From Syntrophorhabdaceae bacterium PtaU1.Bin034 (lineage in GTDB: Bacteria; Desulfobacterota_G; Syntrophorhabdia; Syntrophorhabdales; WCHB1-27), in assembly GCA_002067405.1 (NCBI GenBank), contig MVRP01000007.1, forward strand, positions 1-57,199: DNA of 57,199 nt. Reading direction: 5' to 3'. Below are positions 1 through 57,199 of the stretch, piece after piece (position 1 is the stretch's first letter; every line of letters begins with the position of its first letter). The notes below the pieces were generated by a model that was not told the DNA's origin, did not search any database, and saw nothing but the letters and a program-made list of their open reading frames with translations. Made by a program: the position numbers and the translations under genes.

Positions 1-1
1 T

Positions 2-472
2 GAAAGGCACAAGCTCGAAGCCAGGCCGTACTACGACACGGCAGGTGCGGCGATCATGCTGCGCCAGCAGAGGCCTGCTTCTACGGCGGTCATCGCGAGC
101 AGGCTTTGCGCCGATCTCTACAACCTGGAAATATTGAAGGAAAACGTGGAAGACAATGACTCGAACACCACGCGATTCCTTGTGCTGTCAACACACGCGA
201 GCGCCGAAGAGGGAAACAAATGTTCCATCATCTTTTCCGTGGCCCACCGGCCGGGAGGGCTCTTCTCCGTGCTGAAGGTGCTTTCTGAGGCCGATATCAA
301 CATGACGAGGATCGAGTCGAGGCCTTTGCGGAACGATCTGGGCACCTACGCGTTCTTTGTCGACTTCGAAGGCTCCGACAGGGACGACAAAGTGAAGGGG
401 GTGCTCAGCGAGGTTGAAAAGGCGGCGGCAAGCTTTAAGTTTTTGGGGTGCTACAAAGGAGCGGAGATATGA
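2..472 (+). CDS. pheA: Prephenate dehydratase, C-terminal part (5' end outside window)
   Basis: The open frame runs in from the window edge, so only the end of the catalytic domain and the regulatory domain are seen. Prephenate dehydratase converts prephenate to phenylpyruvate in phenylalanine synthesis. The ARPYYDTAGAA stretch is typical of the family, and NTTRFLVL holds the catalytic Thr-Arg-Phe motif. A C-terminal ACT domain follows, with its ligand-site signatures (GGLF region and ESRP), so feedback inhibition by Phe is expected. The stop overlaps the tyrA start as ATGA, indicating translational coupling. Whether a chorismate mutase domain is fused at the N terminus cannot be seen. Confidence 0.93.
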   Translation, partial: ERHKLEARPYYDTAGAAIMLRQQRPASTAVIASRLCADLYNLEILKENVEDNDSNTTRFLVLSTHASAEEGNKCSIIFSVAHRPGGLFSVLKVLSEADINMTRIESRPLRNDLGTYAFFVDFEGSDRDDKVKGVLSEVEKAAASFKFLGCYKGAEI

Positions 473-1248
473 AGATTGCCATCGTCGGTACGGGCCACAT
501 GGGGTCATGGTTTGCGAGAGAGCTGTCAAAGGGGCATGAGGTGGCCGTGTACGACCGGGACCTGGCAAAATCCGAACGCCTGAAGGGCGTCCGTCACCTT
601 GCCGGAATTGCAGCCGTCGGAGAGTATGACCCGAAGCTGCTTATCAACGCCGTGACCCTCAGGAACACGGTCGAAGCTTTCGAGGCTGTGTCGCCCTACC
701 TCAAGAAAGACTGCATCATCTGCGACATGGCGTCGATCAAGGAAAGAATAGCCGGCTACTACACACGGGCCGGATTCGACTTCGTCTCCATCCATCCCAT
801 GTTCGGACCGACTTTTGCGGACATGGAAAAAGTACGCGAGGAAAATGCAGTCATCATCACCGAGTCGTGCGAACAGGGAGGGCAATTCTTCACGAGGTTC
901 TTTGCCCGGCTGGGGGTGCGCATTTTCGAGTACTCCTTTGATGAACACGACGCGATGATGGCCTATTCACTCACCACACCCTTTGTGTCATCCATGATCT
1001 TTGCCGCATGCGTCGATGCAAAGACAGCGCCCGGCACCACCTTCAAGAGGCATATGGCTATCGCCGGAAGCCTTCTCGCCGAGGACGACCATCTCCTCGC
1101 GGAAATACTTTTCAATCCCCATTCCGTCACCGAGATCAACCGGATCACCTCCCGCCTCGAATTTCTCAAGCACATCATCATGGCAAAGGACCAGGATGAA
1201 GCAGCCGAATTCTTCAGAAGGCTGAGGGAGAACATAGGGGGCATTTAA
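469..1248 (+). CDS. tyrA: Prephenate dehydrogenase (TyrA)
   Basis: A 259-residue NAD(P)-dependent oxidoreductase that oxidatively decarboxylates prephenate to 4-hydroxyphenylpyruvate for tyrosine synthesis. GTGHMG at residues 7-12 is the Rossmann dinucleotide loop, and SIHPMFGP around His109 is the family's catalytic/substrate motif. The start at 469 is chosen because it overlaps the pheA stop in an ATGA junction and places the beta-strand MKIAIVG at the N terminus; an in-frame upstream start at 448 lies inside pheA. No ACT domain is present in this compact version. It ends without an obvious downstream partner on the same strand. Confidence 0.93.
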   Translation: MKIAIVGTGHMGSWFARELSKGHEVAVYDRDLAKSERLKGVRHLAGIAAVGEYDPKLLINAVTLRNTVEAFEAVSPYLKKDCIICDMASIKERIAGYYTRAGFDFVSIHPMFGPTFADMEKVREENAVIITESCEQGGQFFTRFFARLGVRIFEYSFDEHDAMMAYSLTTPFVSSMIFAACVDAKTAPGTTFKRHMAIAGSLLAEDDHLLAEILFNPHSVTEINRITSRLEFLKHIIMAKDQDEAAEFFRRLRENIGGI

Positions 1249-1311
1249 AACGGACAGAAGACTGCTTTTTGCGGGTTTCCGGCTGCGGGCAAGGCCGGGT
1301 CCGTTATTCTC

Positions 1312-1905
1312 TCACGTTTTGGTGTATTCCCAGCCGACCATACTCACGTATCTCCAGCCGAAGAGGCTTCTGGACCACTTCCATGACCGTGCCGGGCTCA
1401 GGCCGGCACGAGACGCCCAGGAATCTGCCTGGTCCTTGCTGACCCTGGCCCGGAGCGGAGGACCGAACGAAACGTTTTCTTTCGGGAACTCGACCACGAA
1501 CGCCCGGCCTCCTTTTCTGAGTATGCGAGCTGTTTCAGGAAAGAAGCGGTCAGGATCGTCCAGCTCGTGGACCACGAATACGAGGAAAGCGCCGTCCACG
1601 CTTTCATCGTCAAGGGGGAGCACATTTTCCTGGGACAATTTCGGCTCTATGTTGGTGATCCCGAGGTTCCCGGCCTTGTCTTTCACCCTCTCGATCATGC
1701 GTTCGCTTATATCCAGTGCGTAGACCTTTTGGACGAGAGACGCGAGAGGGATCGTGAAGTACCCGGGACCGCAGCCTATATCGACCCAGACATCACTTCT
1801 TTGGGGGGCAAGTGCGGCAAGGACCTCCTGCCACGGCATGAAAAACCGGCGCAACATGCCCTCAAGGATAAAAGCGTTTCTTGGATTGAACTTATGTCCA
1901 GGCAT
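1312..1905 (-). CDS. Class I SAM-dependent methyltransferase
   Basis: A roughly 197-residue methyltransferase of the UbiE/type-11 fold. The SAM site is the glycine-rich VDIGCGPGYFTIPLA near residue 45, followed by an acidic strand end (YALDIS) and the LPLDDESVDGAFLVFVVHEL motif-IV/V region. The start MPGHKFNPRN at 1905 is preferred to a longer frame beginning at 1968, because the GHKFNP opening is typical of this subfamily and the extra 21 residues are basic and low-complexity. The substrate is not predictable. It converges on tyrA across 63 bp. Confidence 0.8.
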   Translation of the reverse strand: MPGHKFNPRNAFILEGMLRRFFMPWQEVLAALAPQRSDVWVDIGCGPGYFTIPLASLVQKVYALDISERMIERVKDKAGNLGITNIEPKLSQENVLPLDDESVDGAFLVFVVHELDDPDRFFPETARILRKGGRAFVVEFPKENVSFGPPLRARVSKDQADSWASRAGLSPARSWKWSRSLFGWRYVSMVGWEYTKT

Positions 1906-2083
1906 ACCCGATCTTCCGGCCACGGCCTTCCGGCAACGCCGTGGGGCAGCAGTTTGGCTCCTATCCACTTAAGTTAAGGGCTCACCGGCGTTTTTTCAAC
2001 TTTTGGGGCTCGCGTCGCCCCCTCCACCGGCAAAGCCGGATGGAGCCTCCCCCTCAAAGACTCGCTCGCTCGTTGTCTTGGAT

Positions 2084-2105
2084 ACCCTGCTGCTTGCAGC
2101 AGGGT
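2084..2105. repeat. Perfect 9-bp inverted repeat, hairpin-forming
   Basis: ACCCTGCTG, a CTTG loop and CAGCAGGGT form a perfect 9-bp stem in the 350-bp gap between the divergent methyltransferase and dnaK. A smaller CCGGC/GCCGG palindrome lies about 50 bp to the left (near 2030). No T-tract follows on either strand, so a terminator role is doubtful. Nothing else coding is seen in the gap. Confidence 0.5.
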
Positions 2106-2193
2106 CATTTATTCGGCTTTGATGGATGCTGGGCGTCATGCCGCGGCGCCTGGCAAGAGAAAGCGGACCGGACAGCGGTACACGACGCGGCAT

Positions 2194-2222
2194 TTGACAA
2201 AAATGCAGTCCCGGATTATTTT
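2194..2222 (+). promoter_or_regulatory. Candidate sigma-70-type promoter of dnaK
   Basis: TTGACA (2194-2199) is followed after 17 nt by TATTTT (2217-2222), 38 nt before the dnaK start. The -35 is perfect and the -10 matches four of six positions. I see no CIRCE element (the HrcA operator) near it, so heat control, if any, is not readable. Confidence 0.55.
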
Positions 2223-2259
2223 CCTGTATACAAAAATAGCACCCTTCAGGAGGCTAATA

Positions 2260-4194
2260 ATGGCTGATAACACCAAAAAACAGGTAATTGGTATTGATCT
2301 TGGGACCACGTTTTCGGTTGTTTCGGTGATGGAGAACGGGGACCCGAAGGTGATTGTGAATGAAGAGGGGCACCGGACAACGCCGAGTGTGGTTGCCTTT
2401 ACGAAGGACGGTGAGGTTTTGGTGGGGCAGGTCGCAAAACGGCAAGCGATCACCAACCCCGAGAACACCATATTTTCCATAAAGAGACTCATGGGGAAGC
2501 GATTTGCAGAGGCGCGGGATGAAAAAGTACCCTACAGGATTGTAGCGGACGCTAACGGCAATGCCCGGGTCGAAGTGCGCGGCAGACAGTATACACCCCA
2601 GGAGATATCAGCGTTCATTCTGCAGAAGCTGAAAAAGTCCGCGGAGAACTACCTGGGACATCCGGTTCTCGACGCGGTCATCACGGTTCCCGCATACTTC
2701 AACGATTCCCAGCGGCAGGCAACAAAGGATGCAGGAAAAATAGCGGGCCTCAATGTGCTTCGCATTGTCAACGAACCGACCGCATCCGCCCTTGCCTACG
2801 GTCTCGACAAGAAGAAGAACGAGAAGATCGCGGTGTATGACTTTGGCGGCGGCACTTTCGATATTTCGATCCTCGAGGTCGGCGATAACGTGGTAGAGGT
2901 GCTGTCGACCAACGGCGACACACATCTGGGTGGCGATGACGTCGATCAGCGGGTTATTGAATGGCTCGTAGCCGAGTTCAGGAAGGACCAGGGCATCGAC
3001 CTGTCCCGGGACAAGATGGCCATACAGCGGCTTAAGGACGCGGCGGAAAAGGCCAAGATAGAGCTCTCCTCCACCATGGAGACGGAGATCAACCTGCCCT
3101 TCATCACCGCTGATCAGAGCGGGCCGAAGCACCTCAATGCGAAGCTCAGCAGGGCAAAACTGGAGCAGATGTGTGACGACCTGTTTCAGAGAAGTATGGA
3201 GCCGTGTCGAAAGGCCCTCGCCGATGCAAAACTGAGCACGACGGATATCGATGAAGTCATCCTTGTCGGGGGCTCGACGCGTATCCCCAAGGTTCAGTCC
3301 CTGGTTAAAGACTTTTTCGGCAGGGAGCCGCACAAGGGGGTGAACCCCGATGAAGTCGTGTCACTTGGAGCAGCGGTCCAGGCAGGGGTGCTGACCGGTG
3401 AAGTGAAAGACGTTCTGCTCCTCGACGTTACCCCTTTGTCATTAGGTCTTGAGACATTGGGCAACGTCATGACAAGGCTCATAGAGAGGAACACCACAAT
3501 TCCGACCAAGAGAAGCCAGGTCTTCTCCACGGCCGAGGACAACCAGACGGCGGTCGAAATCCACGTGCTCCAGGGCGAAAGAGAGCTCGCACGGGATAAC
3601 CGGACCCTGGGTCGTTTCCACCTGCAAGGGATTCCCGCTGCGCCCAGGGGGCTCCCGCAGATCGAGGTCACCTTTGACATCGATGCGAACGGCATCCTGC
3701 ACGTTGCCGCAAAGGACCTTGCGACAGGCAAAGAGCAGGCAATTACCATAACGGCTTCAACCGGATTGTCGGATGCAGATATTCAGAAAATGGTGCAGGA
3801 TGCGGAGCAGCACGCCGAAGAGGACCGTCGGCGCAAGGAAGAGGTCGAGGCGAGGAACCACCTGGACAATCTGATCTACAGCTCGGAAAAAACCCTGCAC
3901 GACAGCCGTGATAAGCTGGAACCGGAGGAAGCAGGATCATTTGAGGAGACGCTCGCACGAGCCAAAGACGCGCTGAAGAGCGGCGATACAGGGCGCATCA
4001 GGGCGGCTGAGCAGGAAGTGACCCAGGCATCGCACAGGATGGCGGAAAGCCTGTACAGGAGAACCCAGGGCCAGGCGGGGGCCACCGGTACCGGCGGGTG
4101 TCAGGGCGGGACCTGCGGCGCCCATGGCGGCCGGGACCACGATGACGGGGACACGATCGATGTTGAGTATCAAGATGTGAGGAAAACGGCATAG
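2260..4194 (+). CDS. dnaK: Chaperone DnaK (Hsp70)
   Basis: A 644-residue cytoplasmic Hsp70 that refolds proteins in an ATP-driven cycle with DnaJ and GrpE. GIDLGTT at about residues 11-17 is the phosphate-1 loop; later come [25 protein letters not shown] and [10 protein letters not shown], then the substrate-binding domain ([14 protein letters not shown]) and a helical lid. The ATG at 2260 has an AGGAGG box; a frame opening at 2119 adds 47 unrelated residues and is rejected. Odd points: no grpE, dnaJ or hrcA is adjacent, and the Gly-rich C-terminal tail carries two cysteines and a His ([13 protein letters not shown]) before the acidic end. It may be a second dnaK copy. Confidence 0.95.
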
Positions 4195-4212
4195 CTGGCC
4201 CGGCTCACGGTA

Positions 4213-4245
4213 TGCCAGGCCCCGCTTTTCCCGCGGGGCTTGGCA
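4213..4245 (+). terminator. Stem-loop after dnaK
   Basis: Two 13-nt arms (4213-4225 and 4233-4245) pair with one G-U wobble around a 7-nt loop, 18 nt after the dnaK stop. The stem is very GC-rich but the following bases are not T-rich, so it could be a weak terminator or an mRNA 3' protecting structure. It also lies at the 3' end of the converging HD-GYP gene. Confidence 0.55.
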
Positions 4246-4280
4246 CCTGACGAAGAGGGCGCCGAAGCTGCACGACCGGA

Positions 4281-5075
4281 TCATGAAAGCACGTCACGAG
4301 AGAGAACAGCCTCGAGCGCATCGATGCAACTCTCCTCCCAGCGAGTGCCGGCATACTGTCTTAAGATGCGGAGCGCCTCCTCCGTGGACTTCCCCTTCTG
4401 GTAAGGCCGGTCCGTGGTCATGGCGTCGTAACTGTCCGCAACCGCGACAATCCGTGCCCCAAGGGGGATCTGCTCGGCTTTCAGATTGCGCGGGTAGCCT
4501 TTTCCATCCAGCCGCTCGTGGTGGCAATGAACGTATTCCACGCATGCCCCCAGGAAATCCAGATCAACGAGTATCTCGGCTCCCGCACCCGGATGCTTCA
4601 TGATCTGCTTGACCACGTCGGGTGGGTTCCTGCCTTCGTGTGCCTGAAAAAGCAAGTCCGGGAAACCTATCTTGCCGATATCGTGGAGGATCCCTGCCAA
4701 CCTGATCGATTCAGCCTGCTCCTGGTCAAGCCCCATTTGAAGGGCGATACGGCCGGACAAAGCCCCCACCTTGGCCGCGTGTCCTTCAGTATACGCATCC
4801 CTTGCAGCGAGTGCATGTGCCATAGCCGATACTGTCTTGACCGTGTTCTCCTTGATCTTGAGATTGAGCCGCTTCAGCTCCTCCACCATCATCTCCAGTT
4901 GATACTCGCGGGCCTCCACCTTCACCATCATCATTGCAACGGCTTCGGCGATGATGCGTACGGACTCCGGCTGATCGTCCGTGGTCAGCGCCATTATGTC
5001 GTTCGAGTAATTTCCCTTCGCAATCTCTGCGATAATTCCCAGCAATCTCTGCAAACCACTGCCGTCCACCTTCAT
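4281..5075 (-). CDS. HD-GYP domain cyclic-di-GMP phosphodiesterase-like protein
   Basis: A 264-residue soluble protein. Residues 1-80 form a helical, HAMP/coiled-coil-like N terminus without membrane segments. Residues from about 85 form an HD-GYP domain: TEGHAAKV, GILHDIGKIG with the metal HD pair at 131-132, and HHERLDGKGYP at 185-195, followed by ARIVAVADSYDAMTTDRPYQ. The key GYP triplet is intact, so c-di-GMP hydrolysis is expected, though activity is inferred. There is no receiver or sensor domain in the same chain; the signal input is unknown. It is transcribed convergently with dnaK. Confidence 0.88.
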   Translation of the reverse strand: MKVDGSGLQRLLGIIAEIAKGNYSNDIMALTTDDQPESVRIIAEAVAMMMVKVEAREYQLEMMVEELKRLNLKIKENTVKTVSAMAHALAARDAYTEGHAAKVGALSGRIALQMGLDQEQAESIRLAGILHDIGKIGFPDLLFQAHEGRNPPDVVKQIMKHPGAGAEILVDLDFLGACVEYVHCHHERLDGKGYPRNLKAEQIPLGARIVAVADSYDAMTTDRPYQKGKSTEEALRILRQYAGTRWEESCIDALEAVLSRDVLS

Positions 5076-5302
5076 GCCTCCGCAATCTGTTCTTATTACA
5101 AAATATTGTTCGGCGTCGGCTTTTCACCGGCCTTCCGCCGTACTTGACCCCTTTAGACTAACCAACATTCATTGTTGATTACCACTCCTGATTCTTCTAT
5201 CTCAAAAGAAAACGAAGAAAAAAATAAAAACCGCCGAACCGCCGACTGACACGGGAGCGAGGCAGGGTTTGACGGGCCGATGCGAAACAGAACAATCTCT
5301 CC

Positions 5303-5331
5303 TTGACCGGCAAGGCAAGTCTTCCTATACT
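5303..5331 (+). promoter_or_regulatory. Candidate sigma-70 promoter of the radical SAM gene
   Basis: TTGACC (5303-5308), a 17-nt spacer and TATACT (5326-5331) lie 84 nt before the ATG at 5415. Both hexamers match five of six consensus bases. The rest of the 339-bp gap upstream, back to 5076, is A-rich on the left and shows no other feature. Confidence 0.6.
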
Positions 5332-5414
5332 CCTTTCGTGACAGGTAAACTTACCGTGTTGCGGTTGACAGGCCGATAGTGTCTCTGTTTCGGCAGAGCA
5401 GAAAGGATTGCGCC

Positions 5415-6665
5415 ATGACCAAAGCGTCCCGTGAATTTCAGGTATTTGCCAAGCCCACCGGCTCCCTCTGCAACCTTCGGTGCCACTATTGCTACTATCT
5501 CGAAAAGGAAACGATTTATGAAAAAGGTGAGTCGTCGCGCATGGCTGACGATGTCCTGGAGGAGTACATTCTTCAGCACATCGATGCCTCCGCAACCCCG
5601 TTGATCAGGTTTTCCTGGCATGGAGGGGAGCCGACCCTGCTGGGGGTGGACTATTTCAGGAAGGTTGTGGCGCTGCAGCGCAAGCATCAACCGCCGGGCA
5701 GGCATATCAGCAACGGTATTCAAACGAACGGAACCCTCCTCGATGAGGAGTGGTGCCGTTTCCTTGCGTCAGAAGGCTTTTCCGTGGGAATCAGTATGGA
5801 TGGGTCGAAGGAACTGCACGACCTCTACCGCGTGAGCAAGAGGCAGGCACCCACCCACGAGCAAGCCATGCGCGGGTACATGCTCCTCCGGCAGCACGGG
5901 ATACCCTGCGACGTGCTCTGTGTCGTGCACCGCCGCAATGTAGGCTACCCCGTTGACGTGTACCGGTTTTTCAAGGAAATAGGAGTGACGTACCTCGGAT
6001 TTCTACCCCTTGTCGAATCGCAGGATGGCGGGTCGTCCTGCGTCAGCGACCGCTCGGTCCCGGCCCCCGAATTTGGCGATTTTCTCTGCGCCGTTTTCAA
6101 TGAATGGCTGAACGAAGATATCGGCCGCATCAACGTTCAGATCTTTGAGGAGGCGATCGCAACCGCCCTCGGCCGGGAACATCGGCTTTGTGTCTTTCGG
6201 AAGACCTGCGGCGATATTCCGGTCGTCGAGCACAACGGCGACTTCTTTTCCTGTGATCATTTCGTCGATGTCCAACACCGGGTCGGGAACATAAAGGACA
6301 CTCCGCTGGTCGAGCTGCTCGAGCACCCGTCGCAAAAGGCTTTTGGACAGGCCAAGCTGGACGGGTTACCGGGCTTTTGCAAGAACTGTGAGTTCCTCGC
6401 GATGTGCAACGGCGGGTGCCCGAAGGACCGCTTCCTCACGACACCCGACGGCGAGGCCGGGCTCAATTACCTTTGTGCGGGCTACAAGCGCTTTTTCGCC
6501 CACTGCAGCCCCTTCGTCGCCCAGGTGGCGGCTTTGAACCGATATCAGGACCCTGAAAGCCCGCCGATGCCGGCCGCTGGAGGAACGGGTGCCAAAACAG
6601 GCCGTAACGACCCGTGCCCCTGCGGCAGCGGCCGGAAGTACAAGAAATGCTGCATGGGCAAGTGA
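5415..6665 (+). CDS. Anaerobic sulfatase-maturase-type radical SAM/SPASM protein with SEC-C tail
   Basis: A 416-residue iron-sulfur enzyme of the anSME family, which oxidises a Cys or Ser of a target sulfatase to formylglycine under anaerobic conditions. Cys19, Cys23 and Cys26 (CNLRCHYC) bind the SAM cluster. The SPASM region has the expected cysteines (CGDIP, FFSCDHF, FCKNCEFLAMCNGGCPKDRF). The last 19 residues form a zinc-binding SEC-C motif (PCPCGSGRKYKKCC), an addition seen in some maturases. The start at 5415 has an AAAGGA box and matches family N termini. No sulfatase gene is nearby, so the target is encoded elsewhere or is different. Confidence 0.85.
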   Translation: MTKASREFQVFAKPTGSLCNLRCHYCYYLEKETIYEKGESSRMADDVLEEYILQHIDASATPLIRFSWHGGEPTLLGVDYFRKVVALQRKHQPPGRHISNGIQTNGTLLDEEWCRFLASEGFSVGISMDGSKELHDLYRVSKRQAPTHEQAMRGYMLLRQHGIPCDVLCVVHRRNVGYPVDVYRFFKEIGVTYLGFLPLVESQDGGSSCVSDRSVPAPEFGDFLCAVFNEWLNEDIGRINVQIFEEAIATALGREHRLCVFRKTCGDIPVVEHNGDFFSCDHFVDVQHRVGNIKDTPLVELLEHPSQKAFGQAKLDGLPGFCKNCEFLAMCNGGCPKDRFLTTPDGEAGLNYLCAGYKRFFAHCSPFVAQVAALNRYQDPESPPMPAAGGTGAKTGRNDPCPCGSGRKYKKCCMGK

Positions 6666-6666
6666 G

Positions 6667-6681
6667 GACGAGGCCCTCGTC
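6667..6681. terminator. Short hairpin between convergent genes
   Basis: GACGAG, a GCC loop and CTCGTC form a perfect 6-bp stem in the 24-bp gap between the radical SAM gene and the converging dienelactone hydrolase. There is no T-tract, so it is at best a weak bidirectional stop signal. Confidence 0.35.
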
Positions 6682-6689
6682 ATGGGTGG

Positions 6690-7559
6690 CTATGTCTTGA
6701 GCTTCTCCTTCAGGAAAGCGATCGTACGCTTCCACGCAAGGTCGGCGGCTTCCTTATTGTATCGCGCGGGATTCGTGTCGTTGTTGAAGGCGTGCTGGGC
6801 ACCTTCGTACATGTACAGCCTGTAATCGACGGATGCTTTCTTCAGCGCCGCTTCATAAGCCGGGATGCCTTTGTTAATCCCTTCATCAAGGCCCGCATAA
6901 TGGAGAAGCAGAGACGCCTTGATCCGGGAGACGTCTTCTGAAGCAGGCTGCCTGCCGTAGTACGAGACGACCGCCGAAACGTCAGGAGAATGAACCGCGA
7001 GCTGATTGGCCATGGCCCCGCCCCAGCAGAACCCGACAACCCCGACCTTGCCTGTGGACATGGGATGGGTCTTCAGGTAGCGTGCGGCAGCAACGAAATT
7101 CTTTACTGTCGACTGCTGGTCCAGCTTGCCTATAAGCTCTATCGCCCTGTTCTCATCTTTCGGTGTGCCGCCGACGGGCGAGAGGGCGTCGGGGGCGAGA
7201 GACAGGAAACCCTCAAGAGCCACCCGCCTGTTCACGTCCGCTATATGCGCATTGAGGCCCCTGTTCTCATGAATGACGACAACTCCCGGCAGTTTAGCGT
7301 CTCCTTTCAATCGCGCAAACTCGCCGCGGATTTCACCTGTTTCGCCCGGGTAGGTGATGGCCCGGGTGTAAAGGCGAGGGTCGTCCTTCTGCACAACATC
7401 GGCTCCGGCATAGCTTTTCTCCAATATAACGAGGAGTGCATTCGCAGCCGTTGCACTTCCCGCAAGGACGGATAATCTCCTCAGAAACTCGCGACGGTTG
7501 ATGAACCCCTTCCTGTACTTGTCGTACAGGCTCGCTCTGCTGCCCTCCATCTGCTCCAT
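6690..7559 (-). CDS. Tat-exported dienelactone hydrolase family protein
   Basis: A 289-residue alpha/beta hydrolase. The N terminus carries a twin-arginine signal (NRREFLRRLSVLAG, RR at 22-23) and a hydrophobic stretch, so export of a folded protein is expected. The nucleophile is Cys178 in GFCWGG, as in carboxymethylenebutenolidase (dienelactone hydrolase), with Asp225 (GLDEGIN) and His256 (QHAFNND) completing the triad. The ATG at 7559 has AAGGAGG immediately upstream; a longer frame from 7592 lacks this. The physiological substrate is unknown; export makes a classical role in chlorocatechol degradation unlikely. Confidence 0.85.
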   Translation of the reverse strand: MEQMEGSRASLYDKYRKGFINRREFLRRLSVLAGSATAANALLVILEKSYAGADVVQKDDPRLYTRAITYPGETGEIRGEFARLKGDAKLPGVVVIHENRGLNAHIADVNRRVALEGFLSLAPDALSPVGGTPKDENRAIELIGKLDQQSTVKNFVAAARYLKTHPMSTGKVGVVGFCWGGAMANQLAVHSPDVSAVVSYYGRQPASEDVSRIKASLLLHYAGLDEGINKGIPAYEAALKKASVDYRLYMYEGAQHAFNNDTNPARYNKEAADLAWKRTIAFLKEKLKT

Positions 7560-7710
7560 AGTCCCTCCTTTTTCTTCCCCGGGAATTGTCAAACAACTGC
7601 ATTTCTTTCCGGAAATAGGTACAGCCTCTGCATGGGATTTTAAGAAGAGGTCTGTTTTCTGTCAAGTATCCGAACGGACGGAAGGGGCGATCCGGTTCAC
7701 CGGAATCGCG

Positions 7711-8415
7711 TCAGCCTCTCAATGACCCGAGAAAGTCCCTGAAACGCTCGATACCGTGCTCAAGCTCGGCCACGGCTTTCGTGCCTATGATCGCACCGTC
7801 CGCCGCCCCGAAAGCCGTCTCCACATCGGCCTTCCCCTGTATGCCGAAACCTATGAACACATCCACCCCTTTGCCCCTGATGCGGGCAATTTTCTCACGC
7901 GTCTCGTCGTCGAGTCCGAATGCGCCGCCTGTTGTGCCCCGCTTCGATACAAAATAGATGAAGCCCTTTGCCCCTCGTAATGCCGAGGAGATGTCTTCTG
8001 CCCGGCTTTCAGGCGTCAGGAACCGGATCAGGGTGGTGCCCTTGAGATGTTTTTCGAAAGATGATATTTCACGCAACGGAAGATCGGCAAGGATAAGACC
8101 GCTCAATGGAGCGACCCTTTTGATGAACCCGGAAAATCCCGGACTATAGACAATATTGGAGTAGGTCATGAGGTAAATATTCCTTTTGAATAGGGTCCGC
8201 GCTTCCCGGAAGCTCTCTATGAAGTCGTCCACGCTATTCCGCTTCAGGACTTCGACCGATGCCCTCTCAAGCAGATCGCCGTCTGCGACCGGATCGGAGA
8301 AGGCAAAGCCCACCTCGAGAAAATCGACGCCGAGGTCCTGGCAGGCCCAGACGGCTGCGAGAAATGTCTCCTTCGTCGGATAGTTGGCCAGTAGATAAAT
8401 CCCGAGCTTACCCAT
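7711..8415 (-). CDS. trpA: Tryptophan synthase alpha subunit, short form
   Basis: The last gene of the trp operon; it cleaves indole-3-glycerol phosphate to indole and glyceraldehyde-3-phosphate. The barrel is recognisable: [14 protein letters not shown] holds the catalytic Glu34 and Asp45, and [27 protein letters not shown] is the phosphate-binding end. At 234 residues it is about 30 shorter than usual, lacking the usual N-terminal helix and opening directly at strand one ([13 protein letters not shown]). The start overlaps the trpB stop by 8 nt. Both catalytic acids are kept, so it should be active. Confidence 0.92.
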
Positions 8416-9577
8416 GGTTTATGCCTCCCGATCTCACGATCTCCATGTCTTTATCGCCTCTTCCGGAAAGGTTGACAATTACCGTGCTCCCCGCGAATCT
8501 TTCCTTCCCGGTAATCAGATAACCCAGGGCGTGCGAGCTTTCGAGGGCCGGCAGAATGCCCTCTGCTTTGGCAAGCACATGAAAGGCATGAAGCGCGTCT
8601 GAATCAAAGCATACCCTGTAGTCTACCCTGCCCTTGTCCTTCAGATAGCTGTGCTCAGGGCCGACACCGGGGTAATCGAGTCCAGCCGAAACAGAATGCA
8701 CCTCCGCAACCTGGCCGCCGCCGTCCTGTAAGAGATAGCTGATGGCGCCGTGAAGGATCCCCGGTTTTCCGCAGCTGAGCGTCGCTGCGTGCTGTCCCAG
8801 TTCCAGGCCCGTTCCGCCGGCTTCAATACCGGTGAGGCCGACGGAGGCATCACGCACGAAGCCCCTGAAGATGCCGATGGCATTGGACCCGCCGCCGACG
8901 CATGCAATCACATGGTCGGGAAGGCGGCCTTCGGCTTTCAGTATCTGCCGCCGCGACTCCTTTCCGATCACCGATTGAAAATCGGCGACGATCGCGGGGA
9001 AAGGATGCGGGCCGACAACGCTCCCGATAAGGTAATGGGTCGTTCTCACATTCCTTACCCAATCCCTCAGCGCTTCATTGATGGCGCTCTTGAGCGTGCC
9101 GCTTCCCTTCTCCACCGGGATAACCCTCGCTCCCAGCATCCCCATGCGCTCGACGTTGACGGCCTGCCTCTCCACATCGGTTTTGCCCATGTACACCTCG
9201 CACTCCATATTGAGGAGGCTGCAGACCGTCGCCGTTGCCACCCCGTGCTGTCCTGCCCCGGTTTCGGCAATGATCCTCGTCTTACCCATGAATCTTGCCA
9301 GCATGATCTGGCCGAGTGTGTTGTTTATCTTATGGGCCCCGGTGTGGAGGAGGTCCTCCCTCTTCAGGTAGACCTTGCAGGACAGACGTCCGCTCAAGTT
9401 CGACGCGTAGTACAGCGGGGTCGGCCTTCCTGCAAAGGTGCCGAGCAGGGTTTCCAGTTCCTTCCGGTAGGCCTTGTTCTTCTTGAATTCCTCATATGCC
9501 GCCTCAAGCTCGTCCAGGGCCGGTATTAATGTTTCCGGAACGAATTGCCCGCCGTAGGGACCGAAATATCGCTTCAT
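8408..9577 (-). CDS. trpB: Tryptophan synthase beta subunit
   Basis: A 389-residue PLP enzyme condensing indole with serine. Lys83 in HTGAHKINN forms the internal aldimine; [10 protein letters not shown] and the phosphate-binding GGGSNAIG are intact, and the start ([14 protein letters not shown]) is that of the classical TrpB1 type that pairs with TrpA. It begins 13 nt after trpC, whose stop overlaps the AAGGAG ribosome site. trpF normally lies between trpC and trpB but is absent here. Confidence 0.97.
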
Positions 9578-9590
9578 ATCTTAAAACTCC

Positions 9591-10319
9591 TTACCGGCAC
9601 AGTTCCTGGAAGACAGCTTCCGGATTTGCCGATCTCATTAATGTCTCTCCAATAAGAAAACCGTTCGCGCCCATGGCAATAAGTCGCTCCACGTCCTGCC
9701 TCGACTTGATCCCGCTTTCCGCGATCCTTAGGGGCGAGTGCAGGTCCGGCAGCATCGAGGCCGTCCTCTTCAGGTCAACTTCCATGGTATCGAGGTTCCT
9801 CGCATTCACCCCGATAATCTCCGGCCTGATGTCAGCCAGCTTCGCCATCTCTTCCCTGTCATGCAACTCCACGACGCACGAAAGACCCAGCCGGCGCGCA
9901 TGAGCATAGAGCGCTTCCAGCTCCTCTTTGTCCAGGATCCTCGCAATGAGAAGGACAATGTCCGCGCCGGCGCCGTAGGCGAAATCAACCTGCACCGGGT
10001 CTATGATGAAGTCCTTGCAGAGGACCGGCAACGACGTCTGCTCCGCCACCTCCGTCAGGAACTCATAGCTCCCGCCAAAGTACGTGGTGTCGGTGAGCAC
10101 GCTGATAGCCTTCGCATATTTCGAGTAAATGTGTATCCGCTCCGGATCGACATCACGGATGAACCCGGCCGAGGGCGATTTTCTCTTCAACTCGGCAATG
10201 ATGTTCACGGGCGAATCGAAGACAAGGGGTGTGATGGTCGCCTTTTTCCTCCCGGGCGGCCGCCGTTTCCTCAGTTCTGTTACCTCCTGTCTCTTTGTCT
10301 CCAGGATCCGGTCGATCAT
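9591..10319 (-). CDS. trpC: Indole-3-glycerol-phosphate synthase
   Basis: A 242-residue TIM-barrel enzyme that closes the indole ring from CdRP. ELKRKSPSAG, LCKDFIID and IGVNARNLDT are the conserved active-site segments, and AESGI and FLIGETLM form the phosphate site. The start at 10319 overlaps the trpD stop in an ATGA junction. A longer frame to 10610 runs inside trpD and is rejected. It is monofunctional: there is no fused phosphoribosylanthranilate isomerase domain. Confidence 0.96.
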   Translation of the reverse strand: MIDRILETKRQEVTELRKRRPPGRKKATITPLVFDSPVNIIAELKRKSPSAGFIRDVDPERIHIYSKYAKAISVLTDTTYFGGSYEFLTEVAEQTSLPVLCKDFIIDPVQVDFAYGAGADIVLLIARILDKEELEALYAHARRLGLSCVVELHDREEMAKLADIRPEIIGVNARNLDTMEVDLKRTASMLPDLHSPLRIAESGIKSRQDVERLIAMGANGFLIGETLMRSANPEAVFQELCR

Positions 10320-11302
10320 GACGCCAGCTCCGTCAGCCTCTCGTATGCTTTCCCACTTCGTATTACCTCTCTCGCGAGCATGAAGGCAGGTACCAGCTTG
10401 TCTTCGACATGAGCTGCCATGAGGGCAAAGGCGGCATTGATCGCCACCACGTTCACAAGGTCGGGGTGGCGGCCGAGCAGCGTCTCTTTCAACAGCCGCG
10501 CATTCGTTGCAGGCTCGTATCCTTTTATGGCCTCCGTACCCGCATAGATGCCGAAATCCCGGGGATCGAACTCGAACCGCCGCACGGACGAACCGCATTT
10601 GTGGTAACACACGGTCTTGGCCGAGAGGCTGATCTCATCGAGCCCATCCTCGCTCGACACGAGCATCACGTCAGGGATGCCGAGGATTTCGAGGGCGCCC
10701 AGGTAAGCCGGCATGACATCCGTACGAAAAACGCCAATGAGCCGACTGTCCGGCCGCGCAGGGTTGCAGAGGGGGCCCAGCAGGTTAAAAACGGTCCTTT
10801 TGCCTATCTTCTTCCTTGCAGGAGTGACAAATCGCATGGCAGGGAAGAATTTCTGCGCAAATATAAAGACAAAATTCTTTTCCTTAAGAAAGCGGACCGC
10901 TTCGTCGGGTTCGAGATCTATGGGTATTTTGAGTGCCTCGAGCACGTCGGCCGCACCCGACTTTGAACTGACGGCCCTGTTGCCGTGCTTCGCCACCGGG
11001 ACGAAAAGGCTGCAGACGATCGCGCTGGTCGTGGAGATGTTGAAACTCCCGCTGTCGTCTCCTCCTGTTCCGACCACGTCGAGGAGCCTGTCGAAAGAGT
11101 GTTCGAGCGGGATCGCCCTTTCGAGAAGCGCCAGAGCCGCGCCTGCGATCTCATTTTCCGTCTCTCCTTTCTCGGCAAGGGAGACAAGGATCTCCTCGAT
11201 GTCGAACTGTTCGATTTCACCGTCCAGCATACCGTCGAAGACGGCGTGCGCCTCGTCGAACGTCAGATCAATACCCTGTTTGAGCCTGTCAGCAATTTCC
11301 AT
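10316..11302 (-). CDS. trpD: Anthranilate phosphoribosyltransferase
   Basis: A 328-residue enzyme joining anthranilate to PRPP. VGTGGDDSGSFNISTTSA around residue 77 is the PRPP loop, and KHGNRAVSSKSGAADVLEAL is the second signature; RTVFNLLGPLCNP follows. It overlaps trpG by 14 nt at its start and trpC by 4 nt at its end, so the operon is translationally coupled. It is not fused to the TrpG amidotransferase. Confidence 0.97.
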   Translation of the reverse strand: MEIADRLKQGIDLTFDEAHAVFDGMLDGEIEQFDIEEILVSLAEKGETENEIAGAALALLERAIPLEHSFDRLLDVVGTGGDDSGSFNISTTSAIVCSLFVPVAKHGNRAVSSKSGAADVLEALKIPIDLEPDEAVRFLKEKNFVFIFAQKFFPAMRFVTPARKKIGKRTVFNLLGPLCNPARPDSRLIGVFRTDVMPAYLGALEILGIPDVMLVSSEDGLDEISLSAKTVCYHKCGSSVRRFEFDPRDFGIYAGTEAIKGYEPATNARLLKETLLGRHPDLVNVVAINAAFALMAAHVEDKLVPAFMLAREVIRSGKAYERLTELAS

Positions 11303-11858
11303 TGCACACCTCCAGAAAATTCTTTATAAACCTCATTCCGTCAGGCGTGGCGTACGATTCCGGGTGAAACTGAAGGCCGAAGACCTTCGCGCTGCGATGC
11401 TCGAAGGCCATCACTTCGCCATCGCTCCTTGAGATTGCGCACACCTTCAGGTCCCTGTCGTCGCACTCTACGACAAGGGAATGGTATCGTACGGCCTGGA
11501 ACTCCCGGTCTATGCCGTCGAACAGCGTGCCACCGTAGTGGTCCATGCGGTCAACTTTGCCGTGCATGATGCTCCTGGCCCTTCGTATGGGTTTGCCGAA
11601 GTAGTAGCCGATAGCCTGCATGCCGAGACATATGCCGAGCACCGGCACCTTGTCCTTGAAGTAATCGATGGCCTGGAGGCTCAAAAGGGAATGGGCCGGA
11701 TGGGAAGGGCCTGGGGAGATGACGATCCCCGTTGCCCCGATGCCTTTCATGCTTTCCAGGCTGTCCGTATTCCTGAAGACCCTTACATCGCACTGCCGGG
11801 CCAGATAGTCGTACACGTTGAAGGTAAAAGAATCGTAGTTGTCGATCAACGCTATCAT
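11289..11858 (-). CDS. trpG: Anthranilate synthase component II (glutamine amidotransferase)
   Basis: A 189-residue class I glutamine amidotransferase that supplies ammonia to TrpE. The nucleophile is Cys77 in LGICLGMQ, and the His/Glu pair is in LQFHPES near residue 170. The start overlaps the trpE stop by 4 nt (ATGA). In some bacteria such a subunit also serves p-aminobenzoate synthesis; the position inside the trp operon favours the tryptophan role. Confidence 0.95.
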   Translation of the reverse strand: MIALIDNYDSFTFNVYDYLARQCDVRVFRNTDSLESMKGIGATGIVISPGPSHPAHSLLSLQAIDYFKDKVPVLGICLGMQAIGYYFGKPIRRARSIMHGKVDRMDHYGGTLFDGIDREFQAVRYHSLVVECDDRDLKVCAISRSDGEVMAFEHRSAKVFGLQFHPESYATPDGMRFIKNFLEVCNGNC

Positions 11859-13273
11859 GCCAATCCTCCTGATTTCATAAGGACAAGGAGCTTATTCAGG
11901 ACCTCGTCGTACTCCCTCTCGGGGACACTGTCGTACACAATGCCCGCGCCTGCCTGCAGCCGCGCCCTGTTGCCCCTGAATATCCCGGTTCTAATGGTAA
12001 TTGCCATGTCCAGACTGCCGTTAAAGCCGATGTAACCGAGGCAGCCGGCGTACGCGCCCCTTGGTCCGTCTTCCATTTCATCGATGACCTCTATGGCCCG
12101 CACCTTCGGGGCCCCGCTCACGGTACCCGCCGGAAAGGTCTGCTTGAGCGCGTCGAACACGTGCAGGTCTTCCGCAAGCCGGCCCTTCACCTCCGAGACA
12201 AGATGGACCACGTGCGAGTACACCTCCGGCTGCATAAAGCTCTCCACCCGGACCGTTCCCACCTTGCAGATCCTCGACAGGTCGTTCCTCGCCAAATCCA
12301 CGAGCATCAGGTGCTCCGCCCTCTCCTTTTCGTCGTTGGTCAGGCAATCAATGATCTCCTGTATCTCCTTCGACGGCTCGCGCTTCTTGGTCCCCGCGAT
12401 CGGTTTGAGAGTCGCGACCCGGTTCCTCACGTGAAGATGGATCTCGGGGCTCGATCCCACTATACAATCGTCGCCATCCTTGAGGAAATACATGTACGGA
12501 GACGGATTGATCTTCCTGAGGCCCCGGTAGAACTCGAAGGGGTTGATGTCTTCGGCTTCCAGATAGTCGGACAGAACGATCTGTATGGCCTCCCCCTCGC
12601 CGATCATATTTCTCGTTCTATCTACCTTATCGATAAAGAGCCCGCGCGGAATGTCCCGGACGAGTTTCGGAGGTGACTGCTGTTGAACCGATGCGACCAC
12701 GAGGCCTCTTATCCGATCCTCGGTCCTGTCCAGTTCCCTGGCTACGGCGCGGTACGCATCCTCGGGGTCCGCATCGCCGGTAGGCTTCGATACCGCGAGA
12801 TAGAGCTTGTTCGTGTAATTGTCGTAGACGCAGAAACGCTCGACAAGGTAAAGGACGCCAAGGAACGCACCTTTCCGGGAAAGAGGCTTTTTCAGGACGC
12901 CGCACTCCCCCACGAATTCGAAGTTGAGATAGCCCACATAGCCCCCGGAAAAATCCCCAAAGTCGGAAAAGACAGGTGTCCTGCACTGGACGAGATGCTT
13001 GCTGAGCTGCGAGAGCGGACAGATAAATTCCCCGTTCCTGTAAACGCCGTCCTGCTTCAGGACCATCTTTTCGGTGATGTCGAAGGCAAGAAAGGAAAAC
13101 CTGCTGTACGTCTTGTTCTGTTTTGCGCTCTCAAGAAGGATTGCCCTGTCGAAGGCGAGGAACTTCGAGAGCATGGACACGGGCGTGTCCATATCCCCAT
13201 CCATCTCCTTATAGACGGTTACCCTTTCAAAATCTTGCGAAAGTCGTTTGAATTCGTTTAAAGACGGATACAT
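11855..13273 (-). CDS. trpE: Anthranilate synthase component I
   Basis: A 472-residue chorismate-utilising enzyme, first of the operon. The Trp feedback site motif LLESA is present near residue 47, so end-product inhibition is expected. The catalytic domain shows KPIAGTKKREPS, the ERAEHLMLVDLARNDL helix and TFPAGTVSGAPKVRAIEVIDEME, followed by the GYIGF segment. The ATG at 13273 has GGAGG five bases upstream. Expression is predicted to be controlled by the attenuator lying immediately 5'. Confidence 0.97.
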   Translation of the reverse strand: MYPSLNEFKRLSQDFERVTVYKEMDGDMDTPVSMLSKFLAFDRAILLESAKQNKTYSRFSFLAFDITEKMVLKQDGVYRNGEFICPLSQLSKHLVQCRTPVFSDFGDFSGGYVGYLNFEFVGECGVLKKPLSRKGAFLGVLYLVERFCVYDNYTNKLYLAVSKPTGDADPEDAYRAVARELDRTEDRIRGLVVASVQQQSPPKLVRDIPRGLFIDKVDRTRNMIGEGEAIQIVLSDYLEAEDINPFEFYRGLRKINPSPYMYFLKDGDDCIVGSSPEIHLHVRNRVATLKPIAGTKKREPSKEIQEIIDCLTNDEKERAEHLMLVDLARNDLSRICKVGTVRVESFMQPEVYSHVVHLVSEVKGRLAEDLHVFDALKQTFPAGTVSGAPKVRAIEVIDEMEDGPRGAYAGCLGYIGFNGSLDMAITIRTGIFRGNRARLQAGAGIVYDSVPEREYDEVLNKLLVLMKSGGLA

Positions 13274-13290
13274 AAAACCTCCAGAGATAA

Positions 13291-13329
13291 TAAAAAAGCC
13301 GCTTCAGGAACTCGGGCTCCCGAAGCGGC
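13291..13329 (-). terminator. trp attenuator terminator (3:4 hairpin)
   Basis: Read on the minus strand, GCCGCTTC and GAAGCGGC pair perfectly around a 23-nt region that also contains CGGGAGCCCG, followed by six T residues (13292-13297). This is a classical intrinsic terminator 18 nt before the trpE start. Its left arm is also complementary to the right arm of the upstream hairpin, which makes the two structures mutually exclusive. Confidence 0.8.
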
Positions 13330-13337
13330 GAGAATAC

Positions 13338-13387
13338 AAAAAGGCCGCTTAAGCCCGAGGGTTGGCTACCCCGGTGCCTAAACGGCC
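13338..13387 (-). promoter_or_regulatory. trp leader hairpin 1:2 with alternative antiterminator pairing
   Basis: On the minus strand a 12-bp stem with two G-U pairs (arms 13376-13387 and 13343-13354) is followed by five T residues. Its downstream arm plus loop edge, CTCGGGC and AAGCGGC, can instead pair with GCCGCTT and GCCCGAG inside the terminator, giving a 2:3 antiterminator. GGGGTAGC occurs both in the leader peptide gene (13412-13419) and in this loop (13365-13372), and both copies can pair with GCTATCCC (13398-13405), which links ribosome position to folding. Confidence 0.7.
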
Positions 13388-13408
13388 TGAATCTAAAGGG
13401 ATAGCCGG

Positions 13409-13468
13409 TTAGCTACCCCACCACCACATGTTCGACATTAAATTGATGCTGCTTGCGAAAACGATCAT
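13409..13468 (-). CDS. trpL: trp operon leader peptide
   Basis: A 19-residue frame on the minus strand, MIVFASSINLMSNMWWWGS, has three consecutive Trp codons just before its end and stops inside the first pairing element. This is the hallmark of ribosome-mediated attenuation: lack of charged tRNA-Trp stalls the ribosome at the TGG run. The start is uncertain. The ATG at 13468 lies almost at the predicted transcription start (a leaderless message), while the internal ATG at 13438 gives the 9-residue MSNMWWWGS; neither has a clear ribosome site. Confidence 0.75.
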   Translation of the reverse strand: MIVFASSINLMSNMWWWGS

Positions 13469-13475
13469 GGTCTAA

Positions 13476-13504
13476 TTTTTAGCCTATATGGCTGCTGCTG
13501 TCAA
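13476..13504 (-). promoter_or_regulatory. Candidate trp operon promoter
   Basis: On the minus strand TTGACA (13499-13504), a 17-nt spacer and TAAAAA (13476-13481) lie just upstream of the leader peptide. The -35 is perfect and the -10 matches four of six. Transcription would begin near 13469, giving a leader of about 195 nt before trpE. Confidence 0.6.
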
Positions 13505-13572
13505 GGCTTTTCTTGGTTCGGGCGAAAAATCGCCCGCCTGCAAGGTTTTTCCGGCGGACCGCAAGGAGAGCC

Positions 13573-14028
13573 TCATCCGTAACGGCCCCTGAAGAACTGA
13601 TAGAAATAGGCTATGCAGAGGCCGAAGATCACGTGATTGGCCAGGCCCGCGAGGAAAGCCCATTTCCCCAGGATATTCACCATGAAGGGACCCGGGGGCC
13701 TTTCCGTCCCTGCCCTGACCCCCGCGTGCACCCGGGGAAGCGCTGCAAGGGCAAGGCCGACGACGAGCCACTGGGCCACGCCGAAGATGAGACCGTAGAG
13801 GTAGCTGGGCCAGCCTATATCGACCGACCATAACGCTGCGTAGACCAGGGCGATGACACAGCCTGCGACAAAGAGAAGCGCGAGACCCAGGACGGCATGC
13901 CGGTTGCGGGTAAACATGGTGCTGAAATATCTCTCCATGCCCATCTGGTTCAACGTTGTCAGCCGGGTCGTGATGGTAAAGACAAAGGTGGCAATGAGAC
14001 CTGAAATCACGGCGCCCGCGAAATCCAT
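13573..14028 (-). CDS. Hypothetical four-helix membrane protein
   Basis: A 151-residue integral membrane protein with about four hydrophobic segments (near residues 3-22, 45-68, 75-98 and 120-145). I do not recognise the family. The ATG at 14028 (MDFAGAVISG) has a GGAGAGGAG box; a frame beginning at 14118 would add 30 polar residues and is less likely. It sits alone between the trp leader and a TPR protein on the same strand. Confidence 0.65.
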   Translation of the reverse strand: MDFAGAVISGLIATFVFTITTRLTTLNQMGMERYFSTMFTRNRHAVLGLALLFVAGCVIALVYAALWSVDIGWPSYLYGLIFGVAQWLVVGLALAALPRVHAGVRAGTERPPGPFMVNILGKWAFLAGLANHVIFGLCIAYFYQFFRGRYG

Positions 14029-14155
14029 TCGCTCCTCTCCTGTGCTGGCAGGTTTTGTGTTGCTATAAAAGTAGGCATGGCCGGCTTTCTCTTCAAGATT
14101 CGAGCGAAGGACCGGCATGTCAAGTTGCTTCTCACGGCTTTGTGCCGTTTATTGA

Positions 14156-15418
14156 TCAGATAAGGAGTGCCGGGATCTCTTTTCCCAGAGATTCCGTTCC
14201 TTGTGAGAAGACACTCAGATAGGCACTTTCCCGAATGCGGTACAGCTTGACCAAATGGGCGATCCTTTGATCGTCCCCCGATAGGTCAGCGAAGACTGCG
14301 TCCTCCAGGGCGTGCTGCATTTCAGCCTTCTTCCGGGTAACCTCTTCATTTGCATAGATGCGGTCCGCAAGCAGGAGCACCGCCTCGACCGCAATCCCGT
14401 TAAGGTCTGCCATCGTCCTTCCCTGAACCCCGGCCTCGGTCACGAGACCCAGGTGGGCCAGTATGAGGAACACAAAACCGGTCAGGCACAGGAACTCCTT
14501 ACAGGCCGACAAAGCAGGATCACCGCCCATGTCGTGGATAATACATCGCCCCCGGTCAAGGAACGCGCATGTTCGCGCCTCCTGCGTGATCCAGACAAGT
14601 TCCCGATAACCCATTCCTTTCGGCAAATTACGGAGAAGACCGGTACCGAGGGGCCGGCTTGTGCGTCGGGGATAGAAAACCGAATGCCCACCGTTATGCC
14701 GCAGGATGTAGTCGGGAGGGATCAGCCGGGTAAGATGTGTCTCCCTGTCGAACAGGAGCGCTCCAACGTAAGCCTCCTGCTGAAGGCCCTTCTCGCGCAG
14801 GAATTTTTCTATTGCCTGGAGTTTCCAGGCGCCGATCATCAAGCCGTGGACTACGGGCTCATGGCTGAAATGGCAGCAATAGGCCGGACAGGGCACGATG
14901 CATGATTTCCCTTCAAAGGCCTTCTCAGCGTTTTTGGCGGATATCACCATTCCATCCGCAATCGCCCTCAATTCCTCGTTCTTTATCCGGGATGCTTCCT
15001 GAAGCAGCCTTTCATTATCCATTCCGCAACCAAGGAAGGCCTTTTCGAGGACGCCGGCACTATCCCTGATCCGCCCTATCCTGGCATAGTTGGCGTCTAT
15101 TTGAACGGCCTTACGGTAATCCTCGTCGGCCCGCTGTCCATCTCCCTTGCGGCGCCACACCATACTCCTCTCGTAGCGGTACTCGGCCGAAAGAGGCGCA
15201 AGGTCAACAGCCCTGGTCATTTCCTTCAGCGCCCCGTCGAGATCACCCTTCCCCATATAGGACAGGCCGAGGTGATGGCGGATGTAGGGCCGGTCATCGA
15301 GTGCCAGCGCCTTCAGGAAGCACCGGGCAGCCTCATCGTACCGGCCCTCTTCGTAAAATACCGCACCCTGGCTGTGGTAGTACTTTTCCGCCATGGCCCG
15401 GTTCAGCTCATCTTCCAT
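14156..15418 (-). CDS. TPR protein with YkgJ-like cysteine cluster domain
   Basis: A 420-residue soluble protein. Residues 10-120 contain about three tetratricopeptide repeats (AVFYEEGRYDEAARCFLKALALD, LGLSYMGKGDLDGALKEMTRAVDLAP and a third), a protein-interaction scaffold. The second half has spaced cysteines, CIVPCPAYCC near residue 175 and CAFLDRGRCIIHDM...ACKEFLC near 285-310, resembling the YkgJ/FliB-type putative metal-chelating domain. The fusion suggests a protein-modifying or metal-handling role, but no function can be assigned. Confidence 0.65.
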   Translation of the reverse strand: MEDELNRAMAEKYYHSQGAVFYEEGRYDEAARCFLKALALDDRPYIRHHLGLSYMGKGDLDGALKEMTRAVDLAPLSAEYRYERSMVWRRKGDGQRADEDYRKAVQIDANYARIGRIRDSAGVLEKAFLGCGMDNERLLQEASRIKNEELRAIADGMVISAKNAEKAFEGKSCIVPCPAYCCHFSHEPVVHGLMIGAWKLQAIEKFLREKGLQQEAYVGALLFDRETHLTRLIPPDYILRHNGGHSVFYPRRTSRPLGTGLLRNLPKGMGYRELVWITQEARTCAFLDRGRCIIHDMGGDPALSACKEFLCLTGFVFLILAHLGLVTEAGVQGRTMADLNGIAVEAVLLLADRIYANEEVTRKKAEMQHALEDAVFADLSGDDQRIAHLVKLYRIRESAYLSVFSQGTESLGKEIPALLI

Positions 15419-15557
15419 ACACCCTTCAATTTTTTTCGGTCAGTCGTCCGGCAATATTCTACCACTTTTGTTGCGGAGCCATGTTACCAATGAAAAGAGG
15501 CAGGTGTTCGAGGTGTGGCCGCTTTGAAGCCGAGGATGAGATCCGGTTGCTGATCGA

Positions 15558-16532
15558 TCACCCTCCTATTTGCCGCAAGTTCATCCGGCATTTCCTGACC
15601 TGTCCCATGTCTGCCCTCCTTTGCGGCTTCGCTCTCACGACCTCCTTCACGAATCGTTTTATCTCCTCGTCCGATGCCCCTCCCCGGAGCAATGCCTTCA
15701 CATCGTACTCTTGCCCGGAAAAAAGGCAGGGCCTTATGCCACCCTGTGCGGTGACTCTGATCCGGTTGCACTGCCGGCATAAATGGGAGGAGAGGGGGCT
15801 TATGAAACCGATACGACCTGCCCCGCCCTTTATCGCATACGTCATTGCGGGACCGCCGGAGGAACAGGAGGATCGTTCCAGGATGTACCTTGTGCGTATA
15901 AACTCTTCTATCGCCCATGAAGTAATAACCCGGGAGCTCTCCCAGAGGCCGGAGTCACCGAAAGGCATAAATTCAATAAAACGGACCTCCACGTTCCTCG
16001 TCTTTGCAAGTTTCACGAAGTCGAGCACCTCGTCGTCGTTGAACCCGTCGATAATCACCGTATTGATCTTCACGGGATTGAGCCCCGAACCGATGGCCAA
16101 GTTGATGCTGTTCCACACCTGGTCGAAAGCATCGACCCCTGTCATGGCGGCGAATCTGCGTCTTTTCAACGTGTCGAGGCTTATGTTGATCCTTTTCAGC
16201 CCGGCCACCTGCAGATCGGGTAACTGGCCGGCCAGGTGTACCCCGTTGGTGGTCAGCCCGACGTCCGTTATTCCGGGAATTGCTCCTATCTCTTTTATGA
16301 GAACAGGAATACCCTTTTTTATGAGCGGCTCTCCGCCGGTAATCCTTATTTTATTGACGCCCAGGCCGGCGCATATCCTGGCCAGCCGGATGATCTCCTC
16401 ATATCTCAGTATCTCTTTATGGGAAACAAAAGGCAGGCGGCCCCCGACACAGTACCTGCATTTCAGGTTGCACCTGTCTGTCACGGAGATCCTTATGTAA
16501 CTTACGGCCCGGTCAAAACGATCAAACAACAT
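15558..16532 (-). CDS. moaA: GTP 3',8-cyclase MoaA
   Basis: A 324-residue radical SAM enzyme catalysing the first step of molybdopterin synthesis. The N-terminal cluster is Cys21, Cys25 and Cys28 (CNLKCRYC), with ITGGEPL following. The C-terminal cluster is Cys252, Cys255 and Cys269, with the GTP-contact segment CNRIRVTAQGGIRPCLF. The family's C-terminal Gly-Gly tail, needed for activity, is present (RQIGG). It lies downstream of a MoaD-like gene and the molybdenum hydroxylase operon, consistent with supplying its cofactor. Confidence 0.95.
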   Translation of the reverse strand: MLFDRFDRAVSYIRISVTDRCNLKCRYCVGGRLPFVSHKEILRYEEIIRLARICAGLGVNKIRITGGEPLIKKGIPVLIKEIGAIPGITDVGLTTNGVHLAGQLPDLQVAGLKRINISLDTLKRRRFAAMTGVDAFDQVWNSINLAIGSGLNPVKINTVIIDGFNDDEVLDFVKLAKTRNVEVRFIEFMPFGDSGLWESSRVITSWAIEEFIRTRYILERSSCSSGGPAMTYAIKGGAGRIGFISPLSSHLCRQCNRIRVTAQGGIRPCLFSGQEYDVKALLRGGASDEEIKRFVKEVVRAKPQRRADMGQVRKCRMNLRQIGG

Positions 16533-16588
16533 ACCTGGCGCTCCTGGATATCACTGACTGGGCCGCCCTGCACATTCCGGTAAGTATC

Positions 16589-16840
16589 TCAACCCCCTGC
16601 CAGTATGACCAAGGTCACTTCCATCTCGTCCTTACCCTTTAGCGGAACATCATCCTCGTCATCAACCTTGTCATACTCGACGCCGTTCAAATAGACTTTG
16701 AAATCACCCCTGATTTCACCGTTTTCAGGCGAACGAATGGGATAACCAACCTTTTTCGATAATTCGGTCAACACCTTTTTCAGGGTCGGAGATTCCATCT
16801 CGAACACCACTTCACCAATAAAATTCGTTTTCACTATCAT
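16589..16840 (-). CDS. MoaD/ThiS-like small sulfur-carrier protein
   Basis: An 83-residue ubiquitin-fold protein ending in Gly-Gly (VILAGG), the feature by which MoaD and ThiS carry a thiocarboxylate. It begins MIVKTNFIGEVVFEME; FKVYLNGVEY and PLKGKDEMEVTLVILAGG match the beta-grasp core and C terminus. The start at 16840 has GGAGG nine bases upstream and is preferred to 16864. It lies 56 bp before moaA and downstream of the molybdenum hydroxylase, so a role in molybdopterin sulfuration is likely; a different sulfur-transfer role is possible. Confidence 0.75.
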   Translation of the reverse strand: MIVKTNFIGEVVFEMESPTLKKVLTELSKKVGYPIRSPENGEIRGDFKVYLNGVEYDKVDDEDDVPLKGKDEMEVTLVILAGG

Positions 16841-16996
16841 GATATTGTCCCTCCTTTTTTGCATCTATCTCCACTCTGTTCGGCAAAGGGGCGGTCTCTC
16901 GTCACATCAGGCGCCTCGCAGGTTCTGTTGTTCTACAAACCATTCACGAGTGCTCCCTCCTATCTGACGTAAACGTCCCTTTTGCATTGGAGGTGG

Positions 16997-17037
16997 GCAG
17001 AGACCTCGCTTTAGCCTGGCGGCTTGGAGGTCTCTGC
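16997..17037 (-). terminator. Inverted repeat after the molybdenum hydroxylase operon
   Basis: A perfect 11-bp inverted repeat (GCAGAGACCTC / GAGGTCTCTGC) with a 19-nt loop lies 21 bp beyond the Mo-subunit stop and before the MoaD-like gene. There is no T-tract in the operon direction. It probably ends or attenuates the operon message. Confidence 0.5.
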
Positions 17038-17057
17038 AGCAAGGGGGTTAAGAAGAC

Positions 17058-19418
17058 TTATTTTCCATGCTCTCTTAATGCCTTGAACATCCTTTCAGGC
17101 GTTACGGGAATCCTCATTACCCTGACGCCCGTTGCATCGTAGACCGCGTTGACCACTGCAGATATGACCGCAGCCCTTGCGCACTCTCCGGCTTCCTTGG
17201 CACCGAACGGCCCGTTCGGGTCGAAGTCACAACAATCAATCACTTCGATCTCGGGTATGTCGAAAGCCCTTGGTATTTCATAATCTACGAGGTTCGGGTT
17301 GAGGACACGCCCTTCGTCATCCATGATCTCTTCGTATAGAGCGTCACTCATCCCCTGAACCGCCTGGCTTATCATCTGCCCTCTTATGCCCGCCGAATTT
17401 ATCTCGAAGCCGCAGTCATCCGCGACCACTATCTTGAGGACACGGATCCTGCCCGTTTCCCTGTCGACTTCGACTTCAGCGGTAGACGCCGTAAAACCGT
17501 AGGCATCCGTAAACCTGCCGGTACCTCTTGAAAGGCTGGGGTAGAATTCGATCTCCGGGACCGCCTTCTTGTGCCCGTGTCCGATAAGCGGATCGCCGAG
17601 ATGCTTCTGGATGTGAAATCTCATAAGCTCCGTAAAACTGTAGGATCTCTTCGGGTTGCTCCTGAGAAATGCCATCTTGTCTTTAAGCTGTATGTCTTCC
17701 GGCTTTGCCCTCATTACTTCACATGCCACCTTGACGATCTTTTCTTTCAGGTCCATCGCGGCATTATAGACCGCCCCGCCTCCGACGAACATACCACCGC
17801 TCAGGAAGTTGCTGTAGTTCATCGGGCAAAGCTCTGAGTCGCTCGATATCAGCGTCACGTCCTCAACCTGCAGTCCAAGGCACTCTGCCGCGATCTGGCT
17901 GTAGGTGGTATCCGCACCCTGACCGAACTCGCAGTCGCCCTCCATAAGGGTGATCGTACCATCGTGGTTGAGCCTGACTATTGCCGTACACGCAAACGGC
18001 CAGTATCCGGAACCGCTGAACATGCCGTTGATGCCGATGCCCACGCCCCGGTTTTTGCCTCTCTGTTTGCCCCGTTTTTCCTTCCATCCTATAGCCTCGG
18101 CAGACCTCTTGATGGCCTCCGGCAGACCGTAGCTGTGGAGCGTGTCGCCGTTAGGAATGACGTCCCCTTTCTTTCTGAGATTCTTCAACAGGAACTCTAC
18201 GGGGTCCAGACCCAGGTCTTCGCAGATCTGGTCGTACTGTGAGTCAGCCGCAAGCCGCATCTGAGGGGCGCCGTGACCTCTTCTCGCGAAGTTGAAGTTC
18301 TTGTTCGTGTAGACGGCAACGCCTTCGTGCCTCACATTTTTGCGGTCGAGGCAGGAATCGCACATAGCGTGGCTCAAAAACATTGCAACCGGTGCGCTGC
18401 ATTTGTACGCCCCGGCATCAACAATCACGTTGCAGTGCTGGGCAACAATCGTCCCGTCCTTCTTCACGCCCGTTTTTATATTGATATCGAACCTGTGGCT
18501 GTTTCTGCATGACGAGAAGACTTCTTCTCTTGTCAGCTCTATCTTGACCGGCTTGCACAGCTTCCTCGCAAGAAAACCGCATATGACTTCGTAGTCGAAA
18601 CACGGAGCCTTCCCGCCGAATGCGCCACCAACGTACGTCTTGTGGATCCTTACCTTCGTAATGGGAATCCCCAGCGTCTTGTGCAGCCAGTACCGTTTCA
18701 ATTCGTAGGCCATGTGGTTCATCCACACGTCGAGCTTCTGCTCGAAAGGATCCCAACTCGCCACCATCGTGTGCGGCTCCATTGCCATGTGTGAGGTACC
18801 CGGGCTCCTGGAATGATCTTCCCGGATATAATCCGCTTCGGCAAACCCTTTCTCCACATCGCCGTATGCGACAAATGTCTTCGCGGCGATATTGTTGACC
18901 GGTTTGAAGGAATGCGACTTTCTCGCAACACCCCAGTCTTCCCACGCGCATGACGTGTTGCGGGTAATTTCGCCATGAATTTGAGGCGCGCCTTCTTTCA
19001 TCGCTTCAACAGGATCAAAGATGGGTTGAATAGGGTCATAGTCTACCTGGATGAGGTCCAGAGCGTCCTCCGCGGTATCAGGATCGACAGCGGCAACTGC
19101 CGCTACCGTCTCTCCTATGAAGCGGACCTTATCTTCAGCGATGGGTCGTTCCTCCGCCGGGTAGTTGGGGGTATCGACAAAACCGTATCTGATCCCCCAG
19201 GTGTCCTTCCCGGTGATCACTGCCACAACGCCGGGCAGCTTCTCGGCTTTGCTGGTGTCGATATTGAGGATCCTCGCGTGAGGGAGGGGACTTCTCAGCA
19301 GCTTCGCATAAAGCATGCCGGGAAGAAAAATGTCGGTCGTATATATTGCCTTGCCCGTGAGTTTGGCCTTGCCATCAACCCTCGGTAACGGTTTTCCTAC
19401 TACAGATAGCTCACTCAT
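17058..19418 (-). CDS. Molybdenum hydroxylase large (Mo-cofactor) subunit
   Basis: A 786-residue xanthine-dehydrogenase-family catalytic subunit, close in style to 4-hydroxybenzoyl-CoA reductase and CO dehydrogenase large chains. VGKPLPRVDGKAKLTGKAIY opens the fold; YVGGAFGGK (GGAFGGK at 264-270) and GQGADTTYSQIAAE are Mo-pterin segments; PFGAKEAGE near the C terminus supplies the catalytic Glu. The ATG at 19418 overlaps the 2Fe-2S subunit stop (ATGA); a frame from 19493 is rejected. Substrate specificity cannot be read from sequence. It could hydroxylate a heteroaromatic ring or reduce an aryl-CoA. Confidence 0.9.
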   Translation of the reverse strand: MSELSVVGKPLPRVDGKAKLTGKAIYTTDIFLPGMLYAKLLRSPLPHARILNIDTSKAEKLPGVVAVITGKDTWGIRYGFVDTPNYPAEERPIAEDKVRFIGETVAAVAAVDPDTAEDALDLIQVDYDPIQPIFDPVEAMKEGAPQIHGEITRNTSCAWEDWGVARKSHSFKPVNNIAAKTFVAYGDVEKGFAEADYIREDHSRSPGTSHMAMEPHTMVASWDPFEQKLDVWMNHMAYELKRYWLHKTLGIPITKVRIHKTYVGGAFGGKAPCFDYEVICGFLARKLCKPVKIELTREEVFSSCRNSHRFDINIKTGVKKDGTIVAQHCNVIVDAGAYKCSAPVAMFLSHAMCDSCLDRKNVRHEGVAVYTNKNFNFARRGHGAPQMRLAADSQYDQICEDLGLDPVEFLLKNLRKKGDVIPNGDTLHSYGLPEAIKRSAEAIGWKEKRGKQRGKNRGVGIGINGMFSGSGYWPFACTAIVRLNHDGTITLMEGDCEFGQGADTTYSQIAAECLGLQVEDVTLISSDSELCPMNYSNFLSGGMFVGGGAVYNAAMDLKEKIVKVACEVMRAKPEDIQLKDKMAFLRSNPKRSYSFTELMRFHIQKHLGDPLIGHGHKKAVPEIEFYPSLSRGTGRFTDAYGFTASTAEVEVDRETGRIRVLKIVVADDCGFEINSAGIRGQMISQAVQGMSDALYEEIMDDEGRVLNPNLVDYEIPRAFDIPEIEVIDCCDFDPNGPFGAKEAGECARAAVISAVVNAVYDATGVRVMRIPVTPERMFKALREHGK

Positions 19419-19906
19419 TTCTTCCCCTCCTTTCTCTTTCGCACTACATCCATAATAGTCTCGATATACTGTACGTAGCCCGTGCACCTGCACAGGTTTC
19501 CTTCCATGTCCCTTCTTATGTCTTCCTCCGTAGGGTCAGGCATCTCTTCCAGCATGGCCGTGGAGGACATCAGTTTCCCCGGAGTACAGAACCCGCACTG
19601 GAAAGCATTGTGCTCCAAAAATGCCTGCTGAAGGGGCGACAGCGTGCCGTCTTTCGAGGCCAGCCCCTCAACGGAGGTGACTTCCCTGCCGTTCACCTGC
19701 ATCGCGAGAACGGAGCAGGCCTTTACCGCCATTTTGTCAACTATCACGGTGCAGGCCCCGCAAGAATTATCCATACAGGCCTGCTTCGTGCCCGTTAAGC
19801 GCAATTCATTCCTCAACAGCTGAAGCAGTGTCGTTCTCGGTTTTATTGCAACCTCGTACGCTTCGCCATTAATCTTTACGTTTATCGCTTTTTTTGTGCT
19901 ATCCAT
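19415..19906 (-). CDS. Molybdenum hydroxylase 2Fe-2S subunit
   Basis: A 163-residue small subunit carrying two [2Fe-2S] clusters that pass electrons from the Mo site to FAD. The plant-ferredoxin-type cluster is in KQACMDNSCGACTV with a further Cys in KACSVLAMQ; the second all-helical cluster is in CGFCTPG and NLCRCTGY. Length and motif order match HcrC, CoxS and CutS-type subunits. It is coupled to the large subunit by a 4-nt overlap and lies 26 bp after the FAD subunit. Confidence 0.93.
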   Translation of the reverse strand: MDSTKKAINVKINGEAYEVAIKPRTTLLQLLRNELRLTGTKQACMDNSCGACTVIVDKMAVKACSVLAMQVNGREVTSVEGLASKDGTLSPLQQAFLEHNAFQCGFCTPGKLMSSTAMLEEMPDPTEEDIRRDMEGNLCRCTGYVQYIETIMDVVRKRKEGKK

Positions 19907-19932
19907 ATCGCGGCTTCCTCCTTTAGCTATTA

Positions 19933-20805
19933 TTAAGCTCTCTTCGCTTTTTCGAAGGCCTCTTTGACCGCACGTTTCACAAGGACCTTCACGAGTTCTT
20001 TCCTGTATTCGGCTGAAGCGTGCACGTCCGAGGTGGGATCAGTTTCCGACGCGGCCGTAATTCCTGCTTCTTCAATCAGGGCATCGGTCAATTTCTTGCC
20101 TTTCAGCATCTCAGCCGCTTTCTTCGCAATAAGCGGAACCGGTGCAACCGCGCTCATGATAATTTTTGCGTCCTTGCATACATCGCTGCCCGGTTCTACC
20201 GTAATCGCGACAGAGGTCGATACTATCTTGATCCCTGCTTCTATCGTACTGAATTTCATGTACTCCACTGCCGTATCGGCAGCGGGAGGCGGAAGCTGGA
20301 TCTCGGCCAGTATCTCATCCGGTTCGATAACGGTAGTAAAGTAATCCTCAAAAAAGTTTTCGAGGGGCACTGTTCTTTCCCCTTTCGCCTTTACCAGCCT
20401 CAATTTTGCACCCAGGGCGATCAGCGAAGGCGCAGGGTCGCCGATAGGGTCGGCGCTGCAAAGATTACCTCCGATCGTGCCCCAATTGCGTGTCTGAACT
20501 GAAGCAACGCTCTTTTCCATTTCAGAAAGAACCGGGTATTTCTGCTTTATCAATTCAGATTTTTCAATTGCCCGGTGTGTGGTGAGCGCCCCCATTTTCA
20601 GACCGGTGCTCTCGTCAAATTTAATGTAGTCAAGTTCTTTGAGCCCCTTGATATCGATCAGACACGTCGGGCTGATAAGTTTCTGCCTGAGCAGCGTAAT
20701 GAGTGACTGCCCGCCCGCAAGTATCTTGCCCACATCCTTGTACTGGGAGATTAGAGAGCAAGCCTCTTGCAGACTGCCAGCTGGAAAATATTCGAAATCT
20801 TTCAT
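19933..20805 (-). CDS. Molybdenum hydroxylase FAD subunit
   Basis: A 290-residue FAD-binding medium subunit. ILAGGQSLITLLRQKL and TIGGNLCSADPIGDPAPSLIALGA are the two FAD pyrophosphate motifs of the CoxM/XdhB family, followed by the C-terminal CO-dehydrogenase flavoprotein domain. It starts 2 nt after the CoxG-like gene. No extra 4Fe-4S insertion of the 4-hydroxybenzoyl-CoA reductase beta type is visible (the protein is short and has few cysteines), so it resembles ordinary hydroxylases on that point. Confidence 0.92.
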   Translation of the reverse strand: MKDFEYFPAGSLQEACSLISQYKDVGKILAGGQSLITLLRQKLISPTCLIDIKGLKELDYIKFDESTGLKMGALTTHRAIEKSELIKQKYPVLSEMEKSVASVQTRNWGTIGGNLCSADPIGDPAPSLIALGAKLRLVKAKGERTVPLENFFEDYFTTVIEPDEILAEIQLPPPAADTAVEYMKFSTIEAGIKIVSTSVAITVEPGSDVCKDAKIIMSAVAPVPLIAKKAAEMLKGKKLTDALIEEAGITAASETDPTSDVHASAEYRKELVKVLVKRAVKEAFEKAKRA

Positions 20806-20807
20806 AG

Positions 20808-21266
20808 TTATTTCTCCTTATGTCCTTCGATTTTCTCTTTCACCGCGCTTATGAATTCTGCACCAATTTTCTTTGCCTGTGCCCGCATGATCCTGTCGCC
20901 GAATAACGCAATCCTGCCCACAACAGTGACGTTTGACGAGTATGAAACCTCGGTTTCGTCCTCCGATACTGCTCTGAGGTGAACATCACTCGATTGGTTA
21001 AAGCTGCCCGCCATGCCTAGGTCCGCCCCTTTGCCTTCCATATGGATATGTTTTGGCTCATCTATCTGGGTCAGCGACGTGGTGATCTTGAACTTTACTT
21101 TTATGGGTCCGACGCCGGCTTTTACGGTTGCCACATAGGTTCGACCATCTATCGCTTCGATGCTCTCGCAACCCGGGACACAACTTCCTATCTGATCGGG
21201 ATTGATAATGAACTCCCAGACCTTCTTAACAGGCGCATTCACGAGAAACTTTTCTTGAATCTCCAT
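20808..21266 (-). CDS. CoxG-like SRPBCC-domain protein
   Basis: A 152-residue START/Bet v1-fold protein of the carbon monoxide dehydrogenase subunit G family. APVKKVWEFIINPDQIGSCVPGCESIEAIDG is the family signature, then VKAGVGPIKVKFKI and a C-terminal helix. CoxG proteins accompany molybdenum hydroxylases and are thought to act in assembly or membrane recruitment. The ATG at 21266 fits family N termini; a GTG at 21281, close to an AAGGAG box, would add five residues. Its 5' end overlaps the small Cys-rich frame. Confidence 0.87.
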   Translation of the reverse strand: MEIQEKFLVNAPVKKVWEFIINPDQIGSCVPGCESIEAIDGRTYVATVKAGVGPIKVKFKITTSLTQIDEPKHIHMEGKGADLGMAGSFNQSSDVHLRAVSEDETEVSYSSNVTVVGRIALFGDRIMRAQAKKIGAEFISAVKEKIEGHKEK

Positions 21267-21417
21267 CTTGTAGATCCTCACCTCCTCCTTGTTCTTCCTT
21301 CTCCTTTTTGGCCTTGGCCTTTAACTCACCCGCAAGCAGGCACTGGTCTTCCCTCGGACATTTCCCTTTCTTCACAAACATGCATTCCTGCCTGCCGTAA
21401 AGACATTCGATCCTCAT
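21226..21417 (-). CDS. Small cysteine-rich protein of unknown function
   Basis: A 63-residue frame with four N-terminal cysteines spaced C-x6-C-x7-C-x5-C, plus two at the very end, and a Lys/Glu-rich middle (KAKAKKEKEEQ). AAGGAGG lies nine bases before the ATG, a good ribosome site. The 3' part overlaps the CoxG-like start by about 40 nt in another frame. The spacing suggests a metal or Fe-S site. I do not recognise the family; a truncated real reading frame or a chance ORF remains possible. Confidence 0.5.
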   Translation of the reverse strand: MRIECLYGRQECMFVKKGKCPREDQCLLAGELKAKAKKEKEEQGGGEDLQDGDSRKVSRECAC

Positions 21418-21476
21418 CCCCTGACACCTCCTTCCACGTATTTTTTATATCCACATGCTTTAAATTCTGTTTTGGT

Positions 21477-22415
21477 TTAATAGCCGAGGGCAAAATCGCC
21501 GATTGAGCGATCAATGGCGTGGCGTATCGCCTCTTCTATGACTTCCCTCGTTCTTTCCGTCACTTCCGAATCGGGCGACCCGCAGATCTCGGTCGCGGCA
21601 GCATCCGCTGCGTCAATGATCAGGTGGTCATCGATAGGATTGCCTTTCATTATCGCCGGCCCCTCCATTGATTCTATGGGTACATCCCCGATCCCACCCA
21701 CGACGATCCTTATGTCCTCGATATCGACGTGTTTAAGGTCGAGCCTGAGGAAAACAGCAACGCCTATACTGGGTTGGTCTCCTGTCCCGGCACTTTTCTC
21801 GTAGGTAAGGCCTACTTCACTTTCCTGCTGTTTGGGTATCCTTATCTCCGTGAGAACCTCGTATATGGCTCCATCCTTGCCGGCCGCAAGCAGGTCCTCT
21901 ATCGACATCGTTTCCCAGCCCTGAACCCCCTGCCGTACGGCCTTTGCGTCCAATACCATCAGGGCAGGGGCAATATCGGAGGCTCTTTCAGGGCTGAAGA
22001 GGCACCCGCCGATCGTCGCCATGTAATAGCCCCACCTGGCCTTGTTCACCCGATGCTCCCTCCGGTTAATCGCCTCGACCAGGACCCCTGCCTTTTCATT
22101 GATGATCTGTGAACTGCTCAGGTCAAAAAGGGTTGCACAGCTTCCTATCTTCACGCCCTCTTCCGCAAAATCGTTATACGGTTCGATGTAGTGCAGGTTC
22201 GGAATGCTCTTAAGGTTGATGAGATACTCAGGCGTTATCTTTCCCTCTTTCATCAAAGGGATGAGTTGTGTTCCGCCGCTGATCAGTTTTGCCTTTTCCT
22301 TGTGCTCTGCGAACATCGAACATGCTTCTTTCAGGGAATCAGGCTCCAGGTACTCACATGTGAAGGAGCTGCATTCTATGAAACTTGCTAAATCCTGAAA
22401 ATAACCTGAGCTCAT
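21477..22415 (-). CDS. Second, divergent molybdenum hydroxylase FAD subunit
   Basis: A 312-residue FAD-binding protein of the same family as the subunit at 19933, but clearly divergent. AKLISGGTQLIPLMKEGKI and TIGGCLFSPERASDIAPALMVLDA match the two FAD motifs, with SP replacing the usual SADP. It is the first gene of the operon. The ATG at 22415 has GGAGG five bases upstream. Two FAD subunits in one operon are unusual; one may serve a different electron partner, or form a second complex with shared subunits. Confidence 0.85.
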   Translation of the reverse strand: MSSGYFQDLASFIECSSFTCEYLEPDSLKEACSMFAEHKEKAKLISGGTQLIPLMKEGKITPEYLINLKSIPNLHYIEPYNDFAEEGVKIGSCATLFDLSSSQIINEKAGVLVEAINRREHRVNKARWGYYMATIGGCLFSPERASDIAPALMVLDAKAVRQGVQGWETMSIEDLLAAGKDGAIYEVLTEIRIPKQQESEVGLTYEKSAGTGDQPSIGVAVFLRLDLKHVDIEDIRIVVGGIGDVPIESMEGPAIMKGNPIDDHLIIDAADAAATEICGSPDSEVTERTREVIEEAIRHAIDRSIGDFALGY

Positions 22416-22434
22416 ATCCACCTCCAATTTTGGT

Positions 22435-22452
22435 AATCCCCGGTCGGGGATT
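22435..22452 (-). promoter_or_regulatory. Hairpin beside the ribosome site of the hydroxylase operon
   Basis: AATCCCC, a GGTC loop and GGGGATT form a perfect 7-bp stem about 10 nt upstream of the GGAGG of the first gene. It could affect translation initiation or message stability. No known riboswitch consensus was recognised around it. Confidence 0.4.
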
Positions 22453-22545
22453 TATGATCACATTGCGACAGTGCCGTAACGTTTCCTTGGATTTCCCTCT
22501 GTCTCGCGAATGTTTCCGTATTTGCGGCCCATGGCTGTAAAGATA

Positions 22546-22560
22546 GCAATTACAATGCCA
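22546..22560 (-). promoter_or_regulatory. Sigma-54 (-24/-12) promoter of the molybdenum hydroxylase operon
   Basis: On the minus strand TGGCAT, five bases, then TTGC gives the GG-N10-GC spacing of sigma-54 promoters. It lies about 130 nt before the start at 22415, inside the 450-bp gap downstream of an NtrC-type activator gene. It is the best regulatory match in the gap. Confidence 0.75.
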
Positions 22561-22644
22561 GGTGTTCTTTACTGGCAATCAGCCGGTAAATTGTTGGTAT
22601 TTTGGGTGTTTTTTTGTGATTGCGGGTTGCTATGATGAACGGAC

Positions 22645-22679
22645 GGATTGTAACTTCAGATGCACTATCGCGATTACAT
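22645..22679. promoter_or_regulatory. Candidate activator binding site (UAS) of the hydroxylase operon
   Basis: TGCACTATCGCGATTACAT (22661-22679) contains TGCA-N7-GATT, the same pattern as each arm of the palindrome at 25927-25962. An imperfect inverted half (TGTAACTTCAGATGCA) abuts it, making a dyad centred on TGCA. The site is about 100 bp upstream of the -24 element, a usual enhancer distance. A second inverted pair, GGTGTTTTTTT (22605) and AAAAAAACACC (22691), brackets the same stretch. Confidence 0.5.
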
Positions 22680-22865
22680 TCGTTCCTTCAAAAAAAACAC
22701 CGTGGTGATCGCCCGGTTGTTGGAGGTCTTGTAACTCTTTCTTATTATTTGGTTCTTCCCTGATTCATTCTGGCAGCCGCCTGTGCCGATCGAAGGCAGC
22801 AGACTTTCGAAAACGTGGTGTATCCCTGCGGTTTCATGTAACCTCGAGGATTCATATCAGCTCTC

Positions 22866-24266
22866 TTACATGTATTCTTCTTTTTTTATTTTATAGCGTT
22901 TCAGCATGCGCTGAATGGAAGGTCGTTGTACTTTTATCTCTTTGGCTGTTTTTGAAATATTACCCTGATAGTACTTCAGGGCGTCGACAAGGTATTCTTT
23001 CGTAAACTCATCCAGGCATCTTTTTCTCGCTTGCGGAAAGTCCATACGTAAAAGATCCATGTGCTCTTCCAGCCCTGCCGACCTTTTCAACTGCATCCTT
23101 TCCGGCAGATCGTGCACGGTTATTCTTCGCTGGGCTGCCGTAATAACAACCCTCTGCACCACGTTTTCCAGCTCTCTGACGTTGCCCGGCCATTCATATT
23201 CCTGAAAAAGTGCCAATACACTCCGGTCCACCACCAATTCTTTCTTATCGAACTGCTTTTTGAATTTATCGAGGAAGAAGTGCATCAAAGGCAATATGTC
23301 GTCCTTGCGGTGTCTTAGAGGGGGAATATCAATTTTTACGACGTTTATCCGGAAGTACAGATCTTCTCTAAATTTCCCTTCTCTCACGGCCTGCTCAAGA
23401 TTCCTGTTGGTTGCCGCAAGGATCCTCGTATCGACCTTGACCGGCTTCGTACCGCCGACAGGAATAATCTCGCGGTCCTGTACCATGCGCAGCAGCTTCC
23501 CCTGAAGTGACATGGGGAGTTCACTTATCTCATCAAGAAATATGGTCCCCTTGTCGGCGACCTTGAAATAGCCTTCCTTGTTCGCGTAAGCCCCGGTGAA
23601 CGCACCTTTCGTATACCCGAAGAGCTCGCTCTCCAAAAGACTTTCGGTGACCGCTGCGCAGTCGACGACGACGAAGGGATAATCGCGCCTCGGGCTGATG
23701 GAATGTATTGTCCGCGCCATCAGTCCTTTTCCGGTGCCGGTCTCTCCCTCGATGAGAACATTGCAGTCTATCGGTGAAATCTTTTGCACCAGGTCGAAGA
23801 TTCGCTGAACTTCGTCGCTCACGCCGACAAAGTCACGGTAACAGGAAACCTCCTTCAGTTGGTCCCTCAAGACGCCGATCTCACTTTTCAATGAAAAGGT
23901 CGTTTGAACATGCTCGACAACCTTGAGCAGTCGATCCACATCAAACGGCTTGGTGATATAGTCGTACGCACCCAGCTTCATGGCCTCCACTGCACCGTCC
24001 ACCGTTCCGTACCCCGTGATCATGACCACTTCTGTATGCGGGCGGATTTCTTTTATGCGCTCGAGCAGTTCCATGCCGTTGATCCCGGGCATCCGGATAT
24101 CGGCAATGACTAAAGAAAAATCATGCTTCTTCACCAGAAAAAGTGCCTTTTCACCGTCATTTGCCCCTTGCACGTGGTAATTCTTCTTCTGGAGCAATTG
24201 AACGCACCTGTCCCTGATGCTATCCTCATCGTCCACTATGAGGACACTGAATTTATCCTTTTTCAT
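22866..24266 (-). CDS. NtrC-family sigma-54-dependent response regulator
   Basis: A 466-residue activator. The receiver domain (1-120) has the acidic pair Asp12/13, phospho-acceptor Asp56 and Lys106. The AAA+ domain shows Walker A GETGTGKG at 174-181, the sigma-54 contact loop GAFTGA at 221-226, and the Walker B segment GTIFLDEISELP. A Fis-type helix-turn-helix ends the protein (GNISKTAKEIKVQRPSIQRMLKRY). It is 15 bp downstream of the histidine kinase gene. The two flanking sigma-54 promoters are its obvious targets. Confidence 0.95.
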   Translation of the reverse strand: MKKDKFSVLIVDDEDSIRDRCVQLLQKKNYHVQGANDGEKALFLVKKHDFSLVIADIRMPGINGMELLERIKEIRPHTEVVMITGYGTVDGAVEAMKLGAYDYITKPFDVDRLLKVVEHVQTTFSLKSEIGVLRDQLKEVSCYRDFVGVSDEVQRIFDLVQKISPIDCNVLIEGETGTGKGLMARTIHSISPRRDYPFVVVDCAAVTESLLESELFGYTKGAFTGAYANKEGYFKVADKGTIFLDEISELPMSLQGKLLRMVQDREIIPVGGTKPVKVDTRILAATNRNLEQAVREGKFREDLYFRINVVKIDIPPLRHRKDDILPLMHFFLDKFKKQFDKKELVVDRSVLALFQEYEWPGNVRELENVVQRVVITAAQRRITVHDLPERMQLKRSAGLEEHMDLLRMDFPQARKRCLDEFTKEYLVDALKYYQGNISKTAKEIKVQRPSIQRMLKRYKIKKEEYM

Positions 24267-24281
24267 ATGGCTACCCTTCAG

Positions 24282-25775
24282 CTAACTTCTCTCGAAACCC
24301 CGTGCAACCGGAAGACTTATGGCAAATGAAGCTCCGCGTGGAAGATTTCTGACCGACAGCTTCCCCCCGTGTTCCTCTATGATCCTCTTGCTCACCGCGA
24401 GGCCCAGACCTGTCCCATTTGGCTTGGTGGTAAAAAAAGAATCAAAAATTCGCTCGATTATATCTCTTGGAATACCTTTGCCCGTGTCACTGATTTCAAT
24501 GTATGCCCACTTCCTTCGGTCGCCGTCTTTTACGTACGTCTTTATGGTAATTTCACCCCTATCCGGTACAATTACCTCCCGGGCGTTGTTGACGATATTG
24601 ATGACTACCTGCTGAAGGTTGTTCGCGTTGCCCCTCACATGTATTTCGTTCTCGGAAAAATGCCTCCTTATATCGATATTCTCCAGTCTCGCCTGGCGTT
24701 GAACGAGCAGGAGAGAGTCCTCGATCATATTATGGATGTTCAGCATCGTCCTTTCTGCCGGAACCCTCTTGGCGAAGTTGAGCACCTTCCCGATGACTCT
24801 CCTGCATCTGCTCGCGTCGTTTTCCATTTCCTTGAGCTCTTTGAGCAAAGGCTTCTTTTGAATGCGTCCTTTTTTCTCCAGGTCTTCAATCAACATCTGG
24901 ATCGCAATAATCAGACCACCCAGAGGGTTGTTGATCTCGTGGGCTATCTCACCCGCCATTTTCCCCAGCAGCGTCATTTTCTCGGATTGAAAAAGCGCCT
25001 GCTTGAGATCGTTTATCTCGGTGACATCCGTAATAACATTTATTAAGCCCCTGCCGCTCTCGGCCTCGCGCATGCACGATGAACTGACGAGAACCGTTAT
25101 CTTTCTGCTGTCTTTTGTCACAAGGGTAGTTTCAAAAACCTTCTTGCCTCCTCCCTGCTCGACATCACCCATATATACCGCAACTCGCTCGAGAGCCTCT
25201 TTTGCAATAAATGCACCGTAATGTCTCCCGATGATCTCTTCACGCCGATACCCTATGATCTCCCCGAACCTGCTGTTTACATAAGTGATGGTTCCGAATT
25301 CATCCAGTATCTGGATGCCGTCGTTCAGCGAGGCAACAACATTCTCATAAAATTCCTTAAGCCTGCCGATCTCGCGTTCTGCCTCTTCTTTTTCCTTGTC
25401 CAGTGTCAAGTCCGTCGCAACCCCTATCATCCCCACGGTTCTTCCATCTTCATCCCTGGCAGGTATGCAGATGACAAAAGCGGGAAATCTCTCCCCCGAC
25501 TTTCTCCGCAGTGAAATTTCTCCACGAAAGGTATTTCCGTTCCTTATATTCGCGAGGACATTTGGCTGAATGGCTCCGAGCATCGCTATATGTCTACCGA
25601 TAACCTCCTCCTGCGTATAAAGGAAGAGTTCTTCCGAGCCTTTGTTGAAGAATGCCATTTTCCCTTTCAGATCTGTTACGATGAAAGACTCAATGAGATT
25701 TTCAACGATATCTTCGAGGAATTGACGCGTGGTCCGTTTGAAGCCAAGAATTATGTTTTCCCAGTCTAGCGACAT
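24282..25775 (-). CDS. Cytosolic PAS-domain sensor histidine kinase
   Basis: A 497-residue kinase without membrane segments. Two PAS domains occupy about 15-125 and 140-255 and probably bind the inducer or sense redox. The H-box is EIAHEINNPLGG with His279. ATP-binding boxes are present: N (VVINIVNNAREV), G1 (ISDTGKGIP), F (FDSFFTTK) and G2 (GTGLGLAV). It forms an operon with the NtrC-type regulator and is transcribed away from the TRAP operon. The lack of a periplasmic domain suggests an intracellular signal such as the imported acid or its CoA ester. Confidence 0.94.
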   Translation of the reverse strand: MSLDWENIILGFKRTTRQFLEDIVENLIESFIVTDLKGKMAFFNKGSEELFLYTQEEVIGRHIAMLGAIQPNVLANIRNGNTFRGEISLRRKSGERFPAFVICIPARDEDGRTVGMIGVATDLTLDKEKEEAEREIGRLKEFYENVVASLNDGIQILDEFGTITYVNSRFGEIIGYRREEIIGRHYGAFIAKEALERVAVYMGDVEQGGGKKVFETTLVTKDSRKITVLVSSSCMREAESGRGLINVITDVTEINDLKQALFQSEKMTLLGKMAGEIAHEINNPLGGLIIAIQMLIEDLEKKGRIQKKPLLKELKEMENDASRCRRVIGKVLNFAKRVPAERTMLNIHNMIEDSLLLVQRQARLENIDIRRHFSENEIHVRGNANNLQQVVINIVNNAREVIVPDRGEITIKTYVKDGDRRKWAYIEISDTGKGIPRDIIERIFDSFFTTKPNGTGLGLAVSKRIIEEHGGKLSVRNLPRGASFAISLPVARGFERS

Positions 25776-25926
25776 CCTCTTCCCACCCGGAAAACAATCT
25801 TTAGCGAATGTATAGTGAAGTCAAGCATTGATGCACCTATTTTGTCAAACAGTTCAAGCAGCCAGGTGTGTTTTTATCATAAAAAACCATAAAATACAAG
25901 GAGTTACAATTAAGTTCCGGTTACCG

Positions 25927-25962
25927 TGCATCTCTCGGATTGCATGTAATCCGAGAGATGCA
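25927..25962. promoter_or_regulatory. Perfect 15-bp palindrome, candidate activator site
   Basis: TGCATCTCTCGGATT and AATCCGAGAGATGCA pair perfectly around GCATGT, in the 670-bp gap between the divergent kinase and TRAP genes. Each arm holds TGCA-N7-GATT, shared with the region upstream of the molybdenum hydroxylase operon. It lies about 285 bp before the TRAP sigma-54 box. No T-tract follows, so an operator or enhancer is more likely than a terminator. The rest of the gap is AT-rich and shows no gene. Confidence 0.6.
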
Positions 25963-26245
25963 GAACTCACACGGGTATTCAGCACGCTCCCTTTATTGAT
26001 CTATCGACACCCTCTCACAACAGAGGCACCACGATTCACTATGCCGAACACCGCCGATAACAAAAGCATCAAATAAAACATAGCCGGCCGACAGACGGCG
26101 AAGAGGAAAGCAATAACCGGGATATTTTCCTGTATCCCCCTGGTTACACGATAGGGATAGACATGGGCGTGACGCGCCGTCGATTCTTGGCTTGAAAGCG
26201 ATAACAACAGGTAATTATTATGTTTTTTCGACAGGCCCGGCAAGG

Positions 26246-26260
26246 TGGCATGGAGTTTGC
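26246..26260 (+). promoter_or_regulatory. Sigma-54 (-24/-12) promoter of the TRAP/ligase operon
   Basis: TGGCAT, GGAGT, TTGC gives GG-N10-GC spacing with T following, a good sigma-54 box about 185 nt before the DctQ start. Together with the box at 22546-22560 it places both catabolic operons under the neighbouring NtrC-type activator. Confidence 0.75.
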
Positions 26261-26444
26261 TCCCTTTCCTGAAACAACGAATCATGAGCTTCCGGGACGC
26301 CAGGCAAGAATATCATGCACTTGTTCAACAGACAACAATTGCTGAAGGTCGGATACAGAGAACGAGGACCGGCCTGATGAGACAGATAGAATAGGTGCTC
26401 CGTATTCCAACCAGGCACTGATAGTGCGAGCGCCCAAAGGAGGT

Positions 26445-26936
26445 ATGGTGAATAGTAGATTGGATCAATTTCTCCGATTCGTGACCGGCATTCTCAATCA
26501 TATAGGCAGCACGGCCCTCACCGTTATGATGCTCCTGACGGTAACCGACGTGATCATGCGTGCCTTCGGCCACCCCATTATCGGGACCTTTGAGATTGTT
26601 GGCTTACTGCTGGCATTCGTTGTCGGTTTTACTATCCCGAAGGTCTCCTACGACAGGGGGCATGTGTTTATGGAAATTGTCCTCGAAAGGCTGGGCCAGA
26701 GGAGAAGGGACGTGCTGAACACCTTTACCCGCGTCATTGCTTTCCTGCTTTTTGCCGCCGTAGGATACAAGCTCTTTGGCGCCGCTCACGAATTCCGCAT
26801 TTCAGGCGAAGTTTCTCCGACCCTCGAGATTCCCTTTTATCCCGTGGCATACATGGTCGGCGTATGCTGCTTTATTGAATGTCTCGTATTTATCAATGAT
26901 ATAGCCAAGATATGGAGAGGAGACTACCATGAATGA
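26445..26936 (+). CDS. dctQ: TRAP transporter small membrane subunit (DctQ)
   Basis: A 163-residue four-helix inner-membrane protein that joins the large permease DctM in sodium-driven uptake of organic acids. Hydrophobic segments lie at about 18-38, 50-70, 94-114 and 130-150; FGHPIIGTFEIVGLLLAFVVGFTIP is typical of the family. AAAGGAGGT directly abuts the ATG at 26445, so the GTG one codon later may be the true start. Its stop overlaps dctM by 8 nt. Confidence 0.9.
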   Translation: MVNSRLDQFLRFVTGILNHIGSTALTVMMLLTVTDVIMRAFGHPIIGTFEIVGLLLAFVVGFTIPKVSYDRGHVFMEIVLERLGQRRRDVLNTFTRVIAFLLFAAVGYKLFGAAHEFRISGEVSPTLEIPFYPVAYMVGVCCFIECLVFINDIAKIWRGDYHE

Positions 26937-28227
26937 ACTGATAGGGATTGTAATGCTCTTTTTGCTCCTGCTCCTTTTTGCTACCGGTATCGAGCTCGGC
27001 TTTGCCATGGCGGTCATCGGCTTCATGGGCTTTGCCTACCTTAACGGCGTTCCGCAAGCCATGAACCTCCTTGCAAGGGACATGTTCGATGTAATGACAA
27101 ATTACGGCTACACGGTCTTTCCCCTCTTTATACTGATGGGACAGATCGGTTTCCATACCGGCATCGCACAGCGGCTCTATGCCTGTTCAAATAAGTTCAT
27201 AGGCCACATTCCCGGCGGTCTCGCCATGGCCACCGTTGTCGGGGGCAGCGCCTTCAAGGCCATTTGCGGCTCGGCAACAGCCACAACGGCAACTTTTGCA
27301 AGTGTTGCGATGCCTGAAATGGACCGTTACGGGTATGACAAAAGACTCTCGACAGGGGTCATTGCAACAGTGGGAACCCTCGGTTGCCTCATACCGCCGA
27401 GCGTGGTCCTCATCCTTTACGGCGTTATCACCGAGCAGTCGATCGGAAGGCTTTTTCTCGCCGGAGTGGTCCCCGCAACAATAATAGCGTTGTTCTTCAT
27501 GGGCATTATCTACGGATGGGTGAGGATGAACCCGGCTATCGCACCCGTATCGGAACGCGCAGGATGGAAGGAGAGAGTGCGGAGCCTTCCCGAGGTGATC
27601 TGGGTCCTTATCATCTTTCTCCTCATGATAGGGGGTATTATGCAGGGATTCTTTACCCCTTCAGAGGCAGGGGCTGTGGGAGCATTTGCGATACTCATCC
27701 TTGCCCTGGCCAAGCGCGATCTGACGTTCAGGAAATACCTGACCTCGCTCACCGAAGCCATTCGTACGGCAGGGATGTTTCTCATGCTTCTGGCAGGCTC
27801 GGCGATACTGGGCCATTTCATCGCCGTGACCAATATCCCTCAGAACACCGCGGAGTGGCTCGTTTCATTGCCTGTTAACCGATATCTTATCCTGATCGGC
27901 ATTTGTATTATTTTTGAGCTTGGCGGTTCCTTCATCGAAGACCTTGCATTCATGATCCTTGCCCTGCCTATTTTCTATCCGACGATCGTCAAGCTCGGCT
28001 TTGACCCCATCTGGTTCGCGGTCGTCATTTGCGTGATTATCATGGTGGGGATGGTCATCCCGCCGGTGGCCATTTGTGTCTTTGTCGTAAAAAATATCAC
28101 CAAGGTGCCGATAGGCCAAATATATAGAGGGTGCGCGCCGTTCCTGATCGCTCTCATAATCTGCTGGGGCATTGTCCTCTTCATCCCGCAGCTTTCCCTC
28201 TGGCTTCCCTCGTTGTTTTTTAAATGA
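26929..28227 (+). CDS. dctM: TRAP transporter large permease (DctM)
   Basis: A 432-residue integral membrane protein with about 12 hydrophobic segments, the ion-coupled translocation subunit. GSAFKAICGSATATTATFASVAMPEM and the IPPSVVLILYG segment are the strongly conserved TRAP-M cores, and FFTPSEAGAVGAF is the repeated second core. It is translationally coupled to dctQ. The transported compound is not predictable from this subunit. Confidence 0.95.
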   Translation: MNELIGIVMLFLLLLLFATGIELGFAMAVIGFMGFAYLNGVPQAMNLLARDMFDVMTNYGYTVFPLFILMGQIGFHTGIAQRLYACSNKFIGHIPGGLAMATVVGGSAFKAICGSATATTATFASVAMPEMDRYGYDKRLSTGVIATVGTLGCLIPPSVVLILYGVITEQSIGRLFLAGVVPATIIALFFMGIIYGWVRMNPAIAPVSERAGWKERVRSLPEVIWVLIIFLLMIGGIMQGFFTPSEAGAVGAFAILILALAKRDLTFRKYLTSLTEAIRTAGMFLMLLAGSAILGHFIAVTNIPQNTAEWLVSLPVNRYLILIGICIIFELGGSFIEDLAFMILALPIFYPTIVKLGFDPIWFAVVICVIIMVGMVIPPVAICVFVVKNITKVPIGQIYRGCAPFLIALIICWGIVLFIPQLSLWLPSLFFK

Positions 28228-28395
28228 GCATGGAAGGGAAATGAAAGCGTTCTGTGTACCCGGGCTCAATGAAAAAGACCGATGCTTTTGTCCTGAGCAA
28301 GTCAAAGGAACGGAGTTCTTGAACGACAAGCTCCTGGTTGCGAAAGGCAAAAAAAAGGAGTTCTTGACAATATACAAAATAAAGGAGGTAGGGCA

Positions 28396-29457
28396 ATGAT
28401 AAGAAAGGTTCTGGTAGCGGTATGTCTCTTTTCAGCTCTTTCGCTTTTGGGTGTGCCAACCGGCCGAGCGGACGTGATCAGACTGAAGTTTGCCAATTAC
28501 ATGCCAATTATGCATACCAACACGATAGTCATGGGCAAGTTCGTCGATGAGGTGAACAAAAAGCTGGCCGGCAGGGTGGAGATAACCATGTACTCGGCGG
28601 GTACGCTCCTTACAGCGCCCAAAATGGCTGCCGGCGTGGCGTCCGGCATCGCCGACATCGGTCTTTCGCACTGTTCGTACTCGAGGGGCCGCTTCCCCGT
28701 CATGGAGCTAACGGAATTACCCTTCGGTGCTTCGAGCAGCTTTATACTCACCAACGCGATCAATGATTTTTACAATAAATTCAAGCCCAAAGAATGGGAT
28801 GCCTATCACCCTCTCCTGTTCGGCGCAAGCTCTCCCTCCACCATACAAACACTTGGTAAGCCGGTAAAAACGCTGGAGGACCTCAAGGGATTGAAGATAA
28901 GGGGTACCGGCCGGAGCGGGGAGATCGTCAAAGCCCTGGGTGCGATCACGACACCGGTCGAGATGATGGATATGTATGAATCCCTGAGACGAGGTGTCAT
29001 AGACGGGAACATGGGTCCCTACGAGCAGTTGAAAAGCTTCAGGACGGGCGAGGTGTTAAAGTACCATAGCGTGGCCTGGCAGGCCGGCAGCGGCTATACC
29101 TTCTATGTAGTCGCCAACAAGAACAAATGGAACAGCCTTCCGGCGGACGTCAAACAGGTCATCGACGAAACAGCCAAGAAATATATCGAGCCGTGGGGAA
29201 TCGGATATAACAAGGTGGATCTGGACGGTCTGGAATTCTTCAAACAGCAGGGCGGCCAGGTCATACCGATCCCCGACGCGGAGATCAAGAGATGGCTCAC
29301 GGCCGTGGAGCCGGTCATTGCCAAATACAAGCAGGACATGATCGCCAAAGGTTTCAAGGGAGAAGATGTCGACGCCTGGATCAAGTTCCTGAAGGAACGG
29401 ATCGCATACTGGACGACCCAGGAGAAGGCAAGGAAGATACCGACCGCATATAACTGA
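28396..29457 (+). CDS. dctP: TRAP transporter periplasmic solute-binding protein (DctP)
   Basis: A 353-residue exported receptor. Residues 1-25 form a Sec signal peptide, with a likely cut after GRA. The mature part shows LEDLKGLKIRGTGRSGEIVKALGA, containing the Arg that usually grips the ligand carboxylate, and VWQAGSGYTFYVVANKNKWNSLP. Ribosome site AAAGGAGG. The ligand is inferred to be a carboxylate, since a CoA ligase follows. A GGAGTTCTTGA direct repeat and a small hairpin (about 28312-28334) lie in the 168-bp gap after dctM. Confidence 0.93.
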   Translation: MIRKVLVAVCLFSALSLLGVPTGRADVIRLKFANYMPIMHTNTIVMGKFVDEVNKKLAGRVEITMYSAGTLLTAPKMAAGVASGIADIGLSHCSYSRGRFPVMELTELPFGASSSFILTNAINDFYNKFKPKEWDAYHPLLFGASSPSTIQTLGKPVKTLEDLKGLKIRGTGRSGEIVKALGAITTPVEMMDMYESLRRGVIDGNMGPYEQLKSFRTGEVLKYHSVAWQAGSGYTFYVVANKNKWNSLPADVKQVIDETAKKYIEPWGIGYNKVDLDGLEFFKQQGGQVIPIPDAEIKRWLTAVEPVIAKYKQDMIAKGFKGEDVDAWIKFLKERIAYWTTQEKARKIPTAYN

Positions 29458-29499
29458 GCAACGAATTTCCGACTTCATCGTATAACGCGAGGTGTGCTT

Positions 29500-30819
29500 A
29501 TGCCGAAGATAAAAATGTGGAGACCCGAATTAGAGACGTTACCGAGGGAAGAGTTAGAGAAATTGCAGTTGAAGCATTTCAGGAAACAGATGAAGTATGT
29601 GATGGAAAAGAGCCCTTTTTACAGAAAGAAGTTTACGGCGGCCGGGGTAACGCCGGACGACATCAAGACTATGGACGATGTGAGGCGGGTGCCCTTTACC
29701 ACGAAGCAGGAATTATTGAAGTCGCAGGAGGAACATCCGATCTTCGGTGATTTTCCCTGCATCAGGCCGGAACAGGCGACGAGGGTATTTCAGACGTCAG
29801 GGACGACCGGGAAGCCTTTGAAGATCCCCTTGAGCAAAAAGGACTGGTTCAAGACCTATTATGAGCAGTTCAGTTACTATCTTTGCGGTTACGGAATTAA
29901 CCGTAAGGATGTCGCATTCTTCCCCTTCACCTACGGGACTTTCATAGCCTGGTGGGGCGTCCAGGCTGTGATGGAACAGCACGGGATCACCATAGTCCCG
30001 GGCGGGGGCCAGACCTCAGACGCACGGGTGAAAAGCATTGTGGACTGGGAGGCCACGGTTGTATGCGGGACGCCGACTTACATCATCTATCTTGGAGAAT
30101 TGGCGAAGAAGCTGGGGATCGATCTTCCCAATTCGAAGGTGAGGGTCGTTATTACGGCCGGCGAGCCGGGCGCACAGGTTGCCGCAACGAAACATCTCGT
30201 AGAGAGCCTGTACGGAGCGAAGAACTATGACGATATAGGGAGCACGGAGATATCGAACTTCGGATTCGAATGCGTGGTGCAGAAAGGCACGCACATGGTT
30301 GAAAGCATGTTCCTGCCGGAGTCTCTCGACACGGAGACGCTAAAGCCCGTGACCGAAGGCGAAGTCGGTGAGCTTGTGCTGTCAAACCTTTTCTGCGAAA
30401 GCGCGCCCCTCTTACGCTACATGACAAAAGACCTCGTGCGGTTCAACTATCGGAAATGCGATTGCGGAAGGACATTCCTGCGGATGGACGGCGGTGTACT
30501 GGGGCGGGCAGACGATATGTTTACCTTTGGCGGGGTCAATATCTTCCCCTCGGCGGTTGAAAATTTCATCAGGGGAATACCGTCGTTTTCTAACGAATAC
30601 CAGTTGGTTATCCCCGAGCAAGGCTCGGGAAAGAGAATGATCATACGGGTCGAACCGGCAAACGGCGATATGTCCGATCAACAGATGAGAAATGCGATAA
30701 AGGAGCTGTCGGACAGTATCGTCTACAACATAAAAATTACGGCTGATATCCAATTGGTTGCTCCGGGGACCTTGCCGCGGTTCGAAGGAAAGGCAAAAAG
30801 AGTCATCCGGGCAAATTGA
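29500..30819 (+). CDS. Phenylacetate-CoA-ligase-like AMP-forming acyl-CoA ligase
   Basis: A 439-residue member of the PaaK branch of the adenylating enzymes. FQTSGTTGKPLKIPLSK near residue 100 is the ATP phosphate loop; TAGEPG, DDIGSTEIS and GRADDMFTFGGVNIFPSAVENFI are the later core motifs, and the C-terminal lid has PRFEGKAKRV. The TRAP receptor upstream and the SDR and thiolase downstream suggest it activates the imported acid to its CoA ester. The aryl versus alkyl preference is unknown. The start at 29500 has GAGGTG in front. Confidence 0.88.
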   Translation: MPKIKMWRPELETLPREELEKLQLKHFRKQMKYVMEKSPFYRKKFTAAGVTPDDIKTMDDVRRVPFTTKQELLKSQEEHPIFGDFPCIRPEQATRVFQTSGTTGKPLKIPLSKKDWFKTYYEQFSYYLCGYGINRKDVAFFPFTYGTFIAWWGVQAVMEQHGITIVPGGGQTSDARVKSIVDWEATVVCGTPTYIIYLGELAKKLGIDLPNSKVRVVITAGEPGAQVAATKHLVESLYGAKNYDDIGSTEISNFGFECVVQKGTHMVESMFLPESLDTETLKPVTEGEVGELVLSNLFCESAPLLRYMTKDLVRFNYRKCDCGRTFLRMDGGVLGRADDMFTFGGVNIFPSAVENFIRGIPSFSNEYQLVIPEQGSGKRMIIRVEPANGDMSDQQMRNAIKELSDSIVYNIKITADIQLVAPGTLPRFEGKAKRVIRAN

Positions 30820-30911
30820 CCACGTCTTTTACAGGGTGCGGGTAATAACTCCGGGACAGGCACCATCCGCACCATTAAATGCGCGTCGCACGACTGGGGA
30901 GGTTCGCTATC

Positions 30912-31667
30912 TTGACAAGACTTGCACTGGTAACAGGGGCTACCATGCCCCACGGCATCGGAAGGGCGGCCGCGCTGGCCATCGCCCGTGATGGGGCGGA
31001 TGTGGTCGTGACCGGGTTCAATAACATGGACGGGGCCGAGGCGGTGGCGGAAGAGATCAGCGCCATGGGCAGGAGATCGATGGCGCTCAAGATGAACGGG
31101 AGAGACCACGAAAGCGTCAGGGAATGCTTCGCAACCATAAAGGAAAAAATGGGTCCTGTCGAGATCCTGGTAAATAACGCGGCGCAGATGCGCCGGATGG
31201 TGACCATAGCGAAGACAAAGGTAGAAGACTGGGACAACGAAGTAAGGCTGTGCCTCAACGCCGCGTTCTACTGCATCAAGGAGGCGTGGCCGGACATGAC
31301 CGCCAATAAGTATGGGCGCATCGTGAATATGACATCTGTGGCGGGTGTCATGGGAGGTTCAGGCCAGACGGGCTACGGCGCCGCCAAGGCCGGTCTCATC
31401 GGCCTTTCGAAATCGACTGCCCTTGAGGGTGCGCGGTTCAATATCACCGCGAACTGCGTGCTCGTCGGCACCGCCAATACGGAAGCGTACTATGAGCCTA
31501 TCCCGGAAGATATCCGTAAGAGGTTTGAACAGAGGATCGCCCTGAAGAGACCTGCGGAGCCGGAGGAGATAGGAGAGGCAATAGCGTTCGTAGTATCCGA
31601 CAAGGCATCATATATGACCGGGGCCGTAATGAACATGATGGGCGGGCTCGATCTGTTCGTGTTTTAG
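30912..31667 (+). CDS. Short-chain dehydrogenase/reductase
   Basis: A 251-residue SDR oxidoreductase. The cofactor motif is GATMPHGIGRA at 9-19 (TGxxxGIG class), NNAAQ follows near 88-92, and the catalytic residues are Ser142, Tyr155 and Lys159 (YGAAK). The TTG at 30912 is preferred because GGGAGG lies nine bases upstream and the protein then opens on the first beta strand; an ATG at 30879 has no ribosome site. In this operon it probably oxidises a beta-hydroxyacyl-CoA or another CoA-bound alcohol. Confidence 0.87.
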   Translation: MTRLALVTGATMPHGIGRAAALAIARDGADVVVTGFNNMDGAEAVAEEISAMGRRSMALKMNGRDHESVRECFATIKEKMGPVEILVNNAAQMRRMVTIAKTKVEDWDNEVRLCLNAAFYCIKEAWPDMTANKYGRIVNMTSVAGVMGGSGQTGYGAAKAGLIGLSKSTALEGARFNITANCVLVGTANTEAYYEPIPEDIRKRFEQRIALKRPAEPEEIGEAIAFVVSDKASYMTGAVMNMMGGLDLFVF

Positions 31668-31697
31668 CGCACAAGACTTTATTAGCAGGAGGAATCA

Positions 31698-32900
31698 ATG
31701 AAGCAGTATACAAAGGCCTATATACCCTATAAGGGCTACTACTCAACCCCGTTCTCACGCTGGCAGGGCAGTATGCAGAACGACAACGCCATTGAGCTGG
31801 GCGCGAATACCGCAAGGAGGTGGCTTCTTGAGAAAAAGATTGATCCGACAGTGGTTGATTATCTCTATCTCGGCTCCAGTGTGGCCCAGAACCACTGGTT
31901 CTGCGCCCACAATTGGGCATCTGCGATAATCACCGACGATCGGAAATTTGTGCCCGGCCTGTTCGTGAACCAGGCGTGCTCGACTTCTACTACGGTACTG
32001 AGCCTTCTCGCAAAAGATCTCGAGCTTGGTGCCTATGACGTTGGTTTCGCTCTCATGGCCGACCGCTGTTCCAACGGTCCGCACACCACGTGGGCTGACC
32101 CGCTGGCACCAGGCGCGCAGCCCGAGAGGGAAGATTGGAATATGGATAATTTCGGCGGTAATCCCAAGCATCGAAGCCCGATGGTCCAGACCGCGGAGAA
32201 CGTGGCCAAGGAATTAGGCATCACAAAAGAGCAATGCGATATAGTGGTGCTGAGGCGCTTCGAGCAGTATCAGGAAGCGCGTGCGAATGACCGGGCGTTC
32301 CAGAAGCGGTACATGTTCGCGCCGGAGGTGACGGTGTCGAAGAAGAAAAAGAAACTTGTGGAAGAAGACGAAGGGTGGACACCGACAACCGCGGAAGGTT
32401 TGGCAAAGCTGAAGCCGGTCGTGTCGGAGGGATGTCTCAGCTTCGGGGCACAGACTTTTCCTGCTGACGGGAACTGCGGGATAATCGTGACCACGAAGGA
32501 AAAGGCAAAGGAATTCAGTGCGGACCCGAAAATCGAGATTCAGATAGTTTCTTACGGCTTTGCGCGGGTGAAGCCTATGTTTATGCCTGCCGCTCCGGTA
32601 CCTGCGTCTCAGATGGCCCTCGTTAATGCCGGGTTGAAAGTCAGCGATATGAAGGCGATAAAGACCCACAACCCGTTTGCGGTGAATGACATCGCCTTTG
32701 CGAAAAAGACAGGCTACGACGTAATGAAGATGAACAACAATGGAAGCTCCCTTATCTACGGTCATCCTCAGGGGCCGACTATAGGAAGAGCCGTATGCGA
32801 ACTGATCGAAGAGTTGGTGCTCTTGGGTGGGGGGTACGGTCTCGTGACAGGCTGTGCTGCCGGAGATACGGCAGCCTCTCTCGTCTTCAAGGTAGCATAG
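31698..32900 (+). CDS. Thiolase-family acyl-CoA acyltransferase
   Basis: A 400-residue thiolase-fold protein. Cys94 (NQACSTSTT) is the acyl nucleophile, with His324 (THNPFAVND), His356 (NNNGSSLIYGHPQGP) and Cys386 (GCAAGD) at the other active-site positions. The last motif departs from the usual CxGxG, and a basic loop KKKKK near 215 is inserted. It is the last gene of the operon. It fits thiolytic cleavage of a beta-ketoacyl-CoA made by the SDR, though the altered final motif makes a condensing or non-thiolytic role possible. Confidence 0.85.
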   Translation: MKQYTKAYIPYKGYYSTPFSRWQGSMQNDNAIELGANTARRWLLEKKIDPTVVDYLYLGSSVAQNHWFCAHNWASAIITDDRKFVPGLFVNQACSTSTTVLSLLAKDLELGAYDVGFALMADRCSNGPHTTWADPLAPGAQPEREDWNMDNFGGNPKHRSPMVQTAENVAKELGITKEQCDIVVLRRFEQYQEARANDRAFQKRYMFAPEVTVSKKKKKLVEEDEGWTPTTAEGLAKLKPVVSEGCLSFGAQTFPADGNCGIIVTTKEKAKEFSADPKIEIQIVSYGFARVKPMFMPAAPVPASQMALVNAGLKVSDMKAIKTHNPFAVNDIAFAKKTGYDVMKMNNNGSSLIYGHPQGPTIGRAVCELIEELVLLGGGYGLVTGCAAGDTAASLVFKVA

Positions 32901-32978
32901 GGCAACAATAGTCCGATTCCTGAAAGACATGGGGACGGACTGCATCAGACCACGGCAAGGTGAACTCGGCCGTTTATC

Positions 32979-33013
32979 ATACCGGGGGGCACGTTCTTAT
33001 CGCCTCCCGGTAT
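32979..33013 (+). terminator. Stem-loop after the TRAP/ligase/thiolase operon
   Basis: Arms 32979-32990 and 33002-33013 pair over 12 positions with one mismatch around an 11-nt loop, about 80 bp after the thiolase stop. The tail is AT-rich rather than a clean T-run. It marks the probable end of the operon. Confidence 0.5.
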
Positions 33014-33156
33014 ATAAGGAAAGAATGGTTTTATTTTGTAGATTCGCAAGCACCTTCTGCAGATAGGTCAGTTCAGGTTGCAGAGACAACCGAACAGTTC
33101 GGAGGAAATCAATTGCTGCTGACAAGGGGGGGGGTAATAGGAAAGGAGAAAATGAA

Positions 33157-33339
33157 ATGGTTGGGTATCGGAGGAACAGGCTCAAAAATAGGACTGTCAC
33201 AGATTACGGGAAGCTTTCGAACGAAGAACTACAGAAGCTTTTGTTTGATAAGATTGAAACGGTCGGCATAGTCAACGTTGCAGACCATAACAGGCACACA
33301 ATCATTGCAATACTCGAGGTCTCGGAACTTACCGTGTGA
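33157..33339 (+). CDS. Hypothetical 60-residue protein
   Basis: A small soluble protein with a basic N terminus (RRNRLKNRT), a helix-like LSNEELQKLLFDKIE and a strand-like end (VGIVNVADHNRHTIIAILEV). AAAGGAG lies eight bases before the ATG. An overlapping frame starting 6 nt earlier is shorter spaced from the same site and looks less protein-like. A run of nine G residues (33126-33134) lies just upstream. No family recognised. Confidence 0.5.
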   Translation: MVGYRRNRLKNRTVTDYGKLSNEELQKLLFDKIETVGIVNVADHNRHTIIAILEVSELTV

Positions 33340-33370
33340 AACCGAAAAACTGTCGGGGGGGGTTCTTTAG

Positions 33371-33512
33371 ATGCATAAGCATACTTTTGCAAAAACTCTT
33401 CCAAGTCGTTAAGGAAGCAGAACCGGCAGACACCATCATCACCAACGGCAGGGTCATTAATGTGTTTACGAACGGTGTAGACGAAGGGCAGGCCATCACC
33501 GTCACCACTTAA
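33371..33512 (+). pseudogene. Frameshifted N-terminal remnant resembling an amidohydrolase/adenine deaminase
   Basis: MHKHTFAK can be joined, by removing one A from an A5 run near 33391, to LFQVVKEAEPADTIITNGRV and then INVFTNGVDEGQAI, after which a stop occurs. The ADTIITNGRVINVFTN segment resembles the N-terminal strand of adenine deaminase-type amidohydrolases. Everything downstream of about 45 residues is missing. It looks like the debris of a gene cut away by the neighbouring insertion. The family assignment is tentative. Confidence 0.4.
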
Positions 33513-33607
33513 GACCTGTTTCAGACTGTCCAGGATACCTAGACTATCTCTTTTTCCACCTTCTTTTAGCTAATCGCCGGAAGTGTTGCCAAAATTAAGG
33601 TTATTGA

Positions 33608-34816
33608 ATGAATTTAGTTCTATTTATGTTTTCTTTATCCGTTTTGCTTCTGGTTGCGATTGTTTCGGGCCATCTGATTCAAAAGGTCAAAATGCCGAAA
33701 ATTACCGGAGAAGTATTTGGGGGAATCATACTTGGCCCGACGATACTCGGAACACTTTTTCCAGAAATTTATAACTGGCTCTTTTTCTATTCTCATTCAA
33801 TTGTTGCGGCGAGAGAAATGTTTCTGAAATTATGTGCACTATTGATTCTTTTTGTGATTGGATTAGAGGTCGACCTTTCCGAAATCACAAGATTACGAAG
33901 GACGGTCCTTTGGACAAGTTTCTTCGGGCTGGCCCCCCCTTTCTTTTTGGGGATGGCTTCCGTTCTTGTGTTTCCCGGACTCTGGGGTTGCAATCCTTCT
34001 GGCAGCACTTGGCTATTGCCATTATTTGTTGGAACTGCCCTTTCTATTTCTGCCCTTCCGGTTATTGCCAGAATTCTGGCGGATCTAGGAATGCTTAGAA
34101 GCAAAATTGGTTCTGTTATATTGGCAACGGCTACAATTGATGATATTGTGGGTTGGATTTTTTTTGCCCTTATAAGCGCCTATTTTATTCCCGGCAGCCT
34201 TGCTGATATGAATCCCTTCGTCACGATCGGTGGCGTTCTCACGATGTTTTTGGTCGCTATGGCTTTCGGGAACAAACTGACCAAAAGGTTCATCGATTGG
34301 TGTGAACCGAATGAAGATTTTGATAATTTATTTTTAGGACTTACGATAGTTCTTGTTCTGATTTTCTCCGTATTCGCGCAAAGGATAGGCATTCATGAAA
34401 CTTTGGGCGCGTTTCTGGTTGGATTAGGTCTTTCGAATTGTGAACGACATAAAATGTATGATCCGCTTCGCAAAGCGGTAATGTCGTTATTTTCTCCTTT
34501 ATATTTCGTTTCTATTTGTTTAGGAGTAAATCTAGCCCAAAATTTTGATTTGATGCTGGCAGTGTTAGTGCTTGCAATAGCCACCATTGGAAAAGTGGGA
34601 GGAATTTGGCTAGGAGCCAAATGTTCAAGATTAGGTACTAGGGAATCGCTGGCCGTAGGATTCGGAATGAATGCGAGAGGAGCGGTTGGAATAATCCTTA
34701 TTACTTCGGGTTATGAGGCGGGAATACTGGACGCAAAAGCATATGGCGCTCTGCTTCTTATGGCTGTGGCGACCAGTATCCTCAGCGGTCCAATAATGAA
34801 AAAGGTGCTTGCTTGA
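33608..34816 (+). CDS. CPA2-family cation:proton antiporter
   Basis: A 402-residue integral membrane protein with about 12 hydrophobic segments. KITGEVFGGIILGPTILG, LCALLILFVIGLEVDL, ALSISALPVIARILADLGML, TIDDIVGWIFFAL (paired acidic residues of the transport site) and GFGMNARGAVGIIL are the conserved core. There is no C-terminal nucleotide-binding domain. Codon use is visibly more AT-rich than in neighbouring genes, and decayed gene pieces lie on both sides, which suggests recent acquisition. Sodium/proton exchange is likely; potassium is possible. Confidence 0.88.
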   Translation: MNLVLFMFSLSVLLLVAIVSGHLIQKVKMPKITGEVFGGIILGPTILGTLFPEIYNWLFFYSHSIVAAREMFLKLCALLILFVIGLEVDLSEITRLRRTVLWTSFFGLAPPFFLGMASVLVFPGLWGCNPSGSTWLLPLFVGTALSISALPVIARILADLGMLRSKIGSVILATATIDDIVGWIFFALISAYFIPGSLADMNPFVTIGGVLTMFLVAMAFGNKLTKRFIDWCEPNEDFDNLFLGLTIVLVLIFSVFAQRIGIHETLGAFLVGLGLSNCERHKMYDPLRKAVMSLFSPLYFVSICLGVNLAQNFDLMLAVLVLAIATIGKVGGIWLGAKCSRLGTRESLAVGFGMNARGAVGIILITSGYEAGILDAKAYGALLLMAVATSILSGPIMKKVLA

Positions 34817-34838
34817 GACAGAAGCCGCTCCCCATTCT

Positions 34839-35020
34839 TATATGGTGAGCTACTCGACCGTCTATCGAATCTTCAAGAAGCACTGGGTGTCCGAGACCGA
34901 CCCATGTCTATCCGGACAGGAGAAAATTCGAGGCAGCACTTCACCGGCCTATTGGCACGGAGTCTATGTGTCGATTTTATTCATATTTATTCATTGACTT
35001 ACGTACCGGCCTTGATAGAA
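34839..35020 (+). pseudogene. Remnant of an IS481/IS3-type transposase
   Basis: VSYSTVYRIFKKH, then in another frame RRKFEAAL, then YWHGVYV, and further on TYLFIFID-like residues follow the order of a DDE integrase-core transposase. Frameshifts interrupt it and no inverted repeats or intact ORF remain. It lies immediately 3' of the antiporter and supports an insertion history here. The exact family is inferred from these short segments only. Confidence 0.5.
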
Positions 35021-35102
35021 TGATGGCTATAGGATTCCCGGTCGGTTGGTTATCCGTCCTTTCACGGACCGCTCAAGGCACAACTTTTAAAAAAAGGTTG
35101 TC

Positions 35103-35223
35103 ATGTTCAAGTTTAAAGACAACAAGTGCTACAGGATGCCGGCTCCGCTTTGGCGGAAAGGTCTTTGACCCTGAAGCGACGGTCGACAGGACAGGCTCAA
35201 CCGTGAAATGCACGACTCGCTGA
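35103..35223 (+). pseudogene. Frameshifted fragment resembling acetoacetate decarboxylase N terminus
   Basis: MFKFKDNKCYRMPA in one frame continues as FGGKVFDPEATVDRTGST in another, which together resemble the opening of acetoacetate-decarboxylase-like proteins. The reading stops soon after. The remaining stretch to 35298 holds only an AAAGGAGG-like sequence and no other gene. The assignment is weak. Confidence 0.35.
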
Positions 35224-35298
35224 TAATCAAGAAATAAAGGAGGCTTAAGAGAAAGGAGCGGGGAGTGGGTTGTTTGAAAAAGAAAAGAGGTCGTGGCC

Positions 35299-36489
35299 AT
35301 GATATTGGAGAAGACAGACCTTCCGCTTGAGGCGGCTATCCTGCTGATCGCCGGAATGACGATGCTGATTACCGGGGCTTTGCTTTTCCCGGTGTCTGCA
35401 GGATTGCTCCCTTACTACGAAAACGGCTTGTACGGGTTGCTTCTGGTCATGTTCGCCCTGCAGATGATAACGCTTGGGAAAACACCGTTCGGCGACATGC
35501 GCAGGTCAAGGCTCTTGCTCGCTGCCGGCGTGCTCATTGCGGCAGTGGGCATTGTCGCCTGTTTCATCCCTGACGTCCTGGGCCGGCTTCCCCGCATGCT
35601 GCTGTTTCTCTGTTTTGGCCCCGGGGGTTTTCTGCTGCTTCTACAGATGTGCCTTGCCAAAGACAAGCTCCGGACCTGGGTAAAATACGGCGGAATATTG
35701 CGGCATCTGATTCCCGCATGCGGTGCGGTCTATGTGCTGTCGATGCTCATCGCACTGCTTCTCTGGAAACAGAGCCTCCTCACGACACCCGCGACGGCGA
35801 TGGTGCTCCTGATCTACGGGGTGGCAATCGTCTATCTCGCCTTTGTTCTCCGGAAGGTCTACGGCATGTATCCTGATGCGGAAAAACCCGGCAGCGGGGG
35901 TGTCGGGATTTCCACTGATCAGGCCATGATTCTGCTCATGGGTATTTTCATGCTCCTTCTCGGCATGCTCCTGATTCCGGTAAATTTCGGATTGCTTCCT
36001 TTTTCGGGAAGCGCGCAGCTCGGCCTTCTGATGGTCATTTTTGCGGTTCAGATGCTTGCATCCGGAAATACGCCGCTCGGCCCCTTTCCCCGTTCATGGC
36101 TGATGATTTCTCTCGGGCTTTTGTTCGCATCCCTCGGTATTGTATCCTGCATCATTCCCGAAATCCTCGTTTCGCAGTTAACGGTTCTCGTGGGAGTGCT
36201 TAACATCCTTGGCGGCGTCATTACGCTATGGAAAATAGGTATCCCCCGCCTGAGGAGATCGGAAGGACCGGACGGTCCCGCTTCTCGGGCGCTGACCGGA
36301 CTTTTTGCGGCACAGCTGACACTGAATGTGCTCACGATTCTCTTTGGCGCATCGATGCTTGTTTCCAACCTCATTCCCGGACCGGTCATCGGTGTGATTC
36401 TCGCCGCAAACGGATGCGTTCTTTTGTATTTGCTGCACATTCTGACCGTTCTGGATAAGATGCAGACCGATGCCGGAATTCCTCTTTGA
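35299..36489 (+). CDS. Polytopic membrane protein with internal duplication
   Basis: A 396-residue protein with about 10-12 hydrophobic segments and no recognised family. Residues about 10-100 and 205-300 are clearly repeats of each other: LLLVMFALQMITLGKTPFG matches LLMVIFAVQMLASGNTPLG, and GIVACFIPDVL matches GIVSCIIPEIL. The start is the ATG at 35299; an in-frame GTG two codons earlier is possible. It resembles small stress-related multi-helix proteins (HdeD-like) only in general character. Confidence 0.6.
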   Translation: MILEKTDLPLEAAILLIAGMTMLITGALLFPVSAGLLPYYENGLYGLLLVMFALQMITLGKTPFGDMRRSRLLLAAGVLIAAVGIVACFIPDVLGRLPRMLLFLCFGPGGFLLLLQMCLAKDKLRTWVKYGGILRHLIPACGAVYVLSMLIALLLWKQSLLTTPATAMVLLIYGVAIVYLAFVLRKVYGMYPDAEKPGSGGVGISTDQAMILLMGIFMLLLGMLLIPVNFGLLPFSGSAQLGLLMVIFAVQMLASGNTPLGPFPRSWLMISLGLLFASLGIVSCIIPEILVSQLTVLVGVLNILGGVITLWKIGIPRLRRSEGPDGPASRALTGLFAAQLTLNVLTILFGASMLVSNLIPGPVIGVILAANGCVLLYLLHILTVLDKMQTDAGIPL

Positions 36490-36517
36490 TGTCCGGCGGG
36501 CACCACGGGACCGTCGT

Positions 36518-36558
36518 CCCCGGTGATCCCCGGTGATCCCCGGTCTGACAGGCCGGGG
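36518..36558 (+). terminator. Tandem 10-bp repeats ending in a GC-rich hairpin
   Basis: CCCCGGTGAT occurs twice in tandem from 36518 and a third partial copy begins at 36538. That last copy pairs CCCCGG with CCGGGG (36553-36558) to form a hairpin 50 bp after the membrane protein gene. It may act as a terminator. The rest of the 270-bp gap to 36762 shows nothing else. Confidence 0.4.
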
Positions 36559-36761
36559 CATACCCTTCTTCGGAATTGTCGCTTCACCCACAGTTTCTTG
36601 CCTTCTTTACCGGCGCGACGGTTCAGGTTTCAAACAGCCCCACACCCCTGACAAAAGGTCTCTCATTCTCCATACGATCCCTCCCGGGTTTGATTGAGAC
36701 AATCATCCATGTGAATCCGTGCCGACAGATATTACAATTAATAGGGAGGAGCAGTTACGAG

Positions 36762-37355
36762 ATGAGTCACCGCTTGCTTCAGACGGTTCTCGACCAGGTT
36801 CGTGACATCAACAGGGCCACCCTCGAAGATGTCATCTGGCTGGCCATCGAGATCGCCCGTGAGGGCAGAGAAGGACGCAAAGTAGGTACGCTCTTCGTGA
36901 TATCCGATGCCGAGAATGTGCTGAAACATTCCAAGCCGTTGATACTCGATCCCCTGCTGGGCCACCCGGACAACAAAAAACGTATCAATGATCCGAACAT
37001 GCGGGAAACCATAAAGGAACTGGCCCAGTTGGATGGCGCCTTTGTCGTCACCGACGACGGCATCTGCGTCTCCGCGACACGATACATCGAGACCTTTGTG
37101 GAGGATATCGAACTGCCCCTCGGGCTCGGCAGCCGTCACGTAGCAGCCGCGTCGATCACGAAACGGACGAGGGCGGTCTCGGTAGTCGTATCTGAAAGCT
37201 CGACTGTTCGTGTCTTCTACAACGGCGAGATCATCTCCGAGATTATCCCCGAAATCTGGCTCCTGAGCAGACATGACCTGCATATGAAAGGACCTCGTGC
37301 AGAGGAGACGGACGATAATCTCACTGTCCTGAGCAAGGCCGAGAAGCCGGAATAA
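36762..37355 (+). CDS. Diadenylate cyclase (DAC/DisA_N) domain protein
   Basis: A 197-residue soluble protein made mostly of a DAC domain, which makes c-di-AMP from two ATP. LDGAFVVTDDGICV holds the DGA motif, and GLGSRHVAAASITKRT stands where the RHR motif is expected; the second Arg is replaced by Val. AVSVVVSESSTVRVFYNGEI completes the fold. The start MSHRLLQ at 36762 is about ten bases after GGGAGGAG. There is no membrane anchor (unlike CdaA) and no DisA DNA-binding part, so it is a free-standing version; activity is inferred. Confidence 0.8.
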   Translation: MSHRLLQTVLDQVRDINRATLEDVIWLAIEIAREGREGRKVGTLFVISDAENVLKHSKPLILDPLLGHPDNKKRINDPNMRETIKELAQLDGAFVVTDDGICVSATRYIETFVEDIELPLGLGSRHVAAASITKRTRAVSVVVSESSTVRVFYNGEIISEIIPEIWLLSRHDLHMKGPRAEETDDNLTVLSKAEKPE

Positions 37356-37401
37356 AAAATGTATCGTGAGAATTCGATCGCTCTCATCTATAATATCCGA
37401 C

Positions 37402-38136
37402 ATGTACAGATCCCTCCCCTTCCTTCTCATGATCACGTTCCCCCTTGGCGTTATGTTTTCAGGCTGCACCCATTCAGGCGTCGTTTCCCGGGGAAGTGCT
37501 GATCAGTCCCGGCTCCCCGCATCGATAAAGGCCGTTCTTCTGTCCCTGCCGAACGAGACCACGCAAGTGATCGTGGTGACGGCGGGCAACAAAGGCCCGG
37601 TGTCGGCAACCGTTTATGCCGCAGAAAAAAGAGGGGACGCGTGGATATCCCTTTTCACGCCTTTTGATGCCATTGTCGGAAGGAACGGTTTTGCCTTGCC
37701 CGGCGAAAAGAGGGAGGGCGACGGAAAGACGCCGTCGGGCATTTTTCCGCTGGAAGAGGTATTCGGCTACGCCCCGCACGTAGAGACCAAAATGGCTTAT
37801 CGGCAGGCCAGGGACAACGACATCTGGATTGACGATCCGGAATCACCCGATTATAACACATGGACGAAAAAAGGGCAGACCGGGGCGGCTTCCTTCGAGC
37901 TGATGAGAAGGCATGACGATCTTTACAAATACGGGATCATCACAGGTTACAACAGGGATCCGGTAGTCAAGGGGCTTGGGAGCGCTATTTTCTTTCATAT
38001 TCGGAAGGGCGACGGCCGGCCGACATCGGGCTGCGTCGGCCTGGCGGAAGACGATCTCGTAAAGATTATCGCCTGGCTCGATCCCTCACTCCGCCCCCTC
38101 ACCGTAATGGGCAATTTGCAAAGGGAGTGGAGATAA
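37402..38136 (+). CDS. L,D-transpeptidase (YkuD) family lipoprotein
   Basis: A 244-residue exported protein. The N terminus is a lipoprotein signal with lipobox FSGC (Cys22). The C-terminal part has HIRKGDGRPTSGCVGL, the YkuD His...SxGC active site with catalytic Cys, and earlier GEKREGDGKTPSGIFPLEEVFG as in the ErfK/YbiS/YafK group. It probably cross-links peptidoglycan or ties proteins to it. A GTG at 37366 is an alternative start. It follows the DAC gene by 46 bp. Confidence 0.85.
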   Translation: MYRSLPFLLMITFPLGVMFSGCTHSGVVSRGSADQSRLPASIKAVLLSLPNETTQVIVVTAGNKGPVSATVYAAEKRGDAWISLFTPFDAIVGRNGFALPGEKREGDGKTPSGIFPLEEVFGYAPHVETKMAYRQARDNDIWIDDPESPDYNTWTKKGQTGAASFELMRRHDDLYKYGIITGYNRDPVVKGLGSAIFFHIRKGDGRPTSGCVGLAEDDLVKIIAWLDPSLRPLTVMGNLQREWR

Positions 38137-38152
38137 AAGTCAAGGAGAGGCA

Positions 38153-38890
38153 ATGATGGAAGTCCACGGGGACGGTGTTCTGAGGAAAAGGCTCGCCGAG
38201 ATAGGAGAAATCGTACAATCAAACCTCGATGTGGAGGGTGTGCAACGCATCCTGAAGCTGATCGAGGCGCCCGCCTATTCTGCGGAGATATTGAACGAGT
38301 TGAGGTTGTACAGCGAGCTTCTGCCGCTGGGAGAGGAAAGGCCTTTCACCACGAAGCAGCGTTTTCTCCATTTTCTCTGGGATGCCTTCGACAAGCTGCC
38401 CGTATGCCTGTTCAGCAGCTTCGGCATTCTCTTTCGAAGGCTTGTGGCCGGACAATTATTCAGGCGTTGCGGCAACGGATTTATCGCGGAGGAGAACTGT
38501 ACGTTTAACTTCGGGCAGAACATCGAAGTGGGTGATTTCGTTTTCTTTAACCGGGGGGTCTATATCGACAGCAAAGGCGGCGTCACCATCGGGAACCAGG
38601 TTTGCCTGACGGAGAATGTGAAGATCTTTACCCACTCGCACTCGGAGGCGTCACATATTACAAGGGAATATCATCCCGTGGTGATCGGGGACTATGCCAA
38701 GATTTACACCGGAGCGACCATTCTGCCCGGCGTCACCATAGGCGAGCAGGCCATAGTCGCTTCTCAGTCCCTGGTAAACCAGGATGTGCCGCCCAATACG
38801 GTTGTCGCGGGCATGCCGGCAAAGCCGGTAAGGGAGCGCAAGACAGACGGTCGCAGCGGGGATGAGTTAGACCATATCTGGCTCTTTTGA
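38153..38890 (+). CDS. Hexapeptide-repeat acyltransferase (LacA/NodL type)
   Basis: A 245-residue protein. Residues 1-100 are a helical region of unknown role; 105-235 form a left-handed beta-helix: NFGQNIEVGDFVFFNRGVYI, GGVTIGNQVCLTENVKIFTHSH (catalytic His), VVIGDYAKIYTGATILPGVTIGEQAIVASQSLV and VVAGMPAKPVRERK. This is an acetyl-CoA-dependent O-acetyltransferase fold. AAGGAG lies five bases before the first of two consecutive ATGs. The helical N-terminal extension is longer than in LacA. It could decorate a surface sugar. Confidence 0.83.
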   Translation: MMEVHGDGVLRKRLAEIGEIVQSNLDVEGVQRILKLIEAPAYSAEILNELRLYSELLPLGEERPFTTKQRFLHFLWDAFDKLPVCLFSSFGILFRRLVAGQLFRRCGNGFIAEENCTFNFGQNIEVGDFVFFNRGVYIDSKGGVTIGNQVCLTENVKIFTHSHSEASHITREYHPVVIGDYAKIYTGATILPGVTIGEQAIVASQSLVNQDVPPNTVVAGMPAKPVRERKTDGRSGDELDHIWLF

Positions 38891-38904
38891 TCCCTGAAAA
38901 ACAC

Positions 38905-38942
38905 CGAGGGGCTTTCGACCCGTTTTAGCCGAAAGCCCCTCG
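38905..38942. terminator. Bidirectional terminator between convergent genes
   Basis: CGAGGGGCTTTCG and CGAAAGCCCCTCG form a perfect 13-bp stem with a 12-nt loop, lying between the acyltransferase stop and the slyD stop. The gap is only 65 bp, so it serves both strands. Confidence 0.8.
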
Positions 38943-38955
38943 TATCTTCCCATGC

Positions 38956-39489
38956 TTACGAGCAGCAGCTTCCTTCTCCGCACCCGCTGGTATCGCTGCA
39001 ACAGGAACTCCCGCACCCGCCCGCATGCTCATGCTGGCGCGCTTCCAGGAGCTCCTCGGGGGTAGCGTCCCTTACCTCCAGTACTTCGACGTCAAAGTCA
39101 AGCGTCATGCCGGCAAGAGGATGGTTGCCGTCAAGCAGAACATGATCATCCTGAATGTCCGAGACAAATAATACCATCACGTTGCCCTGAGGCGTCTGGG
39201 CCTGCAGCGGCATGCCGACCGACAGTTCGGGGGCCCCTTCCAGCTTCTCTTTCGGGACCTGAAAAACGAGATCCGATCTTCGTTCGCCGTAGCCGTCCTC
39301 GGGCTTTACCTTGAAAGAAAAGCTTTCCTCTGCCGATCTTCCCTCGAGGGCTGCCTCGAAGCCTTTTATGAGACCTGCTCCGTGTATATACTTCAGCGGC
39401 TGGCGCCCCCTGGACGTCTCGAGTACCTCTCCCTCTTCATTCCTAAGGGTGTATTCGAGAGTAACGGCCTTGTCCTTTTCTATTCTCAT
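38956..39489 (-). CDS. slyD: FKBP-type peptidyl-prolyl isomerase SlyD
   Basis: A 177-residue proline isomerase/chaperone. YIHGAGLIKGFEAALEGRSAEE is the FKBP active region; the IF (insert-in-flap) chaperone domain covers about 70-125, and LLDGNHPLAGMTLDFDVEVLEV closes it. The C terminus is a metal-binding tail rich in Cys (GGCGSSCCSDTSGCGEGSCCS) with one His, where many relatives use mostly His. SlyD proteins store nickel for hydrogenase assembly; that link is inferred here. Confidence 0.93.
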   Translation of the reverse strand: MRIEKDKAVTLEYTLRNEEGEVLETSRGRQPLKYIHGAGLIKGFEAALEGRSAEESFSFKVKPEDGYGERRSDLVFQVPKEKLEGAPELSVGMPLQAQTPQGNVMVLFVSDIQDDHVLLDGNHPLAGMTLDFDVEVLEVRDATPEELLEARQHEHAGGCGSSCCSDTSGCGEGSCCS

Positions 39490-39645
39490 AATGCACTCTC
39501 TTTATTGGATTTTGACAAGAAAGTTCAAGATGTTCCGATGAACGTGGCGAGGCTTGAGATTTCCGGTCAAGATAAATATTAAAGCACAACGGTGTATGAA
39601 TTTCCAGGGTGAACAAATGCAACCTTATCGACGATCATTTTGCTA

Positions 39646-39677
39646 TTGACACGATTATACTGTACAGGATATCCTGT
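39646..39677 (+). promoter_or_regulatory. Promoter with palindromic operator upstream of the RND operon
   Basis: TTGACA (39646-39651) is followed at 18 nt by TATCCT (39670-39675). ACAGGATATCCTGT, a perfect 14-bp palindrome at 39664-39677, overlaps the -10. This is the placement expected for a TetR-family operator, and a TetR gene ends the operon. The long leader to 39852 (about 175 nt) shows no gene. Confidence 0.6.
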
Positions 39678-39851
39678 TCACCTTGAGATAGTGAAGCGAG
39701 CGCCTTTGCCAATGCGGCAGTAACTCCCGAGACGATAGCGGCAGATACGAGCGACGCGAGGTCGAGGGGGAGTCCGGGGTACCCCGACGTGGCTTAGCCG
39801 GTAGAGGAGACGCTGAAACCCAATAGCTGAGACCCAATAATTGAGGTGTAT

Positions 39852-41054
39852 ATGAAGATCGAGCACGCGGGCAGGCTTACGACGATAGGGATCATTGTTA
39901 TCGGTCTTATGCTGACCGGTTGTGGAAAACAGACGCAAGGCTCAGGGGCGCCGGGTGGAGGCGCGCCTGAAGTGGGTGTCGCGGTGATGCAGGAGGAGCC
40001 TGTGGGGATCACCACAGAACTGCCCGGCCGTACATCCGCTCAGCTTATTGCCGAAGTGCGTCCCCAGGTGAACGGCATTATCAAGAAGCGCCTGTTCACG
40101 GAAGGCTCCGATGTCAAGGCGGGCGACGTGCTCTACGAGATCGATCCAGCGCCTTACCAGGCTTCCTACAACAATGCCAAGGCAGCACTCGCAAGGGCCG
40201 AAGCACAACTGCCGGCGGTTCGATCAAGGGTCGAACGGTACAAGGAACTGGTCGACATCAAAGCGGTCAGCAGGCAGGACTACGATGACGCGGTGTCCGC
40301 CCTTCAACAGGCAGAGGCAGAAGTCGAGGTCAACAAGGCGGCCGTTGAAACAGCACGCATTAACCTGGCGTATACCCGCATCGTCGCGCCAATATCGGGC
40401 CGCGTCGGAAGATCGAACGTGACTGTCGGCGCCCTGGCTACTGCCCATCAGGGCACCGCCTTTACGACGATCCAACAGCTTGACCCGATCTATGTGGACG
40501 CAACCCAGTCAAGCGCCAACCTGTTGCAGCTCAAACGGAACGTGGCATCCGGCCGGATCAAGGGCAACGGTTCCCAGCAGGCACGGGTAAAACTCCTTCT
40601 TGAAGACGGCACCCCTTACCCGCTGGAAGGCACCCTGAAGTTCTCGGATGTCACCGTTGATCCCAGCACCGGGTCCTTCATACTCCGGATGGTCTTTCCG
40701 AACCCGAAACACATTCTGCTGCCCGGCATGTATGTCCGGGCCGTTGTCCAGGAAGGACTGGCCGACAAGGCAATCCTGGCGCCACAGCAGGCCGTTGCCA
40801 GGGACCCGAAGGGAAATCCCTTCGCACTGATAGTCGATAGCCAGGGAAAGGTACAACAGCGCAGCATTACCGTCGATCGCGCGATTGGCAACAAATGGCT
40901 CGTTACCTCGGGCCTTGCGGCCGGTGACCGCCTCGTTGTCGAGGGCATCCAGAAAGTGCGGCCCGGGGCTTCGGTGAAGGTCACCCCTTTGGAGGGAGCC
41001 AAAAACAGCCCGGAGACCCCCAAGACAGTCCCGGTATCCACAAAAGCGAAGTAA
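39852..41054 (+). CDS. RND efflux periplasmic adaptor (AcrA/MexA type)
   Basis: A 400-residue membrane-fusion lipoprotein. The lipobox is LTGC (Cys25 region) after a hydrophobic stretch. EVRPQVNGIIKKRLFTEGSDVKAGDVLYEIDP is the lipoyl half, followed by an alpha-hairpin (about 95-165) and TRIVAPISGRVGRSNVTVGALAT, then beta-barrel and membrane-proximal domains. It bridges the inner-membrane pump and outer-membrane channel. The ATG at 39852 follows GAGGTG. First gene of the efflux operon. Confidence 0.93.
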   Translation: MKIEHAGRLTTIGIIVIGLMLTGCGKQTQGSGAPGGGAPEVGVAVMQEEPVGITTELPGRTSAQLIAEVRPQVNGIIKKRLFTEGSDVKAGDVLYEIDPAPYQASYNNAKAALARAEAQLPAVRSRVERYKELVDIKAVSRQDYDDAVSALQQAEAEVEVNKAAVETARINLAYTRIVAPISGRVGRSNVTVGALATAHQGTAFTTIQQLDPIYVDATQSSANLLQLKRNVASGRIKGNGSQQARVKLLLEDGTPYPLEGTLKFSDVTVDPSTGSFILRMVFPNPKHILLPGMYVRAVVQEGLADKAILAPQQAVARDPKGNPFALIVDSQGKVQQRSITVDRAIGNKWLVTSGLAAGDRLVVEGIQKVRPGASVKVTPLEGAKNSPETPKTVPVSTKAK

Positions 41055-41064
41055 CGGAGGCCAT

Positions 41065-44000
41065 ATGCTATCTCGATTCTTCCTCGACCGTCCCGTCTTC
41101 GCCTGGGTCATTGCCATCATAATAATGCTGGTGGGCGCTCTCGGCATCTACAGTCTTCCCATATCCCAGTATCCTGCCATTGCTCCGCCGTCTATTTACA
41201 TTCAGAGCTCCTATCCGGGAGCTTCCGCTGAAACGGTGGAAAACAGTGTCACCCAGATCATAGAACAGAAGATGACGGGTCTCGATAAGATGCTGTACCT
41301 CTCCGCAACCAGCGATTCTGCGGGCGGGTCCCGTCTTGAATTGACCTTTGCCCCGGGGACCGATCCTGATCTTGCCTGGGCGAAGGTGCAGAACAAGCTC
41401 CAGCTCGCTATGGCAAGCCTGCCCGAGGTGGTCCAGCGCCAGGGTGTGACGGTCGGCAAAGCGACCAGGAACTGGTTGGTGATAGTGGGCCTGATTTCCG
41501 AAGACGGCAAAATGGATGGGAACGACCTGAGGGATTACGCCCAATCCAATCTGGAGAAGGTGCTTGCGCGGGTACCTGGTGTGGGTGAAGTGGAGAACTT
41601 CGGATCACAGTATGCCATGCGACTGTGGCTCAACCCCGATAAGCTGGTCAATTACGGTCTCACGACCGCTGACGTTATTGCTGCGCTCAAGTCCTACAAT
41701 GTAGAGATCTCCGCCGGCCAGTTCGGAGGAGCGCCGGCAGTCAAAGGTCAACGTTTGAATGCCTCGATCATTGTCCAGAGCCTCCTCAAGACTCCCGACG
41801 AATTTGCCGCCGTTCCCGTCCGGATCAATCCTGACGGCTCCGTCGTGAGGATCAGGGATGTAGGACGAGCGGAATTGGGTACGGATGTCTACGACATCGA
41901 GTCCTTTTACAACGGCAAACCCTCTGCGGCCATGGGTATCAGAATGGCTTCAGGGGCGAACGCCCTGGATACGGCTGACGCGGTTAAGGCAAAGCTGGAG
42001 GAAATGAGCGCCTTTTTCCCTGAAGGGATGAAGGTGATCTATCCCTACGACACGACGCCTTTTGTCCGGGTGGCTATAAAGGAAGTCGTCAAGACGCTCC
42101 TGGAAGCCGTTCTGCTGGTCTTTCTCGTGATGTGGCTCTTTATGGGGAACATCCGGGCTACGCTGATCCCTACCATCGCAGTGCCGGTGGTACTCATGGG
42201 GACGTTCGGCGTGCTTTCGATGTTCGGTTTCTCCATCAACATGCTCACGATGTTCGCGATGGTGCTGTCAATCGGCCTCCTGGTGGACGATGCAATTGTC
42301 GTCGTGGAAAACGTCGAGCGAATTATGACCGAGGAAGGGCTTTCACCAAGGGAAGCCACCAAGAAGTCGATGGGGCAGATCACCAGCGCGTTGATCGGAA
42401 TCGCACTCGTCCTCTCTGCCGTTTTCGGTCCCATGGCCTTTTTCGGCGGTTCTACCGGCGTTATTTATCGTCAGTTTTCGATAACGATCATCTCCTCGAT
42501 GCTGCTCTCGGTTATCGTGGCATTGATCCTGACGCCGGTTCTCTGCGCCTCGCTCCTCAAACCGGTGAAACGGGGGCACACACCCGCAGAAAGCGCCATC
42601 TTCTTCCTGCGCCCCTTCTTTGCAAGGTTTGACCGCATCTTCTTCAGGGTGAGAGACCGGTATGTCACCGCCGTTCGAAATTCTTATTCCAAAAAACTTC
42701 GTTACTTCGTCATTTACGGTTTGATCCTTGCTGTTGTGAGCGTCCTGCTCCTTCGCCTGCCTACCTCCTATGTCCCCGAAGAAGACCAGGGTATTCTCAT
42801 GTCGCAGATCATGTTGCAGACCGGTTCCACACTTGAACAAACACAGGAGATAGTGGATCAGGTCCAGCGCCATTTCCGGGATACCGAAAAGGAGGCGGTC
42901 GAGTCGTGCATGTCGATTTCCGGCTTCGGATTTTCCGGAAGGGCCCAGAACAACGGCATAGTATTCGTCAAGCTCAAGGACTGGCACTTGCGGAACCGAT
43001 CCGATCTTCGGGCGAAGGCAGTGGCGGAGCGGGCCACCAAGGCATTTTCACAAATGAGGAACGCGATGGTTTTTGCCTTTCCGCCTCCGTCGGTTATCGA
43101 GCTCGGTAACGCCACCGGGTTTGATTTTCAGTTGCTCGATCGTGGAGGAATGGGCCACAAGAAACTCCTGGAAATCCGGAATCAACTTCTCGGCGAGGCG
43201 TCGAAAGACAAGCGACTGGCAAAGGTGCGGCCCAACGGCATGGAGGACGTGCCCCAATATCATGTAAATGTTGACTGGGAAAGAGCCGGGGCCCTTGGAA
43301 TCCCTATCAGCTCCATTCACAACATGATCGCACAGTCGTTCGGCAGCGCCTATGTCAATGACTTCATTCAGGCGGGACGCGTCAAAAGAGTATTTGTGCA
43401 GGCGGACAGTCCATACCGAATGTTGCCGAAAGACCTGGAAAAGTTGTATGTCCGGAACACGGCGGGGAAAATGGTTCCCTTTTCCTCCTTTGCCTCCGGC
43501 AACTGGTCGTCCGGCCCGCCACGGCTCGAACGGTTCAACGGTTTTCCCTCGATGAACATCTGGGGAGAGGCTGCGCCGGGAAAAAGTTCGGGCGAAGCGA
43601 TGACGGCGATGGAGGAGATTGTCCCGAAATTACCGCGAGGCACCGGATATGAGTGGACGGGGCTTTCCTATCAGGAACGGATCGCAGGATCGCAGGCCAC
43701 GATGCTCTACGCATTCTCGATTCTCGTTATCTTTCTGTGTGTCGCCGCCCTCTATGAAAGCTGGGTGATACCTCTGACGAACCTGTTAATGCTGCCCCTC
43801 GGCGTACTGGGAGCAACGGTTGCCACGTGGGGGAGAGGCCTCCATAATGACGTGTACTTTCAGATCGGCTTCCTTACCACCCTTGGCCTGACAACCAAGA
43901 ACGCGATCCTGATCATTCAGTTTGCGCGGGAAAGGATTGCCCATGGCGATGGATTGCTGGAGGCAACCCTGGGTGCGGTGCGCGTCAGATTCCGCCCGGT

Positions 44001-44250
44001 TATCATGACATCGCTGGCTTTCTTCTTCGGCGTCCTGCCCCTTGCAATAGCCACGGGCGCAGGGGCAGGGGCAATGAAGGCCATAGGCACGGCAGTGACA
44101 GGAGGTATGATCTCGGCAACACTGATCGATCTCTTCTACATTCCTTTGTTCTTTGTCCTCGTATCCCGGACATTCAAGCGAAAGGGGCGAGGCGTGATTC
44201 AGGGGGATTCGCCGGGTCCTGCGGTTTCTCCGGGAGGGCAGCAGATATGA
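41065..44250 (+). CDS. RND efflux pump inner-membrane transporter (AcrB/MexB type)
   Basis: A 1061-residue HAE1-type proton-driven exporter. It begins MLSRFFLDRPVFAWVIAI, the family hallmark, has 12 membrane helices and two large periplasmic loops. The proton-relay pair is in the fourth helix (SIGLLVDDAIVVVENVER), and the tenth holds GLTTKNAILIIQFARE with its Lys. Ribosome site GGAGG. It probably expels hydrophobic compounds, antibiotics or aromatic acids; the substrate is unknown. Its stop overlaps the next gene (ATGA). Confidence 0.96.
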   Translation: MLSRFFLDRPVFAWVIAIIIMLVGALGIYSLPISQYPAIAPPSIYIQSSYPGASAETVENSVTQIIEQKMTGLDKMLYLSATSDSAGGSRLELTFAPGTDPDLAWAKVQNKLQLAMASLPEVVQRQGVTVGKATRNWLVIVGLISEDGKMDGNDLRDYAQSNLEKVLARVPGVGEVENFGSQYAMRLWLNPDKLVNYGLTTADVIAALKSYNVEISAGQFGGAPAVKGQRLNASIIVQSLLKTPDEFAAVPVRINPDGSVVRIRDVGRAELGTDVYDIESFYNGKPSAAMGIRMASGANALDTADAVKAKLEEMSAFFPEGMKVIYPYDTTPFVRVAIKEVVKTLLEAVLLVFLVMWLFMGNIRATLIPTIAVPVVLMGTFGVLSMFGFSINMLTMFAMVLSIGLLVDDAIVVVENVERIMTEEGLSPREATKKSMGQITSALIGIALVLSAVFGPMAFFGGSTGVIYRQFSITIISSMLLSVIVALILTPVLCASLLKPVKRGHTPAESAIFFLRPFFARFDRIFFRVRDRYVTAVRNSYSKKLRYFVIYGLILAVVSVLLLRLPTSYVPEEDQGILMSQIMLQTGSTLEQTQEIVDQVQRHFRDTEKEAVESCMSISGFGFSGRAQNNGIVFVKLKDWHLRNRSDLRAKAVAERATKAFSQMRNAMVFAFPPPSVIELGNATGFDFQLLDRGGMGHKKLLEIRNQLLGEASKDKRLAKVRPNGMEDVPQYHVNVDWERAGALGIPISSIHNMIAQSFGSAYVNDFIQAGRVKRVFVQADSPYRMLPKDLEKLYVRNTAGKMVPFSSFASGNWSSGPPRLERFNGFPSMNIWGEAAPGKSSGEAMTAMEEIVPKLPRGTGYEWTGLSYQERIAGSQATMLYAFSILVIFLCVAALYESWVIPLTNLLMLPLGVLGATVATWGRGLHNDVYFQIGFLTTLGLTTKNAILIIQFARERIAHGDGLLEATLGAVRVRFRPVIMTSLAFFFGVLPLAIATGAGAGAMKAIGTAVTGGMISATLIDLFYIPLFFVLVSRTFKRKGRGVIQGDSPGPAVSPGGQQI

Positions 44251-45650
44251 TGCGCGCTTTTTTACTTATCGTCCTTGGCGTATGTCTGTTCGGTTGTACG
44301 ATGATCCCTGCCTATAACCGCCCGGCGCCGCCCGTTCCTGCCGAATGGCCGACGACGGGACCGGCTTACAAGGCTATTCCGGATGAAGGGGACCGGCCTG
44401 CGGCCGACATCGGATGGCGCGAGTTCTACCTTGACGAACGGGTGCAGAAAGTCATCGATCTTGCCCTCGCAAACAACCGTGACCTACGGATCGCAGCGTC
44501 AAACATCGAGCGGGCGAGAGGCTTGTACAGGATTCAACGTTCTGCGCTTTTCCCAACGGTCAATGCGACGGGCGGTCTCACCGAGCAGCAGATACCGGCC
44601 GGGGTTTCGCAGACGGGCGAATCCTATAACAGCAGGCAATATTTTGCCGATGTGGGAACGACGGCCTGGGAGATCGACTTCTTCGGCCGCATCAGGAGCC
44701 TCAACGAAAGCGCCCTGCAGCAGTACTTTGCCACAGAGCAGGCGCGGCGAAGCACTCAGATCTCACTCGTCGCCGAAGTGGCGAACGCCTATCTCGCCCG
44801 CGCCGCAGACAGCGAAAGCCTCAAGCTCGCCCAATCGACCCTTGAAGCCCGGGTCGCCACGTATAACCTTGTTCGGCACCGCTTTCAGGCAGGCGTCTCC
44901 TCTGCGCTGGATTTGCGTCAGTCTGAAACCGTCCTGGAATCCGCACGGACGGAAGTCGCAAGATTCACCCGGCTTGTCGCTCTTGACGAAAATGCGCTGA
45001 ATCTCCTCGTCGGGTCAGCGGTTCCCACCGAGCTGCTGGCAAACGAGCTGAGCACGATCAAACCGCCAAGGGATATCTCGATCAGCCTCTCTTCAAGCGT
45101 GCTCCTCAACCGGCCTGACATTCTTCAGGCCGAGGATTTGCTGAAGTCCGCCAATGCCAGCATAGGGGCCGCGAGGGCCGCCTTCTTTCCCCGTGTTACC
45201 CTTACCACGAGCATTGGAACCATCAGCCCCGACCTCTCGAACCTGTTTAAGGCCGGCTCCGGCACATGGCTTTTTGCGCCACAGATAGATCTTCCCATTT
45301 TCGATGCGGGTTCGAGGCGTGCAAACCTTCAGGTGGCAAAGGCTGACAGGGATATTTTTCTGGCGCGTTATGAGAAGGCGATCCAGATTGCCTTCCGGGA
45401 AGTCTCCGACGCCCTGGCGTACCGTGGAACGTTGGGGGATCAAATAACAGCCCAGGAGGCGGTTGTGGTTGCATCCGACGACACCTACCGTCTTTCAGAA
45501 GCCCGCTATACCAAAGGAATCGACAGCTACCTGGCTGTCCTCGACGCGCAGCGTTCCCTGTATGTCGCCCAGCAGCAACTCATAAACCTCTATACAGCGA
45601 GGCTCAATTACCTGGTAACCCTTTATAAAGTCCTGGGCGGGGGTGCGTAA
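44247..45650 (+). CDS. Outer-membrane efflux channel (NodT/OprM family)
   Basis: A 467-residue TolC-type lipoprotein. The signal ends in LFGC (Cys16-17 region) with TMIPAYNRPAPPVPAEWP following, as in OprM. Two homologous outer-membrane-efflux repeats are seen: LALANNRDLRIAASNIERARGLYRIQRSALFPTV and LLNRPDILQAEDLLKSANASIGAARAAFFPRV. It starts ATGATG overlapping the pump gene. It completes the tripartite system. Confidence 0.94.
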   Translation: MMRAFLLIVLGVCLFGCTMIPAYNRPAPPVPAEWPTTGPAYKAIPDEGDRPAADIGWREFYLDERVQKVIDLALANNRDLRIAASNIERARGLYRIQRSALFPTVNATGGLTEQQIPAGVSQTGESYNSRQYFADVGTTAWEIDFFGRIRSLNESALQQYFATEQARRSTQISLVAEVANAYLARAADSESLKLAQSTLEARVATYNLVRHRFQAGVSSALDLRQSETVLESARTEVARFTRLVALDENALNLLVGSAVPTELLANELSTIKPPRDISISLSSSVLLNRPDILQAEDLLKSANASIGAARAAFFPRVTLTTSIGTISPDLSNLFKAGSGTWLFAPQIDLPIFDAGSRRANLQVAKADRDIFLARYEKAIQIAFREVSDALAYRGTLGDQITAQEAVVVASDDTYRLSEARYTKGIDSYLAVLDAQRSLYVAQQQLINLYTARLNYLVTLYKVLGGGA

Positions 45651-45705
45651 CAAAAGATGCGTCAATCCGGGAAAATGAGAGAAAGGCCAAGAAGGGGTTA
45701 TTGAT

Positions 45706-46275
45706 ATGGGTCGTCATTCAGACAGCGCCAGGGAGAAAATAATCGACGCCGCCGAAGAGGTGGTGATCGAGCGTGGGGCCAGGCACCTGACCTTCGACGC
45801 CGTGGCGGCCAAATCAGGCATAAGCAGGGGCGGTCTCCTCTACCACTTCCGTGATAAAGAAGCGCTTCTCAAGGGCATGCTCGATCGTCTGATAGAGCGA
45901 TCGAAAGAACGCCGAAGAAAAAAATCCGCCGAACTCCCGGAGGGCATAGAGCGGGAAGCTGTTGCCCATGTGCTCTCGTTTATGGAAGAGGATGATGAAA
46001 AAGCAAAGAAAGCTTGCGAAACTGCCCTTTTTGCTTCGGCTGCACATGATCCGAGCCTGCTTGAACCTGCGAAGAGGGAGTATAGAGTACTTATCGACGA
46101 CTTGACCAGAGACGGGCTCAGGTTCGAGCGTGCTGCAGTGGTCGCCCTTGCAACCAATGGTTTACGACTGCTGGAACTTCTGTTGATATCTCCCTTCGAT
46201 AAAGAGGAACGCAGCAGAATCATTGAGGAGATGATATCTCTGGCAAAAGACGACAAGGACACCAAGGAAAAATGA
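45706..46275 (+). CDS. TetR-family transcriptional regulator
   Basis: A 189-residue repressor. The helix-turn-helix is in residues 10-55 (AREKIIDAAEEVVIERGARHLTFDAVAAKSGISRGGLLYHFRDKEALLKG), a near-ideal TetR_N. The C-terminal ligand-binding part is short and charged (KERRRKKSAELPEG). It lies 55 bp after the efflux channel gene, so it is likely co-transcribed and autoregulates through the palindrome at 39664-39677. Confidence 0.93.
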   Translation: MGRHSDSAREKIIDAAEEVVIERGARHLTFDAVAAKSGISRGGLLYHFRDKEALLKGMLDRLIERSKERRRKKSAELPEGIEREAVAHVLSFMEEDDEKAKKACETALFASAAHDPSLLEPAKREYRVLIDDLTRDGLRFERAAVVALATNGLRLLELLLISPFDKEERSRIIEEMISLAKDDKDTKEK

Positions 46276-46284
46276 AACAAGAGC

Positions 46285-46308
46285 CGGGAAACAGCTAAAG
46301 TTTTCCCG
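46285..46308. terminator. Hairpin across convergent gene ends
   Basis: CGGGAAA and TTTCCCG form a 7-bp stem with a 10-nt loop, after the tetR stop and spanning the end of the converging UbiB-family gene. A weak bidirectional terminator is likely. Confidence 0.4.
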
Positions 46309-47974
46309 ACCGCATGATGCTCGCAATAAGCCATATGCCGAGGATACTCGCAAAAAGGAAGCCTACGAGGCCCATTACCGGATAACCGAGCAGCGCCGGC
46401 CCCAAACCGCTCTGAAAAATAAGTGACGAACCGATGATGAGCGCGGCGATAACAACCGCAAAGCTCAGGCGGTTACTCGATTTTTCCATCTCCATGATCA
46501 GATTTTCAAGACCGGTGTGCAGGAATTTTATGGAGAGATCACCCCTCATGACCTTGGTAAGAAGCTGCCCCATCTCTCCCGGCAGCCTCCTGGCAAAGGC
46601 TTCGGCTTCCCCCGCCACCTCATAGAGCTCCCGCATGTACCTGATCGGACCATATCTCTGCCTTACGAGCTTTTTGGCATACGGTCCCGCATGCTCAACA
46701 ATATTGAATTCAGGGTAGAGCATGCGGGCGACACCCTCGGTAACAAGAAGGGCCCTCGCCATCAGTACAAGATCGATCGGCATGTGCAGCCTGTAACGGC
46801 GAATCATGTTCATCGCTTCACCCAACACCTCGCTCATATTCACTTCCTGGAGGGACAGGCCGTGGTACCGTTCGAGGAAGTCCTGCAGCTCGAGCTTGAA
46901 GCTATCGACGTCCAGGTTTTCGGGCACCCAGTTACCCTCCTGAAGGAGCCTGACGAGAGAATCAATGTCCTTATCCATGACAGCAATGAATATGGCGAGT
47001 ATGTGGTCAGCCAGATCATCGCTTATTGCCCCGGTCATGCCGTAATCCACGGGAGCGATGACATTGTCTTCAAGGACAAACAGGTTTCCGGGGTGGGGGT
47101 CGGCATGAAAGAAGTGATGCTCGAATACTTCCTTGAGGGTGAAGTCTGCGCCGTTGACGGCAATAGCCTCCCGGTCGAGGCCGGCGGCATTCAAGCCGTC
47201 AATATCGGATATCTTAACCCCTTCGATGTATTCGGTCGTCAGGATCTTCGGCGCACTCAAATCCCAGTAAACTTTGGGAATGTACACTGTCGCGTCACCG
47301 GCAAAGTATCTTCTGAAGCGCTCTATATTGCGACCTTCTCTTACAAAATCAAGCTCCCGTCGGATCGTCCTGGCAAACTCGTTGACGAGCCGCACCGGCT
47401 GGTAATACCTGCTTTCCGGCAAGCGGCGCTCGGAAAGATTCGCGAAGTCATGGAGTATGCGAATGTCCGTCTCCAAAAGCGCTCTAATATGGGGACGCTG
47501 AACTTTGACCGCAACTCTGGCTCCCGTTCCTGTCCGTGCCCGGTGCACCTGGGCAAGGGAAGCAGCAGCCAGAGGCCGTTCTTCGATCAGCAGGAATACC
47601 TCGCTGACCGGCCGGCGGAATTCACTTTCAATCGTGTCGCATATATCGGCAAACGGGAATGGAGGCGCACTATCCTGCAGTTTGCTGAATTCCTGAATGA
47701 ACGACGGAGGAAGCAAATCTGCCCTGGTGCTCAATATCTGGCCCAGTTTGATGAAAGTCGGGCCCAGTTCCTCAAAGGCCCTGCGCAGACGTTCAGGTGT
47801 TGAAAGATGGCGAAACTCCCCGGCCTTCCTCCCGAATACCCTCCGTCTCCGCGGAAGATAGTGCTCGGCCCTCAGCCTGTCCAGAAGCTCTCCAAAGCCG
47901 TACCGGACAAAGACGCTCGCTATATGACTGTATCGCTTGAGGTCCTGGTACCTGTCGACGATCCCGATGTGCAT
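46295..47974 (-). CDS. UbiB/ABC1-family atypical kinase-like protein
   Basis: A 559-residue membrane-associated ATPase. FIKLGQILSTRADLLPP (KxGQ motif, about 76-79), ARVAVKVQRP, HHFFHADPHPGN and APVDYGMTG are the ABC1/UbiB signatures. Two hydrophobic helices end the protein (about 500-555). UbiB proteins assist quinone-lipid synthesis; here it could support menaquinone or ubiquinone-like handling. The start MHIGIVDRYQDL at 47974 has AAAGGA upstream; a frame to 48268 would add 98 residues running into the divergent thioesterase and is rejected. Confidence 0.9.
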   Translation of the reverse strand: MHIGIVDRYQDLKRYSHIASVFVRYGFGELLDRLRAEHYLPRRRRVFGRKAGEFRHLSTPERLRRAFEELGPTFIKLGQILSTRADLLPPSFIQEFSKLQDSAPPFPFADICDTIESEFRRPVSEVFLLIEERPLAAASLAQVHRARTGTGARVAVKVQRPHIRALLETDIRILHDFANLSERRLPESRYYQPVRLVNEFARTIRRELDFVREGRNIERFRRYFAGDATVYIPKVYWDLSAPKILTTEYIEGVKISDIDGLNAAGLDREAIAVNGADFTLKEVFEHHFFHADPHPGNLFVLEDNVIAPVDYGMTGAISDDLADHILAIFIAVMDKDIDSLVRLLQEGNWVPENLDVDSFKLELQDFLERYHGLSLQEVNMSEVLGEAMNMIRRYRLHMPIDLVLMARALLVTEGVARMLYPEFNIVEHAGPYAKKLVRQRYGPIRYMRELYEVAGEAEAFARRLPGEMGQLLTKVMRGDLSIKFLHTGLENLIMEMEKSSNRLSFAVVIAALIIGSSLIFQSGLGPALLGYPVMGLVGFLFASILGIWLIASIMRSGKL

Positions 47975-48129
47975 TGTTTCTATGTTTCCTTTCAGGCAGA
48001 TCGCACTTCCACTGCCCCTTTCTAAATTATGTCCACGATCACCCTTTTTTTCGAGACAGCGCATGCACCCGTGAACCAGTGTTCTTTTTATTGAGGAGGT
48101 ATCTGCGATTGTGATATAGATTCGATACG

Positions 48130-48585
48130 ATGAAAAAAGAAATCCCCAACTTCTACCCTGATCAAAACTGCTTCTTTTGCGGACGGGAAAACGCGGCCGG
48201 TCTAGGGCTCGAGTTTTTCTTCGATGACGAGACACAGGAAATGTCGACCGAGTACGTGGCTTCCGCACCCTTTACAGGCCTTGGGAATATCCTTCACGGC
48301 GGTATCCAGAGCGGTCTTTTTGATGAGATCATGGGATGGACGGCCCACTATCTTACCGGGGAGATGGGCGTGACCTCGGAATTGAACGTGAGGTTCCTGA
48401 AACCCGCTTATCTCGGAACACGCCTCGTCGTCTCCTGCCGCCTAGCCGGCCGGGACCGCGCCAGGATCAGGTTGGAGGCAAAGATCGAGACCTCCGATGG
48501 GATCCTCTGCTCCGAAGCCTCGGGCATCTACTACCTCCTGCCCGAGGAAAGGTTCGGGGAACTGACCAGGGGAAGGGACAAATAG
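48130..48585 (+). CDS. Hotdog-fold (PaaI-like) thioesterase
   Basis: A 151-residue protein of the 4HBT/PaaI superfamily. GNILHGGIQSGLFDEIMGWTAH is the central helix with the catalytic acid position, and NVRFLKPAYLGTRLVVSCR the following strands. The N-terminal CFFCGRENAAGLGL resembles a subgroup with a small Cys pair. It likely hydrolyses an acyl-CoA. It is divergent from the UbiB-family gene, with 155 bp between them. Start 48130 is the only sensible ATG. Confidence 0.85.
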   Translation: MKKEIPNFYPDQNCFFCGRENAAGLGLEFFFDDETQEMSTEYVASAPFTGLGNILHGGIQSGLFDEIMGWTAHYLTGEMGVTSELNVRFLKPAYLGTRLVVSCRLAGRDRARIRLEAKIETSDGILCSEASGIYYLLPEERFGELTRGRDK

Positions 48586-48755
48586 GCCGTTGGCCCCGCA
48601 ATAAGGGGAATGAACAGGGTAAAGGAGGTGATGTCCGGCGATACAACTGTTCTTATATTAAATAAAGGAAGCACTCTTGGATCGGATGGATCGGACCGCC
48701 AGCCAAAAGAAAACAAGACAATGACACAGAACTTGATCCGACGGGAGTTCTGTCC

Positions 48756-49637
48756 TTGGGCTTTTTTCTTGCGATAGCTTTTCTTCTGTTGTTGACGGGT
48801 GCACTGCTTGTCATTGTCGTTCTCCGTATAATAAGGTTCGCCGAGGGCAAGCTCCTCCTTCTCATGAGGGCCGTGCTGTCTCTCCCGCGTGTAAGGCGGC
48901 TCGTTGCTTCCCACCCCGAAGCCGTTGCTTTTCTCCGTTTTCACTTCTCCCCTTCCGAAAGCCTTGGTCTTCGTCTTACCCTCGGTTTTCTGGCAAGCCT
49001 TGTCCTTGCGTTGATTTTCGCTGAAATTGCCGAAGAAATTCATGATATGGGCCTGATTCTTGTGGATACCGCGGCGCTTTCCCTCATTTCCCGTCTCCGT
49101 ACCCCCCTCATGACGGAATTGTTTATGGCGATCACCTTCCTGGGAGGCTGGTATTTTGTCGGTCTCTGCAGCCTGCTCATCGTGCTTGTCTTCCTGATTG
49201 CCCGTAAACCGGTCCTGCTTATCTGTTATGTTGCGGTAACCAGCGGAGGGGGGATATTCAATCTTGTGCTCAAGGCCGCGTACATGAGGTCAAGGCCCCC
49301 CTACGGGCAGTTTATTGCCGAAGCAGCCGGCTGGAGCTTTCCGAGCGGTCACGCAATGACGGCTGTTACCTTCTACGGGGTGCTCGTCTATCTTCTCTTT
49401 GTGCTGGTTGAGTCACCCTGGACGAGAGCTGGAGGGTTCGCGCTCGCGATCGTGCTCGTCTTTCTAATCGGCTTCAGCCGAATATATCTTGGCGTCCACT
49501 ACCCGACGGACATTATCGCCGGTTACATCGCCGGCCTTCTGTGGCTCACGGTCTCGATTACCGCTGTCGAACCGCTCAGAAGACGGAGAGGGTGCGGGAG
49601 GCATCGGAGTCTTCCGAAATCCCATCCGGGCGGTTAA
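48756..49637 (+). CDS. PAP2-family membrane phosphatase
   Basis: A 293-residue lipid-phosphatase-like membrane protein. The three-part active site is KAAYMRSRPP, WSFPSGHAMT and SRIYLGVHYPTDIIAG. Hydrophobic helices flank these. The start is uncertain: TTG at 48756 follows GGGAG by eight bases, but the frame is open further upstream (DTELDPTGVLSLG) without a start codon, and an ATG at 48631 in the -1 frame follows AAAGGAGGTG. A frameshift near the A-rich 48700 region could join the two. It may act on undecaprenyl pyrophosphate or phosphatidates. Confidence 0.85.
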   Translation: MGFFLAIAFLLLLTGALLVIVVLRIIRFAEGKLLLLMRAVLSLPRVRRLVASHPEAVAFLRFHFSPSESLGLRLTLGFLASLVLALIFAEIAEEIHDMGLILVDTAALSLISRLRTPLMTELFMAITFLGGWYFVGLCSLLIVLVFLIARKPVLLICYVAVTSGGGIFNLVLKAAYMRSRPPYGQFIAEAAGWSFPSGHAMTAVTFYGVLVYLLFVLVESPWTRAGGFALAIVLVFLIGFSRIYLGVHYPTDIIAGYIAGLLWLTVSITAVEPLRRRRGCGRHRSLPKSHPGG

Positions 49638-49751
49638 TTTGCCGCCATTTTAAAGAGAGCGTGTGGCTAAGCAAGCATAACGGCTCGACCTCAAGGATAA
49701 ATTCCTCCCGGACTTAATTGTCTTTAAGATTTGTCCGAAAATACTAACGGT

Positions 49752-50525
49752 ATGACTTCACGCCAAGATATCCTTGACTATACGAAGTCGCTGGCGTGTC
49801 TTCCCGTGCTCGACAGCATAGCGGTAAAGCTCTCTTCCCTTCTGGCCGGCGGAAAGGTCTCCTTTTCACGGCTTTTCGATATCATACGGTATGATCCGGC
49901 CCTTTCTTCCAAGATAATCGCGGTCGCGAACTCAGCGTGGTATAACCGGGGAGCCCCCGTCACGGGCTTGAAGCGAGCGATGATGGTTCTTGGGATCGAA
50001 GAGGTAAAAGACATTTTGATATGCAGCTTGTTCCATGATGGAGTACTTAAGCAACTGGGACTCAGGAGAGAGGATATCTTCGAGCTGTGGAGACACTCTC
50101 TTCTTGTGGCTTTTGCGGCACGGGCCCTGTCGCACGGAAGCCGGAAGGACATGGACAAGGCGTTTACGGCAGGTTTGCTGCACGACATCGGAAAAGCACC
50201 ACTTCAGCTCCTCTGTCATTACGACATCAGGCATGACAAAACAAGCTGGGACAGCATATGCGTCGAGGAAAGGGAAAGGTTCGGCGCAGATCATCAGGAA
50301 ATAGGCTTCTGCATCGCAAGAGAATGGAACCTCCCGGAGGACTATCGGGAAGTCATAAGACTCCACCACGAGGAACTCGCAGACTCGCCAATCGCGGGGC
50401 TCATGAAAAAAGCACACATCCTTCTGCGCATTGAGCCCGGTGCCGAGGACGAGGACGAGCAGATCCGGACGATCAGGGCTTCCGTAAAGGCGGAAGCAGG
50501 CAAGATAATAAACATTTTTCTTTGA
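49752..50525 (+). CDS. HDOD-domain signalling protein
   Basis: A 257-residue protein with a single HDOD domain, an HD-like fold that usually lacks hydrolase activity and acts in signalling or regulation. LACLPVLDSIAVKLSSLL and SFSRLFDIIRYDPALSSKIIAVANSAWYN are the opening HDOD motifs; FTAGLLHDIGKAPL retains an HD pair at about residue 144, so catalysis is not excluded. The ATG at 49752 is preferred; a TTG at 49731 is an alternative. It leads a cluster of stand-alone receivers. Confidence 0.87.
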   Translation: MTSRQDILDYTKSLACLPVLDSIAVKLSSLLAGGKVSFSRLFDIIRYDPALSSKIIAVANSAWYNRGAPVTGLKRAMMVLGIEEVKDILICSLFHDGVLKQLGLRREDIFELWRHSLLVAFAARALSHGSRKDMDKAFTAGLLHDIGKAPLQLLCHYDIRHDKTSWDSICVEERERFGADHQEIGFCIAREWNLPEDYREVIRLHHEELADSPIAGLMKKAHILLRIEPGAEDEDEQIRTIRASVKAEAGKIINIFL

Positions 50526-50562
50526 CTCGCCTGCAGCCGGTATCGGGTATCAGAAGGATACA

Positions 50563-50937
50563 TCAGGACTCGAGCAGACGACGAACCGATTTCGTCAACT
50601 CCTCAAGCTTCGCGGATTTCGTGATTACCGCACGTACACCTGCGCCGCCGGTTTCTTCCCGTGCATACACCTCCGGGTAATCAGTGAAGAGAATAAGGGG
50701 TATGCCCGGCTGAATTTGCTGGAAGGCTTTCGCAAGGTCGGCTGCGGAGACTTCGGGTATCTCCCCATCTATTATGATGAGATCAAACGGCACGGGGCTG
50801 GAAAACATCCCGAGAGCCATGCCCCCGCTTGTCGCAACCAGCACCTTATACCCGAGGTCCTCAAGTGCCTTTTGAGCAAGCTCTGCCAAGCCTTCTTCAC
50901 TGCTGATCAAGAGTATTCGCGTACGTTCGACACTCAT
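50563..50937 (-). CDS. Stand-alone receiver-like protein with altered acidic pocket
   Basis: A 124-residue single receiver domain. The phospho-acceptor site aligns with LIIIDGEIP (Asp present), and the Lys is in VITKSAK. The first-strand acidic pair that binds Mg is replaced: ILLISSEEG stands where ILVVDDEEG is usual. Phosphorylation may therefore be weak or absent, a pseudo-receiver. Start at 50937 has AAAGG seven bases upstream. It is convergent with the HDOD gene. Confidence 0.75.
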   Translation of the reverse strand: MSVERTRILLISSEEGLAELAQKALEDLGYKVLVATSGGMALGMFSSPVPFDLIIIDGEIPEVSAADLAKAFQQIQPGIPLILFTDYPEVYAREETGGAGVRAVITKSAKLEELTKSVRRLLES

Positions 50938-51056
50938 CAAACGGCCTTTCAACTCCTCCTGTACATCAATATCCTAAGTTGATAAGGGTTATTTTTCCAC
51001 CTTTTTCATTTCGATACCGTTCTCCGGAATTTTTCTCAGGGGGGAGAGAATAGAGC

Positions 51057-51125
51057 ATGAAAAAGAGCATCTCGACGCAGATGAACGCGGATAGCGACGG
51101 ATGGGGCACAGATGAGAAGCTTTTT
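51057..51125. other. Possible dispersed intergenic repeat
   Basis: The stretch around GACGCAGATGAACGCGGATA resembles a short intergenic sequence often seen in environmental proteobacterial genomes. It lies in the 395-bp gap 50938-51332, which otherwise holds no supported gene; a 32-residue frame from 51058 has a distant G-rich site and is not supported. Resemblance is from memory only. Confidence 0.25.
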
Positions 51126-51332
51126 GTGGCTGCCATTGCAATAGATCAGCCTTAAACGCTGGTCTTTCTCACGAATTTTCTTTACCATAGTGAGAGGACA
51201 TACGCAGCAGCGCGCGGCAAATGACATTTCATCAACGTGGAGGCTGCCCGCCGACAAACAAGAATAAACAAAGACGGGCGATGGGACAAACTCATAGCAA
51301 CACCAAGAAGCAAGCAAACAGGGAGGTGGGCC

Positions 51333-51968
51333 GTGAGAACCCTTTTGAATAAGACAACACGGATCCGGGCATTATGCGTGATCGCTGTGGCTCTATATGC
51401 TTTTCCTGCTCCTGCCGGAGAAACACACGCCCAAACCAGCCCTTGTCTTCAGGGAACAGGCTCTTCATCTGGCCAAGCCGCAGTTGAACTCGGCCAGTGC
51501 AGGATCACCGTTCTGAGCACCTACTTTTGGCGGGACTGGATGCCCATGATAAGCCGTCCCGGTCCTGACCGCGGCTCCCCGCTTCGCGCCAAGGTCAAGC
51601 TATGGGTCGAAAACAAGGGCATCGGTCCTGTCAGGCTCTCCTACAAAGCCGTTGTCGTTGACGATCGGGGCGCCTCCTACCCCGTCGCTTTCCGCACCTT
51701 GCCGAACTTCCGGGTCCTGCCCGAAGAGGCACAGAAAGCGTATCGCGGCTACGATGCTGAAGCCAAGAAAGAAGCCATGGAGAAGTATAACGTGGTGTGG
51801 GACGGGGTGCTCAAAAAGGGCGAAGGGAGGGAGGTCGAAATTATGACTTCCGAAGGTCCGTATCTGCCTGCGGGAAGCCGGATTCATGTGGAAATCACCT
51901 GGACGGACGAAAAGGGCAACTCGGCAGCATTAAGAACTCCGGACGATGACATAAAGCAGACGCACTGA
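51333..51968 (+). CDS. Secreted hypothetical protein
   Basis: A 211-residue exported protein. The GTG start at 51333 has GGGAGGTG five bases upstream; the N terminus (RTLLNKTTRIRALCVIAVALYAFPAPAGETHAQ) is a signal peptide. The mature part is a beta-rich region (RAKVKLWVENKGIGPVRLSYKAVVVDDRG), like a small immunoglobulin-like or DUF fold, with Cys residues near its N terminus. A frame from 51237 would precede the signal and is rejected. I do not recognise the family. Confidence 0.7.
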   Translation: MRTLLNKTTRIRALCVIAVALYAFPAPAGETHAQTSPCLQGTGSSSGQAAVELGQCRITVLSTYFWRDWMPMISRPGPDRGSPLRAKVKLWVENKGIGPVRLSYKAVVVDDRGASYPVAFRTLPNFRVLPEEAQKAYRGYDAEAKKEAMEKYNVVWDGVLKKGEGREVEIMTSEGPYLPAGSRIHVEITWTDEKGNSAALRTPDDDIKQTH

Positions 51969-52059
51969 GTGAGTGTGAGTGGAAAAAGCCGATTCCCGGT
52001 ATTACTCTCACATTAGGAGTGAGCCGGCCGGCTGAAATACAAAATCCAGGAGGTGGACC

Positions 52060-52275
52060 ATCAGACAGGTACTTCTAATAACACTAGCAGCGATCCTTTT
52101 GGCCGGATGTGCAACGAGTTATACAAAACCGGGAAAAACCGCGGCCGACTTCGAGAGAGACAAGCGGGATTGCGAAAGAATCGCGAATCGCGAAGCCGCC
52201 CGGAAGGGCACTGCTCCGTGCGATGAGATCGACCGCTGCCTGGTCAACATCAAGGGATGGCAAAGGGTGCGCTGA
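52060..52275 (+). CDS. Small lipoprotein, apparent ATC start codon
   Basis: A 71-residue frame beginning ATC-AGA-CAG. It reads as a clear lipoprotein: hydrophobic VLLITLAAILLAGC with lipobox LAGC, then a soluble part with three cysteines (RDCERIAN, APCDEIDRC). AGGAGG lies six bases before the ATC and no ATG, GTG or TTG is available in frame upstream of the signal. Either the gene uses the rare ATC start or the reference base is an error for ATG. No family recognised. Confidence 0.6.
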   Translation: MRQVLLITLAAILLAGCATSYTKPGKTAADFERDKRDCERIANREAARKGTAPCDEIDRCLVNIKGWQRVR

Positions 52276-52282
52276 GACGTCG

Positions 52283-52666
52283 TTACATCGCCTGGCTTGA
52301 TTCGCTGATCTCTGTCTCTATTGCTTCAAGGAGGAGTTTTGTCGAGAGTGGCTTGCTTAGAACTCGTTTGACGTTGGGCGCTTCCTGAACGGCTTTCAGG
52401 GAGGGGAAATATGCGCTTATGAGGATCACCGGCGTGTTTGGGCTTATTTTCATAAGCTCTTTTGCAAGTTCATATCCGGTGATGTCCGGCATCCTTATAT
52501 CGGCCACGACAACATCCACCTTGGCCGAGTGCATCTCAAAAAAAATGAGAGCTTCCTTTGGATCTGTGAAGGCAGCGCACCGGTAGCCGTATCTCGCCAT
52601 GACCTCCTCCAGATATTCCTTCACAAGACCTTCATCATCTACCACCAGTACGAGTCTCTCCTTCAT
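52283..52666 (-). CDS. Stand-alone response regulator receiver
   Basis: A 127-residue single-domain receiver (CheY-like). The acidic pair is in VLVVDDEGLV, the phospho-acceptor is Asp in VVADIRMPD, Thr/Ser and Lys in LISAYF and VLSKPL. No output domain. It is a close relative of the receiver at 52720 (GLVxEYxEE..., FTDPxxAL, SAY, KPL), so the two are a tandem duplication 53 bp apart. Confidence 0.9.
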   Translation of the reverse strand: MKERLVLVVDDEGLVKEYLEEVMARYGYRCAAFTDPKEALIFFEMHSAKVDVVVADIRMPDITGYELAKELMKISPNTPVILISAYFPSLKAVQEAPNVKRVLSKPLSTKLLLEAIETEISESSQAM

Positions 52667-52719
52667 CCGTCATCCCTCCTGCAACAGGAGAAAAAGCCTT
52701 TTCGGCCAGCTGTCTCCGG

Positions 52720-53109
52720 TCAGCGTCGCCCACCTGCCAGCACGCCCTCAACCACCTGCAGCAAATCCGTTTTCATCAATGGTTTTTCCAAGACTCCTTT
52801 TACGTTCTCCATCGATACCACTTCCGGCAGCGTCTCGCTGTACGCGCTCAAGAGAATAATGGAGATGCCCGGTTTCAGGCGAATCGCCTCTTTTGCAAGC
52901 TCGGGGCCGCTCAACTCCGGCATCTTGACATCGCTGATGATGAGATCGATCCGGTTGAAATTCTCCGAGAAAAAGCCGAGCGCTTTCACCGGGTCGGTAA
53001 AAGAAGCTAATTCGTAACCCCTGCCCTTCAGCAGGTGCTCGATATATTCAATCACCAGCCCTTCGTCGTCTACCACAAGAATCACGTGAGAGGCCAATTG
53101 ACACCTCAT
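52720..53109 (-). CDS. Stand-alone response regulator receiver (tandem paralogue)
   Basis: A 129-residue single receiver. VILVVDDEGLVIEYIEHLL carries the acidic pair, LIISDVKMPE the phospho-Asp, and LSAYSE and LEKPL the other contacts. The start may be the ATG at 53109 or TTG at 53097, where GAGGTG lies four bases upstream and the protein opens nearer the fold. It is divergent from the degenerate kinase gene, its likely partner in a phospho-signalling set. Confidence 0.88.
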   Translation of the reverse strand: MRCQLASHVILVVDDEGLVIEYIEHLLKGRGYELASFTDPVKALGFFSENFNRIDLIISDVKMPELSGPELAKEAIRLKPGISIILLSAYSETLPEVVSMENVKGVLEKPLMKTDLLQVVEGVLAGGRR

Positions 53110-53292
53110 CTCGAACGAAATCTGAAAGAAATATAAGACTTCTACAAAAAAAGGTAAACGGCATCATCCGGTAGCCGCCCGACATTTTTGTCCGGCTCCG
53201 ATCCGATTTTCGACGTATTGTGTCACTCACCCGGTGCGGGCCCGGGCTGAAAAGCGGCTCTTTACGCCCTATTCTGCCGAAATACGTCTGCC

Positions 53293-53307
53293 TGGCACAG
53301 CTGTTGC
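53293..53307 (+). promoter_or_regulatory. Sigma-54 promoter before the degenerate kinase gene
   Basis: TGGCAC, AGCTG, TTGC is an excellent -24/-12 match with GG-N10-GC spacing, about 110 nt before the ATG at 53416. It implies control by an NtrC-type activator, but no such gene is adjacent. No further feature is seen in the 306-bp gap back to 53110. Confidence 0.75.
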
Positions 53308-53415
53308 TTCTCAGTAAACCTTAGCACAAATCCGACTCGGTCCTGTTAGGTCATACAGGCCGCTTGCTGTCATCGTTGCTCACTCTTATCGCTATTGAAA
53401 CAGGGAGGGGTTTTT

Positions 53416-54252
53416 ATGAGTGAAACCGAAAGGAATGATCCCTACATCAGGGAACTGGAAAGGGCACGAGAATCGGCGGAACGTCTTGAGAAGCTATTCT
53501 GCCGCGGTGAAGCGGAAGTGGAACGCTCGCTGGGGGTTGCGGCCCTTGAAAAGCTCGCCAGGGACATAGCCGCGTACTTCAGGGATTTACTCGGTACAGT
53601 GACCAGCTACGGACAGGTCCTTCACCTGGAAATGGACCATAAGGACCCGCTGAAGGAATATGTCCGTCTCATCCTGGCTCATGCAAAAACCGGGAAGAGT
53701 GTCGCAGACAGGCTTCTCGCTTACGGGGAAAGAGGGAGAGTGAATTTAAGATTATTGAATATAAACAGTCTCGTTGAGGAGCTATCGAGGCTCCTTTCAC
53801 TGGTATTCAGGAAAAGGATCAGACTTCACACCGCGCTCACCGATCAGGAGTTGCCGGTGATGGCGGACCCGAACCGGATCGGCCAGGCTTTTGTGAGCCT
53901 CGTGAAATACGGCGCGGAAGCCCTGAATTACGGAAGCCTTATGATGGTGACAACCAGGCGGATCCCGGTCAAAACGGATCCTGCAGCGGAAGCAACTCAT
54001 GGTGGATGCGCGCTTCTGAGGATCAGCTCCGTACGGGCTGCCCGCTCAGGTCTTGACCGTCAAGCGGCGAGGAAGCCTGCAAGGAAGGGGATAAGTCTCG
54101 GGCTATCTGCGATCCGCCGGATAATAGAGGAGCACCGGGGGGTCTTCAGGGTCACGGGACAAAGGGGCAAGGCGCTGGAATTTAGTATCTACCTTCCGAT
54201 CTTCCCGGTTTCCCTAGCTCCTGTATCCGCTCGTTTGTCTGGGGATGTATAG
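53416..54252 (+). CDS. Degenerate histidine-kinase-like protein (pseudokinase)
   Basis: A 278-residue soluble protein with the layout of a HisKA/HATPase core but missing the key residues. LARDIAAYFRDLLGTVTSYGQVL aligns with the usual LAxxIAHDFNNLL, putting Ala53 where the phospho-His should be. The N-box is DPNRIGQAFVSLVKYGAEAL (no Asn pair), and the G1 DxGxG box is not recognisable; a G2-like GISLGLSAIRRIIEEHRG remains. It probably acts as a scaffold or regulator. Start at 53416 has GGGAGGGG. It lies divergently beside two stand-alone receivers. Confidence 0.8.
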   Translation: MSETERNDPYIRELERARESAERLEKLFCRGEAEVERSLGVAALEKLARDIAAYFRDLLGTVTSYGQVLHLEMDHKDPLKEYVRLILAHAKTGKSVADRLLAYGERGRVNLRLLNINSLVEELSRLLSLVFRKRIRLHTALTDQELPVMADPNRIGQAFVSLVKYGAEALNYGSLMMVTTRRIPVKTDPAAEATHGGCALLRISSVRAARSGLDRQAARKPARKGISLGLSAIRRIIEEHRGVFRVTGQRGKALEFSIYLPIFPVSLAPVSARLSGDV

Positions 54253-54475
54253 CTAAAGAGAACACGAGCTGTGGAGTTACCGTAGAGATTTTTCGGGAGC
54301 ACTCCACGTCCTCAATGCTCTCGCTTCCGTATCAGCCTCGCCATGAGCGTGTGTGCATCAAAGGCGACTCTGTATTATGGAAACGTGCTAAAGCAATACC
54401 CCGGAACCTGCGGAACCGATTGTACGCAGTGAAGGAGGAAGAATTGCTATCCGTTCTTTCCGTTCCTGCGCAATA

Positions 54476-54504
54476 TTGATTTCCGGTCGATGAGTGGGTA
54501 TACT
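54476..54504 (+). promoter_or_regulatory. Promoter of tRNA-Ser
   Basis: TTGATT (54476-54481), a 17-nt spacer and TATACT (54499-54504) lie 9 nt before the tRNA gene. The spacing and sequences are good for a housekeeping promoter. Confidence 0.65.
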
Positions 54505-54513
54505 CTCAACAAC

Positions 54514-54600
54514 GGAGGGATGGCTGAGCGGCCGAAAGCGGCGGTCTTGAAAACCGTTGGGCGTGCAAGCGCCCCGTGGGTTCGAATCCTACTCCCTCCG
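54514..54600 (+). tRNA. tRNA-Ser (anticodon UGA)
   Basis: GGAGGGA (54514-54520) and TCCCTCC (54593-54599) make the acceptor stem with discriminator G at 54600. The anticodon loop is CTTGAAA (anticodon TGA, reading UCA Ser). A long variable arm (GGGCGTGCAAGCGCCC) is typical of class II tRNAs, and GGTTCGAATCC is the T arm. No CCA is encoded. A tyrosine integrase follows, so its 3' end is a probable attachment site. Confidence 0.95.
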
Positions 54601-54634
54601 CTGTTTGATAGAACAATACGGCCTAAAGGCGTCT

Positions 54635-54662
54635 AAAACCCGTGAGAAATCGCGGGTTTTTT
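54635..54662 (+). terminator. Intrinsic terminator after tRNA-Ser
   Basis: AAAACCCG and CGGGTTTT pair around a 10-nt loop and end in six T residues, 35 bp after the tRNA. A good factor-independent terminator. Confidence 0.75.
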
Positions 54663-54711
54663 GTTGCCATTAGTCTGATGGGGTGAGATAATATCTATCG
54701 ACATCTGATAG

Positions 54712-54790
54712 TTTTCGGGGCTTTTCTGAAGCGGAAGGCCCCGAAGAAAAATAGGAGGCCCCGAAAAGGAAAAAACAGAAGGCCCCCAAG
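54712..54790. repeat. GC-rich direct and inverted repeats before the integrase
   Basis: TTTTCGGGGC (54712-54721) is the inverse complement of GCCCCGAAAA (54758-54767). GGCCCCGAA occurs at 54737 and 54757, with a variant GGCCCCCAA at 54781, a near-20-nt period. Such arrays beside an integrase can be arm-type recombinase sites or part of a transcript structure. Function not established. Confidence 0.4.
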
Positions 54791-54815
54791 AGCCCCCAAA
54801 AAGAAGGAAAACCCA

Positions 54816-56045
54816 ATGCCCAAGAAGATTATACCGCTGTCCGATACCAAGCTTCGCAACGCCAAAGCAAAGAGAACCAAATACAAAATATTCGATGGGG
54901 GAGGACTTTACCTACTCGTCACACCATCGGGAAGCAAGCATTGGTATCTAAAATACAGCCTTGAAGGAAAGGAAAAAAAACTCAGTTTTGGCCCCTACCC
55001 CGAAATATCGCTTGCTGAGGCCAGAATAAAAAGAGAGGATGCCAGAAAACAGATACTAAACGGCATCGATCCGGGGGCTGTGAAGAAGGCAATGAAACAA
55101 TCAGCGGTAGCAAAGGGCGAAACCTTCGAAGCTATCGCCCGTGAGTGGTTCGCCAAGTTCTCCCCAACATGGGCACCGAGCCACGCCGAAACAAATATGG
55201 CGAGGCTCAAACGCGATCTGTTCCCTTGGATAGGATCACGGCCAATAGGGGAGATAAAAGCTCCAGAACTACTTACCTGCCTTAGACGGGTGGAAGCACG
55301 AGGTGCCTTGGAAGTTGCGCGAAGGTTGAGAGCATTATCGGGACAAATATTTCGCTATGCAGTTGCAACAGGAAGAGCAGAAAGGGATTGTTCCGGAGAC
55401 CTGAAAGGCGCTATCCCCCCTCCACCGGAGAAACATCATGCGGCAATCACGGACCCGAAAGAGGTAGCACCCCTTTTGAGGGCTATAGACGGCTACCAGG
55501 GCGGTTTTGTCGTGAAGTGCGCTCTGGGACTTGCTCCGCTCTTCTTCGTGCGCCCCGGAGAACTCAGACATGCGGAGTGGGCAGAGATAGACCTTGACGA
55601 AGCGGTATGGAATATCCCGGCACACAAGATGAAAATGAAGCAAGCGCACATCGTCCCCCTCTGTGCTCAGGCCGTCGAGATTCTTACCGAGTTGAAGCAG
55701 CTTACAGGAACGAGCAAGTATGTCTTTCCTTCGGGTAGATCGTTTGCAAGGCCGATGAGTGAAAACGCAATCCTCGCAGCACTCAGGCGCATGGGATACG
55801 ACAAAGATTCTATGACTGGTCACGGATTCAGGGCTATGGCAAGAACCATCCTCGACGAGGTTCTGCATGTGAGACCAGACTATATAGAACACCAGCTTGC
55901 CCATGCGGTGAGAGACCCGAACGGGAGAGCTTACAACCGGACGGCTTTTCTGCCAGAACGTCGTGAAATGATGCAGCTATGGGCGGATTATCTTGATGGG
56001 TTAAAGAAGGGAGCGCAGGTGTTGCCGCTGCATGGGAAGCGGTAA
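54816..56045 (+). CDS. int: Tyrosine integrase, P4/DUF4102 family
   Basis: A 409-residue site-specific recombinase. The N-terminal DUF4102-like domain reads KYKIFDGGGLYLLVTPSGSKHWYLKYSLEGKEKKLSFGPYPEISLAEAR. The catalytic Arg is in FVRPGELRHAEW, Lys in IPAHKMKMKQAH, HGFR in MTGHGFRAM, and the final His/Tyr in LAHAVRDPNGRAYNRT. It lies 215 bp after tRNA-Ser and points away from it, as in genomic islands. The integrated element continues beyond the window. Confidence 0.94.
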   Translation: MPKKIIPLSDTKLRNAKAKRTKYKIFDGGGLYLLVTPSGSKHWYLKYSLEGKEKKLSFGPYPEISLAEARIKREDARKQILNGIDPGAVKKAMKQSAVAKGETFEAIAREWFAKFSPTWAPSHAETNMARLKRDLFPWIGSRPIGEIKAPELLTCLRRVEARGALEVARRLRALSGQIFRYAVATGRAERDCSGDLKGAIPPPPEKHHAAITDPKEVAPLLRAIDGYQGGFVVKCALGLAPLFFVRPGELRHAEWAEIDLDEAVWNIPAHKMKMKQAHIVPLCAQAVEILTELKQLTGTSKYVFPSGRSFARPMSENAILAALRRMGYDKDSMTGHGFRAMARTILDEVLHVRPDYIEHQLAHAVRDPNGRAYNRTAFLPERREMMQLWADYLDGLKKGAQVLPLHGKR

Positions 56046-56508
56046 GTTGACAGAAACTACGGCGCGCGCCTTGCTCCTTGATTTGTACGAACGAGAGGGT
56101 TGGAAGGCGCTCGGATATGAAAGCTGGGAAAAGTGGGGCATGAGCAAGACGCATGCAAACCGCCTCATTAGCTCCGCAGAAGTCAGAGAGAATTTGATAC
56201 CCATGGGTGTCGTTCCAACTTCCGAACGCCAAACCCGCCCCATCACCTCCCTTCCTCCCGACCAACAACGTGATGTCTGGGAAGAAGTCGTCCGCACGGC
56301 TCCGGCGGGAAAGGTGACGGCGAGGCATGTGGAGAAGGTGGTTAGTGACTTCACCGACCACGGAACAAAATCTACCGTAGCGGTCTCGGATGCAATGGTC
56401 TTCGCAAGAATGGCTATCAGCCAATTAGAAAGAATTCCAACTAATGACCCCCGTCGCATAGAGGCATTAGAAGAAGTTGCTCTCTGGATAGAGCAAAACA
56501 AAAACTGA
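56032..56508 (+). CDS. Mobile-element DNA-binding/regulatory protein
   Basis: A 158-residue soluble protein overlapping the integrase end by 14 nt. YEREGWKALGYESWEKWGMSKTHANRLISSAEV is helix-turn-helix-like; PTSERQTRPITSLPPDQQRDVWEEVVRTAPAGKVTARHVEKVV resembles a phage/plasmid protein type with partial ParB similarity. The start is ATG 56032 or TTG 56047. A role in maintenance or regulation of the element is inferred. Confidence 0.7.
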   Translation: MGSGKLTETTARALLLDLYEREGWKALGYESWEKWGMSKTHANRLISSAEVRENLIPMGVVPTSERQTRPITSLPPDQQRDVWEEVVRTAPAGKVTARHVEKVVSDFTDHGTKSTVAVSDAMVFARMAISQLERIPTNDPRRIEALEEVALWIEQNKN

Positions 56509-56564
56509 CAGGGAGGATGATAGCTCCCCAATTGTGGGACACACCAAGCCGTGCCGACGGACGA

Positions 56565-56777
56565 TTAAATATCAATTATCATCAGTTCGGCTATGCTGCT
56601 CTCCGGGATGGGTAAACCATCTTCAATAAGACCCTCGATGTGAAATTTAAGCGCTTCTTGCATGTTTTTTCTTGTTTCCTCAAGGGTTTTGCCAGTAGCA
56701 ATGCAGCCGGGGACATCAGGAGAATAAGCGGAGTAGTTACGTTTGCTCTTTTCGTAAATAACCAGATAACGGTGCAT
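56565..56777 (-). CDS. HicB-family antitoxin, no adjacent HicA seen
   Basis: A 70-residue protein with the partial RNase H-like HicB fold: YLVIYEKSKRNYSAYSPDVPGCIATGKTLEETRKNMQEALKFHIEGL. It lacks the C-terminal DNA-binding helix-turn-helix that some HicB carry. AAGGAG lies seven bases before the ATG. No HicA toxin frame is visible on either side within the window, so it is an orphan or has lost its toxin. Confidence 0.82.
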   Translation of the reverse strand: MHRYLVIYEKSKRNYSAYSPDVPGCIATGKTLEETRKNMQEALKFHIEGLIEDGLPIPESSIAELMIIDI

Positions 56778-56885
56778 AGTTAAGGCTCCTTGCGTTCGCG
56801 GAGATACGTTAACCCAGGGGTCAGCGGAAATTCGTAGACCATAACAAGTTCCGTTACGGGAATTCCCGTATCGCTCGAAGACCCC

Positions 56886-57092
56886 TTACTGCATCCCTTT
56901 CCTCAACCCCTCTACAAAGGTTCTCGGCTTATGGTCGAAAGATTCTGTAGTCCCGTTCATTAACTTCAGTTGTAGTACCATCTCGCCCAGGTGCCGCTCG
57001 ATCTTGTCCAACTTGAAATACCAGAGAGTGATACTGCGGCAGATCAGCAGGACTACAACGCCGAAGATAAGTGCAACAATAACATGGCCCAT
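56886..57092 (-). CDS. Small single-pass membrane protein
   Basis: A 68-residue protein with one hydrophobic helix at residues 4-22 (IVALIFGVVVLLICRSI) and a polar C terminus. GGAGG lies before the ATG at 57092. It could be a phage- or element-encoded accessory protein. No family recognised. The 110 bp between it and hicB holds an open but startless frame. Confidence 0.45.
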   Translation of the reverse strand: MGHVIVALIFGVVVLLICRSITLWYFKLDKIERHLGEMVLQLKLMNGTTESFDHKPRTFVEGLRKGMQ

Positions 57093-57108
57093 TAATTCCT
57101 CCCTTGAT

Positions 57109-57156
57109 TTATACCAGTTCGCCTGTCACATCAGCAAAGCATGGACACTTCTTCAT
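57109..57156 (-). CDS. Possible 15-residue peptide
   Basis: MKKCPCFADVTGELV, with GGAGG five bases before the ATG, ends 16 bp before the small membrane protein start. It could be a leader peptide or a short zinc-binding fragment (Cys-Pro-Cys). Support is weak because of its size and the nearby window end. Confidence 0.25.
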   Translation of the reverse strand: MKKCPCFADVTGELV

Positions 57157-57199
57157 GTATCCTCCGGTCGTCTTTGTTCTAATGTGATACGGGTTCTGC

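Follow-up and report, generated by a model that had tools for sequence, protein, structure and literature searches.

A candidate sigma-54 two-component system linked by a shared enhancer layout to two operons with a probable role in organic-acid import, CoA activation and oxidation

The window, that is, the whole stretch of 57,199 bp analysed here, holds a histidine kinase and an NtrC-type response regulator between two outward-reading operons. From the sequence, we give a probability of about 85% to the reading that this pair would be the dedicated activator of both sigma-54 operons, whose products would import, CoA-activate and oxidise an organic acid; the likely function is a coordinated run of these three steps on an acid that is probably aromatic. 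The evidence for joint control is an enhancer layout shared by the two promoters and not their flanking position. The kind of control is ordinary and of an already known type, and no published paper on this gene cluster was present among the literature matches listed. The window was compared with 46 genomes (the class and the order of genome G001 give the same set), 8 with the kinase and 38 without it. The close relatives with the kinase (G001, G015 and G036-G040) are draft genomes from one order and are not independent.

The sigma-54 boxes and the kinase/regulator pair

A preliminary description had placed two GG-N10-GC boxes at 22546-22560 (minus) and 26246-26260 (plus), and both were confirmed. 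The sigma-54 -24/-12 box of the molybdenum-hydroxylase operon, TGGCATTGTAATTGCT (22545-22560, minus strand), and that of the TRAP transporter operon, TGGCATGGAGTTTGCT (26246-26261, plus strand), contain the GG-N10-GC core, are intergenic and read outward from the kinase/regulator pair, about 130 bp ahead of the likely ATG at 22415 and about 160 bp ahead of the GTG at 26424, respectively. With a sigma-54 matrix of assumed weights, they scored 14.6 bits (rank 3) and 16.9 bits (rank 2) on both strands of the 57,199 bp. Three sites of at least 14 bits were observed versus 0.73 expected per window in 40 order-1 Markov shuffles, and two of at least 16 bits versus 0.13. The score by itself exceeds chance only moderately, and the case for both boxes is carried by position and conservation. 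The top-scoring textbook box, at 53293-53308 (plus), has no TGTAWC-N6-GWTACA enhancer and belongs elsewhere.

It is scarcely credible that the boxes arose as chance matches and that ordinary sigma-70 promoters drive the operons. About 0.7 sigma-54 sites of at least 14 bits would be expected per window by score alone, and seven sigma-70-like sites lie in 22300-26500, one of them a 10/12 match at 26192-26221 (plus), but seven is the chance level (mean 5.2, sd 2.3), and no other element measured in the intergenic region of the molybdenum side is as conserved as its sigma-54 box (0.95, vs 0.67 in the rest of the region).

The pair had also been described as standing between two operons that read away from it, which is borne out in the window: the regulator (22866-24266) and the kinase (24282-25775) are both encoded on the minus strand between the two boxes. 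The regulator consists of a receiver, an AAA+ domain with the GAFTGA motif and a Fis-type HTH (PF00072, PF00158 and PF02954, all over cut-off). Together with the presence of enhancer-like sites ahead of a -24/-12 promoter, these domains identify it as a predicted sigma-54 activator of the NtrC family. The kinase has two PAS domains followed by HisKA and HATPase_c, and its hydropathy showed no transmembrane stretch (top 19-residue mean 1.13). A profile search of the genome contigs with the kinase alignment gave one close match among at least 80 loci, which were mostly unrelated kinases. The best NCBIfam neighbours of the pair are AtoS and AtoC, which have other target genes and whose cut-offs were missed (251 of 646 bits and 414 of 714 bits). 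DctB is a membrane-spanning kinase, and the window kinase, with its two PAS domains and the hydropathy given above, does not fit the DctB/DctD type, in which the kinase spans the membrane and has a periplasmic sensor. According to an excerpt of PMC4482717, DctB/DctD and MifS/MifR are likewise pairs of a kinase and an NtrC-family regulator, which activate an organic-acid transporter through sigma-54 and so control dicarboxylate or alpha-ketoglutarate uptake. The window system differs from them in that its kinase has no membrane-spanning stretch, that its transporter is of the TRAP type and that the same regulator probably also switches the operon of a molybdenum enzyme.

The two outward-reading operons

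The minus-strand operon begins with a first FAD-binding (CoxM-type) subunit (21477-22415, the likely start being the ATG at 22415 of an ORF reaching 22427), followed by a CoxG-like protein (20808-21281), a second FAD-binding subunit of 290 aa (19933-20805), a 2Fe-2S subunit (19415-19906) and a molybdopterin subunit of the xanthine oxidase family (17058-19418, with the likely start ATG at 19418 in an ORF extending to 19493), as assigned by domain and family searches. Downstream on the same strand are an 83-aa ORF ending in LAGG (16589-16840) and MoaA for molybdenum cofactor synthesis (15558-16532). The 83-aa ORF resembled MoaD/ThiS by eye only and had no Pfam match; its counterparts in the close relatives match it at 62-77%. 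The Glu of the GAKE motif is the catalytic residue in this enzyme family, and its presence, along with the molybdenum-binding domains and the 2Fe-2S and FAD subunits, places the enzyme among the molybdenum hydroxylases of the xanthine oxidase family.

The closest solved relative of the molybdopterin subunit is the alpha subunit of 4-hydroxybenzoyl-CoA reductase (1rm6, 429 bits), with the GAKE motif kept. The name of that reductase was rejected for the window enzyme, for which all three NCBIfam equivalog scores fell below cut-off: alpha 614 of 995 bits, gamma 159 of 258 bits, and beta 118 of 405 bits with the second FAD subunit and 67 with the first. Compared with HcrABC, the window has two FAD subunits, CoxG and a small MoaD-like ORF, and its FAD subunit is shorter and only partly aligned. 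The FAD subunit of 4-hydroxybenzoyl-CoA reductase bears a 4Fe-4S-binding insertion; the second FAD subunit of the window has 290 residues versus 324 and only 4 Cys, and its best aligned stretch with 1rm6_B stops at residue 116, observations that bear on the insertion only indirectly.

The plus-strand operon encodes the TRAP small permease DctQ (26424-26936), the large permease DctM (26929-28227) and the solute-binding protein DctP (28396-29457), followed by a PaaK-type CoA ligase (29494-30819), a short-chain dehydrogenase (SDR, 30879-31667) and a thiolase (31698-32900). All three transporter components were above the Pfam cut-off, as expected of a TRAP transporter, and the NCBIfam scores were 315 of 268 bits (dctM), 76 of 50 bits (TRAP_S1) and 88 of 175 bits (dctP, TIGR00787). 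The ligase stayed under the equivalog cut-off of phenylacetate-CoA ligase PaaK (TIGR02155, 268 of 646 bits). Of the 46 genomes, 24 gave thiolase matches, yet the 8 kinase-bearing ones gave none.

DctP is related to the PDB entries 4nap/4pgn, which we take to be Dde_0634. Dde_0634 binds indoleacetate, as stated in an excerpt of PMC9973260, and by this kinship indoleacetate was considered as the substrate and remains a lead. Judged by annotation only, the annotated ORFs of the two operons include no counterpart of the later iaa enzymes given in an excerpt of PMC8360864. Desulfatiglans anilini can be likened to the present case through its proteins overabundant on aniline versus phenol; the section of the source concerned does not place the ligase and TRAP genes or describe a shared regulator.

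A common enhancer at both promoters

One palindromic enhancer of 18 bp, TGTAWC-N6-GWTACA, is common to both promoters and is arranged in the same layout: going upstream from the box, one site is met at about 100-115 bp and a back-to-back pair at about 275-320 bp. At the molybdenum promoter, the distal sites TGAATCCTCGAGGTTACA (22837-22854, minus strand) and TGAAACCGCAGGGATACA (22819-22836, minus strand) abut each other, while the proximal site (22649-22666, minus) is decayed, with only the half GTTACA at 22649-22654 clean and a spacer 2 shorter. The counterpart of this decayed site is exact in G001, G036, G037, G038 and G040, with 1 mismatch in G039 and 2 in G015. At the TRAP promoter, the abutting distal sites TGCATCTCTCGGATTGCA (25927-25944, plus strand) and TGTAATCCGAGAGATGCA (25945-25962, plus) have 3 and 2 mismatches, and the proximal site TGTATCCCCCTGGTTACA (26131-26148, plus) is exact. 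The inverted repeat at 25930-25959 was considered as a terminator and, by eye, rejected; it consists of the abutting pair of distal sites also present in the relatives.

The 18-bp consensus was refined with both promoters already in view, and the exact 18-mer was not found in G013, G015 and G039. For an enhancer matrix trained solely on the molybdenum promoters of 6 relatives, the four top-ranking sites of the 57-kb window all fell within these two intergenic regions, and ranks 3 and 4 (26131 and 25945) belong to the TRAP promoter, which was absent from the training; the TRAP site scored 18.2, a value exceeded by a site of 20.3 in 1 of 100 shuffled windows. The composite of half-enhancer and box, GTTACAN{77,103}TGGCAYNNNNNYTGCW, had exactly two matches in the window, both at these boxes, and none in 100 shuffles. 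Because this composite was drawn up after the sites had been seen, the scan of the 46 genomes is the fairer test. There, half-site plus box at 77-103 bp gave 13 matches in 6 of the 8 kinase-bearing genomes, 11 of the 13 at these promoters, versus 5 matches in 5 of the 38 genomes without the kinase; the reversed control gave 0 in all 46. Two further occurrences of half-site plus box were rejected as extra regulon members: at G036:C252 the best palindrome has 2 mismatches and the box is followed by a different receiver-domain gene, and G040:C255 has no palindrome within 2 mismatches.

Promoter elements were conserved at 0.83-0.95 versus 0.67 in the remaining intergenic region (8 sequences). In G001, G036 and G040, the likeness of the two promoters between proximal site and box either matched that of shuffles or reached the top of their range, which may be a faint trace of their common origin.

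A different factor might bind the palindrome, which would then merely mark the promoters, the boxes being real and the neighbouring regulator not their activator. Binding by this regulator is predicted from sequence, and the 38 kinase-free genomes hold 24 exact 18-mers (in 15 genomes) versus 10 of the reversed control; the palindrome is therefore not private to this regulator, and similar sites may serve other proteins. Also, G037 and G040 have two conserved copies in common that sit away from any strong box. Against this explanation, the sites stand in tandem at NtrC-like enhancer distances from the box, and half-site plus box is concentrated in the kinase genomes as counted above. Moreover, the regulator HTH is nearly identical across the window and all seven close relatives, whereas that of G013 differs and the G013 promoter has no enhancer site within 3 mismatches. 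We hold a different factor to be very unlikely.

Conservation of the promoters in relatives

Conservation of the boxes in syntenic loci had been named as a check, and it held in the close relatives and failed in one distant genome. All 7 close relatives have the molybdenum-side box between the regulator gene and the first FAD gene, 4 of them exactly as TGGCATAATAATTGCT, and box and enhancers are present at this promoter in all 7, partly degenerate in one; in the distant G184, the regulator-FAD junction lacks a box. Of the close relatives, 5 have a TRAP/ligase promoter, and in all 5 box and enhancer sites precede the TRAP and/or ligase genes, with the first site weak in G037. Behind this promoter are the orthologous TRAP and ligase genes in G001 and G037, another TRAP and then the ligase in G036, another TRAP before the contig end in G040, and the ligase directly in G038. 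The flanking arrangement itself is absent in the close relatives, where the transporter/ligase operon, if present, follows the molybdenum genes downstream and shares their strand.

In the distant G364, the genes for FAD, FeS and molybdenum subunits, ligase and TRAP transporter follow one sigma-54 box beside the kinase and regulator, and the same functions run in succession in G045, where both this kinase and a strong box are absent. An outward sigma-54 box on the far side of the G364 kinase precedes apparent type IV pilin genes (domains found); an identical box in the distant G224 is followed by two ORFs of matching sizes (182 and 425 aa). Flanking position was rejected as evidence of joint control, since an equally outward box can precede pilin-like genes. 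Joint control, which the preliminary description had offered as an inference, is instead supported because the same enhancer layout occurs at both promoters and accompanies each operon in the close relatives, even though the transporter/ligase operon is placed differently there, and because the functions run in succession behind one box in G364 and also in G045.

The regulator might serve the adjacent molybdenum operon only, with the TRAP box served by an NtrC-type activator encoded elsewhere. Boxes near the pair can belong to other systems, such as the G364 box before the pilin-like genes, and in G001 and G037 one more box, lacking the enhancer, lies downstream of the ligase. This explanation is unlikely, however, as the window and every close relative that has the TRAP/ligase promoter show this enhancer there in an unchanged layout. 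Moreover, the 8 kinase genomes contain 16 exact 18-mers (reversed control 2), 11 of them at the two promoters; the other 5, outside the cluster in G037 and G040, include none at enhancer distance from a box of at least 13.

Proposed mechanism and meaning

If the pair is the common activator, the cytosolic two-PAS kinase would respond to a signal inside the cell, the substrate or its CoA ester being the probable one, and would phosphorylate the regulator, as is known of the family. The regulator would then bind the 18-bp palindromes upstream of each box, and its GAFTGA loop, again by analogy with the family, would open the sigma-54 polymerase at both boxes. The TRAP transporter would import the acid, the PaaK-type ligase would make the CoA thioester and the molybdenum hydroxylase would carry out the oxidation.

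The genes found behind box and enhancer are the molybdenum operon, TRAP-ligase, another TRAP-ligase, the ligase alone, and TRAP-ligase-SDR-thiolase. We tentatively suggest, as a somewhat doubtful extension, that box and three-site enhancer form a portable cassette holding regulon membership while the genes behind it swap, and that it also marks a so far undescribed anaerobic route, in which a molybdenum hydroxylase containing two flavin subunits would oxidise a probably aromatic acid after its CoA activation, with a cytosolic sensor in control.

A guess based on position has become a defined candidate regulon with a predicted 18-bp operator and a fixed promoter layout, and regulon membership can be traced even where gene order is not conserved. 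The candidate regulon is usable for finding further pathway genes in relatives and for identifying the substrate; any inducer common to both promoters would probably be the compound that the transporter, the ligase and the molybdenum enzyme are for.

The two-component locus and its sigma-54 boxes

The histidine kinase (24282-25775, minus; two PAS domains, HisKA and HATPase_c) and the NtrC-type regulator (22866-24266, minus; receiver, AAA+ and HTH domains) lie between two operons. Leftwards of the regulator, the molybdenum-hydroxylase (Mo) operon on the minus strand encodes, in order, an FAD subunit, a CoxG-like protein, a second FAD subunit, a 2Fe-2S subunit, a molybdopterin subunit, an 83-residue ORF and MoaA. 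Rightwards of the kinase, the TRAP operon on the plus strand encodes DctQ, DctM, DctP, a PaaK-type CoA ligase, an SDR and a thiolase. The two outward sigma-54 boxes of the preliminary description, one per operon, were present and both intergenic: TGGCATTGTAATTGCT (22545-22560, minus) heads the Mo operon and ranked third in the window by score, and TGGCATGGAGTTTGCT (26246-26261, plus) heads the TRAP operon and ranked second. On score alone, the excess of such sites in the window was modest (3 sites of at least 14 bits versus 0.73 expected), and the top-scoring site, at 53293-53308 (plus), heads another gene.

The latter site is a textbook box, TGGCACAGCTGTTGCT, about 100 bp upstream of a kinase-like ORF (53395-54252) without a Pfam match, from which two ORFs, receiver-like by eye (52283-52666 and 52720-53109, minus), diverge. 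The window has a GC content of 53.7% (57,199 bp) and its Mo subunit is 88% identical to a protein named Syntrophorhabdus sp. PtaU1.Bin058; judged by sequence, its source is a Syntrophorhabdus-like bacterium. The Mo operon carries two different FAD-binding subunits and the CoxG-like protein (19933-22427, minus), and its 83-residue ORF (16589-16840, minus), MoaD-like by eye, ends in LAGG; this set is repeated in the close relatives. Elsewhere in the window, a diadenylate-cyclase domain ORF (36576-37355, plus) had the haloarchaeal DacZ model as its best NCBIfam match, at 137 of 430 bits and far under the cut-off, and tryptophan biosynthesis genes (chorismate-binding, GATase, phosphoribosyl transferase, IGPS, PLP-dependent synthase and TrpA) occupy 7711-13273 (minus).

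Conservation of the boxes in relatives

Among 46 genomes of the order around Deltaproteobacteria bacterium UBA5758 (G001), the kinase was found in eight (E <= 1e-60, at most the best 33 candidates per genome scored), namely seven close genomes (77-79% identity) and G013 (59%); it is in two pieces in G038 and a fragment at the contig end in G040. The Mo-side box was located at the orthologous junction in all seven close genomes (G001, G015, G036, G037, G038, G039 and G040), reading exactly TGGCATAATAATTGCT in G036, G037, G039 and G040 and lying, in G015, on a contig whose start covers the 3' end of the regulator gene. G013 carries the variant TGGCATATTTTCTGCT.

The transporter/ligase operon does not lie on the far side of the kinase in the relatives whose sequence covers its place. 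In G001 and G037, the orthologous operon (DctP 77-78%, ligase 82-83% identity) shares its strand with the Mo operon, lies downstream of it and is preceded by a box of its own, TGGCATAGAATTTGCT. The box TGGCATGAATATTGCT precedes another TRAP set (DctP 41%) and a ligase ortholog (83%) in G036, and another TRAP set (42%) at the contig end in G040, while TGGCATAGAACTTGCT in G038 has the ligase (85%) directly behind it. In G001, G037 and G038, the other TRAP set stands directly behind the small ORF of the Mo operon, with no box of at least 10.5 ahead of it. The sequences of G015 and G039 stop short of this promoter. Both boxes are therefore kept in the close relatives (Mo side in 7/7, TRAP/ligase side in G001, G036, G037, G038 and G040), but the flanking of the regulator by the two operons, as first described, does not extend to those whose sequence covers the place of the second operon. 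A further sigma-54 box, TGGCATGCATATTGCT, without the enhancer described below, lies downstream of the ligase at L167:11363-11378 and L168:8971-8986; in L167, the locus covered by the ORF scan, it stands where a DUF6600/FecR-domain ORF starts.

A shared enhancer in both promoters

Alignment of the Mo promoters revealed conserved blocks away from the box, and the same words were seen on aligning the TRAP promoters. The common word is an 18-bp palindrome, TGTAWC-N6-GWTACA, a candidate site of the regulator. In the Mo promoters, it starts at -317/-299/-112 relative to the box in G001, G036, G038 and G040, within 2 bp of this in G037 and G039, and at -305/-285/-114 in G015, with low scores (9.8 and 9.3) for two of the three sites. 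The TRAP promoters have it at -319/-301/-115 in the window, -307/-289/-101 in G001, -308 (weak, 6.9)/-290/-101 in G037, -299/-281/-103 in G036 and -310/-292/-113 in G040, and the ligase promoter of G038 at -310/-292/-103. In the window's Mo promoter, the distal pair is at -294/-276 with one mismatch each, and the proximal enhancer has decayed to the half-site GTTACA.

A matrix was trained on 18 Mo-promoter sites from six relatives, with the window and the TRAP promoters excluded; its four best sites in the window were at 22837 (21.4), 22819 (20.1), 26131 (18.2) and 25945 (13.1). Against 100 shuffled windows, three sites scored at least 14 versus 0.23 expected and four at least 13 versus 0.48, and one shuffled window had a single site of 20.3. 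The box at 53293-53308 has no enhancer of this type within 3 mismatches. Exact 18-mers occurred 16 times in 5/8 kinase genomes, 11 of them at Mo/TRAP promoters (reversed control 2). Since 24 exact copies were found in 15 of the 38 kinase-less genomes (reversed control 10), several being an identical word in four genomes, the bare palindrome is also present elsewhere. The half-site followed by a box at 77-103 bp matched 13 times in 6/8 kinase genomes (11 at Mo/TRAP promoters, 2 at an unrelated promoter) and five times in 5/38 kinase-less genomes, with no reversed-control match in 46 genomes; it misses G039, where the half-site reads GTGACA, and has no match in G013.

The promoters of one genome were compared without gaps in six genomes, with 200 shuffles each. 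The likeness of Mo and TRAP/ligase promoters between the distal and proximal sites was inside the shuffle range in 5/6 genomes and equal to the maximum in G037; between the proximal site and the box, G036 equalled the maximum and the other five stayed inside the range, with G001 and G040 close to its top. Because the stretches between the shared elements are mostly at shuffle likeness, these elements, on sequence grounds, are not remnants of a fresh duplication, and near the box a faint trace of common origin may persist. Over eight sequences, G013 excluded, conservation was 0.83-0.95 in the elements and 0.67 in the remaining intergenic region. The regulator HTH hardly varies among the window and the seven close relatives but differs in G013, whose promoter has no enhancer site within 3 mismatches.

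Gene association in distant relatives

Of 395 genomes sampled evenly across the phylum, at least seven, four of them outside the order, had the kinase (E <= 1e-110, 3 candidates per genome scored). In G364 (kinase 49-50%, regulator 47% identity), a single box beside the regulator is followed on one strand by FAD, FeS and Mo subunits (the latter 44%), ligase (59%), DctP, DctQ and DctM. G224 has the box, FAD, FeS and Mo subunits before its contig ends; unlike G013, G364 and G224, G184 has no box of at least 9 between the regulator and FAD genes (L193:9226-9540), and the 3.8-kb contig of G156 stops inside the regulator. G045, without a kinase match, has FAD, FeS and Mo subunits (41%), DctQMP and ligase (74%) consecutively on one strand, with no box of at least 13 and no enhancer match with fewer than 2 mismatches in the 20-kb locus. 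The gene runs of G364 and G045 suggest that transporter, ligase and Mo enzyme tend to associate irrespective of arrangement. The SDR/thiolase region behind the ligase (30879-32900, plus) seems to be a module appended in the window's genome, since thiolase matches (best 84%) occur in 24/46 genomes of the order but in 0/8 with the kinase. On the other side of the same kinase, a sigma-54 box TGGCACATCTATTGCT faces pilin-like genes at L194:13723-13738 and L195:6689-6704 (domain search of L194 alone), a trap for inference from position.

Substrate and mode of control

The nearest solved structure to the Mo subunit is 4-hydroxybenzoyl-CoA reductase (429 bits), but the window's three subunits miss the family cut-offs and its FAD subunit, besides being shorter, contains few cysteines. 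A CoA ester is considered more likely to be oxidised (hydroxylated) than reduced. The ligase resembles PaaK but scores below the PaaK cut-off, and an aromatic or heteroaromatic acid is our best guess for the substrate.

Sigma-54 two-component systems that govern the transport of organic acids, such as DctBD and MifSR, are classical (PMC4482717), and a survey has associated sigma-54 activators with the transport of carboxylates (PMC3162934). Regulators adjoining catabolic modules in Desulfobacteraceae are described as mostly single-component activators, e.g. sigma-54-dependent (PMC11887813), whereas the window has a two-component pair. The control type is thus already known, and the candidate operator is unusually well defined.

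Hydropathy reveals no membrane-spanning stretch in the kinase, so sensing probably takes place intracellularly, consistent with an imported or activated substrate as the putative inducer. From the genes, boxes, sites, layout and conservation observed, we infer that the regulator, once phosphorylated, would occupy the proximal site as well as the distal pair and use looping to activate sigma-54 polymerase. With the proximal site of its Mo promoter decayed, the window is predicted to have different activation thresholds at its Mo and TRAP promoters.
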